64,000 nucleotides of DNA from contig RPFO01000059.1 of the NCBI GenBank assembly GCA_009746045.1, forward strand, positions 2,055,716 through 2,119,715, written 5' to 3'. Positions 1-64,000 of the stretch are shown one piece after another. The position numbers and the translations under genes are program-made. The notes below the pieces were generated by a model, which had not been told where the DNA came from, made no database searches, and worked only from the letters and a program-made list of their open reading frames with translations. Each line of letters begins with the position of its first letter. The stretch's first letter is position 1. This DNA is from Mesostigma viride (lineage: Eukaryota; Streptophyta; Mesostigmatophyceae; Mesostigmatales; Mesostigmataceae).

Positions 1-1
1 G

Positions 2-1259
2 CATGATACTTGGACGCTGCTGCTGTGTGTATTTCTAGGCCTTCTCAACAAGGGCTTGGACTATGGCTCAGTGGTGGTAGACTTCAAGAGGGCATTTCTG
101 GAGGGGGATGCAGATGTGGCACAGGAAAAGTGGGAGGGCAAGACGCCTTTCTATGTTAGGGTGCCTGCTGTATGGAAAAGGGACATCCACACGGAGTTCC
201 TTAAAATCCTCAAGGGCCTGGAGGGCCTGAGGTCAAGTCCAATAATCTGGAGGGAGACTCTCAACCGTTTCCTGAAGGAGCATTGCAACTTGAAGGTCTC
301 TCCTGTAGACCCCTGTCTGTTTCTGGGGCAATGGGAAGGCCTGCCAGTGTATGCTTCGCTGCACGGGGATGACCTACATCTGATAGCTCCCACGTCGTGG
401 CTTAAGGAGCTGATCTCCATCATTAAGTCCAAGTTTCCTCTGGGTAGGGAGCAATGGCAGGTGGAGAATGAGCCTCTGCTGTTTGTGGGCATGGAGGCCA
501 CACTGGTCAAGAAGGGGGGGAGTGGCGTATGCTGCTGGTGGGGGCAATGATTATCAAGAGACCCTCATTAGCAAGCTTCCTCCAACCATCACACAGGCAC
601 TGTGTCCCATGGTGAGGGGCATGGTTGCTTGGGTGGCAGGCATTTCCAGGCCAGACCTCATGGTCATAGCCAGGTTGCCTGATGACATGCTGGTGGAGCT
701 AGGGTCTGCCAAGGTGGCTGATCAGGTCAGGGCTTCATCTGGCATTCTGTTGTCTGCAGTGGATTTATCACAACCCATTTGCATGGAGCTGTATGTGGAT
801 AGCTCAATGGACAGCAGGCAGGTCTCCAAGGTCAGGGGCAGGGCTGCAGGGCTCTTTGTGCTCAGACAGGAAGGCCTGGGGAGTTTGGTGAGCTGGTTTA
901 GCCGTCTGCACAAACGGGTGGCTGTCAGCAGTGATGTGGCAGAATGCAGGGCTATTTGTGAAGGCATTCACACAAGCCTTTATCTGAAGGAGTTGCTTCA
1001 TCAGATGACTTCTAACACTCCTTGGCCACTTCAGGTTACCACTCTTCTCAAAACGGACTCCATGGGGATGGTGCAGTTTGTGCACAGGCAGATGGCCAGA
1101 AGTAGGGACTTGGATTATCTCCTTCTTAAGGAATTGTCCTCCTTGGCCAATATTGAGCATATCCCTGGGGTTGACAATCCTGCTGATGCTTTGACCAAGC
1201 TAGTGCAGAAGGCAGCAGTGCAATACAAGGTTCTTCAGTCTCTGATGGACCCATCTTAG
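2..1259 (+). pseudogene. pol: Ty1/copia-like pol fragment (reverse transcriptase + RNase H)
   Basis: This is the C-terminal part of a copia-type polyprotein, cut by the window start. The first frame (to 550) shows RT features: VVDFKRAFLEGD (first catalytic Asp), FYVRVPAVW, DPCLFL and the catalytic pair in SLHGDDLHLIA, where copia normally has YVDD. Homology then moves to the next frame (about 515 to 1259), which carries a copia RNase H: ELYVDSS, VSSDVAECRAICEG and the end motif IEHIPGVDNPADALTK. The switch falls at a run of seven G near 515-521, so a single-base indel is likely. No protease or integrase is present because the 5' part lies outside the window. A decayed element is more likely than an active one. 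Family assignment is good; subfamily is unknown. Confidence 0.8.
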
Positions 1260-2880
1260 CAAGCTGTCTAAGCTGGTGCCTGGTTATAGGGCATTGGAGA
1301 GCAGATTGTGTGGTAGTGTCAGCATTGTGACTGGCATAATACCTGTATTTTAGTCTGTACTAAGGCTCATGGACCATGGTACACTCACTCTGATTTTAAT
1401 CAGGATACAGCCAGGTTTTGGCTGGGGTTCATGCTGTTGACTACACAAGGTTGACAGGTCCATTACAGACCATGTATTCTATTTTAAAAGAAATGTATAT
1501 TTGTACATACTTCTCACAATGGTCTGGGAACCTTTATTCTGGGGTTTATAGGGCGGGGTTCGATTCCCTGGTATTATGTTTCTACAAGCTGGCCTGTTCA
1601 GGTGTTTGCCTGTTCAGACTTCCCTAGTTCCCCAGGGCAGGATTTAAATGTTGCCTATGTGTTTTCATTTTGTCATTTGTTTGCTGTGGCAGTTTACCAT
1701 CTGGCAAGTAGACGGGCGCCGTAAGACGGGCGCCAATAGACCCCTGTTGAGAGAATGACAGGCAAACTATTGTAATACGCCTTACTTTGTCAAGTGGTAT
1801 TTTAATTGTCATGGATTTATTGTACTTATATTGAATATGTACTGGGTTTTATGGGATTAGTATCTGGGATTAATGTAACTCACCGCCAGAAGGTCATTGT
1901 ACTGGAGGCTCTACCGAGGTGATGGGATTAATTCCTGGAGAAGACCTCATAGAATTAACCTGTATGTATTTAATTTTGTGTGCTTCTAATATCTGGTGGT
2001 ACTCTGTAATGCCACTTCCATAGGTTTTCTCCATTTCTCATGAAATGGTTTTCCCTGTGGCAGATGTTTCTTTTCCAGTTCCTTAAAAGAAAGGGCTGGG
2101 GGAATGGCATTGGCCATTAAAGACATCTGTTCAAGCTTCAAGCTGGAGTGAAGGACATTTCAAGCTACTTCAAGGGTCCCTGGCAGGGGATGTGATCCCT
2201 AAAGAAAAGAAGGGATTGGAGTTAACGTAAAGGATTTACGTTAGATGGATAGAGATTGTTACGCTCTTTCCAACGGCACCTTGAACGCCTCATTTGGTTA
2301 CGGGACGTAAAAGTTATGACGTTTCCTAGGCTGTGCCGACAGTACCCGGCGCGCCACTGTGGGCGCGTACGGACACAGGATGTACAAGTGTCACTTTGAT
2401 AGTCCGCAGGACGTTGACAGGACTTGTACAGGACTTGATAGTCAATTGATAGGTAGGCGTGCTGTAGCGCGCCAGGACCTATGAGACAATTGATGCTGAC
2501 TAGTGTACGGATAGGTCCACAGGACTAGCCGTATGGACAATTGATAGATCTGCGCGCCAAAGGCGTGCCAGAGTCTGTGTAATCAATTGATTGACAGTTC
2601 AGCTGTGACAGTGCAGCTGAATACTTGGACGCGTCCCTAGCAAGCTATATGAGTGACTTGGTCACACCGGGACGCTAGTTCTTGCGTGCACGTTCTCTGG
2701 GCACTGCGACTCTGTCGCCTGTGCTGCGTGCAGTCTTGGAAGTGACGTGACTTACGTCTGTGTTTCCTTGTTATTAATAAAGGCAACTTCCTGCAAGAAC
2801 CATGGCGGAATTCGTGGCATTCTCACCCTCACAACTATCATCCCGCTGCAGTAGCTCACCGTCGTGCCAGCGTAGGAGAT
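1260..2880. other. Non-coding stretch: copia 3' flank and E1 5' leader/LTR candidate
   Basis: I see no credible gene here. The left part should hold the copia 3' end, but I could not define its LTR. The right part precedes the E1 gag and probably includes its leader. It has four copies of CAATTGAT at 2443, 2487, 2538 and 2584, spaced 44-51 bases. A TGTTACG word occurs at 2258 and GGGACGTAAA near 2307, resembling the LTR ends used elsewhere in the window. No convincing match to the E1 3' LTR was found, so the 5' LTR is unassigned. Confidence 0.5.
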
Positions 2881-4024
2881 ATGGGTGGTTATGCGCCCGC
2901 TAATCAAGCGGTACCCCCGGAGTCCCCGGGGGCTGGGCATTCTCGCATAGGCAAGCCACCGCCCCTTCCCAACCTCAAGGATATTCCCGCCTTCCCACCC
3001 ACGCCTACTCCCAGTCAGATTGAGGCATGGGAAACTGCAGTCAGCAGCTATTTGCGGATATGGCAGGAATACAATAAGCAGGTCCTTGCCCCACGGATGG
3101 TCGTCGAGCTGGTATTAGCATTAGCCCTTCATCAGACGGTACGCAACGTGCTAGAGAGGGAGGAGACACTGGCTCAGGCCCCAATCAGGGATCTGCAGGA
3201 TTTGTTCACTAGGATTCGGCGGCGGTACATTGCTCCCAATCAGGATAAGCTGGATCGCGCCGAGTTCGCTGCTCTCAAGCAGGGCACTAAAACCCTGCAG
3301 GAGTATTCCGCAGAGTTTGATGTGCGCGCATTACGGGTACCGGATCTGGGCTCCGCAGAAACCAAGGCACGGTTCTTTGAGGGTCTACGCCCAGAGCTTC
3401 AAGCCGAGGTTCATCGCTTCTTCGCTCAGAAGTCTGAAGTGGGTGGACTACGATCTTCAGGAGGTCAAGGACTACCTGATGCAGGTCGCTCACACGATTC
3501 CCCCAATCGCCCCTCCAAAGGCGGTGGCCAACAACGCTATCAGTACCAACTCATGGGAGCTGGTAGAGGAGTTGGGTGTAGAGCTTCCTTCGGTTATGGT
3601 TAACCAACTTCATGTGACTCACCTGCGGTGTTTCAACTGCAATCAGGAGGGTCACCTGAAACGCGAGTGTCCGGACTTGACAGGAGTTCCCCTCAACCGC
3701 CTTGCCCCTCCGCCTGCCTTTGGGCCACGCCCTCAGTTCGGACGGGGTCGGGGGCGCGCGTCAGCAGCAGGCCGCAGCCAGACCTTGCGGCAGGCATCTC
3801 AACAGCCACAACGGTTTCAGCAGCCGCGCGCGCCACAGAGCCAACTCCAGAAGGCCATTCAGGCCCTCAACGAGCTGGCCCTGTCCTTCCAGGAGGCGGA
3901 TACGCCGGCGCCCACCCAGGGGGTTACACCCCAGACGGCGCCGCGGCCGGATCCCACCATCCGTTTCAGTATTACGGATTTGGACGAGGAGGAGGGAGAG
4001 GACACGCAGGAGGGGGAAGAGTAG
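2881..4024 (+). pseudogene. gag: E1 gag (capsid and zinc knuckle), one frameshift
   Basis: This is the structural Gag protein that would form the cytoplasmic particle. The first 185 or so codons from the ATG at 2881 match E3 gag (LPNLKDIPAFPP, retrotransposon-gag core around YIAPNQDKLDRAEFAALKQG). Near 3436 homology moves one base over, to WVDYDLQEVKDYLMQV, and continues to the stop at 4022-4024. A CCHC zinc knuckle, CFNCNQEGHLKREC, lies at about 3631-3672, followed by an Arg/Gln/Pro-rich tail and an acidic end (DEEEGEDTQEGEE). The downstream pol frame is -1 relative to the zinc-knuckle frame, as in E3, so a natural -1 frameshift between gag and pol is plausible. The internal shift at 3436 looks like a mutation. 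Confidence 0.8.
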
Positions 4025-7000
4025 GCCCGCAGGATAGTGGAGGTCTCCTGCCGGGGCCCAAGGCTGCCTCCGCAGTCCCCTTGCCCCTACGGGAGGAGGG
4101 AGAGTTGATTTCACCTGAGATGGGCGAGTTTAGTCTACCCTGTAATCACAACGCGGTCAGCGGTGAGTCCTCTGGTGATGTCAACCCTCGATCATTATTA
4201 TTATTTTCAGGCTTGGTACCGGTCACTCGTTCGGCTGCAGACCCGTTCATTCGTGAGTCGGAGGTTCTGTCCGTCCGAGTGTTAGTAGATAGTGGGGCGG
4301 CGGTCACTTTTATTAGTGATGTGCTAGTCCAGCGCTTGGGTTTACTCCCAACCCCTCACACGCATCAGATCTTGGTGCGCTACTCCGACGGTCGCACGCG
4401 CCCTTCCCCTGGGCGCGTGGATTTACCACTATCAGTGCAGGGACGATCGTTGCAGGTTCAAGCGACAGTAGCACCCCTAGAGGCCGCGGATATCATTCTA
4501 GGTATCGATTGGCACCGGGAACACGACGTGCAGATTCAATATCGCACGGGTGTAGTCTGGTTTGCCGACGGCTTCTCGTGGGGGCCCGAGCGCCATTTTG
4601 CTGCCAACGGGATCACCGTAGCGGATCGATCAGAGCCGGCGCGTCCTATGCGTCCAGCGGAGAAAATCTTCTGTTCCAAGAAGGAGGTTCGCCGCCTAGT
4701 TCGCAAGGGTGCTTATTTTTATGCTATTAGGCCCGACGATCTGCGGGCCGTAGTCGAGGTTAACTCTCTCTGTGCGGATTTCACCGACGATGAGGGTAAG
4801 GCGTACAATCAGGTATTAGATCGGTTCTCTGAGGTTTTTGCTGATAAGAACCCCACCTTTCCTCCAGCTCGCCCCGTTTTACACCGGATCCAGCTGAAGG
4901 AAGGAGCGGGCCCAACCACGTCGCCTATGTACCGCATGGGCCCGTCTGAGTTGGCCGAACTGAAGAAGATTCTGATTTCATTATTGGAGTCTGGCCTGAT
5001 TGAGCAGAGTAACAGTCCGTATTCGGCTGGGGTCCTTCTTGTCCCCAAACCGAATGGTAAGTGGCGGCTGGTGACGGATTATCGCAAGATCAATGCGATT
5101 ACGGTTAAATCCAAGTATCCGTTGCCCCGGATCGACGACATCTTCGCCAAGGTGCAGGGAGCCACCTGTTTCACGGTACTTGACTGTGCAGATGGGTTTT
5201 GGCAGCTGCGCATTGCGCCAGAAGATTGTCACAAGACCGCCTTCGCCACGCCCTATGGCCACTTCCAGTTCAAGGTGGCGGCCATGGGACTGTGCAATTC
5301 ACAAGCGTCCTTCCAGATGTTGATGAACCACATCTTTCGCCCAGTCATGGGTACTACACGGCTACCGCAGGTGTCTCAGGATCTTCGGGATCCGGGAGTT
5401 AAAGACACAGACGTTCCTGTCGCGCCTTACAAGCGCACGTGTGTCGCCGTGTACTTGGATGACATTCTCGTCTATTCGCGTTCATTCGCAGACCACTTAG
5501 AGGATGTAGCGGCGGTCTTGGGTATCATGCGGGACAATCAGTTGTCCGCACGCCGTGCCAAGATTCGGTCGGGGCGCAGTGTACCTTTCCTGGGACATGT
5601 GCTATATCTGCACAAGGGGTCGCAACCGACCCCGAGAAGGTCCAGTCAGTCCAGACTTGGCCTGCCCCGACCAACGTTAGTCAGATACGCAGCTTTCTTG
5701 GCATGGCATCTTACTATCGTCGCTTCATTCCTCGCTTTGCCACCCTGGCTGCTCCTCTCAACAATAATCTGTTGAAGAAGGAAATTCCACTTGGGCCTGG
5801 ACAGCTGAGTGCCAGGGCGCGTTCGCGTGCCTTAAAGAGCGGCTTCTCACCGCTCCAGTCCTGGCCCTACCGGACCCCTCTCTGGGCCCTGGGGTACGTG
5901 GTTGCGTCGGATGCCAGCAAGGTGGCGATAGGAGGCGTGTTGATGCAGGACTTCGGTAATGGCCTTCAGCCTATCGAGTACATCTCGCGGACGATGATAG
6001 CGGCGGAACGCAATTATCCGGTACACCAGCAGGAACTACTCGCGGTGGTTTACTGCTGCTATACGTGGCGCCACCTCCTTCTAGGAGCACAGTTTGATGT
6101 CTCCATCTGCCAGCCTAGTGAGGAGGATCCTTACCGACTTGTCATTCAGACAGATCATCGTCCTCTGACTCACCTGCTCACACAACCCACGCTAGTTCCC
6201 AGGCAAGCGCGGTGGTTGGAGTATTTGTCCCAGTTTGAGCCCTTCCGCATTCAGTATGTGAAGGGTGAGGACAACGTCGTTCCAGATGCCCTGTCCCGTA
6301 GGTCCGATTATTGGTTCCACGACACCTTGGACGTTCTAGCCACGGTGGAGGTGCCCCTATGGGGCCCCGTCGAACCTTACGGGGCACCACCGGACTCGCT
6401 GACCTATCGCTCGCTCTTCGCCACCGGTGTGGATTGGGCCAGTGAGGTAGTGCGCGAGGACGCTTGGATCCCCCTTGGGGGGGAGGGGTCTAGCTCGGTA
6501 GCTCGGGAGGGCAGGTCGGCTCTTCCTTTGAGCCATTTTGCGCCCTCTAGCGGGGTTTACCACCCCTTGGTCCCTATTGGTGAGTCAATCGACTTGTTTG
6601 CTGCTGCTCTCAACAGCGTAGCTACAGTCGAGTCCGATCTGGCAAGGGCGATCAGCCGATTCACCATCACCGAGCCTACTGCACGGGAAGCCATAGCGTC
6701 CCATCCTCAGATGATGGACGGCCTCCCGTGTAAGTTCCAGATGGGTTTTCTACACGTACAGGTTCGACCTGACACGTGGCGGCTATACGTGCCCCTCATC
6801 TGTCGATCTGCCTTGTTCCATGAGCTTCACGACGAGCAGCATAGCGGACACCGCGGTACCCAACGTCTTGTTGATTTACTTCAGCGAACGTTCTATTGGA
6901 AAGGTATGCGGCGCGATGCTGAGGAATACGTCAGTACCTGCAGATCATGCCAGGTCATGAAGCCTAGGAACACTGGGTCAGCTGCCATCCCCTTAGTCAT

Positions 7001-8927
7001 CCCGGACCCTGTGCGCCCTTGGGACAGCGTCATGATGGACTTTGTGGGACCGTTCGCGTTGACCAAGGCAGGTAATGAGCAACTTCTAGTCATTCTAGAC
7101 CGGATGACACGGCGCTGTCACTTACTGCCGTGTCCTCTGAACCTCACGGCTGAGGCATGTGCCAAGCTTTACCTGAACAATGTCTTCCGGTTCCACGGAA
7201 TGAGTCGCCAGTTCATTAGCGACAAGGACAAGTTGTTCACATCCAAGTTCTGGCAGAGTTTCTTTTCTGCCCTTGGTATCAAGGTAACGCTCGGCACCGC
7301 CTACCACAGTTCGACTTCACATCTGGTGGAGCGACTTAACCGTGTGGTGCAGGAGAGTTTGCGTCATTACGTGGATAGGGGTGGAGGCGACTGGGATGAG
7401 ATCGTGCCGATGGTGGAATTTGCCCTCAACAATTCTCCTATCGCAGCACATGGGTATACCCCGTTCTTTCTGGACACGGGTCAGCACCCTCTCACTCCGG
7501 CCGACCTTCTGACCGGCACCCTGTTGGAGCAGCCGGTTCCATTACAATTCGTTCAAGTGGCCCGCCGGAGCGGCTGTACAATTTTTCCCAGTGAGCGCGC
7601 TGCCAAGTGTACTTGTGGGCAAATTTTTAGGTGCCCCGTCACTTAGAGGTACTAAAAATTAGGCTACGGTACGAATTCAGCGAATTTCAGCGAATTTTCA
7701 GTCGAACCAAAGGAAGTGACGGCAACTACCAAAAAGTTTCCGTTACGAATTTTCAGCCCAACACTCGCGCAAAATGAAGTGACGGCAACTACCAAAAAGT
7801 TTCCGTTACGAATTTTCACTCCCACACGTTTGCACAAGAGGAAGTGACGGCAACTACCAAAAAGTTTCCGTTACGAATTTTCAGTCCCACACTTCGCGCA
7901 AATTTTAGTAGGGCTGCACGCAAGCTACCTTTCAAAATTTTGCGCTAGTATGGAACGCATTTCATTCGTCTGGAGGAACGCTGCCCGCCAACTACCCCCG
8001 TTCAGAAAGTTCCGCCGAAATTTACTTGAGATTTGGAAATCTGAACGTCCGCGCAAGTTTTAGTAGGGCTGCACGCAAGCTACCTTTCAAAATTTTGCGC
8101 AAGTATGGAACGCAATTCATTCGTCCGGAGGAATGCTGCTCGTCAACTGCCCCCGTTCAGAAAGTTGCGCCGAACTTTACTTGAGATTTGGAAATCTGAA
8201 CGTGCGGTTGGAGTTTCGCGGGGAAACCCAAGTTCCCGAGTAATTCACCAATGACGCGCTTCGAACACTTGCCCGCTAAAACCTAAGCAGCCGCTCCGGC
8301 TGGCCACTTAAACGAAACTTGATGCTACGGAACTCCGATGCAGGGGTGCGGGAGCTGTTGGAGAACCTGCGACTGGCCCATGATTGTGCCATCGCCGGGT
8401 ACACCAAGGCTCGAGACAAGTACATAGCGCGAACCCTGGCAGCCAGGGACTCACGGACTCCGGAGATCAAGGAGGGTGATCTGGTGTTGCTGGAAGGTCC
8501 GCGCGTGGGGCGCTTCCGAGAGAAATTCGAAGAAGGCCTCAAGACCAAGTTGCGACCACTATTCATGGGACCCTACCTAGTCGAGAAGCGGTTCAACGAG
8601 GTCATGTACTATGTCCGAGTCCCTTCCTCCTGGAACCTTAAGTCTAATCTCTTTCATCGGGATCAACTTAAGTTGTACAAGGAGAGTGCCGTTCAAGGCA
8701 GGGTGGACGCTCCGGCGCCTATAGAGCACGACCCAGAGACGGGGGAGCGTGAGGACGAGGTGGACGCCATCATAGGACACCGCGATACGCGTCGAGGACG
8801 ACAGTTCCTGATCCGTTGGATGTTCCACCGGTCGCAACATGACAGCAGCTGGTTGCCTGAGTCCCAGCTAGATGGTAATTGTGCACGCCTTCTTAGCGAG
8901 TACAAGGCGCGACACTCACTTACGTAG
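4025..8927 (+). pseudogene. pol: E1 pol: protease, RT, RNase H, integrase, chromodomain (broken)
   Basis: The protease motif VLVDSGAAVTFIS lies near 4279. RT runs about 4850-5610, with FTVLDCADGFWQLRIAPED and the catalytic YLDDILVYS near 5453. RNase H follows (SDASKVAIGGVLMQD, QTDHRPLTHLL). Integrase has an HHCC finger (HDEQHSGHRG then CRSC) and the three catalytic acidic contexts MMDFVGPF, FISDKDKLF and HLVERLNR. The C-terminus (8319-8927) includes a chromodomain, EVDAIIGHRDTRRG to SSWLPESQL, which marks a chromovirus. Breaks: a frameshift near 5608 before FLGMASYYRRF, a local double shift between about 5790 and 5900, a DNA element at 7548-8316 splitting the integrase C-terminal part, and a shift near 8335. 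The RT carries about 30 extra residues just before YLDD. Confidence 0.88.
7548..8316. mobile_element. Non-autonomous inverted-repeat DNA element inserted in E1 integrase
   Basis: The two ends are inverted copies over about 28 bases: from the left TTCGTTCAAGTGGCCC and onward to CGGCTG at 7576, and on the right CAGCCGCTCCGGC to CGAA (8288-8316), with two or three mismatches. The interior has no ORF. It holds three tandem copies of a 64-base unit (starts 7713, 7776, 7841; GAAGTGACGGCAACTACC) and two tandem copies of a 155-base unit (starts 7896 and 8051). Integrase homology stops on the left and resumes on the right. I could not define a target duplication, so the superfamily is open. Confidence 0.7.
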
Positions 8928-8944
8928 GTTATTACCTATATTTC

Positions 8945-10537
8945 GTGTGTGTGTGTGGCATGGCTGGGATGGTTGGAAAACCGTGCGTTGCGCGTTGTTG
9001 TGTTGTCTTGTGCCCCTCCCGTGTTCACTTGCAGGAGGAGGCACGCCGCACCTGGGAGGCCTGCGGGTTCTACCACATGGCCAGTGTTGCATTAACCCAT
9101 TATTCTGCGCGGTTCTCACGGGCCTTTCGCCCGTTGTCTGCGGAGGAGCGGACGCGCTTCAGCGACACCGTGGCCCCCCTCGTCTCGTTCCTGGGACCGA
9201 GTGGGGGTGCCCGTGTTGGCGAATTCATGAGGCCTTCGTGTGCGTGCCCAAGCTGCCCAGGGAAGTTGGCTTCTATCCAGGAGTGTCCAAGGTTGGCATC
9301 GGGACTGCTGACATACGCGGGATTTGAGGTGCTCAAGACCCAGGACGGTGGCTACTGGCTGGATTTCTTTCCGGCCGAGCCCGAGACTCCGGCCTTGAGA
9401 TATGTTGGGCGAGTCCTGGTGGCGACGGCTATGCGGCAGCTGGATGATAAGTGGTTGTCCAACTTACCCTTGGAGACCGCGGCTGACGATCAGTCGGTCG
9501 ACATGGGTGAGCCGGTGTGCAGTCAGCATACGGGTGAACCCGTCATCGATTCCAGCACTCTGTCAGTTGGTTCCACAGCTGAGGGCGGTCTGCCGGCACG
9601 TGCATCCAAGGCCAAGAAAAAGAAGAAGGCTCAGCAGTCAGCGGAGCCTTGGGTGGAGGGCCATGATGGCGGGGGCCCGGGTGGTGGGTCGTTAGTGTCG
9701 AGACGCGAGGTCGTTACAGACCCGGTGGCCTCGGACGCGAACGACAAGGCGTCCGACTTCTCATCGCAGTCCGCGGTGGAGGTCGAGCAGCGGGTTTCCA
9801 CCCAGCTGCAGGCGCTGCGTTTAGGTTTGGAGGAACAGATGGTTGCACAGCTGGCGGAGGTTTTTGAGGCGCGGTTGTCCACCACGATGGAAGCGGTACT
9901 CCAAAAGGTGATGGAGCGTATGTTGACTCCCCAAGCGGCGGCGGGACCTGGGGCTTCTGCACCTTCCAGTGCAGGACCCATTCAGGTCGCGCCTCAAGGG
10001 CCGGGCGGGGCAGTCACCAGCGCGACGTTACCGGTGGGTACTGTGACCGTTGCTGGTGGTAATACCGGGGTTGCGGGGCCGTCAGGTCCCCCCATGACGG
10101 GGCTTTCCAGTGCCCGTCCAGGGGTCGCATCGGGGCCGTCAGGTCCCCACGTGGCGGGGCTTTCCAGCTCCTCCCACCGACCTTTGGTTCCTGTCCAGGT
10201 TCCCCCTCAGGGGTCTGGGTGGACCTCCCTATTGACGCAACAGGTGGGTTTGATGTCGGAGCTTGGACCGGGTACGTCGGGGGTAGGGCGCGGACGCGGG
10301 GGCGGTATGCGGGGTGGTGGCATGGTGGCGCAGGGTACAGTTCCGGGTATGGTGACGTTCCAGTCTTCCCCTGTGGTGTTGCCAGGGACCCAGCAGGCGG
10401 GGCCACTGCAGCAGGCGCAACAAGGGGCGCAGCAGCCATCACGGCAGCCGCTCCAACAGCCGCAGCGACAGCAGGTGCAGCAGCCGCTCCAACAGCCGCA
10501 GCGGCAGCAGGTGCAGCAACAACATCAGCAGTACTGA
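8945..10537 (+). CDS. E1 ORF3, N-terminal part (accessory gene 3' of pol)
   Basis: The function is unknown. This ORF lies just after the chromodomain stop, where env or an accessory ORF would sit. The ATG at 9078 (MASVALTHYS) is a better start than 8945. Visible parts: a globular N-terminal domain of roughly 130 residues with CACPSC at 9239-9256 followed by ECPRL; a Lys-rich patch (KAKKKKKAQQ); a helical stretch near codons for VSTQLQALRLGLEEQMVAQL that may form a coiled coil; then a long Gly/Pro/Ser linker and a Gln-rich end. The N-terminal Cys motif also occurs in E2 and E3 at the same place. No signal peptide or transmembrane segment is evident, so a classical envelope protein is unlikely. 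Confidence 0.65.
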   Translation: MCVCGMAGMVGKPCVARCCVVLCPSRVHLQEEARRTWEACGFYHMASVALTHYSARFSRAFRPLSAEERTRFSDTVAPLVSFLGPSGGARVGEFMRPSCACPSCPGKLASIQECPRLASGLLTYAGFEVLKTQDGGYWLDFFPAEPETPALRYVGRVLVATAMRQLDDKWLSNLPLETAADDQSVDMGEPVCSQHTGEPVIDSSTLSVGSTAEGGLPARASKAKKKKKAQQSAEPWVEGHDGGGPGGGSLVSRREVVTDPVASDANDKASDFSSQSAVEVEQRVSTQLQALRLGLEEQMVAQLAEVFEARLSTTMEAVLQKVMERMLTPQAAAGPGASAPSSAGPIQVAPQGPGGAVTSATLPVGTVTVAGGNTGVAGPSGPPMTGLSSARPGVASGPSGPHVAGLSSSSHRPLVPVQVPPQGSGWTSLLTQQVGLMSELGPGTSGVGRGRGGGMRGGGMVAQGTVPGMVTFQSSPVVLPGTQQAGPLQQAQQGAQQPSRQPLQQPQRQQVQQPLQQPQRQQVQQQHQQY

Positions 10538-10558
10538 GAGTCAGGGTATTGGAGTGCC

Positions 10559-11413
10559 TTGATGTCTCCGGAGGCTGCTCAATTTTCCGGTACGGACTGG
10601 ACAGGACAACCGGTTCCACGGGCGTCGCTGGGTCAGCCTTTGCTGTTGGCGGCCGATGGCGTGGGCAGTTTTTTGTCGCAACGTACCGTCAGCAAGTCTT
10701 CGGGGGTATTTGAGGGAGAGTTGCGCATGTGGGAGGCACAGGCTCCCAAGGGGATGTGGGATCCCCCAGCAGGGTTCCACCTGTTAAAACCGGTCGTGGT
10801 GCGGGCCACATCGGCGGTAACGGTACAGGAGGGGACGCGGCGGGTTATGGTGGGTTTGAGGCTGCATCCAGCACGCGCCTTTCCGGTGGTGCTGGAGCGA
10901 TCCCCTCGGTTGCCTGGTAAGTCGCGGTCAGCGACTGAGCCGCCACCACCCAGCGAGCCGCGGTTCGAGGGGGATGTCTGGGATCCCACCCCAGACGGAT
11001 ACCACTGTCCTGGCATCGGGGCGGTGCGGCATCCTAAATACAGTGTGGAGCCGGACATTCTCCTCTGGGAGATGGCACGCCCCGAGGGGGCCAAGCAGGT
11101 GAAGGGAAGTCGATCAGACATGATCCCCCCTGTTTTCGAGGCGGTGGCCTCCGTGGTGGAGCAGGCCAGATGTGGGTTTGTCGATCGTGTAAAATGGAAG
11201 GTTGTCATCACGCGTCACCGGTGCCTGTGGGCGTTTCAAGGCATTTTCCCGGTGACGCGGCGTGATGAGAACGGCCGGGTCTTGGTGCGGGGGGTGTTGC
11301 GGGACTGTAATATGGACCGTGACACGCCGACCCAGGATATGCGGGCGCGTCAACAGCGTTACGAGGAATACCTTCTCTCGCTCCAAGGGGCAGTCACTCA
11401 GTACAACTGGTAG
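10559..11413 (+). CDS. E1 ORF3, C-terminal part
   Basis: This frame follows the first ORF3 frame after 21 bases and is probably the C-terminal domain of the same protein, separated by an indel or stop; a separate start at the ATG at 10559 is the alternative. It contains MWDPPAGFHLLKP near the start of the conserved domain and VVITRHRCLWAFQGIFP near the end (about 11200-11250), both matched in E2 and E3. I know no family with these motifs. It ends at 11413, 295 bases before the 3' LTR. Confidence 0.6.
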   Translation: MMSPEAAQFSGTDWTGQPVPRASLGQPLLLAADGVGSFLSQRTVSKSSGVFEGELRMWEAQAPKGMWDPPAGFHLLKPVVVRATSAVTVQEGTRRVMVGLRLHPARAFPVVLERSPRLPGKSRSATEPPPPSEPRFEGDVWDPTPDGYHCPGIGAVRHPKYSVEPDILLWEMARPEGAKQVKGSRSDMIPPVFEAVASVVEQARCGFVDRVKWKVVITRHRCLWAFQGIFPVTRRDENGRVLVRGVLRDCNMDRDTPTQDMRARQQRYEEYLLSLQGAVTQYNW

Positions 11414-11692
11414 ATGGTTAGGTGGTCATTGGACCTGGGACGGGTGTAGCGTTCTGGTGGGCCAGAGGAGCTTAGGCCATCACTAGGCCGGGCTCTGGCT
11501 TTAGCGTGTGGATCCTTACCCCGAGCGCGGGCGGGGCAGCTGTGGGTCCCCCTACTGTCACTCTGGTTTGCTGGGCGTCAAGCCTTACTGGGCTCTCGTG
11601 GTCACTTGGCTGTTTGTCACCGGTTGTTATTGTTGTGGCGTTGTGCTCCTCTTTTTCGGGTTCCACCGTTAGGGACGGGTTCTGCCGTCCCC
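11414..11692 (+). other. E1 3' untranslated stretch
   Basis: This stretch separates the ORF3 stop from the polypurine tract. I see no ORF homologous to E2 or E3 here. The equivalent stretch is 369 bases in E2. Confidence 0.5.
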
Positions 11693-11708
11693 TATGGGGG
11701 GGGAAGAG
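11693..11708 (+). promoter_or_regulatory. E1 polypurine tract
   Basis: TATGGGGGGGGAAGAG directly precedes TGTTACGTCC. It is the expected primer for plus-strand DNA synthesis at the 5' edge of a 3' LTR. E2 and E3 have G-rich tracts in the same place. Confidence 0.75.
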
Positions 11709-12450
11709 TGTTACGTCCAAGCTTGTTTACTTAGGGTTCGTTAGTGGACATATTGGCCGTAACAATATACTGTCGTCAGATTTGTGTAGCTAGTTACGCA
11801 CCCTTTTTCCAAGGGGTTGGCCTACGTTGCTTTTAATAGCACATTATGTGTAGGTCAGGGCCCGGCGCTGTGGTGTAGCGCCGGCTAGCTAGGCCGAGCC
11901 ACGTGGTGGGCTGAGCCTTAGTCTAGGGCATTTTCCAGTCTACGCCCATTCGTAGCTAGTTCGGTGGCTTTCAGGTTTACAACACATTCCAGTGTTTTAT
12001 CATTCGTGGCTAGTCGGGAGGGTGGGTTTCCACCCGCCGTTATTCCGAAACAGTCCACAATCGGGAGTGTTGTTATTGGGCCGGTTGTGGGCCGATCATC
12101 TATGCATCATGCATGCCCGCGTTGTGCATCGTCTTCCAACGTGCACGACGGCGGGCATATTATAGGTGTTGGTGTTTTATTTACCTGCTCGCTCTCGGTT
12201 AATTGCAATGGCATAAAGTGACTCACGTCTACTTTCCGAGGGGGCTCTGCCCGCGGGTTGGGATAAAGTATGGATTCCAATTCCTGACGTACAAGTTACA
12301 TGCCATTATCACGATCCGGAATGTCCTGATAAATGTATCGCACATCCTGCTCCAGGGATTAGTTCCTACCATGAAGTCGACCATCGTCCACGACAGTCAG
12401 TCGTGGATCAGGTGTAGATCTTTCGCAGCCGGCAGTCAGCCGGATGTAAA
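11709..12450 (+). repeat. E1 3' LTR, right end missing
   Basis: It begins TGTTACGTCC like the E3 LTR. No matching GGACGTAACA end is found before E2 pol homology begins, so the LTR is truncated or joined by recombination. The true right boundary is uncertain; part of 12230-12450 could be unrelated sequence. There is no coding signal. Confidence 0.55.
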
Positions 12451-12459
12451 AGTAGTTTT

Positions 12460-14932
12460 CTAGGGATTGCTTCTTACTATAGGCGTTTTATCCCGCGTTT
12501 CGCAACTATAGCAGCCCCTATTAATAATTTATTAAAGAAGGATATCCCCTTTGTCTGGAGTAGTGAATGTCAGTCGGCTTTTCAGTGTCTAAAATCCCTA
12601 CTCCTCTCTCCTCCCGTACTCATCCTACCGGATACTACTAAACCCTTTGTGGTAGCTACAGACGCTAGTAAGGTAGCTATAGGGGGCGTCCTTCTCCAGG
12701 ATCAGGGTCAGGGCTTACAGCCAATTGAGTATATCTCTAGGACTATGCTCCCTGCGGAGCGTAACTACCCCGTACACCAGCAGGAACTTTTAGCTGTGGT
12801 GTATTGTTGCCACGCGTGGCAGCACTTTCTTAAAGGTGCCCAATTTGATGTTTGCCTGAATGAACCCTGTGAGATAGATCCTTATATATTAGTTATCCAG
12901 ACGGATCACCGTCCCCTTACCCATCTTCTCTCCCAACCCAACCTTACCCCTCGTCAAGCGCGCTGGATGGAGTTTTTAGCACAGTTTTCCCCTTTTAAAC
13001 TTCAGTATGTTAAGGGTGTAGATAACATAGTACCAGATGCACTCTCCCGTCGAGCAGATTACTCCTTTTTCGAGGACCTTGATGTTCTCAATACTACTCT
13101 AGTTCCTACTACTATGGGTGTAACCCCTTATTATGGTGAACTACCTGATGATGAATCCTATGCCTACCTCTTTCATACAGCTGTTCGCATGCCTGATCTC
13201 CTTTCTCACGTAGGACTCTCTCTCCCGTGTGAGGCCCTTCCTGTGGCTCGGTGGGGGGGGAGGGGAAAAATAAAATTTCTATACCGCTTAGCCATATAGC
13301 GACTAGGTCAGGAAAGTCTTATGATAACATAGTCCCTCTAGGACCTCCCCTTCTCTTTGGCAAGGCGGTAGGAGACCTCTTTAAACCTGTTCTGGATACC
13401 TCTGTAGCGATGCCTACCTCTGATCTTGAACGCCTTATTAGTAGATTTACGGCCACTGAGCCGGAAGCTTTAGCTGCCATTGCTGCCCATCCCCAACAAT
13501 TAGGCAAGCACCCTTGTAAATTTGTAGGTGGGTTTTTATATGTGCAGATAGCAGATTCTCCCCCTCAATGGCGCCTGTATGTCCCTCCTATCTGTCGCTC
13601 CTCCTTGCTCTTTGAGTTGCATGACTTAGCTGCTCATCAGGGTGGTAAACGGGTACGGGACCTAGTAGCCCGCTCTTACTACTGGCCTTCCCTTTTAAAG
13701 GATGTAGATGAGTATGTTAGAACCTGTCAATCTTGCCAGGAGATGAAACCCAACAATGTAGGACAGATAGCAGAACCTAGGACCCTACCTGATCCCATCA
13801 TGCCGTGGGACTCCATTATGATGGATTTTGTAGGACCTTTTAGGAAGAATGATAGAGGTAACGCCCAGATCCTTGTTTTCGTAGATCGTTTTACTCGTAT
13901 GTGTCATCTCGTGCCGTGTCCCTTAGAACTCACCGCACGCGATTGCGCACGCCTATACCTTAATAACGTATATAGATATCATGGTTTGAGTAGGCAGTTT
14001 ATTAGTGATAAAGATAAGCTATTTACCTCTGACTTTTGGCAGCAGTTTTTCGCTGCTATCGGTACCAAGGTTACATTCGGTACTGCCTATCACTCCTCCT
14101 CCTCTCATCTAGTAGAGCGTCTTAATAGGGTAGTGGAAGAAGCGCTGAGGCACTATGTTAATGGCTCGGAGTGATTGGGAGGATTATCTATGCTTGGTAG
14201 AGTTCTCCCTTAACAATTGCCCCAGGCTGCGCATGGCTATACGCCTTTCTTCCTAGATACTGGTAGACAGCCTCTTACTCCTACCTCTCTCTTAGCTAGT
14301 CCTTTACGGGACAGGGACGATGTGTCCCGGGATACTGTAGAAGGTGTACAGGCCTTGCTAGATAAAATGAAAAATGCACATGATCACGCGATTTCAGGGT
14401 ACCAAAAGGCTCAGGCTAAGTACCTTGCTAGGTTGCGTGCCTCCTTAGATAGAAGAGCGCCTGAAATAGATATAGGGATTTAGTCTTAGTAGAAGGCCCC
14501 CGTGTTGGCCGTTTTGCTCACAAGTTCGAAGCAGAACTTAAAGTGAAACTTAGGCCCGCCTTCTTAGGACCCTTCCGTGTGTTGTCTAGAGTAGGTAATT
14601 TCTTATATAAAATAGATATCCCTACCTCTTGGCAGACACATTCTAACACCTTCCATAGAAGCCAGCTGAAGCTTTATCACCAAAGCACGTTCGCTGGTAG
14701 AGAACTAGCTCCTGCCCCTTTAGAGCATAACCCTGATACTGGTGAGGTAGAAGACGAGGTAGAGAGTATCGTGGCCCATAGAGATATCAAAAAGGGCCGC
14801 GGTACCCAGCGCCAGTATAAGGTGAAATGGATGTATGCTCGTAGTGAGGTAGATAAAGTATGGTACACGGAGAGTGAGTTAGATGGTTGTAGCCGCTTGT
14901 TGCAGGACTACAAAACCCTACACCAGCTCTAG
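12460..14932 (+). pseudogene. pol: E2 pol fragment: RNase H, integrase, chromodomain
   Basis: RNase H features are ATDASKVAIGGVLLQD and QTDHRPLTHLL. The integrase has HDLAAHQGGK with CQSC, and the acidic contexts MMDFVGPF, FISDKDKLF and HLVERLNR. A chromodomain-like end (EDEVESIVAHRDIKKGRG, then the HQL stop) closes at 14932. Frame changes occur near 13270, twice near 14165-14215 (before QAAHGYTPFF) and near 14478 (a missing base before LVLVEGPRVGRF). It is therefore non-functional although all catalytic contexts are still readable. Confidence 0.85.
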
Positions 14933-15008
14933 CTGGCAACCTGCCCCTCCCTTATCGTATTCCTGCTGTTGGTGGGTGGTTGGTTGTCCCCTCCCCTCCG
15001 CAGCCATC

Positions 15009-17334
15009 ATGGCTGACTTTACCCATCCGTCGGAGAGCCTGCCGCCTTCCCCTCCACCACCGGACCCAGAGCTCTACTTCGAGGCCCTTCCGGGCCGCTG
15101 GGTGTCACGTTCCAGTTATCCGGGTGGCCTCGTTCAGCCTGCCCTCCAGGCTCAGCGTGCGACTTTAGTCAGGGCTGCTCTCTTTGGGGTCGCGTGGTTC
15201 GGCCCGGCCCCCGATGATCCGCACCAGCTAGTTGTGCATGGGTTCGAGGATGCCGGGCATTGTCTTTTAGGATGTGGCTCCCGCTGTCCAGCCTTGGAGC
15301 AGATAGCAGCTGTCCTTCAGTGCCCCCGGGTGTTTTCCTACCTGTCTACCCCTGTGGGCCGCTCCTGCCTACGGGAGGTGTTCCCCTGGCTTCCGGGCGA
15401 GGGTGAGGCAGAGGTAGATGACAACCCCTGTGACCTCCTACGGGCAGTAGAGTTCATGGAAATCGCAGACCAGTCAGCGGGAGTAGCAGTTGGCGACCCT
15501 TCCCCTACGGACGCACCAGTCAGAGGCGCAGTACACTCCAGAGTACTCGGCCTCAAGTGCAGCGTCCTCCTCCTCCGTGTCGGCTCCTTCCCCTGTCCCG
15601 TCTTCACCACGGTCGACCCGGCGTGCGTCGGTGGAGCCTACCCCTTTGGGTTTGGATCGCGAGCCTGATCATCTCTCGGCGACTGTTTCGGCGATGCAGG
15701 CCCAGATTCAGTCCCTGACCGCGGCATTCGGGGCCTTCATGGCGGCCCAGGCGCAGGCTCCAGCCACGCCAGGTGGGGTGTCTGTTGTATCTGCGCCCCC
15801 TACCCCTTCGGTTGCCTCGGCGCCTACGGTTTCGCCTGCGCTGTGCGAGCCTTCGGTAGCTGCGGTTTCCTCTGTTGCTGCGGCTCCTACGCCTCTGGTT
15901 GCCTCTGCGCCTGCGACCGACGTGCCTGCGCCTCTGCGCGAGTCTTCCGCCCCAGTGGCCGCGCCCGCCGTCGCCGCCTCTGGGCCGCCCGCCGCGCCAT
16001 CGCAGCCATTGCGGGGTTTCTTTAGCGACACGGGCGGTCTTCCCAGGCTTTGGGAGGGTGGTCCCCCGCAGAGGATTCCGGTGCCCGACTGGAGCTTGGA
16101 TGGTAACCAGTCTTATGCCGGATTGCCTGTCCCTACGGGCCCTGTTTTCAATATGTGGCCTGAGGGTGCGCCGTCATCGGAGACCGGCGCGCCAGTTGCG
16201 GTGGCGGGTCCGTCGCGGCCCCCTTCGGCCTCGGGTCCGGCGCGACCTCCTGTTGTACCGGCGCCGTCTACGTCTGTGCCGGTTCCTACCCCTGCTTCGG
16301 CCTCTGCCCCTTCGGCCTCGCGGTCTTTGGCTGCGGTTGTTCGGGCTAGCGGTCCGGATCCTCGCGCCACCCGCGCTGCTGATTCCCTCCGGGAGTTGTC
16401 CCAGGGCGATCGGGACCGGGCCCCTTCTGTGGTGCATGCGACGCCGGAGTCGCGCGACACGCCCGTCCCCGGGTATGGTATGTCTGCGCTCGCCTGCCGA
16501 CAGTGTGACCTGCCGCGCGCCTCCGCCGAGCTTGCCATTTCGCCCATGTCATACGGGTTCGCCCAGGTGGGTCGGGCGCCGCGGGACCGTGGCCTACCCA
16601 TTGAGACTGATCGGCCTCCTTTCGACATGGTTATCTTAGCTGATCCGGTGTTCCAGGGTGAGATCCTGGTTCGGCGCGTTCTGTATCGCTGGGCTAGGCG
16701 TCACAACGACTTGGACACCTACGGTGGGTTCCAGTGGGCTTACCCTCCGCCTCTGGGCATTATGGCTTCGGATGCCCTTACGGTAGAGTTTCCTGCGGTG
16801 CCGGGTGCTACGTACAGCACGGTTCTCCAGCCCATCCTGGAGTGGGATGCCCGTCGTCCAGCGCCCATCCCGGGCCAGGGTCTGGACTCCCGTGGCCATC
16901 CTCCTCCTCGGGCCAGCGACTACCTAGAGACGTTCGGGTCGCGACAGTGTGCTCGTCGGTGGCGCTCCCGTGAGGTTCGGCACATCCGGATGTGGCTGTC
17001 TAACGTGGAGCCCCTGGTAGATCTGTTCTTCCCGACGGGTTTGCGCCCTCGGATCCGGTACCACCGCCTACTCCTGCGGGCTCTCTGTTTGATCGCGGTA
17101 GAGCCTTTCCTTCGCCTCTTTGCCTGTGGTTTCCTGGACTGGGCCCGTGGCCAGGTCGTTCTTACGCAGCATAGGTATTACTGGGCCTTTCTGGGTCTTT
17201 TTCCTGATGGCGTGTGGGCCGATGTTTTCCTCACTGTAGATAGGCATGACAATGCCGATGATGTGGCCCACTACCAGGCGTATCTGGAGGTTCTGCTGGC
17301 CTCTCGTGGCACTTACCAGACGGATGGCAACTAG
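15009..17334 (+). pseudogene. E2 ORF3 (accessory gene 3' of pol), one frameshift
   Basis: The function is unknown. The first frame from the ATG at 15009 (MADFTHPSES) carries a Cys motif, CLLGCGSRC at 15261-15287, followed by LQCPRV, matching the E1 and E3 ORF3 N-termini. Near 15490-15540 the frame changes. The second frame has a helical segment (ATVSAMQAQIQSLTAAFGAF), a long Pro/Ala/Ser-rich linker, then a C-terminal domain starting around FQWAYPPPLGI and ending with VVLTQHRYYWAFLGLFP and the stop at 17334. Order, position and end motifs equal those of E1 and E3. No transmembrane segment is obvious. Confidence 0.65.
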
Positions 17335-17338
17335 ATAT

Positions 17339-17983
17339 GTAGGCGCCACAACGACTTGGACACCTACGGTGGGTTCCAGTGGGCTTACCCTCCGCCTCTG
17401 GGCATTATGGCTTCGGATGCCCTTACGGTAGAGTTTCCTGCGGTGCCGGGTGTTACGTATACCACGGTCCTCCAGCCCATCCTCGAGTGGGATGCCCGAC
17501 GTCCGGCGCCCCTCCCGGGCCAGGGTCTAGACTCCCGCGGTCACCCTCCTCCTCGGGCCAGCGACTACCTAGAGACATTCGGGTCGCGCCAGTGTACGCG
17601 TCGGTGGCGCTCCCGAGAGGTTCGGCACATCCGGTTGTGGCCGTCCAACGTGGAGCCCTTGGTGGACCTGTTTTTCCCGACGGGTTTGCGCCCTCGGATC
17701 CGGTATCATCGCCTCCTCCTGCGGGCCCTCTGTTTGATAGCGGTAGAGCCTTTCCTTCGCCTCTTTGCCTGTGGCTTCCTGGACTGGGCCCGTGGCCATG
17801 CAGGTCGTTCTTACTCAGCATAGGTATTACTGGGCCTTTCTGGGCCTTTTTCCTGACGGCGTGTGGGCCGATGTTTTCCTCACCGTAGATAGGCATGACA
17901 ATGTTGAGGATGTGGCCCATTACCAGGCCTACCTGGATGTCCTGCTGGCCTCCCGTGGTACCTACCAGACGGATGGCCATTAG
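17339..17983 (+). repeat. Tandem duplicate of the E2 ORF3 C-terminal domain
   Basis: From TAGGCGCCACAACGACTTGG onward this segment repeats 16695-17338 with scattered substitutions. It encodes the same domain (YPPPLGI to WAFLGLFP) but has a frame break near 17800 and no start of its own. The unit is about 645 bases. It looks like a direct duplication by slippage or unequal crossing over rather than a new gene. Confidence 0.8.
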
Positions 17984-18352
17984 ATAGAGGGCCTTAGGCC
18001 CGACCTGAGGGTGTTGTCCCTCCGGTATGTAGAGTCGCCCTCATGTTCTGGCCAGTTGACTGGTCGTTCTTGGTCCTTGGTGCTGACTGGTTTACTCTGT
18101 GTGTCCTGCCCAGTGCCGTTCCCCCCGGCAAGGACTTCGTTCCAGGCAGTTAGGGGAACCTACCACCAGGCTTGGTGCTGGCTAACCCTACACCTCCAGG
18201 CGTGGTGGTGGAGACCGTGTGAACTATTGGTGCCTTGTATCTTGGATGGCCTGCTGACTGTGTTAGTGTGTGCTGGGTGCATTAGGTTTCCTACCCCTTG
18301 TTTTCCTCCCTGTACGTAGGGAGAGGGCTCCCTACCTTTGTGGGGGGGGAGG
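17984..18352 (+). other. E2 3' UTR with polypurine tract
   Basis: This non-coding stretch ends in TGTGGGGGGGGAGG directly before the LTR start TGTTACGTCGCG. The stretch is repeated at 19617-19988 in the second E2-type remnant, including GGCCCGACCTGAGGG near its start. Confidence 0.7.
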
Positions 18353-18924
18353 TGTTACGTCGCGTAACAATTCGTTGTAGTTACGGACGTAAATTAGGTC
18401 CTTTGCCTCGGTTGTCCCTAGGTTTACGTTTAGGCTCCTACCGGGACATTATTGTCCTCGTAACAGTACTGAGGTACATTGGGTGCCGTTGGGCGCCGTG
18501 CCGCGTACTTTACTAGTGGTCCTGATCCTGTGGTAGAATGTAGTGGACCAGCGTGCATCAGTAGATTTAGTGGACCAGCGTGCACCTGTAGGCGAGGGCC
18601 ATGTCGGCCCGAGCGTGTTGGACCGTTGGTGACCATTTATGCGTGTTCTACCCCTTGTGTGTGCACTCGGCGTGTGTTAAATGAATTAACACATATTAGC
18701 TTGGGTCACGGCAGTGTAGTTGTGTTTCCTTCCTCTTTTCCTGGAGTAAACGGGTTTGACTAAATGGCCTATGGCATATTACAGTAGTACATATGTAAAT
18801 GCATTGAGATCTGGTTCGTCTCGGTCGTCTTTCGCTAAGGGTGCAAATAGAAGTGGCCTTACTAGTCTAGGTAGTATTAGGACAAGTAGAGGTAGAGGTG
18901 GCGGCCGAGGCTTGCGGCGTAACA
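18353..18924 (+). repeat. E2 3' LTR (572 bp)
   Basis: It begins TGTTACGTCGC and ends GCGGCGTAACA, an inverted terminal pair with one mismatch. It contains a short direct repeat of AGTGGACCAGCGTGCA near 18541-18585 and a small open frame near its end that is only LTR sequence. The next base begins LINE A-type sequence. Confidence 0.8.
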
Positions 18925-19616
18925 CTCGTCCTTCCTGTTCTCACGTATGGCGCCGAGACGTGGACCCTCACCGCCGACCTGGCCCGCAAGCTGGACGGCG
19001 CGGTCACCAGCATGCTGCGTTCCATTTTCAGAGTAGGATATGCTGCTCATGTCCGCAATGAGGACCTGTACCAGGGCATGCCCTATATCACCAGCACAAT
19101 TAAGGGTTAAGCAACGCCGCCTGCAGCTAGTAGGGCACCTAGCTCGCACCAACCAGGTAGACACCTCACGTGGCCCCCCCGCAGGACTGCGACCAGCCCA
19201 GCCTGGCCGGCACCTCCTGACGTGGGCTGGGCCCAGTGATGTTAGACGCCGCAAGGCCCGCACCTTCAAAGAACAGCTAGTAGAGGACATGGGGGGCCTA
19301 GGCCTCTCCGTGATTTGGAAGAAGATGATGGACAAGGCCAAGTGGGCCCAGGTCATAGAGGACAACGAGCCCCCCCCAGTGGGGAAGCGCCCGCGTGTGC
19401 AATCCCGCGGGAGGCACGCTAGATAGCTCCCCCTAGGGCAGCGTGCGGCTGCCTAGATAGATGTTGTAATTAGAATGTTGTTAGAGAGATGTAGTATGTA
19501 GCCAATGTAGATAGATTAGACCGGTAGGAATGTGTGCACCCATCCATCCATCCATCGGGGTTAATGCTCCGTGACTCCCCAACGGGAGCACGAGTCTAAT
19601 TAATTAATTAATTAGG
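18925..19616 (+). mobile_element. LINE A fragment (A'), C-terminal ORF2 and 3' UTR
   Basis: It closely matches 60946-61652 of LINE A: the RT C-terminal part (LTYGAETWTLTADLARKLDG), a small frame break near 19108 (an inserted GGTTA), ORF end, four CATC units, the stem-loop CTCCCCAACGGGAG and a TTAA-repeat tail ending near 19616. The 5' edge coincides with the E2 LTR. The 3' tail meets E2-type 3' UTR. The high similarity suggests a recent copy. Confidence 0.85.
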
Positions 19617-20852
19617 CCCGACCTGAGGGTGTTGTCCCTCCGGTATATAGAGTCGCCCTCATATTCTGGCCAGTTGATTGGCTGTTCTTGGTCCTTGGTA
19701 CTGATTTGTTTATTTACTCTGTGTGTCCTGCCCAGTGCCGTCCCCCCCCGGCAAGGACTTCGTTCCAGGCAGTTAGGGGAACCTAGCTCCCACCAGGCTT
19801 GGTGCTGGCTAACCCTACACCACCCGGCGTGGTGGTGGAGACCGAGTTAACTATTGGTGCTTTGTATCTTGTATGGCCTGTCGATTGTGTTGGTGTGTAC
19901 ATGTGCTGGGTGCATTAGGATTTCCCTACCCCTTTGGTTTCCTCCCTGTGCGTAGGGAGAGGGCTCCCTACCTTTGTGGGGGGGGAGGTGTTACGTCGCG
20001 TAACAATTCGTTGTAGTTACGGACGTAAATTAGGTCCTTTGCCTCGGCTGTTCCTAGGTTTACGTGTAGTTCCAACTGGGACATTATTGTCCTCGTAACA
20101 GTACTGTGGTACATTGGGTGCTTTTGGGCGCCGCGCCGCATACTTTATTAGTGGTCCTTATCCTTTGGTAGGATGCATCCTTTGGTAGGATGAGTGTAGT
20201 GGACCAGAGTGCATCTGTGCGTCTGCCTGTGTATCTGTAGGCGAGGGCCAGGTCGGCCCGAGCATGTTGGACCGTTGGTGACCATTTATCAAAGAGACAA
20301 CCAGCGCAGGCCAGAAATCGGGAGAATCCGGACCATGGTAGCTCGAGCCTGCCGTTATCTTTTCCGCGTTTTCGAGTCGTTCAGGATGATGAAGATGAAT
20401 GGTGATGGAAATGTGTATCCTTGTGCATTGAAATTATGGCTGGCTTACGTGTGGAGCGACTAGATGACCTAGACGGTGGGGCCGGAAACAGCATGCTTGA
20501 TCAGGGCGTGTGTTTCGAGCCTAACTGGCCGGGAGTGTCTAGTGGTGAGCACCATTGCTGCGATTTATGCACGTTCTATCCCTCGTGTGGTCACTCGGCG
20601 TGTGTTAAATGAATTAACACATATAGGCTTGGGTCACGGCAGTGTAGTGTGTTTCCTTCCTCTATTCCTGGAATAAACGGGTTCGGGTAAATGGTTGTAT
20701 GGCGTATTATAGCAACACATACGTGAATGCATTGAGATCAGCTCCGTCTCGTTCGTCTTTCGCTAGGGGTTTGAGTAGAGGAGGCCTGACCAATTTAGGT
20801 AGTATCAGGCCCAGTAGAGGTAGAGGTGGAGGTAGAAGTTTAGGACGTAACA
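19617..20852 (+). mobile_element. Remnant E2b: 3' UTR plus LTR
   Basis: 19617-19988 repeats the E2 3' UTR including the G-rich tract. 19989-20852 is an LTR from TGTTACGTCGCG to GGACGTAACA. The LTR is 864 bases because of a 273-base insertion at 20290-20562. The upstream body of this element is absent; LINE A' sits at its left edge. It was probably the host into which LINE A' inserted before E2 arrived. Confidence 0.75.
20290..20562. mobile_element. 273-bp insertion in the E2b LTR
   Basis: LTR homology is interrupted here. The hexamer ATTTAT occurs on both sides (20284-20289 and 20563-20568), consistent with a target duplication, while the 18353 LTR has one copy. I see no terminal inverted repeats, tail or ORF, so the element class is unknown. 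Confidence 0.5.
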
Positions 20853-21453
20853 GCTCCGTTCTAGCCACTGGCATCTTGATACCCTAGGCTCATTAGCAGG
20901 GATTAACTACTGGCTATATTTGGAATAAACGTACACCTATTTACCTGGAAACCTGAAATTCCTAAATCCAGGGTCTCAAGATCTGAAACCTGGGAATCAT
21001 AATAAACGTGTGGGGGGGTGTGTACCGAGTACCGACCTGTCCGTCTGTCCGTCGGATTCACCCATCTGACGGTCGTAAAACGTTGGGAGAGTAAACGAGC
21101 GGAATAGGGTTGCGTTGTTGTGGGGGGCATGCCACGGTTTGCCAATCGCCAGTTGCCAACCCTCCTGTGGGCCAGCTTTTACATATACTGTAGTAGAACT
21201 GTACTGTAGTAACATGCTAACAGCTCTGGCCTCTGTTCAGGTCATTTTATTTCCACGTCGGTTCCACCAGACACAACTGTTAAGACTTACGTCCCTCGGT
21301 AATTTATAATGGCCGGCATGCTTCCCCGGCCATTGTCATGTATCTAATGTGTAACCCGAGGTTATCCTCGTCGTTTCCCACATACGTGATACGGTAGGAG
21401 AAACAAAAGTCCAACAGAGAGCTTCCCGATTCATTGTCAATTTCATTCTCATC
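20853..21453 (+). promoter_or_regulatory. Upstream region of the Kelch-FN3 gene
   Basis: This is about 600 non-coding bases between the E2b LTR and the proposed start codon at 21454. A TATA-like TTTATAAT lies at 21302-21309, about 145 bases before the ATG. Any promoter is inferred from position only. The E2b LTR ends 601 bases upstream. Confidence 0.35.
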
Positions 21454-24400
21454 ATGCCTCCCAAACCGAAGGCGTCTCCTGGTTTGGGGAAGGGCAAACC
21501 AGTGGAGGATGGGTGGGTGGAACGAAGAGTAAAATACTGGCAGACGCGCTGTAATATAATTGGTATTTGCCATTGCTGTTTCCGTCATCTCGTCCTTAAT
21601 GACAATGGTATAAATCCCTGAAGTATCTGTTTGGTTCACGGGGTTTGTTTGCTGCTTTATCTTTTGCAGCGCTCCACCAGAGGACGATCTAGCCAATGTC
21701 AAAGCCAAGTTTGCCATGGATTTGCAGATCCAGTTCGAAAAGCTTCGCAAAGTGTAAGAGTAGTGATGACATCCACGCACCATGCCCCTCCCTCCCTCCC
21801 TTGCCCCCCCCCCCCCCCCCCCCTCCTCCCTCCCTCCTCCCTCCTCCCTCCCTCCCTCCCCCTCCCTCCCTCCCTCCTCCCTCCCTCCCTCCCTCCTCCC
21901 TCCCTCCCTCCCTCCTCCCTCCTCCCTCCCTCCCTCCCTCCCTCCCTCCCTCCCTCCCTCCCTCCTCCCTCCCTCCCTCCTCCCTCCCTCCCTCCCTCCC
22001 TCCCTCCTCCCTCCCTCCCTCCCTCCCTCCCTCCCTCCCTCCTCCCTCCCTCCCTCCCTCCCTCCCTCCTCCCTCCCTCCTCCCTCCTCCCTCCTCCCTC
22101 CTCCCTCCCTCCCTCCCTCCCTCCTCCCTCCCTCCCTCCCTCCCTCCCTCCCTCCTCCCTCCCTCCCTCCCTCCCTCCCTCCCTCCCTCCCTCCCTCCTC
22201 CTCCCTCCCTCCCTCCCCTCCCTCCTCCTCCCTCCTCCCTCCCTCCCTCCCTCCCTCCCTCCCTCCCTCCCTCCCTCCCTCCCTCCCTCCCTCCTCCCTC
22301 CCTCCCTCCCTCCTCCCTCCCTCCCTCCTCCCTCCCTCCCTCCCTCCTCCCTCCTCCCTCCCTCCTCCCTCCCTCCTCCTCCCTCCCTCCCTCCCTCCCT
22401 CCTCCCTCCCTCCCTCCCTCCCTCCCTCCCTCCCTCCTCCCTCCCTCCCTCCCTCCCTCCCTCCCTCCCTCCCTCCCTCCTCCTCCCTCCCTCCTCCCTC
22501 CCTCCCTCCTCCCTCCCTCCCTCCCTCCCTCCCTCCCTCCCCCCCCCTCCCTCCCTCCCTATCTAAGTGGATAAAATATATTAACCAGGGTTCTTCATAT
22601 TTCGCGCTTCATTTGTGTTGCCTTAATCGTCTTTCCGCAATTAATTGTTGGTAATGATACCAAGCATGTATGCATCATCTTATGATAACTCTATAAGTAA
22701 ACACGTCTGTCCTATCAGGTGAACTACCGTCAACTTGTTAGTAGACCTTTCCCAGGAGTCTTTGATACAACAACTCGAAAGGCACTTTGCAGCGTCAAAC
22801 TTCGTGCAGGCATGGACAAATGTCTTCCGGCAAGGTACACGTGGCAGGGGAGGTGACGCAGGAAACACCGTGACGATGCCCATCAGGATCAGCAATCCGT
22901 GTGCCAGTCCCACATGCAGCAGCGCGCATGGGGGGACTTGGATGGATGTCTTTGGAGCGGGCGCCGCCACGAGGCAGAAGGGTGTAGCAGGACCCACCAT
23001 TTTGCCCCTGCCAGGGAGTATGTGACATGGCTGGGGCATGTTTACATGGATTCAGTAAGGGGGGTGGGGCCTTATCAAGCCCACATTCACTGCCACCTGC
23101 AGCGTTCCCGTTCTGCTAGCGCGTGCGGCCGCGTGATCTGCACTTGGTCCCCCGCATCCCCTCCCCGTCCTATCCTCCCTCCCTCACCTGCGTGCTCTGC
23201 AGGGCTGGCCTCTCACCCCCGTGCGCCTCGGTACCCGCCCACGCACACCCACCCCGCTCCGACATCCACCCCCGTCCCTGCTCTCTCTTTTTTCGAAGAC
23301 GTTGGAAACGTGGCATGGCTGAAGAGGCCCATATGACATGTGCCGCATGCCCCCACAGCCGCCACGTGGCACATTCCCCATTGTGCCTGTGCTGTCGAAC
23401 CTAGTAGTAGCGAAAGGGCGGGAAAGGGGGGGGGGGGGGGGGGGGGCACGTGCCCCCCTGTTGCTCCAGCCCTGTGCGTGCGCCTACTGCCCTCTGTGCA
23501 TGCCACCAACCAAAGAGTGTTTGCTGCCGTTGCCCGACCGCGTGTGCCGCCTTGTGGATGCCTACCCACACACTATCGCCGCGTGCACAAGGGACCCACG
23601 CATGTGGCACTACCCACCCATCTCACACTGCCCGGTGCCCTCACAATGTGCGCTGTTGATGCCCCCACCAATTTGCCACGTGGTTGGTCGTTGCCCATAC
23701 CCTTCATTTACCCACTGTCAATGTGGCCCACACAACCTGCCATGGTTGGTGGCGGATGCGGTTGCCCTTGCGTTGTGGTGGCGGTGGTGTGCGCCAGCAA
23801 GGAGGAGAACGAGCAGCTCAAGGCGCGGCTGGCCGCATCAGAGAACACGCTGGAGACGACGCACACCGACGTGGTGGGTGAAGTGTGAATAACACGCACA
23901 CCGACGCGGTGGATGAAGTTATCTACTTATTTATACTGTGCACACTGATGTAGTGGGTGGTTCGAACACGTGGAGACCGCTGCACACTTTAGCAGCAATG
24001 CGGCCACTGTAGCAGCAACGTGTTCGCTGTAGCATCAATCTGGTCGCTGGACGCCACAGGAGTACACGCCGCGCATGACCTGTGGCCGCGACGCCTAACG
24101 TTAGCTGCATCGGGCGCTTGCAAGGGGGAGGCGGGGGGGAGGCGTCAGGCGTAGCTGTATAGATGCAAGGTCAACGTCTGGTCAGACGCATGCCCTGCGC
24201 GCTGCCCCTTGGAACCTGTCTGGTGGCCACAGAGAATGGCCGGCTGTGGGGTGGATGAGGGCGGGTGGTGACCCATTTTTGGGTGTGGGGGCGTGAGGCC
24301 AGTCCGGGGTCGGGACCGGGTATAGAGGGGGTTGTTGTTGCGCTTGGTCGCATGTCAGCAAGTGGTCAGTACGCAAGCAGACACTGCCCTGTTGCTCCAC

Positions 24401-27400
24401 GTGGTCGAGTGTGGGTGGCATTCCACCACACCAACGCGCCATACCAATGCATCATGTGAGCGTGTTTAACCAAGCACTTGCTGACGTTGCCCGTCCCTTT
24501 ACTCCTCACCCCCGCTACTCTGCCCCATATTGCGGTTAATGACGTTCACCCATTTCCATTCTTGCGTTGGACGACACACCGGGCCACTGGCTGCCGGCTC
24601 CTGTCCGCTGCTACCGCCTCGCACTCTCTGCATCCCTGGGCTGCGCAGGAGGACATCCTCGCGCAGAAGCAAAGCATAATCAATAAATCTGCCGCCGAAA
24701 TCGATTCCCTAAAGGTATGCGTCCGCACCACTTTTGTTGCTGGCCCCGACAGGCCTGTGAATTCCGAGCGTCCAGCGCACGCCTGTTCGGTCGCTGGCTC
24801 CGGTCGCTGACTCCCTGTCCGCCACCATTTCATCATGCCACCGTGTTGCTGCCGTGATGCCTCCGTGTTGCTGCCGTGATGCCACCGTGTTGCTGCCGTG
24901 ATGCCACCGTGTTGCTGCCGTGATGCCACCGTGTTGCTGCCGTGATGCCACCGTGTTGCTGCCGTGATGCCACCGTGTTGCTGCCGTGATGCCACCGTGT
25001 TGCTGCCGTGATGCCACCGTGTTGCTGCCGTGATGCCACCGTGTTGCTGCCGTGATGCCACCGTGTTGCTGCCGTGATGCCACCGTGTTGCTGCCGTGAT
25101 GCCACCGTGTTGCTGCCGTGATGCCACCGTGTTGCTGCCGTGATGCCACCGTGTTGCTGCCGTGATGCCACCGTGTTGCTGCCGTGATGCCACCGTGTTG
25201 CTGCCGTGATGCCGCCGTGTTGCTGCCGTGATGCCACCGTGTTGCTGCCGTGATGCCACCGTGTTGCTGCCGTGATGCCACCGTGTTGATGCCGTGATGC
25301 CACCGTGTTGCTGCCGTGATGCCACCGTGTTGCTGCCGTGATGCCACCGTGTTGCTGCCGTGATGCCACCGTGTTGCTGCCGTGATGCCACCGTGTTGCT
25401 GCCGTGATGCCACCGTGTTGCTGCCGTGATGCCGCCGTGTTGCTGCCGTGATGCCACCGTGTTGCTGCCGTGATGCCACCGTGTTGCTGCCGTGATGCCA
25501 CCGTGTTGCTGCCGTGATGCCACCGTGTTGCTGCCGTGATGCCACCGTGTTGCTGCCGTGATGCCACCGTGTTGCTGCCGTGATGCCACCGTGTTGCTGC
25601 CGTGATGCCACCGTGTTGCTGCCGTGATGCCACCGTGTTGCTGCCGTGATGCCACCGTGTTGCTGCCGTGATGCCACCGTGTTGCTGCCGTGATGCCACC
25701 GTGTTGCTGCCGTGATGCCACCGTGTTGCTGCCGTGATGCCACCGTGTTGCTGCCGTGATGCCACCGTGTTGCTGCCGTGATGCCACCGTGTTGCTGCCG
25801 TGATGCCACCGTGTTGCTGCCGTGATGCCACCGTGTTGCTGCCGTGATGCCACCGTGTTGCTGCCGTGATGCCACCGTGTTGCTGCCGTGATGCCACCGT
25901 GTTGCTGCCGTGATGCCACCGTGTTGCTGCCGTGATGCCACCGTGTTGCTGCCGTGATGCCACCGTGTTGCTGCCGTGATGCCACCGTGTTGCTGCCGTG
26001 ATGCCACCGTGTTGCTGCCGTGATGCCCCCGTGTTGCTGCCGTGATGCCACCGTGTTGCTGCCGTGATGCCACCGTGTTGCTGCCGTGATGCCACCGTGT
26101 TGCTGCTGTGATGCCACCGTGTTGCTGCCGTGATGCCACCGTGTTGCTGCCGTGATGCCACCGTGTTGCTGCCGTGATGCCACCGTGTTGCTGCCGTGAT
26201 GCCACCGTGTTGCTGCCGTGATGCCACCGTGTTGCTGCCGTGATGCCACCGTGTTGCTGCCGTGATGCCACCGTGTTGCTGCCGTGATGCCACCGTGTTG
26301 CTGCCGTGATGCCACCGTGTTGCTGCCGTGATGCCACCGTGTTGCTGCCGTGATGCCACCGTGTTGCTGCCGTGATGCCACCGTGTTGCTGCCGTGATGC
26401 CACCGTGTTGCTGCCGTGATGCCACCGTGTTGCTGCCGTGATGCCACCGTGTTGCTGCCGTGATGCCACCGTGTTGCTGCCGTGATGCCACCGTGTTGCT
26501 GCCGTGATGCCACCGTGTTGCTGCCGTGATGCCACCGTGTTGCTGCCGTGATGCCACCGTGTTGCTGCCGTGATGCCACCGTGTTGCTGCCGTGATGCCA
26601 CCGTGTTGCTGCCACCGTGATGCCACCGTGTCGCTGCCGTGATGCCACCATGTTGCTGCCGTGATGCCACCGTGTTGCTGCCGTGATGCCACCGTGTTGC
26701 TGCCGTGATGCCACCGTGTTGCTGCCGTGATGCCACCGTGTTGCTGCTGTGATGCCACCGTGTTGCTGCCGTGATGCCACCGTGTTGCTGCCGTGATGCC
26801 ACCGTGTTGCTGCCGTGATGCCACCGTGTTGCTGCCGTGATGCCACCGTGTTGCTGCCGTGATGCCACCGTGTTGCTGCCGTGATGCCACCGTGTTGCTG
26901 CCGTGATGCCACCGTGTTGCTGCCGTGATGCCACCGTGTTGCTGCCGTGATGCCACCGTGTTGCTGCCGTGATGCCACCGTGTTGCTGCCGTGATGCCAC
27001 CGTGTTGCTGCCGTGATGCCACCGTGTTGCTGCCGTGATGCCACCGTGTTGCTGCCGTGATGCCACCGTGTTGCTGCCGTGATGCCACCGTGTTGCTGCC
27101 GTGATGCCACCGTGTTGCTGCCGTGATGCCACCGTGTTGCTGCCGTGATGCCACCGTGTTGCTGCCGTGATGCCACCGTGTTGCTGCCGTGATGCCACCG
27201 TGTTGCTGCCGTGATGCCACCGTGTTGCTGCCGTGATGCCACCGTGTTGCTGCCGTGATGCCACCGTGTTGCTGCCGTGATGCCACCGTGTTGCTGCCAC
27301 CGTGATGCCACCGTGTCGCTGCCGTGATGCCACCATGTTGCTGCCGTGATGCCACCGTGTTGCTGCCGTGATGCCACCGTGTTGCTGCCGTGATGCCACC

Positions 27401-30400
27401 GTGTTGCTGCCGTGATGCCACCGTGTTGCTGCTGTGATGCCACCGTGTTGCTGCCGTGATGCCACCGTGTTGCTGCCGTGATGCCACCGTGTTGCTGCCG
27501 TGATGCCACCGTGTTGCTGCCGTGATGCCACCGTGTTGCTGCCGTGATGCCACCGTGTTGCTGCCGTGATGCCACCGTGTTGCTGCCGTGATGCCACCGT
27601 GTTGCTGCCGTGATGCCACCGTGTTGCTGCCGTGATGCCACCGTGTTGCTGCCGTGATGCCACCGTGTTGCTGCCGTGATGCCACCGTGTTGCTGCCGTG
27701 ATGCCACCGTGTTGCTGCCGTGATGCCACCGTGTTGCTGCCGTGATGCCACCGTGTTGCTGCCGTGATGCCACCGTGTTGCTGCCGTGTTGCCACCGTGT
27801 TGCTGCCGTGATGCCACCGTGTTGCTGCCGTGATGCCACCGTGTTGCTGCCGTGTTGCCACCGTGTTGCTGCCGTGATGCCACCGTGTTGCTGCCGTGAT
27901 GCCACCGTGTTGCTGCCGTGATGCCACCGTGTTGCTGCCGTGATGCCACCGTGTTGCTGCCGTGATGCCACCGTGTTGCTGCCGTGATGCCACCGTGTTG
28001 CTGCCGTGATGCCACCGTGTTGCTGCCGTGATGCCACCGTGTTGCTGCCGTGATGCCACCGTGTTGCTGCCGTGATGCCACCGTGTTGCTGCCGTGATGC
28101 CACCGTGTTGCTGCCGTGATGCCACCGTGTTGCTGCCGTGATGCCACCGTGTTGCTGCCGTGATGCCACCGTGTTGCTGCCGTGATGCCACCGTGTTGCT
28201 GCCGTGATGCCACCGTGTTGCTGCCGTGATGCCACCGTGTTGCTGCCGTGATGCCACCGTGTTGCTGCCGTGATGCCACCGTGTTGCTGCCGTGATGCCA
28301 CCGTGTTGCTGCCGTGATGCCACCGTGTTGCTGCCGTGATGCCACCGTGTTGCTGCCGTGATGCCACCATGTTGCTGCCGTGATGCCACCGTGTTGCTGC
28401 CGTGATGCCACCGTGTTGCTGCCGTGATGCCACCGTGTTGCTGCCGTGATGCCACCGTGTTGCTGCCGTGATGCCACCGTGTTGCTGCCGTGATGCCACC
28501 GTGTTGCTGCCGTGATGCCACCGTGTTGCTGCCGTGATGCCACCGTGTTGCTGCCGTGATGCCACCGTGTTGCTGCCGTGATGCCACCGTGTTGCTGCCG
28601 TGATGCCACCGTGTTGCTGCCGTGATGCCACCGTGTTGCTGCCGTGATGCCACCGTGTTGCTGCCGTGATGCCACCGTGTTGCTGCCGTGATGCCACGGT
28701 GTTGCTGCCGTGATGCCACCGTGTTGCTGCCGTGATGCCCCCGTGTTGCTGCCGTGATGCCACCGTGTTGCTGCCGTGATGCCACCGTGTTGCTGCCGTG
28801 ATGCCACCGTGTTGCTGCCGTGACGCCACCGTGTTGCTGCCGTGATGCCACCGTGTTGCTGCCGTGATGCCACCGTGTTGCTGCCGTGATGCCACCGTGT
28901 TGCTGCCGTGATGCCACCGTGTTGCTGCCGTGATGCCACCGTGTTGCTGCCGTGATGCCACCGTGTTGCTGCCGTGATGCCACCGTGTTGCTGCCGTGAT
29001 GCCACCGTGTTGCTGCCGTGATGCCACCGTGTTGCTGCCGTGATGCCACCGTGTTGCTGCCGTGATGCCACCGTGTTGCTGCCGTGATGCCACCGTGTTG
29101 CTGCCGTGATGCCACCGTGTTGCTGCCGTGATGCCACCGTGTTGCTGCCGTGATGCCACCGTGTTGCTGCCGTGATGCCACCGTGTTGCTGCCGTGATGC
29201 CACCGTGTTGCTGCCGTGATGCCACCGTGTTGCTGCCGTGATGCCACCGTGTTGCTGCCGTGATGCCACCGTGTTGCTGCCGTGATGCCACCGTGTTGCT
29301 GCCGTGATGCCACCGTGTTGCTGCCGTGATGCCACCGTGTTGCTGCCGTGATGCCACCGTGTTGCTGCCGTGATGCCACCGTGTTGCTGCCGTGATGCCA
29401 CCGTGTTGCTGCCGTGATGCCACCGTGTTGCTGCCGTGATGCCACCGTGTTGCTGCCGTGATGCCACCGTGTTGCTGCCGTGTTGCCACCGTGTTGCTGC
29501 CGTGATGCCACCGTGTTGCTGCCGTGATGCCGCCGTGTTGCTGCCGTGATGCCACCGTGTTGCTGCCGTGATGCCACCGTGTTGCTGCCGTGATGCCACC
29601 GTGTTGCTGCCGTGATGCCACCGTGTTGCTGCCGTGATGCCACCGTGTTGCTGCCGTGATGCCACCGTGTTGCTGCCGTGATGCCACCGTGTTGCTGCCG
29701 TGATGCCACCGTGTTGCTGCCGTGATGCCACCGTGTTGCTGCCGCGATGCCACCGTGTTGCTGCCGTGATGCCACCGTGTTGCTGCCGTGATGCCACCGT
29801 GTTGCTGCCGTGATGCCACGGTGTTGCTGCCGTGATGCACGACCATGCGTTGGGGGGGGTTGGGCACGTGGCCGCGTTTTCAATTTGGATGATTGCCAGT
29901 CCGTGCGATGCTGGACGCATTTACGGGGAATTTGAACTAGCAGTTTGTGGCGAGGTTTATGTGGAGGTTTTATCGGCAATGCGTGGTGAGTTGGACGCGG
30001 AGCCATGTCTGGGAGGGTGGTATCGCGCACGCGGGCACATGTGCACATTATTATCCCACCGTGTGCGAACTGGCTTATAAACCTGTGTTGATAAGCAGGA
30101 CTCGTGCTCACCCGCCAGACTCGTGTCATCATTGCACGAGGGGGCCTGGCCCATCTCCGTGTGCTGTCTCTCAAGGCATCTCACGCGCTGCCTACCCACT
30201 GTGACTCTGCCTTCGCCCGCCATGCGCGGCTGGAAGCGCTCACTTCCGCTGGGTCCCGTCCCTTGTCATGCGCTCACCGGTGCTCGTGCCCTCGTCGGTG
30301 CTCGTGCCCTCACTCGTGCCCTCATCGGTGCTCGTGCCCTCACCGGCCTTCCTTGTTGTCTGGCTGGCTCCTCCTACAGGCCACGCTTGCGGACACAGAG

Positions 30401-33400
30401 AAGATGCTGGCCGACGCCAACGAGGAGATATCACGGCTGCAGGCCGCCAACCGCAAGCTGCTGAGCACACAGCAGGCAGAGATGCAGATCCACGACAACC
30501 TGATTTCGCTGCAGGGCGTCGTGTCCAAGCAGGACGGCGTCGTCGCGCGGCTAGAGGCCGAGATAGCCGAGCTGAAGGTGGGTGGGCATCTGTGCACGCC
30601 GCAAGACTTGTACCCTTTACATATTTGTATTAGTATGAAGTTGGGCACGCACTAGAGCATAAGGTAGGGGGCCGCTTTGTCTAAATAATCAACCATTAGT
30701 AGTCTTGTATAGTACGCGGTAGTGGCGATGATCATGTGGGTGGGCGGAGCTAGCAAGTGGGGAGGCCGGAGGGCTGTCATGTTTCATGGCCACCAGATCA
30801 CTTAAACAACAAGCGGAAACGTACATCCACATCATTAGCCGCCAAGTGCAGCGACTTTCCTCGTGGGTGCCACAGCAGGGAGCCAGTGCACAGTCGTTGG
30901 TGGGTGCCAGCTTTGGGGTGGGTGCGTGGCTTTGGCACCACCTCGCGCCACCGTGTGCATGTGAACCGGCTGCTCTCTTGACTGTGACAGTTCTCTTACG
31001 TCTTTGCCTCCGGGGGGGCTGCTCCATCATCATGCTGGCACACGCACTGGTTGTGAGCACCCGCAGTTAGGCCACCACAGGCGTGGGTGCATGCAGTAGG
31101 CAACAGTGGCAATGCAACTCCGTCGAGGGCCCAGAAAGGGACTGCAGACCTTGGCATCCACTTTGATGGGTATGGGCCAGGCATAAAAGGCCCAGTGCGT
31201 GCAAGGAGCAAGATCCCGCGCGCATATTCCATGTCGAAAACTATGCTAGCCCTGACCAGTGAAAAGCCTACACCTTGTAGCGCTACTATGCTAATGCTGC
31301 TACAGCTGTTCTGCTGCCGTTCGTGCATTTGCCTGCTAGCACCCTCAATGGGGTTGTTCTCCCACGCGCACACAAACCTGTTGTTTGCTCCCAACAGGCG
31401 CACGGGGATGAACTGGCTGCGCGGCTGATGGATGCCAACGAAGAGATCCTTGACCTGCGGCTCAAGTGCGCCAAAACAACGGCCATCCGCTCGGTGTTTG
31501 GCCAGCCGTGCATGTTGGTCACTTCACAGCTTCGGCTGGTGGGCGACCTGCCTCCCAGCCGCGACCATAACTGTCTCATACCGATGAACAACCGGACCAT
31601 CGTGCTGTACGGTGGGCAGGTGAGGTGCCCTGTTGATGGGTGGGGGAACAGGTTTGTGCTTGGTGTGTAGGGGGGCCAGGGGAGCAGTGGAGCGGCCGCA
31701 CCGTACATTTTACCGACCTTGCGTCTTTCTATCCACCCAGCCCTGCTGTATAACCCAGCCCTGCTGTATAACCCAGCCCTGCTGTATGACCCAGCCCTGC
31801 TGTATAACCCAGCCCTTGTCTATCCACCCAGCCCTGCTGTATAACCCAGACCTTGTCTATCCACCCAGCCCTGCTGTATAACCCAGCCCTGCTGTATTAA
31901 TTAATTAATTAATTAAACTCGTGCTCCCGTTGGGGAGTCACGGAGCACCGAAGTGCTTTTAATCCCTGTGTGTGCACTACAGGAGAAAGGGCAGAGACCC
32001 CCAGTCTCCTTCATGCCAAAGGCATGCCACAGCTGCAATCGGGCGCGGCTAGCTAAAAGGACAGGCTAACGATCCGGCAAACTGTGGGTGCAATAAGACC
32101 CATGTGAGCATATCATAGCAAGGAGCGTGGGCAAGTAATCTGAACATAGCCAGGGCGTAGCATGGCTGTACTAGGACTAGGCTAAGGCTATGGCTGGTTG
32201 TGTACCGTGCGTTGGCGGCACGTGACTAGGTGTGTTGGCTCAGCTAGGCAACATTCTAGGCATGGCTGCCTTAGCGGCAGTGACGCCAATGGTTACGAGC
32301 TAGGGCTATTGCTATTCTAGCCCGCTGGGGGCGTCCACATCTTGTGGTTGATCATCAGGTCCCCGCCCCAGTACACCTTGGGCTTCTGGGGGTCCTGCTT
32401 ATGGCAGAGGTATTCCGGCCACAGGTCGCGTCGCTGCTGTTGCTGAGCGGGGGTGAGGTCGTCATCCAGCGTCCAGGTGAGGTCGTGCAACCGCTTGCGA
32501 CGAGAGAGGAACCGCTGCTTATCCTCAGGGGAGGGGAAGGTGAGTAGGACTGGTGGGGGAGCCGCCTTGTCCCGTGAGTGGGGAAGGCGGTGGCACCCAC
32601 GCAGTTCTACCTCACCTACCAGGCCCATGAGGGTAAGAAGCTGGTTCTTGAGCTCGTCAGCAAGAGAGGTTGACGTCTCACCTGGCTTCTGGGGGAAGCG
32701 ACGTAGCACCACTCGGCACTCGCGGCGAGCGCGGTCGGTGACCTCCCGTTGCTGGGCCTGGCGGTGGTCCTCCAGCTCCTGGAGCTTTGTAGCGATGGCG
32801 TCGGTGGTGGAGGCGGTCGCTGACCGCAGCAGGTCCGCGTAGGAGAGCGGCGGGAGGTCGCCAGCATCCTGCCGGGGTGGCTGGGATGCAATGGTGGCCG
32901 TCTGCTCCGCTATCTTGGGGACCTGTGTGGCCAGGGCCTCGGTGTGGGCGGTGATGGCCTCAAGCTTCTTCAGGAGCACGCCACACTTGCCCTCCACCTG
33001 GTTAAGGCGAGAGACAAGTGCAGCATGCGTTTCCGAGGCCTGCGCCGCGGTGTGTAGCGCCGTGAACTGGGGTTGTAGCTTGTGGACGACCTTGGTTTCC
33101 ACGTTGGAGACCCGGGCTTCCACCCTGCTGTATAACCCAGCCCTTGTCTATCCACCCAGCCCTGCTGTATAACTCAGCCCTTGTCTATCCACCCAGCCCT
33201 GCTGTATAACTCAGCCCTGCTGTATAACCCAGCCCTTGTCTATCCACCCAGCTCTGCTGTATAACCCAGCCCTTGTCTATCCACCCAGCCCTGCTGTATA
33301 ACCCAGCCCTGCTGTATAACCCAGCCCTTGTCTATCCACCCAGCCCTGCTGTATAACCCAGCCCTTGTCTATCCACCCAGCCCTGCTGTATAACCCAGCC

Positions 33401-35975
33401 CTTGTTCGATTCCATCCTAACCTCCTTGCCTTGTTTTCCCTTTTTGTGTGGATCGACCCGACTGGCGATGCGCACCGGGTCGCAAATGATCCGGGATGTG
33501 TACCTTGCTTGCGGTCATCGGTCGTGGTCTGCACCGGGGGTCTGAACCCTACTATACACCGGGTGACTTTGCACCGCACATCTGGCTGCGTCGCCAGCAT
33601 CAACCGACGGAGGGCCCCGGTCAGGACCTGTACATCGGGGACCTGGAGAAGCTCAAGTGGGAACGGGTGGAGAGTGTGGAGGGGAGGGGCACAGGGGGGG
33701 GGGCGGGCGCGGACGGCCACAACGGCCGCATGGGTCACACGTGCACGCAGATGAGCAAGAACAAGCTCGCTGCGATCGGAGGGCGGCGAGCAGACGACTC
33801 GATATGCGAGGACGTGAACATCTTTAACATCGGTAGGCTGCCGAGGGGGACATACGCGTGCACTGGGATGATCCTGCGTTGCTACAAGAAATGCATAGGA
33901 ACGTGTGCATGCACGTTGCGTGCATGTGCGCCTGCATTTTTTGTTGGTGTGGGGCAAGTGGCGATCGGTGGGAATGTATGTGTGCTGCTCCAGGGAGTGG
34001 GCGCAGTTCTTGATCTGCGTGTGGATGTGAGATGCGGCCAGCAGGGAGACGTGCCAGGGCCTGCATCCTGTCAATCCCCACAGCTAGGCATTCGCCTTTC
34101 TGCCATTCCAATGCCAAAGCGAGATTGGGGGCATGCCACGGCTGCCCGCTGAATGGATGTGCTGGGCATGGCCCATCTCTACTGTGATGCCTCCATGTTT
34201 GATGTCCTCCTTGTGGGATGCCGGTTTAACACTATCTTGTTTGCTCTTTTCTTGCGTAGAGATTTGTCGAGAGAGTAGCGCCTACTATGCGCCAAAAGCA
34301 TTGTTGTGCTGGCCATGGAATGTACCTGCTGGCATGTCCCCATGTGTCTATGTCTGTGTGTGTGCGCTTCCCCACCCCATGTTGCTTCAGTTCCCAGACA
34401 CCTTGAGGCGGGCACCCACCCACCCCCTTACACACTCCTGCTCATGTCCGCTGCAGCCACCCCTCCACACACTTTCTTCCCCCCCCCCCCCCCCCTCTCC
34501 CCCTGCAGACACCGCCAAGTGGACGCTGGCCATCCTGGGCCCGCGCTCGTTCCCCCTGCTCGAACACCACGCGGCGATTGGCATAAAGGAGCAGGTGTAC
34601 GTGTACGGCGGCGCACGCCTCGATGTGCCCAACCACCCGCCCTCGTCCTCCCTCTACGTGATCGACTTTGAGAACCTCAAGTGGAAGGAGGTGAAGACCA
34701 TGGGGCTGGCCCCTAGCGCGCGCGTCGGACACAGCATGTGCGTCTCGGAGAATGGAAAGTCCATCTGGCTGTTTGGCGGCCACGATGGCGCATCCCTGCT
34801 CAACGACCTGTTTCTGCTGGAGACGGCACGCAACCTGTGGAACCCATGCTCCAACGTGAACGGGGACCTGCCCTCCCCTCGCCGCAGCGCCGCCATCCAC
34901 GTGGCGGGCAAGTACCTTTTTGTGCACGGTGGATGCGACACGGCCGGGCGCTGGCTTTCAGACACGTATATCCTAGACACCGAGATGCTGGTGTGGCAGT
35001 GTTTGGACGAGGGTATGGGCGCGGATGGGGCCACAGGCATGCACATGCAGCCCTACTGCCAGCACACCTTCTTCCAGGGGCAGAAGGTCATCAGCTTTGT
35101 GCCGGTGCCCGAAGGCACACTCACCAAGATACAGGTACGAGTGCATGGGGCTGTGCCCGCCGCACTGGGATGGGCACGTGTTGCATGTGGTGATGGTTTC
35201 AGGTAAGATGCGTATCCTTTTTTTGGCTTATCCCCTTGTTACCGCCGGCCATGACCTTCGCAGGGCGATCGCAATCCCATGCGTCTTCGCTTTCGTCTTT
35301 ACACCTGCTGCTTCATAGGGGACGATAACCGCTGCCTGCACCCTTCTTGTTGTGTCGCATCTCCCCTCTGCCATGGGTCGCTTGTGCACCCTGCTCACCC
35401 AACCACCTGCTCACCCACGATGCAGCCAGCCCACTTGATGCCCTGCGCCATGTCATCATACTACTATGCAGTTGAAACAAAATGGGCATGATCTCGCCCC
35501 CACTTCCTTTTCCGTTTTTTGGCGTTGCCCCCCCCCTTCCCCGCCCCTTCATATGTTTCACCATGGGTGCTGTTCCAAACTCCCACGGCCATCCCTGCCT
35601 TTGCAGGTGATGGAGTTCGCCACGCTGAGTGAGATGGACGAGCTGCGCCGCGGCAGCCAGGAGAACTACCAGGCAGGGGGGGAGAATTTGGTCATCGCGC
35701 CAGAGGCCGTGATCACACCCTGCTCCATCGAGCTGTCCTGGTGGCCGCCGAAGCGCAAGGAGGACCGCATTGAGAGCTACAAGCTGATGATGGCCACCTC
35801 CATGGGCGTGGTCAAGGAGATCGCCACTGGCAACTTCCGCAGCTTCAAGGTCACAGGCTTGCGGCCGAGCAGCGAGTATATCTTTAGCGTCAAGGTTACA
35901 TACTCGGATGGCACGCACCTTTGGAGTGACAGCCGGTCATTCTGCACGACCTTCCGCAGTCGTCAGACACAGTAG
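21454..35975 (+). CDS. Ten-exon gene: coiled coil, Kelch propeller, fibronectin-III-like domain
   Basis: I propose exons 21454-21512, 21670-21751, 22719-22834, 23798-23873, 24649-24714, 30380-30577, 31398-31619, 33598-33832, 34509-35134 and 35607-35975. Every intron is GT-AG and the phases agree, giving 2,049 coding bases (about 682 residues). The N-terminus is basic ([15 protein letters not shown]). Residues about 30-225 are largely heptad-rich coiled coil ([38 protein letters not shown]). Residues about 240-560 are Kelch repeats with five double-glycine blades (IVLYGG, LAAIGG, VYVYGG, IWLFGG, LFVHGG). The last exon encodes an FN3-like domain ([10 protein letters not shown] to YIFSVKVTY). 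Kelch propellers usually bind proteins; a scaffold role is inference. Exons 5-10 are firm. Exons 1, 3 and 4 rest on splice signals and phase. A TGTAA poly(A)-like motif lies at 36334. Confidence 0.78.
21782..22560 (+). repeat. (CCCT)n polypyrimidine microsatellite, intron 2 of the Kelch gene
   Basis: About 780 bases are almost pure CCCT/CCT units with occasional C runs. The apparent Pro/Ser/Leu-rich open frames in three phases are artefacts of the repeat. The strand asymmetry (pure pyrimidine) could favour triplex or R-loop formation; that is inference. Confidence 0.95.
23426..23446 (+). repeat. poly(G) run in intron 3
   Basis: Twenty-one consecutive G bases. Length is likely uncertain in any read set. 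Confidence 0.9.
24835..29837. repeat. 22-bp minisatellite array, about 225 copies, in intron 5
   Basis: The unit is CCGTGTTGCTGCCGTGATGC plus CA. It repeats for about 5.0 kb with very few variants (for example CACCATG, GCTGCTGTG, CCGTGTTGCC). Because 22 is not a multiple of three and the minus-strand unit lacks stop codons, all three minus frames stay open for about 1,700-1,800 codons with the same 22-residue period. The array lies between exons 24649-24714 and 30380-30577 of the Kelch gene, so it is intronic rather than coding. A 685-bp internal duplication is described in the findings. Confidence 0.97.
31735..31897 (+). repeat. 18/19-bp composite minisatellite, left part (intron 7)
   Basis: Two unit types alternate: CCAGCCCTGCTGTATAAC and CCAGCCCTTGTCTATCCAC. 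The array continues at 33123-33407 after an inserted LINE-derived element. The element is flanked by CCCTGCTGTAT on both sides. Confidence 0.9.
31898..33122 (-). mobile_element. ORF1-only LINE-derived element N1a
   Basis: This minus-strand insertion splits the minisatellite, with an 11-base target duplication CCCTGCTGTAT at 31887-31897 and 33123-33133. On its own strand it holds an ORF1-like frame, a 400-base 3' UTR, two short hairpins and a TTAA-repeat tail. No reverse transcriptase is present. The 5' end is cut within ORF1. It is antisense to the Kelch gene within intron 7. Confidence 0.9.
32317..33122 (-). pseudogene. N1a ORF1-like protein, 5'-truncated
   Basis: About 268 residues are open. 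They have an N-terminal helical region ([20 protein letters not shown]), a middle segment [16 protein letters not shown], a basic hinge near [17 protein letters not shown], and a conserved end: [19 protein letters not shown] then [17 protein letters not shown]. The order (coiled coil, small basic domain, C-terminal domain) resembles LINE ORF1 nucleic-acid chaperones, an inference from layout. The same end motifs recur in N1b and N2. The frame opens directly at the target duplication, so its true start is lost. Confidence 0.7.
33123..33407 (+). repeat. 18/19-bp composite minisatellite, right part (intron 7)
   Basis: This continues the 31735 array with the same alternating units, ending about 190 bases before exon 8 of the Kelch gene. 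Confidence 0.9.
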
Positions 35976-36420
35976 GCCCTTTGCAAGACCTCCCAGGAAG
36001 GCATGCGTGGGATCTTTGTGGTCATGGGGGCTCATCTAGGGCTTTCCGCTGTGCACATGCCCAGTTGCGCATGTTTTTCACAGTCACCGAGGTGCGGCAA
36101 AGGTCTTCACAGCCAGAGCAATCCTTACTTAAGCATTCTCATGCCCATCTAGATACTTGTGTGAAACAAGTGTATTTTATGTTTTGTCAATACACCAATT
36201 TACGGAGCTGGGGTACTGCCTGGCATCAAGGGCTGCAGTTTGCGGGCCAGGCTGAACTCCACGTGGGTATTGACGTACATCGGCCACTAGCGCTAAAGCG
36301 CGTACACTATAGACATCCTAATTCATCGGTGCATGTAACTACAATGTACATGTAGCCATAATTTCAATGAAAAAGGCTACACATTTCCACCTCCATGCAT
36401 TCATATCCATCATAGCTTAC
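35976..36420 (+). other. 3' flank of the Kelch gene
   Basis: Non-coding. TGTAA occurs at 36334-36338, a poly(A) signal type typical of chlorophyte genes. LINE A'' sequence begins at about 36421. Confidence 0.45.
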
Positions 36421-37131
36421 TCCCCAGCTGCGAGGCCGACGTGGACCACCGTATCTCCCTCGCCTGGCATGCTTTACACCAATACAGGGCCCTGTGGCGC
36501 AAGCCCTTGGGCAAGCTAGAGAAACAGGACCTGTTCAAGGTCCTGGTCCTCCCTGTTCGATCTTACGCACGGGGCAAAGACGTGGACCCTCACAGCCGAC
36601 CTTGCCAAAAAGCTGGATGGCGCGGTCACCAACATGCTGCGGTCACTTTTCCGTGTCGGATACGCTGCTCATGTCCGCAGTGAGGACTTGTACCTCGGCA
36701 TGCCATATATCACCAGCACCATCAAGCAGCGGCGCCTGCAGCTAGTAGGGCACTTAGCTCGAACCAACCAGGTAGACACCTCACGCCCTACCCCCCGCAG
36801 GGCTAGCTCAGCCTGGCCGGCACCTCCTTACGTGGGCCAGGCCCCACAATGGTTGACGCCGCAAGGCCGGCCCGCACTTTCAAAAGAACAGCTACTGTAG
36901 TAGAGGACATGGGGGGGCTAGGCCTCTCCGTGATTTGGAACAATATGATGGACAGGGCCAAGTGGGCTCAGGTCATATGTAGAGGACAACGACCCCCCTC
37001 CCGTGGGGAAGGCGCCTGCGTGTTTGTAAACGTGGGAAGCATGCTAGGCAAGACCCCTAGGGTCGAGGGCACCATAGATATAGAGTAGGATTGTTTTTGT
37101 AGATAGATTAGACCGGTAGGATTGCGTGTAC
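36421..37131 (+). mobile_element. LINE A fragment (A''), C-terminal ORF2
   Basis: It matches LINE A from the RT thumb region (ISLAWHALHQYRALWRKPLG) through the ORF2 end and into the 3' UTR. Frame breaks occur near 36560 (LTYG region) and near 36715. It is 5'-truncated. The 3' stem-loop and TTAA tail are missing because the CATC tract of the 3' UTR has expanded and then joins other DNA at 38102. Confidence 0.85.
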
Positions 37132-38101
37132 CCATCCATCCATCCATCCATCCATCCATCCATCCATCCATCCATCCATCCATCCATCCATCCATCCATC
37201 CATCCATCCATCCATCCATCCATCCATCCATCCATCCATCCATCCATCCATCCATCCATCCATCCATCCATCCATCCATCCATCCATCCATCCATCCATC
37301 CATCCATCCATCCATCCATCCATCCATCCATCCATCCATCCATCCATCCATCCATCCATCCATCCATCCATCCATCCATCCATCCATCCATCCATCCATC
37401 CATCCATCCATCCATCCATCCATCCATCCATCCATCCATCCATCCATCCATCCATCCATCCATCCATCCATCCATCCATCCATCCATCCATCCATCCATC
37501 CATCCATCCATCCATCCATCCATCCATCCATCCATCCATCCATCCATCCATCCATCCATCCATCCATCCATCCATCCATCCATCCATCCATCCATCCATC
37601 CATCCATCCATCCATCCATCCATCCATCCATCCATCCATCCATCCATCCATCCATCCATCCATCCATCCATCCATCCATCCATCCATCCATCCATCCATC
37701 CATCCATCCATCCATCCATCCATCCATCCATCCATCCATCCATCCATCCATCCATCCATCCATCCATCCATCCATCCATCCATCCATCCATCCATCCATC
37801 CATCCATCCATCCATCCATCCATCCATCCATCCATCCATCCATCCATCCATCCATCCATCCATCCATCCATCCATCCATCCATCCATCCATCCATCCATC
37901 CATCCATCCATCCATCCATCCATCCATCCATCCATCCATCCATCCATCCATCCATCCATCCATCCATCCATCCATCCATCCATCCATCCATCCATCCATC
38001 CATCCATCCATCCATCCATCCATCCATCCATCCATCCATCCATCCATCCATCCATCCATCCATCCATCCATCCATCCATCCATCCATCCATCCATCCATC
38101 C
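37132..38101. repeat. Pure (CATC)n microsatellite, about 242 units
   Basis: About 970 bases of uninterrupted CATC. It grew from the CATC tract in the LINE A 3' UTR, which has about 4 units at 19542 and about 8 at 61561. The open frames repeating IHPS or WMDG are repeat artefacts. Confidence 0.97.
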
Positions 38102-38355
38102 AGAGGAGTTCCGGGCCATGGGCCCCAAGACGGCGGAGTTTTTTCACGAGTGCTGCCAGCGCCGTGAAGACCGCCCCGACCTCGAGGCCGGGTCAGACCG
38201 CCCCGTGGTCTGCCCGCACGTGGTCCTCGTATTGGCGGCAGCGCCTGTCACTCGCCCTCACTCGCACCGCGTGGCTGATGTGTTATTCCGCCGCACCCGC
38301 CACCCGATCGAGCCGACTTTGTCGGGACCCAATGATGCGGTCTAGATCCCTCCCA
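38102..38355. other. Unassigned stretch next to the CATC array
   Basis: About 250 bases between the CATC array and LINE B sequence. Two plus frames are open but neither matches anything I recognise. It could be a truncated element or the original right flank of LINE A''. Confidence 0.3.
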
Positions 38356-39574
38356 CGAGCATAAGTCCTCAGTGGGAGGGGAACATGGGATGGAATGGAT
38401 GGTGTAAGATATCTAGGTCCTAGTTACAGGGTTGTGGGCACCGCGGCCCTACATAATCGCTATGAATGCCATATACGCGGTCACACGCGGAGCCCCCACA
38501 GACTTGGGGGTGGTCTCCTTCATCACTATATTTGCCATCTATCCTTGCGTACCATCTGCCTCGATCCATATTACAGACAAACCAGGAGGCTGCCGGGGTG
38601 TGAGCCCGTCACGTCTAGTGTAGCACATGTCCATGCCGAGTCTAGATATCACGAAAAGTCCACGGGTGGCGGCCCTGCCGCGCGCGGCCGGGGGCACGCC
38701 AGGTGAGGACATATCGCCCAGGCTGGGCGGGCTTGGTGCCAGCTAGTCTATCTGATGTGTCTACCTGATCTGTGCGGGCCAGGTGCCCGGCTTCTGATGC
38801 TCAGGCGCCGGCCTGTGCCTAATAATGTGGGAAACAACATAGGGCAAATCAGCGTACAAATCCTGAACCGAAAGGGATGTTCAAGGCCTTGCGCAGCATC
38901 TTGGTGACGGTGCCATCGAGTCGTTGCTCCAGCTCCTGCGTCAGTGTCCAGGGCTCCGCGCCGTAGGTCAGGATCGTCAGAACTGTGACGACCTTGAAGA
39001 GGTCACGCTTGACGATCCGGGGTAGGACGGGGTTGCTCCACCAGCGGCGGTGGTCATGGAGTTGCGCCCACGCCATGCCGATCCGTGTCGTCTGAGGTCA
39101 TCCTCGCAGTCAGGAAGCCAACTGCCGAGCAGCTTGAAGCGGCCTGAAATAGGGTATCTGACCTCGGTGTCGTCTAAGAGGCGGAGTGTGGGTGGGGGCC
39201 CTGCCATGCCGAGGGCCAGGGCGTCCGTTTTGGGGCTGATTTCTAGACCAACCGCCCGAGCCTCGAGCGCCAGGCAGTCCAGCCAAAGTTGGGCAGACTC
39301 CGGCTTCTCGATGAGCGTGACGGTCGTCGGCATAAATGAGGTCAGCTAGTAAATTCTGCTTGGCAGTCGGCCCCCCTTCCCCAAGCTCGTTCGTGATCGC
39401 TAGGCCAGGGGCACGGCCTGCAATGCTAGCAAAGCGAGCACGTGCCTGGCGCATAACATAATCCACTACAATAATAAACAGGTACGGTGACAGGACGCAA
39501 CCCTGCCAGACGCCGGTCTGCAGTGGCGGGCATGGCGGGGTAAAGCCGTGTTGAGTGCGCACCGAAGTGGTCGA
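38356..39574 (-). mobile_element. LINE B (minus copy), RT second half and 3' UTR
   Basis: On the minus strand from 39574: the RT part KTGVWQGCVLSPYLFIIVVDYV in reverse-strand frame, then YADD with one extra base just after it, then SGRFKLLGSWLPDCEDD, and the C-terminal LTYGAEPWTLTQELEQRLDG. Sequence to about 38392 matches the 3' UTR of the plus-strand B copy at 55740-56850 and 38356-38398 matches 61663-61703. The first half of this RT lies at 54715-55517 because E3 inserted at 39570-39574. Confidence 0.85.
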
Positions 39575-40156
39575 TGTTACGTCCCGGCCCAGACTCACCT
39601 AGCCTGAGCTACGTAGCGAAAGACCCTTCTTGCCGGAATTAGGAATAATCCAAGATAGCCTAAAGTAGGTTGCGCTTCACGACGTGAGTCGTGAGATATC
39701 TGGCATCACGGCTTAATGCCAAGCTAATTAGTTCACACTTATAATGGCTAGCAATACCAATTACAAATGGATAATGCCCCGGGCTCAATGTGTAGGCGTA
39801 TTCGCACTTATCAATCATTAAACCAAGAGGACGAGACTCTCGTCCTCGGACCAATTTAACCTAGGTTGATTGCGGCGCAGATACATGCCAATTTCCCTGG
39901 ACCAATCCAAGCCAAACATTCCACGTAGGATCCGGGCCGACATCGACCCTCAACTACAGGATCCACGCCTAGTACTACGAATGGACTCAGAACTGACGCG
40001 GCGCCACCGCACCGGTTCCTAAAAGGGCAACCTAGGACCAAAATAACTAGTCCAATTCACACAAGAGTCAATGTCCATAAAACTTAGTACAACGGCCACA
40101 AGGCCTTAGTAATTTATTCCATTGTTACGTCCGACCTAAAGGGCCGGGACGTAACA
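39575..40156 (-). repeat. E3 3' LTR (582 bp)
   Basis: Ends TGTTACGTCC and GGACGTAACA. It matches the 5' LTR base for base as far as I compared, including two short open frames on the minus strand at 39660-39854 and 39856-40041 that recur at 52120-52314 and 52316-52501. Those frames are LTR sequence, not genes. Confidence 0.93.
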
Positions 40157-40170
40157 CTCCTCCCCCCCAC
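40157..40170 (-). promoter_or_regulatory. E3 polypurine tract
   Basis: On the minus strand GTGGGGGGGAGGAG directly precedes the 3' LTR start. Same position and type as in E1 and E2. Confidence 0.8.
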
Positions 40171-40374
40171 GGGGGTCGGTAGTCCCTACCGTACAAAGGT
40201 ATAATAGGATCACACAACAAGACTACTATGAGAGTACTATGTCCCGACCTCGGTTCACCCGCAGGTCAGTAATGCCAGTTCCTCTAGAGGTCGATACACA
40301 AGCCCAACCCTGACGTAGTAGCCAAAACCTTGGGGATTGGACTCCGCTATCCATCCCGAACTAAACGATTTACT

Positions 40375-42923
40375 CTAGCGTCCACCGCTAGTAGCCCGCC
40401 GCAGCTGCTGGGCCTCAAGGAGAGCCCGTCGCCCCGCAGGGGTCATGATATGAGTCATCACCCCTGGATGCGCACGTAGGTCCGCCTCGAAGGCGATCTG
40501 ATATGGGGACGTCTTCTGCCGACCCAACCGGGACAGCTCGACCCACGTGCCCGGGGCCACATGGCCAGGAACCCGGCGAGGTACTGGGGGTGGGTAAAGA
40601 GAAGGGTCAGCGCCGACCAATCCGCCACCCCACAGCGGTGATCACGAACAAACTGCACCCCCATCATGAAAACTTCGGTGCGCACGTGATCCTCAAGGAT
40701 GGTTGCCCTGGGGGCCCCTACAATGTCCGGCACCACCCGACCCAGGAAGGCGCGCCCTTCCGCCGGGGCCACCTTGGGCGGCGTAACCACGTGCCCCACT
40801 CCATCCACCTGATACCTCCAATCCCACCATTCCTCGGTGCCGAACCGCACCGTGTTGCCCACCGTCCGGGGAAAACGAAGGTCGTCAGGTTGCGGCAAGG
40901 GCAGCGGCGCCTGTGGGAAGAAGGTGATCTCGAGTTGTTCCCAGTAAGCACCCCGGTCAACCGCGCACCAAGGGCCCGCTTGAAAAACCAAAGGGGCGGG
41001 CAGGTGCATACCAGGAGGGACCGGGAACAAGGGACCCTCGAACACCACACACAACTTCTCCGTGCGAGGCCCCGGCCCACCGTGTCTTACGGTCCTTCCC
41101 GGAATGGTTCGTATGAAGTCCCCCAACGACCATTCCTCATGTGAGGCTGCCCGGGAAGCGGCCTCGTAGCCTACTGAGGTGGCGACTGAATGATCGCCCT
41201 GGCGCCCGAGCTGGTCCAACATCCGCTGTATGAGACCCTGCCCTGATTGCACCGCTGCCACGAGTGTCTCAATGGTAACCACGGGCTCCGCCGGCACCAT
41301 GACACCCGCCACGCTGGGACCCTCCGCGGCATTCCGTACGGTATGCAAGCACGGTCCCTCCGCGGGAAGATGCGAATGTCGGTCCGAGGTAGTAGGCCTG
41401 CTGGGTCCCTCCGCAGGACGTGACATCGACGGTTCAGCCTGGGCAGGCCGGTGACGAGGCTCCAAGGAGACCAAGAAGTGGGGCTCCGGTGGGACCTCTT
41501 CCACTCGGGAGCGAGGCTCCAGGGAGACATGAAAGGTAGTCTCTTCTTGGCCCGCATCGGGCGGGTTGCTAGCGGGAACCTCATCAATAGGCTCCTCTCT
41601 AGCCGGCCGTTCGGCCATGGCCACCGCGGCCTCTGTCGGATCCGTTCGCCGTCGCCGATTCTCCCGCTCTTGCTCCAACTCTACCGCCGACCCCCACGTG
41701 CGCTCCCATTGCCGATCCGCTGGTCGGCGAGGTGGTGGGACGCTTGGCGAGCGGGCGTACCTCAGTCCCGGAGTCCGAGCGGGAACGCGAACGTGAGGGC
41801 GGGGATGGCGAGCGACGACGTGCCTGCCCCTCCGGAACACGTCGAGGAACGGCTTGGCTGTCCCCACCCCATCCGGTCGCCCTTGGAAGACTCCGCGTCT
41901 CGCGCCCTAGAGGTCGCCCCCAGCCCGTCGCCGGCGGTGGCGCCTCAATACGAGGCACAGGACGGCTTCTTCCGCCGCTCCCCTGGGAACCCCGAGACGG
42001 CGGATCCCGCGGAGGGGAACGAGAGGGAGGGTGGTGTGGAGGATGGTCTTCGTCGTCGGAACTGGAGTCATATCCCTCACTCCCATCATCCTGGTCCTCC
42101 TCGTCCATCGCCACAATGTGATCCAGAGCCTGCCGCAACGAATACTGCCCTTCTCGCATGCATTTCTGACCCCGTAGCGCCCCTTCTGGCGGAAGATACC
42201 GGGGGAAGTGGTATTCCAGCAGCTTTCGCACTGGAGGTGGAAGTAAGAGGAGAAGGAGCCGTGGGAACGCCAGGCCCGCCTCAAGCGTGTTCATGCACCC
42301 GTGACAGGCGCATTCCCGCTCATGTGTCTCCCATCGGTCCCAACCACCACTCCGTTGCGCGCAGCCGTGCGGGTCTCGATCCGGAATCTCACGTTGCGCC
42401 TCACGAACCCTCGGAAAGTCTCCATCTGCGCAGGACCGACTCGCGCCATGATAGAATCAGCGCGGAGGTGCGACGGCATTTGATTACGACGACGCCGTCG
42501 TCGTTCCACCAGGGCTTCCCCCTCTCGACCGTAGTCACGCAAGAACACCCGAGGATTGAACGTCTCCTCGTGCAGCTCCTTTACCAGCGCCAACGTACGC
42601 GCGTCCGGAGCTCCAGGCCTTGACGAGGTTTCTTGCCGGCGCTCGCGACTAGAGGAGGGCCCCGTCTGTCCGCCACCATCTCTCGAGCCCCCGGCCCCTG
42701 GTGCATCCCTTCGGACCGCAGGCTCTCCGCGAGCTATCTGCGTCCTTACCCCCGCTTCCGGTTCTGGGACCTCCGGATCGTCGGGTATATCCATGTCGAC
42801 CAAATCCCCCTCACTGGACTCCCCTCTGCACCCGGAATCCTGCGTCAGCAGCCTCCACGGCGCCGACGGAAGTCTGGTCTCTGGGAAGCGCCTCCGCGGC
42901 GTCCCCCTGTACAGCCCACACAC
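40375..42923 (-). pseudogene. E3 ORF3 (accessory gene 3' of pol), frameshifted
   Basis: The function is unknown. The N-terminal frame (42923 to about 42310) begins MCGLYRGTPRRRF and includes a basic patch (RRRRRRNQM). The next frame carries CACHGC at 42312-42295 and AFPRLLLLLLPPP, aligned with the E1 and E2 Cys motif, then an acidic, Ser-rich linker. A third frame (about 41700 to 40560) holds the C-terminal domain from LFPVPPGMHLPAP to FTHPQYLAGFLAMWP. A last shift leads to a stop at 40375 (GRRALLEAQQLRR). There are about three frameshifts. Position and domain order equal those of E1 and E2, so this is the same gene. Confidence 0.62.
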
Positions 42924-43006
42924 AAGATGTCAGGGCGTTAGTCGACGCGTACCAAATACCTGGCTCACGCACCACCCTCACCCTACACCCTACCGGCTGT
43001 GGTCTG

Positions 43007-46000
43007 CTAACGCAACTGGTGCGTCTTCTTGTATGCTTCTAGTAAGCGGGCGCACCCCGCTAACTCGGTAGCGGTGCGCCAGGAGTCCTCAGACTCGTGT
43101 TGTGCGAATCGCCATCGCACCCGATATTGTCGCTGGACCCCTCGTCCCCGTTTGACATCCCGGTGACCCACGATTGCGGCCACCTCGTCCTCCTGTTCCC
43201 CCGTATCAGGATTGAACTCCAGTGGGGCTGGGGGATTGACCCTACCCTGAATGGTGTTCTGGTGATACAACTTGAGCTGGTCACGGTGGAAACGGTTGGA
43301 CGTGAGGTTCCATGACACTGGAATGTCCACCTGGAACATGACGTCATCGAACTTGGTGAGGACCTTGTAGGGTCCCAGGAACATGGGTCGGAGCTTAGTC
43401 TTCAGCTCCTTCTCCACCTTGTGCGAAAATCGCCCGATCTGCGGGCCCTCAACCAGGACCCAATCGCCCACCTCGATGGACGGCGCCCTGGGATCCCGCT
43501 TGCCGGTTGTCCTCTCCAGATACCGCGCTGCCGCTGCGCGATAGCCCTGAACCGCGCTGTTATGCGCTTGGTGCATCCGCTGCAGCAACCGGTCGACCCC
43601 TTGCAGGGTATCCAGCTTGACCTGATCCTCTCCCAGCTCGTGGCTCCCAAGCAAGTCGAGCGGTGTGAGAGGGTGTCGGCCGGAGTTGAGGAAAAAGGGG
43701 GTGAACCCATGGGCGGCCTGGGGGGCATTGTTCAGGGAAAACTCCACCAAGCCCAGAAGTTCTTCCCAATTGCTGCCCACCGTGTCGGTGTAGTGTCGCA
43801 TGGTCTCTTGCACCGTGCGGTTCAACCGCTCCACCAGGTGCGACGACGAGCTGTGATAGGCCGTGCCCAGCGACACCTTGGTGCCCAGTTGCTCGAAGAA
43901 CTCCTGCCAGAATTTGGCCGTGAAGAGCTTGTCGCGGTCAGAGATGAACTGCCGGCTGAGCCCATGAAACCGAAAACGTGCGTCAGGTATATCTTGGCGC
44001 ACTCCTCCGCTGTGAGGTCGACCGGACACGGGGCCAGGTGACACATGCGCGTCAGGCGGTCCACAAACACCAAGACCATGCTGTTGCCGTTCTTCGTCTT
44101 CTTGAACGGGCCGATGAAGTCCATCATGATAGAATCCCAAGGACCCATAGGATCCGGCAGCGTCTTAGGGACGGCCTGAGAGCCCGTGTTCCTGGACTTC
44201 ATGATCTGACACGAGGGGCACTGGCGCACATACGTCTCGATATACTCCTTCATCCCTGGCCAGTAGAAGTGCTTACGTGCCCGGGGAAGGAGACGGTGGC
44301 TTCCCTGATGTCCGCCCAGGAGAGAATCATGGAGCTCGTGAAGCAAGGCAGCCCTACAGAGCTCAGGAACATACAGCCGCCATTCCTCCGGCTGGGGACT
44401 CACGAACAGTTTCCCCTCCTGGAACTTGCAAGGATAGGCCCCCATCTGCTGGGGATGTGCCCGGATGGCTTCAAGTGCTGCTTCCTCCGTGATTGTGAAA
44501 CGGCTGATCAGCATCTCCAAGTCCGACGTGACTGTGAACGCGTCCGCCGCCGGTTCTGCCGCATCCGTACCCGCCTGGTTGACGAATTCTGAGAAGACTG
44601 TGGGAGGGCCGAGCGGCTGAAGCTGAAAAATTCCCTGGGGCGGCACCACATGACTAAGGGGCACTCGCGCATGCGACCCCTCCCCCTCCCCGGGGGTGTC
44701 CACGTCCTCGTGGGCTCGTGGTGAACCGTCTCCTCCGGGAGGGGTGACAGGTCATCCATGGTGGTGTGCCCAAGATGAAACAAGTGGCGGGCCCGGGGGA
44801 CCGTGGTTCCACACCGTAGGCGGTCCCCGGGGCGGCCACTGGGACACAGGTGGTATGCAGCACGTCCATGTCCTCGTAGAACCAGTAGTCTGCCCGTCGC
44901 GAGAGAGCGTCGGGCACCACATTGTCCGCGCCCTTGACATATTGGATCTTGAACGGCGCGAACTGTGACAGGTACTCCATCCACCGCGCCTGGCGGGGCG
45001 TCAAGTTGGGCTGCACCAGGAGGTGGGTGAGCGGCCGGTGGTCCGTGTGGATCACCAGGCGATGGGGGTCGAGATCCCCCTGCTCACTGATGGCCACCGA
45101 AAACTGGGCCCCCAAGAGATGATGACGCCACGTGTGGCAGCTGTAGACGACTGCCAGGAGTTCCTGCTGATGCACTGGATAATTCCGCTCCGCCGGAATC
45201 ATCGTTCGTGAGATGTACTCGATGGGCTGAAGGCCCTTGCCGTGGTCCTGCAGGAGAACACCCCCGATGGCCACCTTGCTGGCGTCCGTAGCCACGACGA
45301 AAGGAAGGGCCGGGTCCGGCAGGATAAGGACTGGCGCTGTGGTGAGGTGGCGCTTGAGCGCCTCGAACGCCTGTTGGCACTGCTCAGCCCAAAGGAACGG
45401 AGTACCCTTTTTGAGAAGAGCATTGATCGGGGCGGCGATGGTGGCGAACCGCGGGATGAACCGGCGGTAGTAAGATGCCAATCCCAGGAAGCTGCGGACC
45501 CTTTCACGTCCGTAGGGACAGGCCATTGCTGGACAGACTCGATCTTCTCAGGGTCGGTCGCGATGCCGTCCGCGGACAGGGTATGACCTAGAAACGGCAC
45601 GCAGCGGCCGGCGCGCACCTTGGCCTTCCGCGCCGAAAGGTGCTCATCCTCCATGATCTGCAGCACGGCGTCCACATCCTCCAGGTGCTCCTCGAACGTC
45701 TTGGAGTACACCAGGATGTCGTCCAGATACGCCAGCGCGCACGTGCGCTTGTAGGTCCAGGGCGGGCGCGCTCCCTTCTGCGGGTCCGCCAGGTCCTGAG
45801 AGACCTGCGGCAGGTGGGCTGTACCCATCACCGGACGGAGGATGTCATTCATCAGCATCTGGAAGGACGCGGCGAGTTACACAGCCCCATTGCCGCCACC
45901 CGAAACTGATAGTGACCGAAGGGCGTAGCGAACGCGGTCTTGTGGCAGTCTTCTGGCGCGATGCGCAGCTGCCAAAACCCGTCCGCACAGTCGATGACGG

Positions 46001-47324
46001 TGAAACACGTCGCCCCCTGGACACGGTTGAAGATGTCGTCGATCCGCGGTAGAGGATACCGGGACTTGACGGTGATGGCGTTCAGCTTCCGGTAGTCAGT
46101 CACCAGACGCCACTTGCCTCCTGGCTTGGGAACGAGCAGCACGCCCGCTGAGAAGGGGCTGTTGCTGGGTTCAATGAGCCCAGCGTCGAGTAGTGAAATG
46201 AGGATCTTCTTGAGCTCCACCAGCTCGACTGGGCCCATGCGGTACATGGGAGACACAGTAGGCCCGGAACCCTCATGGAGCTGGACACGATGTAACACCG
46301 ATCGATTGGGAGGGAACTGGGGGTGCGATCGCGAAGAGGGCAGTGCGCTTCTCCAGGACGGCATTGAACCGCGCCAGCTCGTCCGGTGTGAACCCAGCAC
46401 CAATCTCGTTAAGCAGAGCCTGAGTGCTGTCCAGGTCTATGCGATACATCGCGTACTCCTTGCCCTTCCGGAGCTGGCGCGCCAGCGTCTTGCTACTCAT
46501 CAGGATCTGGGACGCTGGTCGGGGCCCGTCCGCCGAGCGCTCGTGTGTAATGTTATGGACCTCCGCGGCCTGTGCCCTATACTCGCTGTCTGGGCACCAG
46601 AAGGAACCATCCGGAAACCAAACCACCCGCCGGCGCACACTGATGTCCACATCCTGCTTGTCCAGCCAGTCCACTCCAATGATGATGTCGGCAGCGCCCA
46701 ACGGCGCAATAGTCGCCACCAGGTCCACCGGCGTGCCCTGCAGTACACCCTTGATGTCTGCTAGGCCCGGCGATTGGTGTCGCCGACCGTCGAGTAGGTG
46801 ACATATACTGCCGTGGTGTGAGGTCGGGGTACCAGGCCCAGCCGACGCACCAGGGCCTCGTTGATGAAGGACGTGGAGGCGCCGGTGTCGACCAGGAACT
46901 TCACGTCCATGATCGTTTTCTCCTTCAAATACGGATCAAGGACGGTGGGAGGGACCAGTAACCCTCCGCTGAAAAGAAACAGATGCCGCGAATCTCCTTG
47001 AGATGCACGCGCCGCCGGTTGGGTGGACGCGTCTGCGGCCACGTTATTGACGTCTACCTCTACTCTAATTGACTCCGCGTCTGGGCTACCATCTGATTTT
47101 TCTACCCTATCCCCTACCCCGGGACCCAAGCCCATGGGCAGGGCTACTACTCCCGAGGAGCGGTGGGACGGGAGGCCGCCTCGCCCGACCACCCGCCCTC
47201 TTCCCCCCCTCCTCCTCTCGTCAGCCCCCTCCTCGTCGTCATACTCGTAGCCAGCCACTGCCTGCGTTTGGCCGGAAGAGGAGGACTGTCGCCGCGCCTC
47301 AATCTCGTTGACCGCGCGCAACAC
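43007..47324 (-). pseudogene. pol: E3 pol: protease, RT, RNase H, integrase, chromodomain
   Basis: In order on the minus strand: protease FLVDTGASTSFIN near 46895; RT with FTVIDCADGFWQLRIAPED and YLDDILVYS near 45710; RNase H ATDASKVAIGGVLLQD near 45290; integrase HDSLLGGHQG with CPSC, MMDFIGPF, FISDRDKLF and HLVERLNR; chromodomain DEVAAIVGHRDVKRGRG to the end at 43007. Pol enters in the -1 frame relative to gag across a 178-base overlap. The readable frame changes about six times, for example near 46745, 46300, 45855, 45500, 44680 and 43970. All catalytic contexts survive. The RT has the same extra block before YLDD as E1. Confidence 0.88.
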
Positions 47325-48292
47325 ACCCTTGGTAGAGCTGGTCGCGGGGGTCGCGGCTGCTGGTACTGCGTCGGGACCTGTCTGGCGTGCTGCAGGCGAG
47401 CCGCACGCTCACCCGCGTTGCGGGGTCGGTCCCGAGGGCCGGAGGAGTCGGGGCGGCTGCCGAAGGCCGGGCCGGAGAAACGAACGCTGGGTGTCCCTTC
47501 TCCTGCCCCGCGACCGGCGTTCTTGCCCCGGAGCTTGGGGCAGTCGCGCTTGAGGTGCCCCACCTCACTGCACATGAAGCAGCGCGCCTTGCTAGCATCG
47601 ATCGCGTTAACGCCAAGGTCAGTGTAGCCATCATCAGGGTCGTCGGGGTACTCCTCCTCCTCCTCGCCGGTGAGCTCCGTAGAGTACATCTGGTTCACCC
47701 GTCGCGGACCTGCAGTGGCTGACCTGAAGAAACGGCGCACCGAGGGTGCGCGCCCGCGAGACACCACGTCGGCCACCTGCAGAAGGTATCTCTGGATATT
47801 CAGGATGTCCCACTCCTTCCAGGGGACCTCAGCGTAGTGTTTGAATACCTCGTCCTGCAGCTCGGGGCTGAGCGCCTCGATGAATCTGATCTTGTACTCG
47901 TACCAGGTCATGTCGGTTAGATAAGCGGCGCTGGACTCAAACTTGGACAGAAACTCGCGATATGGGGTGGTCCCCTGGCGCAGCTTGCCGAAAGCGATCC
48001 GCTCGTGGAGCTCCGCGTCTGGGGGTATCAGCTTGCGGCGCACCCGGTCCATCAGCTCCTCCACGGTTTGCGGGTATGACTGGGATGCGATGCTCTCACA
48101 GTTCAGGATGCTCACCACCGAGGGGTCCATGCAGGTGTTAACCACATGTGGGATCAAATCGCAGGTGGCCAGTTCCCAGCTGTTGTGATTGCACCAAACG
48201 GTATACTGCTGTTGCCACATGCGTCCCCATTCGTCGACCTCTCGCGGTTTCATATCCGCGTGCAGCTTGGGTACATTCTTGAAGGTAGGCAT
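47147..48292 (-). CDS. gag: E3 gag (capsid and zinc knuckle)
   Basis: One open frame of 381 residues from the ATG at 48292 (MPTFKNVPKLHADMKPREVD). It contains the retrotransposon-gag core (VEELMDRVRRKLIPPDAELH, FGKLRQGTTPYREFLSKFES), an acidic linker and a CCHC knuckle, CFMCSEVGHLKRDC. The tail overlaps the -1 pol frame. It lines up with E1 gag throughout. It is the only major E3 gene without an internal frameshift. An upstream in-frame start is possible. Confidence 0.82.
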   Translation of the reverse strand: MPTFKNVPKLHADMKPREVDEWGRMWQQQYTVWCNHNSWELATCDLIPHVVNTCMDPSVVSILNCESIASQSYPQTVEELMDRVRRKLIPPDAELHERIAFGKLRQGTTPYREFLSKFESSAAYLTDMTWYEYKIRFIEALSPELQDEVFKHYAEVPWKEWDILNIQRYLLQVADVVSRGRAPSVRRFFRSATAGPRRVNQMYSTELTGEEEEEYPDDPDDGYTDLGVNAIDASKARCFMCSEVGHLKRDCPKLRGKNAGRGAGEGTPSVRFSGPAFGSRPDSSGPRDRPRNAGERAARLQHARQVPTQYQQPRPPRPALPRVCCARSTRLRRGDSPPLPAKRRQWLATSMTTRRGLTRGGGGEEGGWSGEAASRPTAPRE

Positions 48293-48317
48293 CGGTGGGG
48301 CCTTTACCGTGTTAAGC

Positions 48318-49054
48318 TTAGGCCCCCGACCTCTCTGTAGGAGATGGAGCCGAATGTTGGAGGCTGCGACCGCGGGAGAGATCCGGATCTGTCCGGTGTG
48401 CCGTGTGTCCGGCGCACCTGTACCGACGAGGGGTGTTCGTACCCCGGGTCATCCAGTGCCACCCTGCTGAAACTGAGGTTGCCAGCAGGCGCAGGCGAGG
48501 GGACCACGCTTCGGTCAAGCACCCGTGGGCGCTGCGGTTGAGGTGCCGGGCGCTGGGCTGGCGTGTGAGCCTCCTCGTCGCGGGTGGTGACACTGCTCCG
48601 GGTCTCCTCTGGGCTGGTCCGTGGTCTATGAGTACCAACGGGCGGGCCCTGCGTGACAGATCCCTCGTCCGCCTCGTTAGTCCCTCCAGGTCATCGAACT
48701 CGCCATCTGCCCCTGGGACCTCCCCTTCCTCGTCCGAATACCATAGCGCCGTGGGTAACAGGGACGTGCTGCCGAAGGACACTCTGCGTCTGCCCCGGTG
48801 TGGGGGACCCGGTGGATGTCCCTGGGGCCGCCCCCGACCTGCCCAAGGATGCGTTGGCCGCCCGGTGCCTGGCTGCTGCTGGCGGTAGTGCAGGGTATCT
48901 CCATTCTCGTCTCCCTGCTGCTCTGGATCCGGTGGTAGCCATTGTGGTCTCGTCTGGGGTTGGTGCTGCTGCATCCGGGGTTGCTGCTGTTGCCATTGCT
49001 GTTGTGGTGACCGTTGCTGCTGCTGGTGCTGCCTCTGCTGTTGCTGCTGCTGCG

Positions 49055-49115
<61 letters not shown>

Positions 49116-49128
49116 TTGCTGTTGCTGT

Positions 49129-49188
<60 letters not shown>

Positions 49189-49240
49189 GGTTGCTGCTGC
49201 TGCTGGTACTCTGGGAGCCTCTCTCGGTCGTTCCTGTCAT
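48318..49240 (-). other. Gln-rich open frame upstream of E3 gag
   Basis: A long (CAG)n/(CAA)n tract at about 49016-49205 reads as poly-Gln in the frame that continues to 48318 (QTRPQWLPPDPEQQG, then an acidic patch and Arg-rich sequence). No ATG precedes the Gln tract in that frame; the ATG at 49240 opens the Ser-reading frame instead. It could be an N-terminal extension of Gag reached by frameshift, or non-coding leader. Poly-Leu and poly-Ala frames on the plus strand are artefacts. Confidence 0.4.
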
Positions 49241-49264
49241 CTCCCTGCCTGGTTAACCCTTAGT

Positions 49265-49303
49265 CCGTTAACCCCCCGACCTGTCGGGGGGTTTGACTAA
49301 CGG
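49265..49303. other. Strong GC hairpin in the E3 leader
   Basis: CCGTTA, then CCCCCCGAC, loop CT, GTCGGGGGG, and finally TAACGG form a two-part stem with a small internal bulge. It lies just upstream of the Gln-rich frame. It might act as an RNA structure in the leader; its role is unknown. Confidence 0.6.
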
Positions 49304-50266
49304 TCGAGTTTCGCGCCGCGCCGAGAGCGCCGCGCCACTAGTGACGGATGTCAGTGGTCCGGTGGGTCCGGGAACACTTAGGGACGAAGGTGATGAATAG
49401 GTTTGGGGGTAATATTCGCCATAGCCTGGTAATTACAACGTGCATTGAGAATGTATCACGTGACTTTGGCGGGAAATTTTCGCTCGCGCGCGCGCGTAAT
49501 GAGATATGGCTGCCAACGTGCCGCTGTTACGAAATTTTTGCGTCTCACGGCTTGAAACGGTTCAGAATGTTGCTCAGAATGACGATGCATGATTTTCGTA
49601 GGTCAGGCACGGCCAGATTTATAGGGTTGGGAAAATACAGGTAGGAAAATATAGCTTTCCTGGTCGTCAGTTCCAGATGAGTCATAGCTTATCATAGGTC
49701 GATTTTCTCCCTATGGCCGGGCAATCTGCGCCAGCCCGGGCATCCAGTTTGGGTATGGGACGTCAGCTGCAGCGTTTGCTGAGAATGCGGACTAGTTTAG
49801 TAGCCATCTTTGCACGGAACATCGACCTGGTAGTCATGGCGGATCATGAAGTATGCGGCTATTGCGGCCTTTGAATGTAGAGCATCAGTATGTGTGAGAT
49901 ATGAGGGTCCCGGCCAGCGGAATCCGGGTAGGGCATGAACGAGCCAGGTAAGACAACGTATTTGCGAGTTGTTTGCAGCGGAATATGTATCCCATGCATT
50001 ATAAATGACGATTTTATCCATGCATATTTCAGCAAGTTCCATGCCTGTTGTAAAGAGTGGTATTAGCCCTGAAAGTGCCCAGTTTTGGGCATTTCTTTGG
50101 AGTATACCACTCCGTCAGTGCAGGTAGGCAACGTGTTTGTATTCCAGCACTTTTGGCAGCCTTTGATAGCTTGTTATAATGCATTATTGTGTTGCATGTC
50201 ATAGATAGCTGTTTACACGCGCGTAACCCACACACATGTATGAGCACGTTTTATAGGGGTAATGGG
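49304..50266 (-). other. E3 leader, no gene seen
   Basis: About 960 bases, more AT-rich than the E3 genes, with no convincing frame on either strand. Confidence 0.5.
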
Positions 50267-50833
50267 TTATCCGGGTGGTCTGACCCAAGGAAACCACCAT
50301 TGGACTATCCAACTAAGTTGTCCAATGTTGTTATTGAGATTCCCTGCCCTCCCTGGGAAGTTAGGGTGGGGTAGACTTTTCCTTGGGGAAAAAAGATCGT
50401 CTTTTGGCCAACTTTGACTGAAGCTATCATCCAAATGCTTTGATAAAGCCCAGGTATTATTGCATATTCTGAAAGCCCTTGAAGTGTAGATACTCCTAGC
50501 ATCTTGGTTGGGGGTATTTGGAGTTGTGGCCTGTGAGTTATGATTTTTTTCATTTTCAGGGGTATGAAAGTGCCAAAAATGGGTCAGCGGACTATGGGTT
50601 AAGGCGTCTATATTGTCCCCATCCGCTGGGGAGCTAGGTCTGGATCGTAGGGAGCCTTCCACAGGTCTCTCCATGACCTCACCTGTACCTGTCTCTACTT
50701 GTGGTGGTACCTCTAGCCCTTCTGTACCGTGCTCGTGGTTGTCTACCGGTTCTATCTCTCTATTATCTGGGTCTCTCTCCCTAAGCTCGTCTTCTGTCTC
50801 TCTGGCGTTCCTTGTTTGGTACCGTGTTGGCAT
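50267..50833 (-). CDS. Unrecognised small ORF in the E3 leader
   Basis: 188 codons from an ATG at 50833 (MPTRYQTRNARETEDELRER). The first 70 residues are charged and look protein-like; the rest is Asn/Pro/Ser-rich with lower-quality composition and may be read-through. I recognise no family. It lies 129 bases downstream of the RNase H1-N-like ORF on the same strand, so the two could belong to one transcript or be exons of one unit. Confidence 0.35.
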   Translation of the reverse strand: MPTRYQTRNARETEDELRERDPDNREIEPVDNHEHGTEGLEVPPQVETGTGEVMERPVEGSLRSRPSSPADGDNIDALTHSPLTHFWHFHTPENEKNHNSQATTPNTPNQDARSIYTSRAFRICNNTWALSKHLDDSFSQSWPKDDLFSPRKSLPHPNFPGRAGNLNNNIGQLSWIVQWWFPWVRPPG

Positions 50834-50962
50834 GGTGCTCGTACCGGGACCTTACACAGCAGGCATCACCTCCCCAGGAAGAAGAGAGAGAGAGAAAGAG
50901 CAACCACGTGCTATGGATCTATAGATATAGAATCTAGTATCACTTCCTAGTAATAGTATCCT

Positions 50963-51301
50963 CTACTGTTTGCTAGGGCCAATGGTCAGCTGAGAGAAGG
51001 TAACTGTAACTGCTGTCCCCTCCCCCTGGCTGCTGAGCGTGGGTGGCTTGGAGCATTCACGAGTGATGTGCATCCCCTCAGGCAATGGCATATGTTCCCT
51101 AACAAACCTATCTGCATCTGCAATGTTATCAAACCCTTTCCACTTAGCACTAGAGCCTTGGGACAATATCTTATCTTTTATGTGTTCCTCACAAGTCTTC
51201 CAGCTGTAGAATATAGCAGGTCTACCCTTATCCCCGTCGTGAGCTACTGCATAGTAAGGATATCCAGACTGTCCACCCTTGTTTATTTTACGTCGGGGCA
51301 T
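50963..51301 (-). CDS. RNase H1 N-terminal (hybrid-binding / viroplasmin-type) domain protein in E3 leader
   Basis: 112 codons from the ATG at 51301 (MPRRKINKGGQSGYPYYAVA). The pattern YYAVAHDGDKGRPAIFYSW, then a Cys-Glu helix, AKWKGFDNIADADRFV, follows the known domain: Y-AV--G---GIY--W, a helix, then K-F-----A--F. In RNase H1 this small domain binds RNA/DNA hybrids; the caulimovirus inclusion protein has a related domain. There is no catalytic RNase H part here; the element's own RNase H lies in pol. Location between primer site and gag suggests a role in nucleic-acid handling during reverse transcription, which is inference. It could also be a captured host fragment. Confidence 0.7.
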   Translation of the reverse strand: MPRRKINKGGQSGYPYYAVAHDGDKGRPAIFYSWKTCEEHIKDKILSQGSSAKWKGFDNIADADRFVREHMPLPEGMHITRECSKPPTLSSQGEGTAVTVTFSQLTIGPSKQ

Positions 51302-51330
51302 GTTACATCATAGTCTGGCAGCGGCTTGCA

Positions 51331-52018
51331 AGCAGGAGAGAAAGGGGAAACCCAGGCTACCTCTAATGCAGTGACCTTAAACAAACGAGGAGAGAGCACG
51401 GAGTGTAGTACAGCACACGCCCCCAGCCATCCGCGGCAAAGAGGCTATACAACGATTACACGGAGGTAAACACCGTCAACACAGTCGGCAACAGCCAGAC
51501 GGTATTCACCCCCACAACATGTAAAACAACGAATGGTTGTCGTCCGCAACTTCCATTCGAACCAACGACATTCACACCCTATAGAGGCACAACGTATAAC
51601 GAGAACCCCTACGCGTGCGAACCCGGAGAGGAAGCGAGCATGCCAGCTAGCCTTCCACAGGCATAGCTTGTATCCTATCTAGGGGACGCACCATAATCGA
51701 TGACGTTAAATCCTCCTGAGCTGGCCGCCACCCGGTGTCGTTGAAGGCAAGCCCTGGCCGCCACTAGGTGTCGTTGAAAGCAGGAGAGCTGAACGCTATC
51801 GTTTACAGCACCTCACCACAGGACTATTGCTAGCCCCGCCGAGTATCCCAGACTGGCCGCTTGCTGGCTAGGTCGTCGTTGAATCCCTTTACGGGCTGGC
51901 CGCCGACCAGTCAGCAGTCGTTGAATTCCGGAACCTCTACCTACGTCAAACTCAGCCTTGGTATCCTAATTGGCTCACTAACCCTCTCCGCGAGAGTTAG
52001 CTAACCTTTCCAGCACAT
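51331..52018 (-). repeat. E3 leader with four CTGGCCGC/GTCGTTGAA repeats
   Basis: Four imperfect copies of CTGGCCGCC, then 5-18 variable bases, then GTCGTTGAA, start at about 51719, 51749, 51853 and 51896 (plus-strand wording). They lie within 320 bases of the primer site. No ORF is seen. Packaging, dimerisation or regulatory use is speculative. Confidence 0.6.
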
Positions 52019-52033
52019 TTCCTCCGATAACCA
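52019..52033 (-). promoter_or_regulatory. E3 primer-binding site candidate
   Basis: On the minus strand TGGTTATCGGAGGAA starts one base inside the 5' LTR. TGG at this position fits pairing with the CCA end of a tRNA. Which tRNA is not known. Confidence 0.6.
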
Positions 52034-52581
52034 GTGTTACGTCCCGGCCCAGACTCACCTAGCCTGAGCTACGTAGCGAAAGACCCTTCTTGCCGGAATT
52101 AGGAATAATCCAAGATAGCCTAAAGTAGGTTGCGCTTCACGACGTGAGTCGTGAGATATCTGGCATCACGGCTTAATGCCAAGCTAATTAGTTCACACTT
52201 ATAATGGCTAGCAATACCAATTACAAATGGATAATGCCCCGGGCTCAATGTGTAGGCGTATTCGCACTTATCAATCATTAAACCAAGAGGACGAGACTCT
52301 CGTCCTCGGACCAATTTAACCTAGGTTGATTGCGGCGCAGATACATGCCAATTTCCCTGGACCAATCCAAGCCAAACATTCCACGTAGGATCCGGGCCGA
52401 CATCGACCCTCAACTACAGGATCCACGCCTAGTACTACGAATGGACTCAGAACTGACGCGGCGCCACCGCACCGGTTCCTAAAAGGGCAACCTAGGACCA
52501 AAATAACTAGTCCAATTCACACAAGAGTCAATGTCCATAAAACTTAGTACAACGGCCACAAGGCCTTAGCCCTTAAATGGT

Positions 52582-52636
52582 ACTGGTACCTATTTCTAGT
52601 TACCAGTTTTACTGGTAACTAGAAATAGGTACCAGT
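52582..52636. repeat. Perfect 26-bp palindromic hairpin with TTT loop
   Basis: ACTGGTACCTATTTCTAGTT plus ACCAGT (52582-52607) is repeated exactly as its reverse complement at 52611-52636, separated by TTT. Partial copies of one arm occur at about 54264-54290 and 54620-54648. Confidence 0.9.
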
Positions 52637-53845
52637 TTTAGAACCGAGCTGGCGCGAATGCCAGAAGTAGTATCCATGATATTATTAGATCTGCTGCTAG
52701 ATCTAGATGTGTACTACAGCTTGCAACCGGACATCACTATATTTGGACAAGTGTACAGGGAGGTATGAAGTACCAAAGTACAGGGGGTACCCAGTAAAAT
52801 GGGACGAAACGTGGATGTAAAATATTGACGTGTATGCAAATTCGAGGCTATGGCGGTGCAGAAAATTGATTGGTGTAGGAGCATCGATGCATGGATCCGT
52901 TCCAAATTTTGTAGGCATAATTTATACGTTATAAAAATGCTGTAGCCGCAGTCACGCAACATCTAATGATGCGCGCAGTTTTCTCGGGCTGGATTTTATT
53001 GCGGCAGGGCGCGTTTTTTGCCTGGGCGGTGATGATGGAGCTAGATCTTGTTATTTGACGTCGTATCATGGGGTGTTTCGCCACGAATAGTTTTTATATA
53101 TTGTGTTTCGCATATTCCATTAGCGCTCATGGGCCGGGAAAGTCGCGAGGCACCTTCTTGCCTCCGGCGTGCTAACTCCCGCAAGACCCATAATTTGCGG
53201 TTTCGACCTGGCGCAGTTTAGTATCCCAGCGTCGGCCATTGACAAGGTAAAGCTGTTCTATCGTTCGGTAAGTAATCTTGGACCTGTAATCAAAAATTTG
53301 ATAGGCTTAAAGTCACTATTTTACTACTCTATGGATTGGTCAATGGTGGTTGTTGCACACAACCACTGCGATCAGTTTTTCATCCGCTTTCTTCATGATT
53401 AGCCGTGTTTACACCAAATATACGAAAATAACGATTGATATAACATTTAGAAAAGTGGTTTATGGTATCACGATGGTTTTTACTGCCTAAGAACTTCAAG
53501 ACAGTTGGTATTCTGACCTGTTTTAGGTCGGCCTTTTTGCTTTGCTAGTATGGGAAGCCTGCGCCATTGTGCAGTCACTCCATGTAACAAGCATGGAAGC
53601 CCCAGTGCCTTGCTGGCATAAAATACAATGTCAGTGCATTGTCTCTATATTCTTTCACTTCGGCCATGCACGTGGAGGTCGTTTCTAATGTTTTGGATGC
53701 ATGTGTAACACAGCCCCTTGCACCCCCTTGCTACATGTGCACTTGGGCCTTGGCATAGTGTCATACTTACTATTAGCCCTTGCTAGCTACCATATGGTTT
53801 TATTTCTTCACACCAACATGAAATATAGTTGAAGCCGCACGTTAG

Positions 53846-53892
53846 TGATGATTTGAGCTTTACATGGCAACATGTAAAGCTCAAAGATCACC
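53846..53892. other. Precursor-like hairpin with GCAA loop
   Basis: TTTGAGCTTTACATG (53852-53866), loop GCAA, then the exact reverse complement at 53871-53885; the stem extends with mismatches on both sides to about 24 pairs. It lies inside the TTAG-flanked element. A small-RNA precursor or nested foldback are both possible. Confidence 0.5.
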
Positions 53893-54714
53893 ACTACCGT
53901 GACAATGCCTCTTGTTGCTGTGTTGTTGCTTCGTACGATTAGCAGCTAATATAATCAAGCCCAGCATAGAATGAGCTTCAACTAGCATTGTCACCATGCT
54001 AGGCCTTTTGGAACGCGCTTATTAGAGCATCGCCATGTGAGAAAAATGAGCATGTGGTAGTTAGTGTGTTGGCTATAGTCTTCGCCCTTGTACCATGCCA
54101 TGATACGTAGGAGTGCAGCTGTGCATTGGCGTTGTGATCTATGTTTGGATGCTATAGTGCATGTTCTGTAGGCTGGGATTGATGAAACTATGCATGCCTT
54201 GCCATCTATGATGTTTTTTGACGATGTGGACTAGGAAACTTGCCTTGTAATGATAGCAATTGTACCAAGGAAACTGGTCCCTATTTTTAGTCACCAGTTA
54301 TTTTTAGATCTGCCTGATGGGTCCCTGGGACAACCTCCGGTGTCAGTGTTCAGTAGCCATGCCCAGCTACCTGTGCAACTGCCTTTACGAGGCCAGGGTC
54401 AACTTCACCGTCTAAACGTCCAATAATGCATGATAAGTGTGTCATGTCTCGCACCCAGCGCCCCCCCCTGGGGGGGGTCCTTAATATGTACCCATAGGAC
54501 AGTGCAACATGACCAATGGCATGACCCCCAAGTAACTATATATATGTGTGTGCTTTGGTCCCAATATGGATAGTAAAATTGTTATCAGGTTGGTTTGTGG
54601 ACCTTATAATGCAAAGTGCAACTGGTAACTACTTTTAGGAACCAGTTGGACACCATCCAAGGGTTAGTAATTTATTCCATTGTTACGTCCGACCTAAAGG
54701 GCCGGGACGTAACA

Positions 54715-55517
54715 GTCGACCCCTCATACGTACAGCATGCGGATGCATGACGGTAATCAGGGGAGTGGGGACGCGAGCGCGAGCAAGGACGTACGGCCCA
54801 TATAGCGTCCCAGAGGACAGAATCAAAAGCCTTGATGAGGTCGACGAAGATCAGGATGGCGGGAAACTCACCAGGTTGCAGGAGAGCGATTTCCTCGAAG
54901 AGGAAGTCCGCAGGTGGAGGTTATTGGCCCTGAGGATAGCCGCTACACTACCGCCTCGTCTGCCATTACTACAGTAGAGGACAGCTCGGATGAGGATTAC
55001 ATCCCCATCTAGTGCTTAATGGTTGGGGAATGATGCAGACGATATTTGTTCAAACTTTTGTGTAATTATTTTTCCTAATGAGATTAGCATAGTACTCCGT
55101 GGCATGCCTTTGCGCATGACACGCAAGTACTTACTTACTTACTTGAAGAGGCGACGCGCGACGAAGATGGCCATGACGGTGTTGTGACCAGGACGAAAGC
55201 CCATTTGACTTTCCCCTAGGTGACGGTCGAGAGCAGAACGAAGGCGGTTGAGGATCATGCGCATGAACAACTTGAGTGTGGCGCTCTGGATGCAGACTCC
55301 TCGCGGTCGTTGGCGGGGTCGTCAGGGGAACCTTTCTTTTTGTATAGCATAATTATACGGTAGCTGTGCTGCCACTCAGGAATCGGCGGCGTGTCGGCAA
55401 GCAGGATCCGGTTGCAGACGTCAAGCAGGAACCCCGTGAGCGCCGTTAGCTTAATCACCGGGGCGGGGAGCTGGTCAGGTCCAACGGCGGCGTAGAAGCG
55501 GAGTTGCATGCATGCCA
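54715..55517 (-). mobile_element. LINE B (minus copy), RT first half
   Basis: From 55517 on the minus strand: LRFYAAVGPDQLPAPVIKL, MLYKKKGSPDDPAN, then GFRPGHNT and ARRLF. After the inserted element at 54904-55144 it continues with EEIALLQPGEFPAILIFVDL and KAFDS, to the E3 target site GTCGA. The second half resumes at 39574. It is 5'-truncated in the RT and has several frame breaks. Confidence 0.82.
54904..55144 (+). mobile_element. 241-bp retroposon fragment F with (TTAC)n tail
   Basis: It is flanked by GAAGAGG (54897-54903 and 55145-55151), a 7-base target duplication. It ends in ACTTACTTACTTACTT. The 5' part reads as the end of an acidic protein (TTVEDSSDEDYIPI then stop), followed by a 3' UTR-like stretch. 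It is a 5'-truncated non-LTR copy of a different family from the TTAA-tailed ones. Confidence 0.75.
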
Positions 55518-55547
55518 TTAAAGTTAATTAAATTATAACATGCCTCC

Positions 55548-56844
55548 ATGACCACCGCCGCTGGTGGAGCAACCCCACCCTACCCCGGATCGTCAAGCGT
55601 GACCTCTTCAAGGTCGTCATTCTGACGATCCTGAACTACGGCGCCGAGACGTGGACACTGACGCAGGAGCTGGAGCAACGACTCGACGGCGCCGTCACCA
55701 AGATGCTGCGCAAGGCCCTTAACATCCCCTTTGGTTTGCACATTAGTAATGGGGATTTGTACGCTGATTTGCCCTATGTTTCCCACATTATTAGGCACAG
55801 GCGCCTGGGCCTAGCCGGGCACCTGGCCCGCACAGATCAGGTAGATACCTCAGATAGACTAGCTGGCACCAAGCCCGCCCAGCCTGGGCGATATGTCCTC
55901 ACCTGGCGTGCCCCCGGCCGCGCGCGGCAGGGCCGCCACCCGTGGACTTTTCGTGATAGACTCGGCATGGACATGTGCTACACTAGACGTGACGGGCTCA
56001 CCCCCGGGCAGCCTCCTGGTTTGTCTGCATGTAATATGGAGGCTAAGCAGCGGAATATGAGGATAAGCAGCGGTTCCTCTCTCGTCGCAAGCGGTTGCAC
56101 GACCTCACCTGGACGCTGGATGACGACCTAACCCCCGCTCAGCAACAGCAGCGACGCGACCTGTGGCCGGAATACCTCCGCCATAAGCAGGACCCCCAGA
56201 AGCCCAAGGTGTACTGGAGGGGCGGGGACCTGATGATCAACCACAAGATGTGGACGCCCCCAGCGGGCTAGAATAGCAATAGCTAGCTTGTAACCATTGG
56301 AGTCACTGTCGCTAAGGCAGCCATGCCTAGAATGTTTGCCTAGCTGTGCCAACACACCTAGTCACATGCCGCCAACGCACGGTACACAACCAGCCATAGC
56401 CTTAGCCTAGTTCTAGTACAGCCATGCTACGCCCTGGCTATGTTCAGATTACTTGCCCACGCTCCTTGCTATGATATGCTCACATGGGTCTTATTGCACC
56501 CACAGTTTGCCGGATCGTTAGCCTGTCCTTTTAGCTAGCCGCGCCCGATTGCAGCTGTGGCATGCCTTTGGCATGAAGGAGACTGGGGGTCTCTGCCCTT
56601 TCTCCTGTAGTGCACTCACAGGGATTAAAAGCACTTCGGTGCTCCGTGACTCCCCAACGGGAGCACGAGTTTAATTAATTAATTAATATGGAGGCAGATG
56701 GTGCGCAAGGATAGATGGCAAGTAGTGATGAAGGAGACCACCCCCAAGCCTGTGGGGGCTCCGCGTGTGACCAAGTATGGCATTCATAGCAATTCGGGCC
56801 GCAGTGCCCTCACCCCTGTAACTAGGACCTAGATAGATTATACC
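55548..56844 (+). mobile_element. LINE B (plus copy), C-terminal ORF2 and 3' UTR
   Basis: It is the reverse complement of 38392-39065: RT C-terminus (ILNYGAETWTLTQELEQRLD), then LARTDQVDTS and the ORF end near 56010, then 3' UTR. It is 5'-truncated at about 55548. It is interrupted by N1b (56043-56684) and, at 56845-56855, by LINE A. The rest of its 3' UTR is at 61664-61703. Confidence 0.85.
56043..56684 (+). mobile_element. ORF1-only LINE-derived element N1b, 5'-truncated
   Basis: It is flanked by AATATGGAGG (56033-56042 and 56685-56694). It encodes only the last ~65 codons of ORF1 ([20 protein letters not shown], then [15 protein letters not shown]) and an almost identical 3' UTR to N1a. 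It ends with hairpins AGCAC-TTCG-GTGCT (56630-56643) and CTCCC-CAAC-GGGAG (56650-56663) and a TTAA-repeat tail. Confidence 0.9.
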
Positions 56845-56874
56845 ATCCATTCCATTCCGGCTATCCTGCACCTC

Positions 56875-57872
56875 ATGAACGACAACCAAATTCCGATCTA
56901 TTTTCCTAGCTCGCTTGGCGAGACCATTTCAGTGGACGACCTCAAAGACATGGATGAGCCACAGCTTCGACTTTCTGTTTTCCTGAGCCACGCGCAGGCC
57001 CCTTGCCTCCGGGCACTCTTTGCCGCTTTCGACGACGCCGAGCACGGCACCGCCAGCACTCCCGATGCTTCCCCGGAAGCAGACCTGCACAAGCTCAAGT
57101 GCTCAACATGCAGGAAAGTTGCAGCCATGGCTGCCCAACTCGGCGCCTTGTCCACCGCTACCCGTCAAGACACTGCTGAGTAGCTCCACTGCAGCATTGC
57201 CGAGGTCAAGGCCGCCCCGGCTGACCAGCCCGCCCCAGCCAGCCGGCCCCGCACCCACCAGCTACGCTAACATGGTGAAACAGACGGATATTGCCAACCT
57301 GATGGAGGATGCCGCACGCAGGGGGGCTGCAGCCCACAAGACTGCTGTCGAGGAGGACCAGCGCTCACGCAGTATAGTGGTCCGGTATTTCGAGGTCGCG
57401 CAGCAGCCAGAAACGGACCTGATGCTAGCGCAACGCCTGTACCACAGCCTCATCGTGGGCCGGCTGCGTTTGGGCAGCGAACGCATCCGCATTGAGTCGG
57501 CAGCCTGGATGGCGGGCCAGCCTGGCCCCATCCGGGTGACCTTCGCGAATGTGGCCAGCAAGGTGAAAGTACTCCAGGCCCGCAAGCTCCTGGGCGGGAG
57601 AAACGCGCCGAGCCTCGACGACGTCTACTCGATCTCCCCGGCCCAGCTAGTCATCAAGAACGGTTGCTGGGCAGCGACGCAGCGTCCAAGGCCAGGCGCG
57701 ATGGCAAGAAGGTCTACGTCCGCCTCGTCCACGACACCCCGTGCTCTTCATCAACGGCCAGCGCACGGAGGTGCAGGCTCCTAACAAGCGGCACAAGTCG
57801 GGCCGTACCAGGCCCGCCCCAGCTGCGTCATCATCGTCTACGCACGTCCCGGGTATGGATGGCGCCCGGTAA
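56875..57872 (+). pseudogene. LINE A ORF1
   Basis: It starts at the ATG at 56875 (MNDNQIPIYFPSSLGETISV). An in-frame TAG at 57181-57183, a frameshift near 57240 and two near 57660-57740 break it. The readable parts show APTSYANMVKQ, a basic patch (DQRSRSIVVRYFEV) and the end motifs SLDDVYSISPAQ, GKKVYVRLVHD and LFINGQR. The order (YANMV or YADLL, basic domain, LDD-TPAQ, VY) matches N1a and N2, so the ORF1-only elements derive from this LINE lineage. Likely a nucleic-acid-binding ORF1 protein. Confidence 0.7.
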
Positions 57873-58266
57873 GGGCACACCCTCGCGGCCTCGCGGTACA
57901 ATAGGCTTTGGGCACAGCCTTTATAAACAAGCCCCTTTCCATCCTCATGTCGCACCGTGCGAGCATGATCAGGATGCAAGGTCGCCAGGCACGCCACGGT
58001 CAACCTTCCCGCCAATTTACCAGCCACACACGCCTCCTAGCCCGCCTTGAGCGGGATGAGGCCCAGTCGACACGCCGGCGACCCCAGCCAGGACGGAGAC
58101 GACGCATATCCGTCCTGAAAGAAAGCCTCCATGCGTTGACAAGCATTAACCCCAATCGCCACCCTCCCCCCCCCCCCCCCCCCCCCCCCCCCACCTCCAG
58201 CACTACCCTTCTCCACCCCCACCCCCACCCCACCCCACCCCCCGCTAATAGGGCAACGGCCCATTC

Positions 58267-61200
58267 TTGGTATTGCGCACCCTCCCTGCAGATCCTTCTA
58301 CGAGCGGCGGCACCCCAGCACGCCAACGCGTCGACGAGCTGATCGCCCTGTGCGCCGACAACAAGATCGCTGTTCTTGGAGTCCAGGAGCACCGACGCAC
58401 CGTTGACCCTCAGCACGCGGTCAACGGTCTGCTGGTCGACGACCTGCGTGCAGGCTGGCGGTTCCACTATGGTGGCGGCGACGCGCCGGGCCAAGGTGGT
58501 GTGGGCCTCTTGTGCTCGCCGGCAGCATCAGAGCAGCTCCAGTCCATCGTGCTGCGGTCCCCGCGTGTGCTAGTGGCCACTTTTTCGGCCACTGAGGGCC
58601 ATTCACACCACACGCTAACCGTTATCGTGGGATATGCACCACATGCGGGTCGAGCTCAGGCGGAACGTGAGGCCTTCTTCGACGCCCTCAAGGAGGAGGA
58701 GGCCAACATCCCAGCTCGGCACTTCCTGGTTATGCTGCTCGACGCCAACGCCACGCTGCCAGTTGGCACTGGGGGCGCTCAGTATTCCCCAACCAACACG
58801 ACAGCCAACGGTAACACGCCTTTATTTGCGAATCTGCTGGCAGAATCTGCGCTGGTTGCATGCAATGCTTCTTTCGCACGCCCCGCTGAGCAGCTGGCCA
58901 CCTTTTTTGGGCCGTCGGATCGGGTGGTGTGCCTTGATTATGTCTGCGTACGTCGGGCTCAGCGCCCCTCAGTTGTCGATGCTCGCGTCCTGCAAGATTC
59001 TGTCAGCACGGTGGAATCTGATCATCGTCTCGTGCTCGCTCGCATCAGATTGCGGTTTCCTGGGGTGAAACCGTCGCGACAGCTGGCACCTCAGCCAGAT
59101 CTGAAAGTGCTCCGGATTGTGCTGAAGGATGCCGACAAGATGTCAGCAGCAGAGCAGGCCGCTATGTCGCACAGGGATGATTTCCTGGCCGTATTCGACG
59201 CCGGGGCAGCCGACAGCAGTTACACGCCATTCCGCCGCCGGGGATATTTCAGTGATCCTCCGTGGTGTCGCCGCCAAGTATCGCCTGGCTGCCCGCACCC
59301 TCCCCACCTTGCCTCCGCGCCGGCAGCTTGCTGTCCACCGTCACGCACCGACAGTGGTCGCCGCCAGGCAGATGCTCCGCCGCAACAGAGATCCGATCGC
59401 CAAACCTGGGCTGCAAGCAGCTCTGAGGGCCGCCTACGAGCAGGCTGAGAAGGCAGATGCTCAGCAGATGGTCAAGGACCTGCGCAGCTGCCAGCAGAAG
59501 CACGACGGCAAGGGGGCCTGGTTCTGGTACAAGCGCCTCGGGCACCCGGACGGCCTCGGCCGGCCCCACCGCCACGACGTCCCCGGCGCCCCAGCCAAGC
59601 GGCTTCGTACCTGGGCCACGGCCACGGCCGAGGTCGTGGGGACAGCTGCGCCGCCCCCACCCCTGCTCCCAGCCGCCGCCGCCCGCCCGGCCGCCCTGGC
59701 CGGCCCCGCTGGGCCCCCGGCCCCGCCTAGGTCAGCGGCGGACTACCTAGTCCCCCCGCTGGTCGGCCCACTTGGCGACCCGTCTGACATGCCTCCTTTC
59801 ACCTCTCGCGAGGTCACGGAGGCGGTCCAGCGCCTGCGTTATGACGCAGCCACCGGCTCTGACGAGATTCCGGCCGCAGTTGTAAAACTTGCAGCCGAAT
59901 TCGAGGACACAGGTGTTATGCTGCTCTTCCGGGACATCTGCAACCGCCTTCTGCTGTCGTCGCAACCACCTCCAGCGGCCTGGCAACACAGTTTTCGCAC
60001 GATGCTGTACAAGAACAAGGGGTCGCCTGCCGACCCCGGCAACTACAGAGGGGTGTGCATTCAAAGTGCCCCCCTCAAGCTTCTTATGCGGCTCATCCTG
60101 AACCGCCTGCGCACGGCCCTGGACGGTCACCTCAGCGAGACTCAGCACGGCTTCCGTTCAGGTCGCAACACAGTACAGGCGCTCTTCGCTACTCGCCGAC
60201 TGGTGGAGGAACTGCAACGCCTTCAGCCTGGTGAGTCCCCTTTGCACCTTGTGCTGGTGGACTTCATCAAAGCCTTCGATTCGGTTTTCTGGCCTGCGCT
60301 TTGGGACATCCTCGAGTTGTTCCGGATCCCCCGCCCCCTGATTGCTGTCATCCGCAACCTGTATGAAGGGTCCACCACTTCGGTGCGCACTTCTTACGGG
60401 ACCACGCCCCCATGCCCTTTACAGAAGGGTGTGTGGCAGGGCTGCGTGCTGTCGCCCTACCTGTTCATTATTGTTGTCGAATACGTAATGATTCAGGCGC
60501 GCAAGCGATTTGCCCGCATCGTGGGCAGGGAACCAGGAGTGCAGGTTGCTAACAAATTCTGGCATGGCGGTGCGGACACGGAGATTCGGCTGGCAGACAT
60601 CATTACGCAGACGACACCACCCTCTTCGAGGACACTGAGCACGTGCAGACATGGCTTGACTGCCTGGCTCTCGAGGCCCGTGCAGTGGGGCTTGAGGTCA
60701 GCAAGAAGACAGAGGCCCTGGCGGTTGGGCTCACCACTCACCGCGCCGCCCCTCTATCTCCTAGACGGCTCTCGAGTCCTGTATCGGGACCGCGTTAAGC
60801 TGCTGGGCAGCCTGCTCCCCAGCTGCGAGGTTGATGTGGACCATCGCATCTCCCTCGCCTGGCACGCTTTACGCCAGTACCGGGCCCTGTGGCGCAAGCC
60901 CCTGGGCAAGATCGAGAAACAGGACCTGTTCAAGGTCCTCGTCCTTCCTGTTCTCACGTATGGGCCGAGACGTGGACCCTCACCGCCGACCTGGCCCGCA
61001 AGCTGGACGGCGCGGTCACCAGCATGCTGCGTTCCATTTTCAGAGTAGGATATGCTGCTCATGTCCGCAATGAGGACCTGTACCAGGGCATGCCCTATAT
61101 CACCAGCACCATTAAGCAACGCCGCCTGCAGCTAGTAGGGCACCTAGCTGGCACCAACCAGGTAGACACCTCACGTGGCCCCCCCGCAGGACTGCGACCA

Positions 61201-61454
61201 GCCCAGCCTGGCAGGCACCTCCTGACGTGGGCCGGGCCCAGCCAGGGCTCAGGTTAGACGCCGCAGCCCGCAAGGCCCGCACCTTCAAAGAACAGCTAGT
61301 AGAGGACATGGGGGGCCTAGGCCTCTCCGTGATCTGGAAGAAGATGATGGACAAGGCCAAGTGGGCCCAGGTCATAGAGGACAACGAGCCCCCCCCAGTG
61401 GGGAAGCGCCCGCGAGTGCAATCCCGTGGGAGGCACGCCAGACAGCTCCCCTAG
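58267..61454 (+). pseudogene. LINE A ORF2: endonuclease and reverse transcriptase
   Basis: The endonuclease frame (58267 to about 59230) has IAVLGVQEHRR, GGVGLL, VGYAPHAG, LLDANATLP, LDYVCV and ESDHRLVLARI, the expected active-site series of the apurinic-endonuclease type. No ATG opens this frame, so the start is unresolved. RT follows in another frame: LRYDAATGSDEIPAAVVKL, GSPADPGNYRGVCI, LVDFIKAFDSV, GVWQGCVLSPYLFIIVVEYV. The YADD at 60604-60615 is in a third frame with compensating shifts on both sides (about 60600 and 60755). A base is missing in the LTYGAETW region near 60966. The C-terminus ends at 61454. It nicks target DNA and copies its RNA there (target-primed synthesis), by family knowledge. 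Confidence 0.85.
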
Positions 61455-61663
61455 GGCAGCGTGCGGCTGTCTAGATAGATGTTGTAGTTAGCCGGAATGC
61501 TGTTAGATAGATGTAGTAGGTAGCTGATGTAGATAGATTAGACCGTTCGGACTGTTTGCACCCATCCATCCATCCATCCATCCATCCATCCATCCATCGG
61601 GGTTAATGCTCCGTGACTCCCCAACGGGAGCACGAGTCTAATTAATTAATTAATCCATTCCAT

Positions 61664-61703
61664 CCCATGTTCCCCTCCCACTGAGGACTTATGCTCACGT
61701 GAC
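61664..61703 (+). mobile_element. Remainder of LINE B (plus) 3' UTR
   Basis: CCCATGTTCCCCTCCCACTG and following bases are the reverse complement of 38356-38388. They continue the 3' UTR interrupted by LINE A. The two copies diverge after CTTATGCTC. Confidence 0.75.
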
Positions 61704-61717
61704 GCAGTCACATGTCT

Positions 61718-61989
61718 ATTAATTAATTAATTAATTAATTAATTAATTAATTAATTAATTAATTAATTAATGCCTCCGTTGGGAGATCACGTAGCACATA
61801 TTCCTTGATGGGTGGTGGAAAGGAGAGAGCCGCGTAATCTAACTATCCTAACGCTAATCTACCTAGTCTAGAAAAATCCTAACTGCCCTACTCATCAAAA
61901 TGCCTCCTCCTCTTGGGGGGAGGGGGCTTGCCCACAGGGTCGGGCGTGTTAGCCTTGACAATCTTCTGCCACCGCGTCTTGTTCTGCAT
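61718..61989 (-). mobile_element. LINE D, ORF2 end and 3' tail (minus)
   Basis: On the minus strand: ORF end QNKTRWQKIVKANTPDPVGK, PPPPKRRRHFDE, stop; 3' UTR; the stem-loop CTCC-CAAC-GGAG; and a TTAA-repeat tail of about 13 units at 61718-61770. Its sequence resumes beyond N2 at 63997 and leaves the window. The shared stem-loop and tail put it in the same 3'-end group as LINE A. Confidence 0.75.
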
Positions 61990-63984
61990 TCATTAATTAA
62001 TTATCAACATCACTCCGTTGGGAGTCCATGTAGCACATATCCCTGAGAAGGGGCATATGGCTTTTAATACATCCTAGGCTACTTCATGCAAGGGTGGGAA
62101 TGTAAGCTACCCGTGCTCTAGGTGCACCATTAGGCACCCGCACCACCATGCTGTCTCAGGTTCAACCCGCCTAAGGGGGGGATCCTGGCACGGGGGAGGA
62201 AGGTCATCATGCATGGCTATACAAGAGCTAGGGCATGGCTTCTCGACAGAGAGCATCTCTCTGCATGGCATAGCATGGCTAAATTCCTAATGCAACATCC
62301 ATGGGGGTCCCATTATAGGCATGGCGTGGCTAAATTCTGAAGGCATCATCCATGGGGGCCATTATGGGCGCACATGCGCGTGGGCCACATGCTAGGCTAA
62401 GCCTGACTAATCTACACTACTGTTATATATTCCCTAGTCTGAGGTGGCAGGAGGGGCCTGCCAGGGCTTGTGGTCAACGTGGATGACCGCCCCCCTCCAG
62501 TATACCGGCTTCCCCCTTGCGCTCTGCTGGAGCTGAAGGTAGGTCGGCCATAGCTCGCGTCGCCGCTGTTGCTGGGCCAGGGTCAAGTCGTCGTCCAGCG
62601 TGAAGCGAGTCTCCGAGAGCTTCTTGCGGCATTTAAGGAACGACAGCTTGTCCGCCATGTACTTAAAGGTGAGGAGCACGGGTGCCGGGCCAGCCTTCCC
62701 CCGCGCGCGGGGGAGGCGGACAGCCGACATGTCCAGCTCACCAGTGAGTAGCATGGGGGCAAGAATGGCGCGCTTAAATGCCTCAAGAAGGCTCGTGGAG
62801 GTCTCACCTGCCTGCTGGTCGAAGTGCTTGACGATGACATTGTGGCTGCGCCGGGCGATGTCGGCTTCCTCGCGAAGGTCGAGGGCTTGTTGCTTGAGTT
62901 GTGCCGAGATGGTGGAGGTGGTGGAGGTGGTGTGCTGCTTAAGCAAGTCCGCCCAGGTGGAGGGAGCATCGCCGGCCGGGCCAGCAGGAGCCGGCTGGGC
63001 GGCGATGTCCTTCACCGCCTGGGCGGTGAGGCCGGCGGTGTCATGCAAGCTCTCAAGGGCGTTGGCGGTGGCTTGAAGGCGGTGGTCGAGGTCGAGGAGC
63101 TGGGCTTTGATGTCGGCAGTGGAGGCGGAAATGGCAGTGGAGGTGGAGGCGGCGGCGGTGGAAATGTGAGGAAGTTCAGCAGTCAGCGTGCCGCCGATTG
63201 CTGCTATGTCGGCAGCAAGGGGGGTCACGTGCTGCTGAAAGGCTTCCGTGAGGATGGAACGGAATGCGGGGGCGGAGATGGATGGAGCCCAGATCTCGCC
63301 GTCAGACTTCTGGAGAAGAGAGTTGAGGACGGCGTGTTGGAGTTGGGGGCGGGGACACCCGAACATCTGGCTGATGTTGTGCCAGCGTCGGCCGTCGGTG
63401 ACGAGGAGGCGTCCAGTGGCGTGGAGATGGAGGCACAGGTCGTAAAGCGAGGCGTAGTCCCCGTAGAAGATGTGATGCATAGCATCACTCGGAGAAATGG
63501 TGGTTCAGTCGTAATCATCGACCTGGAAAGGTTGGGGCCGAAAGCGCGGTTCCGAGAAGTGTGTTTCCGCCCAGCGTGGCCCTCCAGTTTTGTCGGCGGG
63601 GCGGGCGCGTTTAGGGTCAGGCGATGCCGATGGCGAGGCATTGAGGCCGGGAGGTTGCTGGGTGACCACCCGAGTGCACGACTAGTGTCACCGCTGCCTG
63701 CCGGATCTGGCGAAGCGGCAGCCTCAGCTGCCGCATTGTCGAAGGCGAGCGCATCCGCCAAACTGCGTTGCGTCGACGGGCGTTTGCTCGTCATATATTG
63801 CGTTTTAGATTCGGAAAATTATATCAGCATGTGCGTCTTAGAAAGACGAAGCGATAGTGATATTCACGACTAAATTCGGTGCTCAAACGTGAAAGTTATG
63901 AGCTCCGACAGCCATGGCTACCTCGTGGCTCGTGGCTCGTGGCTCGTGGCTGAACGTAAGGGGAGAGTGTAAAACACACCTGCT
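61990..63984 (-). mobile_element. Full-length ORF1-only LINE-derived element N2
   Basis: It is flanked by a 12-base duplication CTTGTTCTGCAT (61978-61989 and 63985-63996) within LINE D. It is 1,995 bases long with a short 5' leader, an ORF1-like gene, a 3' UTR of about 430 bases, the stem-loop ACTCC-CAAC-GGAGT and a short TTAA-repeat tail at 61991-62003. No ORF2 is present between intact ends. A CTCGTGG repeat (four units) lies near its 5' end at 63921-63951. Confidence 0.9.
62434..63794 (-). pseudogene. N2 ORF1-like protein, one frameshift
   Basis: It starts at the ATG at 63794 (MTSKRPSTQRSLADALAFDN) and runs about 450 residues with one frame change near 63500, before MHHIFYGDYASLYDL. The main frame of 348 residues has a conserved-looking N-terminal domain (YDLCLHLHATGRLLVTDGRR), a long helical/coiled-coil part (IKAQLLDLDHRLQATANALE), STWADLLKQ, a basic domain (SHNVIVKHFDQ), and the family end TRFTLDDDLTLAQQQRRREL with KPVYWRGAVIHVDHKPW. 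No RT or endonuclease. By layout, an RNA-binding ORF1 protein; function is inferred. Confidence 0.72.
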
Positions 63985-64000
63985 CTTGTTCTGCATGGCA

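What the first reader, a model, noticed from the sequence alone, without database searches (positions are those of the whole stretch)
8945..11413. A shared accessory gene (ORF3) between pol and the 3' LTR of three divergent chromoviruses
E1 (8945-11413), E2 (15009-17334) and E3 (42923-40375, minus) each carry a long ORF in the same place. All three have an N-terminal Cys motif followed by (C/F)PR: CACPSC...ECPRL, CLLGCGSRC...LQCPRV, CACHGC...AFPRL. All have a low-complexity middle, and a C-terminal domain that opens with a PP-G motif (DPPAGFHLL, YPPPLGI, VPPGMHLP) and closes with TRHRCLWAFQGIFP, TQHRYYWAFLGLFP or FTHPQYLAGFLAMWP. Conservation across lineages whose other sequence differs greatly suggests selection. 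I see no transmembrane segment, so it does not look like env. I know no described family with this layout.
Basis: partly seen in the sequence, partly recalled or inferred. Interest (0 to 1): 0.85.

Follow-up and report, generated by a model that had tools for sequence, protein, structure and literature searches.

The report
Third gene of algal retrotransposons
In what is almost certainly the green alga Mesostigma viride, a group of related jumping genes (chromodomain LTR retrotransposons) carries an extra, selectively maintained gene between its enzymes and its end repeat, encoding a protein family with no recognised relatives; its function is unknown and it is probably not an envelope protein.

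Summary
Long open frames of the same genes exist elsewhere in the genome (E1 844 aa, E2 about 815, E3 about 870-884), and a fourth subfamily, E4 (715-721), links them. The C-terminal domain is homologous across four subfamilies (six profile pairs; 0 of 60 column shuffles reach any of them). A Cys-containing N-terminal domain is shared by E1-E3, absent from E4. The C domain is under strong purifying selection (dN/dS about 0.04-0.06 in E2, 0.12 E1, 0.11-0.21 E3); the linker is looser. A chromodomain lies just upstream in 12 of 13 places with enough sequence. It is the inherited third gene of related chromoviruses. No Pfam match at E below 0.2; the only database relatives are Mesostigma gene models. 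A splice-acceptor-like tract precedes ORF3, conserved at DNA level in E2-E4 and E1-E4, suggesting a spliced mRNA. Best reading: a soluble, RNA- or nucleus-associated accessory protein, not an envelope; that function is inference. Structure prediction failed (pLDDT 34-38).

The parts
8945..11413 (+). E1 ORF3, one frame interrupted by TGA at 10535-10537
   Evidence: the related copy L003 lies in an open frame of 844 aa (784 aa of it read)
9011..9034 (+). candidate 3' splice acceptor of E1 (AG at 9033-9034) before the first ATG used here (9077)
   Evidence: best of 576 AGs in the stretch by pyrimidine-tract score; tract shared with E4 (2 of 500 shuffles as good)
9077..9460 (+). E1 N-terminal domain, approximate (CACPSC at 9239, CPR at 9284)
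   Evidence: profile match to E3 N domain E 5e-4
10706..11410 (+). E1 C-terminal domain (PPAGFHLL 10763, WAFQGIFP 11228)
8319..8927 (+). E1 integrase C-terminus (SH3_Tf2-1) and chromodomain, directly upstream of ORF3
   Evidence: Pfam
11696..12451 (+). E1 polypurine tract (GGGGGGGGAAGAG, 11696-11708) and probable 3' LTR (TGTTACG..., 11709-12451)
   Evidence: only its first 101 nt are repeated at the other end of the C1 copy; the right boundary is inferred from the end of similarity
15009..17334 (+). E2 ORF3, frameshifted between about 15490 and 15668
   Evidence: 150 C-domain matches in the genome, the window's own included (scoring cap reached)
14978..15003 (+). candidate 3' splice acceptor of E2 (AG at 15002-15003), 5 nt before the ATG
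   Evidence: the same site in the C1912 copy ties for best of 580 AGs and in L061 is best of 232; tract shared with E4, 0 of 500 shuffles as good
16600..17331 (+). E2 C-terminal domain
   Evidence: dN/dS median 0.044 over 224 pairs of 23 distinct copies
17340..17986 (+). tandem duplicate of the 3' end of E2 ORF3 (92% to 16695-17337)
40375..42923 (-). E3 ORF3 remains, switching between two frames (N motifs 42327-42247; C part 41867-40458; last part 40551-40519)
   Evidence: related open frames of 877 and 810 aa are in L066 and L067
43007..44140 (-). E3 integrase C-terminus and chromodomain upstream of ORF3
   Evidence: Pfam

Best explanation
ORF3 is a sense-strand additional gene (aORF) of related chromodomain Ty3/gypsy elements in Mesostigma viride, most simply explained as inherited with gag-pol and kept by selection. 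SHOWN: position between chromodomain and 3' LTR (LTR seen for E1 and E4); homology of the C domain across four subfamilies; homology of a Cys-containing N domain across three (weakest for E1-E2); purifying selection strongest in the C domain; no homologue outside Mesostigma in the collections searched, with the queries used. INFERRED, moderate: ORF3 is expressed from a spliced subgenomic RNA, because a pyrimidine tract plus AG sits just before its start and, in E2-E4 and E1-E4, is conserved at DNA level where the following DNA is not. INFERRED, weak: the product is soluble (N domain, long Pro/Ala/Ser/Gly-rich linker, perhaps a helix-hairpin-helix core in the C domain) and acts with nucleic acid or RNP, for example on export, packaging or protection of the element's RNA. 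Grounds: the Cys cluster and the Arg/Lys-rich, RGG- or RS-like runs, each in some subfamilies only. Sub-confidences: shared, selected third gene 0.95; spliced expression 0.5; RNA/nuclear accessory role 0.3.
For: C-domain profile matches E2-E4 E 1.7e-19, E1-E4 9e-10, E1-E2 4.5e-8, E3-E4 3e-8, E2-E3 5.6e-5, E1-E3 0.007, none reached by 60 shuffles; N-domain matches E3-E1 5e-4 and E3-E2 2e-4, 0 of 60 shuffles. dN/dS: E2 C domain median 0.044 over 224 pairs of 23 distinct copies (one search counted the window copy twice), 0.051 in 18 pairs of seven copies picked for place or frame length, 0.056 in long E2 ORFs against 0.33 for the linker; E2 integrase 0.030, E1 C 0.12, E3 C 0.11-0.21. Chromodomain 1.9-2.6 kb upstream on the same strand in 12 of 13 distinct places with at least 2.9 kb of upstream sequence, and in 14 more with less; 30 rows with too little sequence showed none. 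Acceptor scores and tract conservation; an 8-of-9 donor AAG|GTATGT in the E4 leader. No hydropathy peak typical of a membrane span. Basic runs KKKKK/RGRGGG (E1), RRRRRR/RSRSRS (E3, L066), RGGGRG (E4).
Against: E1-E3 C-domain and E1-E2 N-domain matches are weak on their own (hhalign probability 5.5% and 3.5%). E4 has no N domain; E2 has no basic run. In E4 10 of 656 AGs score better than the proposed acceptor, in E3 31 of 508 (window) and 25 of 165 (L066), none of 190 in L067; E1-E2 tract similarity is not significant (57 of 500) and E3's is not shared with the others. No donor of 7 of 9 or better in the E1 leader, only two 7-of-9 sites in E3. No transcript was examined. Structure models are not usable (pLDDT 38 and 34). 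The copies in the dN/dS sets all came from protein hit lists, which lowers dN/dS somewhat.
Confidence: 0.55

Rival explanations
1. ORF3 is an envelope-like or cell-to-cell movement protein, as proposed for sense additional ORFs of plant elements such as Athila and Bagy2.
For: [quoted passage not shown]
Against: No transmembrane-like stretch in five ORF3 frames (simple hydropathy scale); the highest peak (1.92) lies in the conserved core of the E2 C domain; no Pfam match. The host is single-celled (abstract of PMC6947507), so a plasmodesmal role is unlikely.
Confidence: 0.1
2. ORF3 is a suppressor of host silencing or another antagonist of host defence.
For: Fast divergence between subfamilies (about 18-36% against 74-90% for RT) fits a host-interaction gene.
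Against: Within E2 the C domain is nearly as constrained as integrase (about 0.05 against 0.03), with no dN/dS above 0.17 in 224 pairs. No functional evidence either way.
Confidence: 0.2
3. ORF3 is a second structural (Gag-like) or particle-associated protein.
For: N domain, flexible linker and C domain, with heptad-like stretches in the linker of E1, E2 and E4 (no control was run for these), and a Cys cluster.
Against: E1 and E3 already encode a Gag (Retrotrans_gag and zf-CCHC); ORF3 matches no gag family.
Confidence: 0.2
4. ORF3 is a captured host gene.
For: Such capture is known (orchid m6A demethylase domain, title and start of abstract of PMC9289625 in search listings; bdelloid GDSL and DEDDy ORF3, PMC5408684 abstract and section 3.3).
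Against: No Pfam or PDB relative, and in about 5.8 billion proteins only five Mesostigma models of ORF3 itself. Those three queries covered the C regions of E4, E3 and E2 only; the N domain was not searched there.
Confidence: 0.1
5. The similarity is chance or decayed coding sequence without function.
For: All three window copies are broken.
Against: Long open frames in many copies, codon-phase substitution and profile matches beyond all shuffles of the C domain.
Confidence: 0.02

Closest known systems
Sense additional ORFs between pol and 3' LTR of plant LTR retrotransposons (aORF-3S; Athila, Bagy2 and other env-like ORFs)
   Same: Position, sense orientation, presence in many copies and possibly spliced expression (review PMC7264820, first of three parts read).
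   Different: Those are described as env-like, some with transmembrane segments; ORF3 has none evident. No direct sequence comparison with them was made beyond Pfam and the protein database. Here it sits in chromodomain elements of a single-celled streptophyte alga.
Retand/Grande/RIRE2 antisense ORFs (TRP28 domain in Retand)
   Same: Extra coding region between pol and 3' LTR, thought to be regulatory and perhaps DNA-binding (abstract of PMC11963269).
   Different: Those are antisense, and Retand is a non-chromovirus lineage; ORF3 is sense, and no Pfam family matched it.
Bdelloid rotifer LTR-retrotransposon ORF3 (GDSL esterase, DEDDy exonuclease, paramyxovirus-like env)
   Same: Non-envelope ORF3 after pol (PMC5408684, abstract and section 3.3).
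   Different: Those match enzyme or viral families; ORF3 matches none. Bdelloid ORF3 types are shared by unrelated elements; this one was seen in related chromoviruses only.
Retroviral Rev/Rex-type accessory proteins (recalled, no call)
   Same: Would share spliced expression and arginine-rich runs if the inference holds.
   Different: No homology tested or claimed; ORF3 is about 700-880 aa, far longer (recalled for Rev/Rex).

Membership tests
Chromoviruses (chromodomain Ty3/gypsy) | Gag, protease, RT, RNase H, integrase with C-terminal chromodomain in that order | tested here: met
   Pfam: E1 has every domain; for E2 RNase H and integrase, for E3 gag, zinc knuckle, integrase and chromodomain pieces were scanned; RT similar to E1's found in E3, in E4 and in E2 copies
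Chromoviruses (chromodomain Ty3/gypsy) | LTR pair with polypurine tract before the 3' LTR | tested here: inconclusive
   E4: 374/377-nt LTRs 98.7% identical in one copy. E1: PPT and 3' LTR, but only 101 nt of it at the 5' end of the C1 copy. E2 and E3 LTR pairs not established; no clear target-site duplication seen by eye
Plant aORF-3S | Sense ORF between pol and 3' LTR | tested here: met
   chromodomain upstream on the same strand in 12 of 13 places with enough sequence, 14 more with less; LTR downstream of ORF3 in E1 and E4 copies
Plant aORF-3S | Present in all or most copies of the element family | not tested
   needs a count of chromodomain loci without ORF3; that search did not complete
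Env-like proteins | Transmembrane segment | tested here: not met
   19-residue hydropathy maxima 1.11-1.92 in five ORF3 frames; simple scale only
Env-like proteins | Spliced subgenomic mRNA | tested here: inconclusive
   acceptor-like sites, one good donor in E4, no RNA data
TRP28 antisense ORFs of Retand | Antisense orientation and TRP28 domain | tested here: not met
   ORF3 is sense; no Pfam match, though whether TRP28 is in that Pfam copy was not checked
Bdelloid-type enzymatic ORF3 (GDSL, DEDDy) | Match to GDSL or DEDDy families | tested here: not met
   no Pfam match at E<=1 in P0004, P0005, P0008, L066 and L067 nor in the 10 C-domain members

The most novel reading that the evidence does not exclude
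ORF3 is a new class of retrotransposon-encoded regulator: made from a spliced RNA, it acts on the element's own unspliced RNA (export, packaging or protection) through a fold not yet described, as an independent counterpart, in a streptophyte alga's chromoviruses, of retroviral Rev-type regulation.
Probability: 0.1. Interest if true: 0.75.

Novelty: new variant of a known kind. Interest (0 to 1): 0.5.

Why it matters
Third genes of LTR retrotransposons mark the border between transposon and retrovirus, and many have unknown function. Here is one with many copies, several subfamilies, clear selection and no evident membrane segment, in an alga at the base of the streptophytes. It lets one ask what a chromovirus gains from a third, non-envelope gene, and whether spliced expression arose before land plants.

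Tried and rejected
Structure prediction from window sequences only (E2 first; E1 first): pLDDT 38 and 34, too poor for a fold search, so none was run; both models place helix, strand, strand, helix at the conserved motif, at low confidence. PDB: single-sequence search with an E4 ORF3 gave E 0.00099 in its repetitive linker and otherwise 0.59 or worse; profile searches with the two domains gave 1 or worse. Pfam's weak hits (TFIIA 7.1, Pox_Ag35 1.4, DUF7496 0.22) are below the cut-offs. The E2 C domain found no relative in viral or prokaryote contigs. Self-comparison of the window did not find LTR pairs. Testing coding constraint before the first ATG in E3 was inconclusive: differences showed no third-position excess. 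E1 N-domain dS is saturated, so no ratio. In one search the N-domain set gave ratios up to 1.45, probably from frameshifted rows; one search repeats it with four rows (median 0.115). In one search the E3 acceptor rank was missed through a pattern one base too long; one search gives it. One search counted the window's E2 copy twice (as window and L009); one search repeats it without.
Full report
Host. The window is G000:C1613:2055716-2119715 of a 439,911,974-base genome in 2243 contigs. Protein searches with ORF3 regions returned only Mesostigma viride gene models (JGI 'Mesvir1' via EukProt): two for E3 (best E 2.9e-43, 51% identity over 80% of the query) and three for E2 (95-97% identity over all of the query); an E4 query found none at E<=10. 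The published assembly of that species is 441,847,188 bp in 2363 scaffolds, with LTR elements at 27.9% (PMC6947507, abstract and passages found). The host is thus very probably Mesostigma viride; that 'Mesvir1' stands for it is recalled.

Observation. Translation shows the motifs. E1 ORF3 is one frame, 8945-11413, with a TGA at 10535-10537. E2 needs a frameshift between about 15490 and 15668, and its 3' end is duplicated in tandem at 17340-17986. E3 switches between two frames several times. The surrounding domains are those of chromoviruses: gag, zinc knuckle, protease, RT, RNase H, integrase, SH3_Tf2-1 and chromodomain in E1, parts of the set in E2 and E3. E1's ORF3 ends 282 nt before a polypurine tract and the LTR start.

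Copies. Open frames around the matches reach 844 aa (E1), about 815-823 aa (E2) and 869-884 aa in several E3 copies (one E3 hit lies in a frame of 1241 aa). E1 matches also revealed a fourth subfamily, E4, with frames up to 721 aa, which links the others by tblastn against 43 loci (E1-E4 1e-7, E2-E4 3e-22, E3-E4 4e-4). One E4 copy has LTRs 98.7% identical, which suggests recent insertion.

Homology. Subfamily alignments were compared profile to profile, with 60 column shuffles each. C domain, observed score against best shuffle: E1-E2 57.1/29.1, E2-E3 38.3/19.5, E1-E3 25.1/22.7, E2-E4 127.0/20.2, E3-E4 59.9/19.6, E1-E4 67.2/23.2. N domain: E3-E1 27.3/18.5, E3-E2 30.5/16.6, E2-E1 19.98/20.0 (one of 60 shuffles as good). 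The alignments are small (2-6 sequences). The N domain has a C-x-C-x2-C or longer Cys cluster, then PR and FP motifs; E4 ORF3 starts about 20 codons after the pol stop with no such domain. Nine columns are invariant in the ten-sequence C-domain alignment.

Selection. Nei-Gojobori dN/dS for the E2 C domain: median 0.044 over the 224 pairs with dS>0.05 among 23 distinct copies (one search had 24 rows, the window copy twice, and gave 0.045 over 246); 0.051 in 18 pairs of seven copies picked for place or frame length; 0.056 for eight long E2 ORFs (24 pairs with dS>0.1), with 0.33 for their linker. E2 N domain median 0.115 in six pairs; E2 integrase 0.030 in two pairs; E1 C domain 0.12 (one pair); E3 C 0.11-0.21 (three pairs), E3 N 0.23 and E3 linker 0.26 (one pair each), so in E3 the linker is only slightly looser than the domains. 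The copies were chosen from protein hits, which favours low values; the near restriction of differences to third codon positions in many pairs (for example 2, 0 and 51 at positions 1, 2 and 3) is not explained by that alone.

Relation to pol. With E1 as query, RT identity is 74% (E2 copies), 77.5% (E4) and 90% over 87 residues (E3); integrase 66-70% for E2 and E4 (one partial E2 hit 59%; E3 was not listed because two matches per record were kept); integrase C-terminus plus chromodomain about 49-56%. ORF3 is about 18-36%. So the carriers are related elements, and ORF3 diverges much faster between subfamilies than pol does; a rooted pol tree was not made. In one search, 29 of 60 rows had a chromodomain upstream on the same strand, 1 had none and 30 had too little sequence. 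Three of the 29 repeat a place, leaving 26. Of these, 12 have at least 2.9 kb of upstream sequence, against one such place without (L061, which has an integrase hit further upstream): 12 of 13. The other 14 were seen in shorter stretches, where a miss would not have counted. The converse, chromodomains without ORF3, could not be counted because that search did not complete.

Expression. A pyrimidine tract and AG precede the ORF3 start: E1 at 9033-9034, E2 at 15002-15003, E4 immediately before its ATG, E3 just before GDAAEA at 42906. By a simple score (pyrimidines at -20 to -5, base -3, base +1, no nearer AG), AGs scoring better: E1 0 of 576, E2 0 of 580 and 0 of 232 (one tie in the first), E4 10 of 656, E3 31 of 508 (window), 25 of 165 (L066) and 0 of 190 (L067, four ties). 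The 75 nt before the AG are alike between E2 and E4 (0 of 500 shuffles as good) and E1 and E4 (2 of 500), not significantly E1-E2 (57 of 500), and not between E3 and the others (best 37 of 500); the 130 nt after it are not alike between E1, E2 and E4 (39-207 of 300). The E4 leader has an 8-of-9 donor site; none of 7 or better was found for E1 and two 7-of-9 sites for E3. Splicing is therefore plausible for E1, E2 and E4, weaker for E3, and not shown.

What it may do. No hydropathy peak suggests a membrane span (1.11-1.92). Pro, Ala, Ser and Gly make up 36-44% of the protein; basic runs occur in E1, E3 and E4 but not E2, and proline-free heptad-like stretches in the linker of E1, E2 and E4 (the E3 best stretch lies in its N domain; no control was run). 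Both weak AlphaFold models place helix, two strands and helix at the conserved CGF..D / WAF.G.FP region. This favours a soluble, nucleic-acid- or RNP-associated accessory protein; the choice among RNA regulator, silencing antagonist and particle component is open.

Literature. Sense extra ORFs between pol and the 3' LTR are a known kind (PMC7264820, first of three parts read), as are antisense TRP28 ORFs (PMC11963269, abstract) and enzymatic bdelloid ORF3s (PMC5408684, abstract and section 3.3). Predicted splice sites in a soybean relative of env-bearing elements are mentioned in PMC1142308 (passages found). Searches for Mesostigma with chromovirus (one paper, a choanoflagellate survey, listing only), Mesostigma with LTR and Gypsy (one paper, listing only), and extra ORFs in chromoviruses, algae, haptophytes and related terms (listings) showed nothing that describes this ORF. 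The held library lacks most subscription journals.

Noticed in passing
window 18771-18923 and 20699-20857; L053 3144-3302; L047 2961-3116: After ORF3 the E2 repeat ends in a conserved open stretch starting MAYYSNTYVNALRS (or close) and ending in an Arg/Gly-rich run about where the repeat stops. It may be the first codons of gag inside a long LTR, or a small fourth ORF.
   Followed up: partly
window 24690-30000: A minisatellite of about 5 kb with a 22-base unit, open in three frames on the minus strand.
   Followed up: no
window 37108-38091: A long simple repeat lying in five listed open frames (WMDG on minus, HPSI on plus).
   Followed up: no
window 31900-32527, 38387-39061 and 55544-56858: Inverted copies of a repeat, 89-100% complementary over pieces; downstream, open frames at 58267-61048 look by eye like a LINE endonuclease and RT (no family search). 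The E1 copy on contig C1 is flanked on both sides by relatives of this repeat.
   Followed up: partly
window 2837 and 12451/12452: E1 similarity to its C1 copy starts abruptly at 2837, and E1 ends exactly where similarity to E2 copies begins: a rearranged or nested junction.
   Followed up: partly
window about 49000-49250, minus strand: The 5' region of E3 carries a long CAG/CAA tract, polyglutamine in one frame.
   Followed up: no
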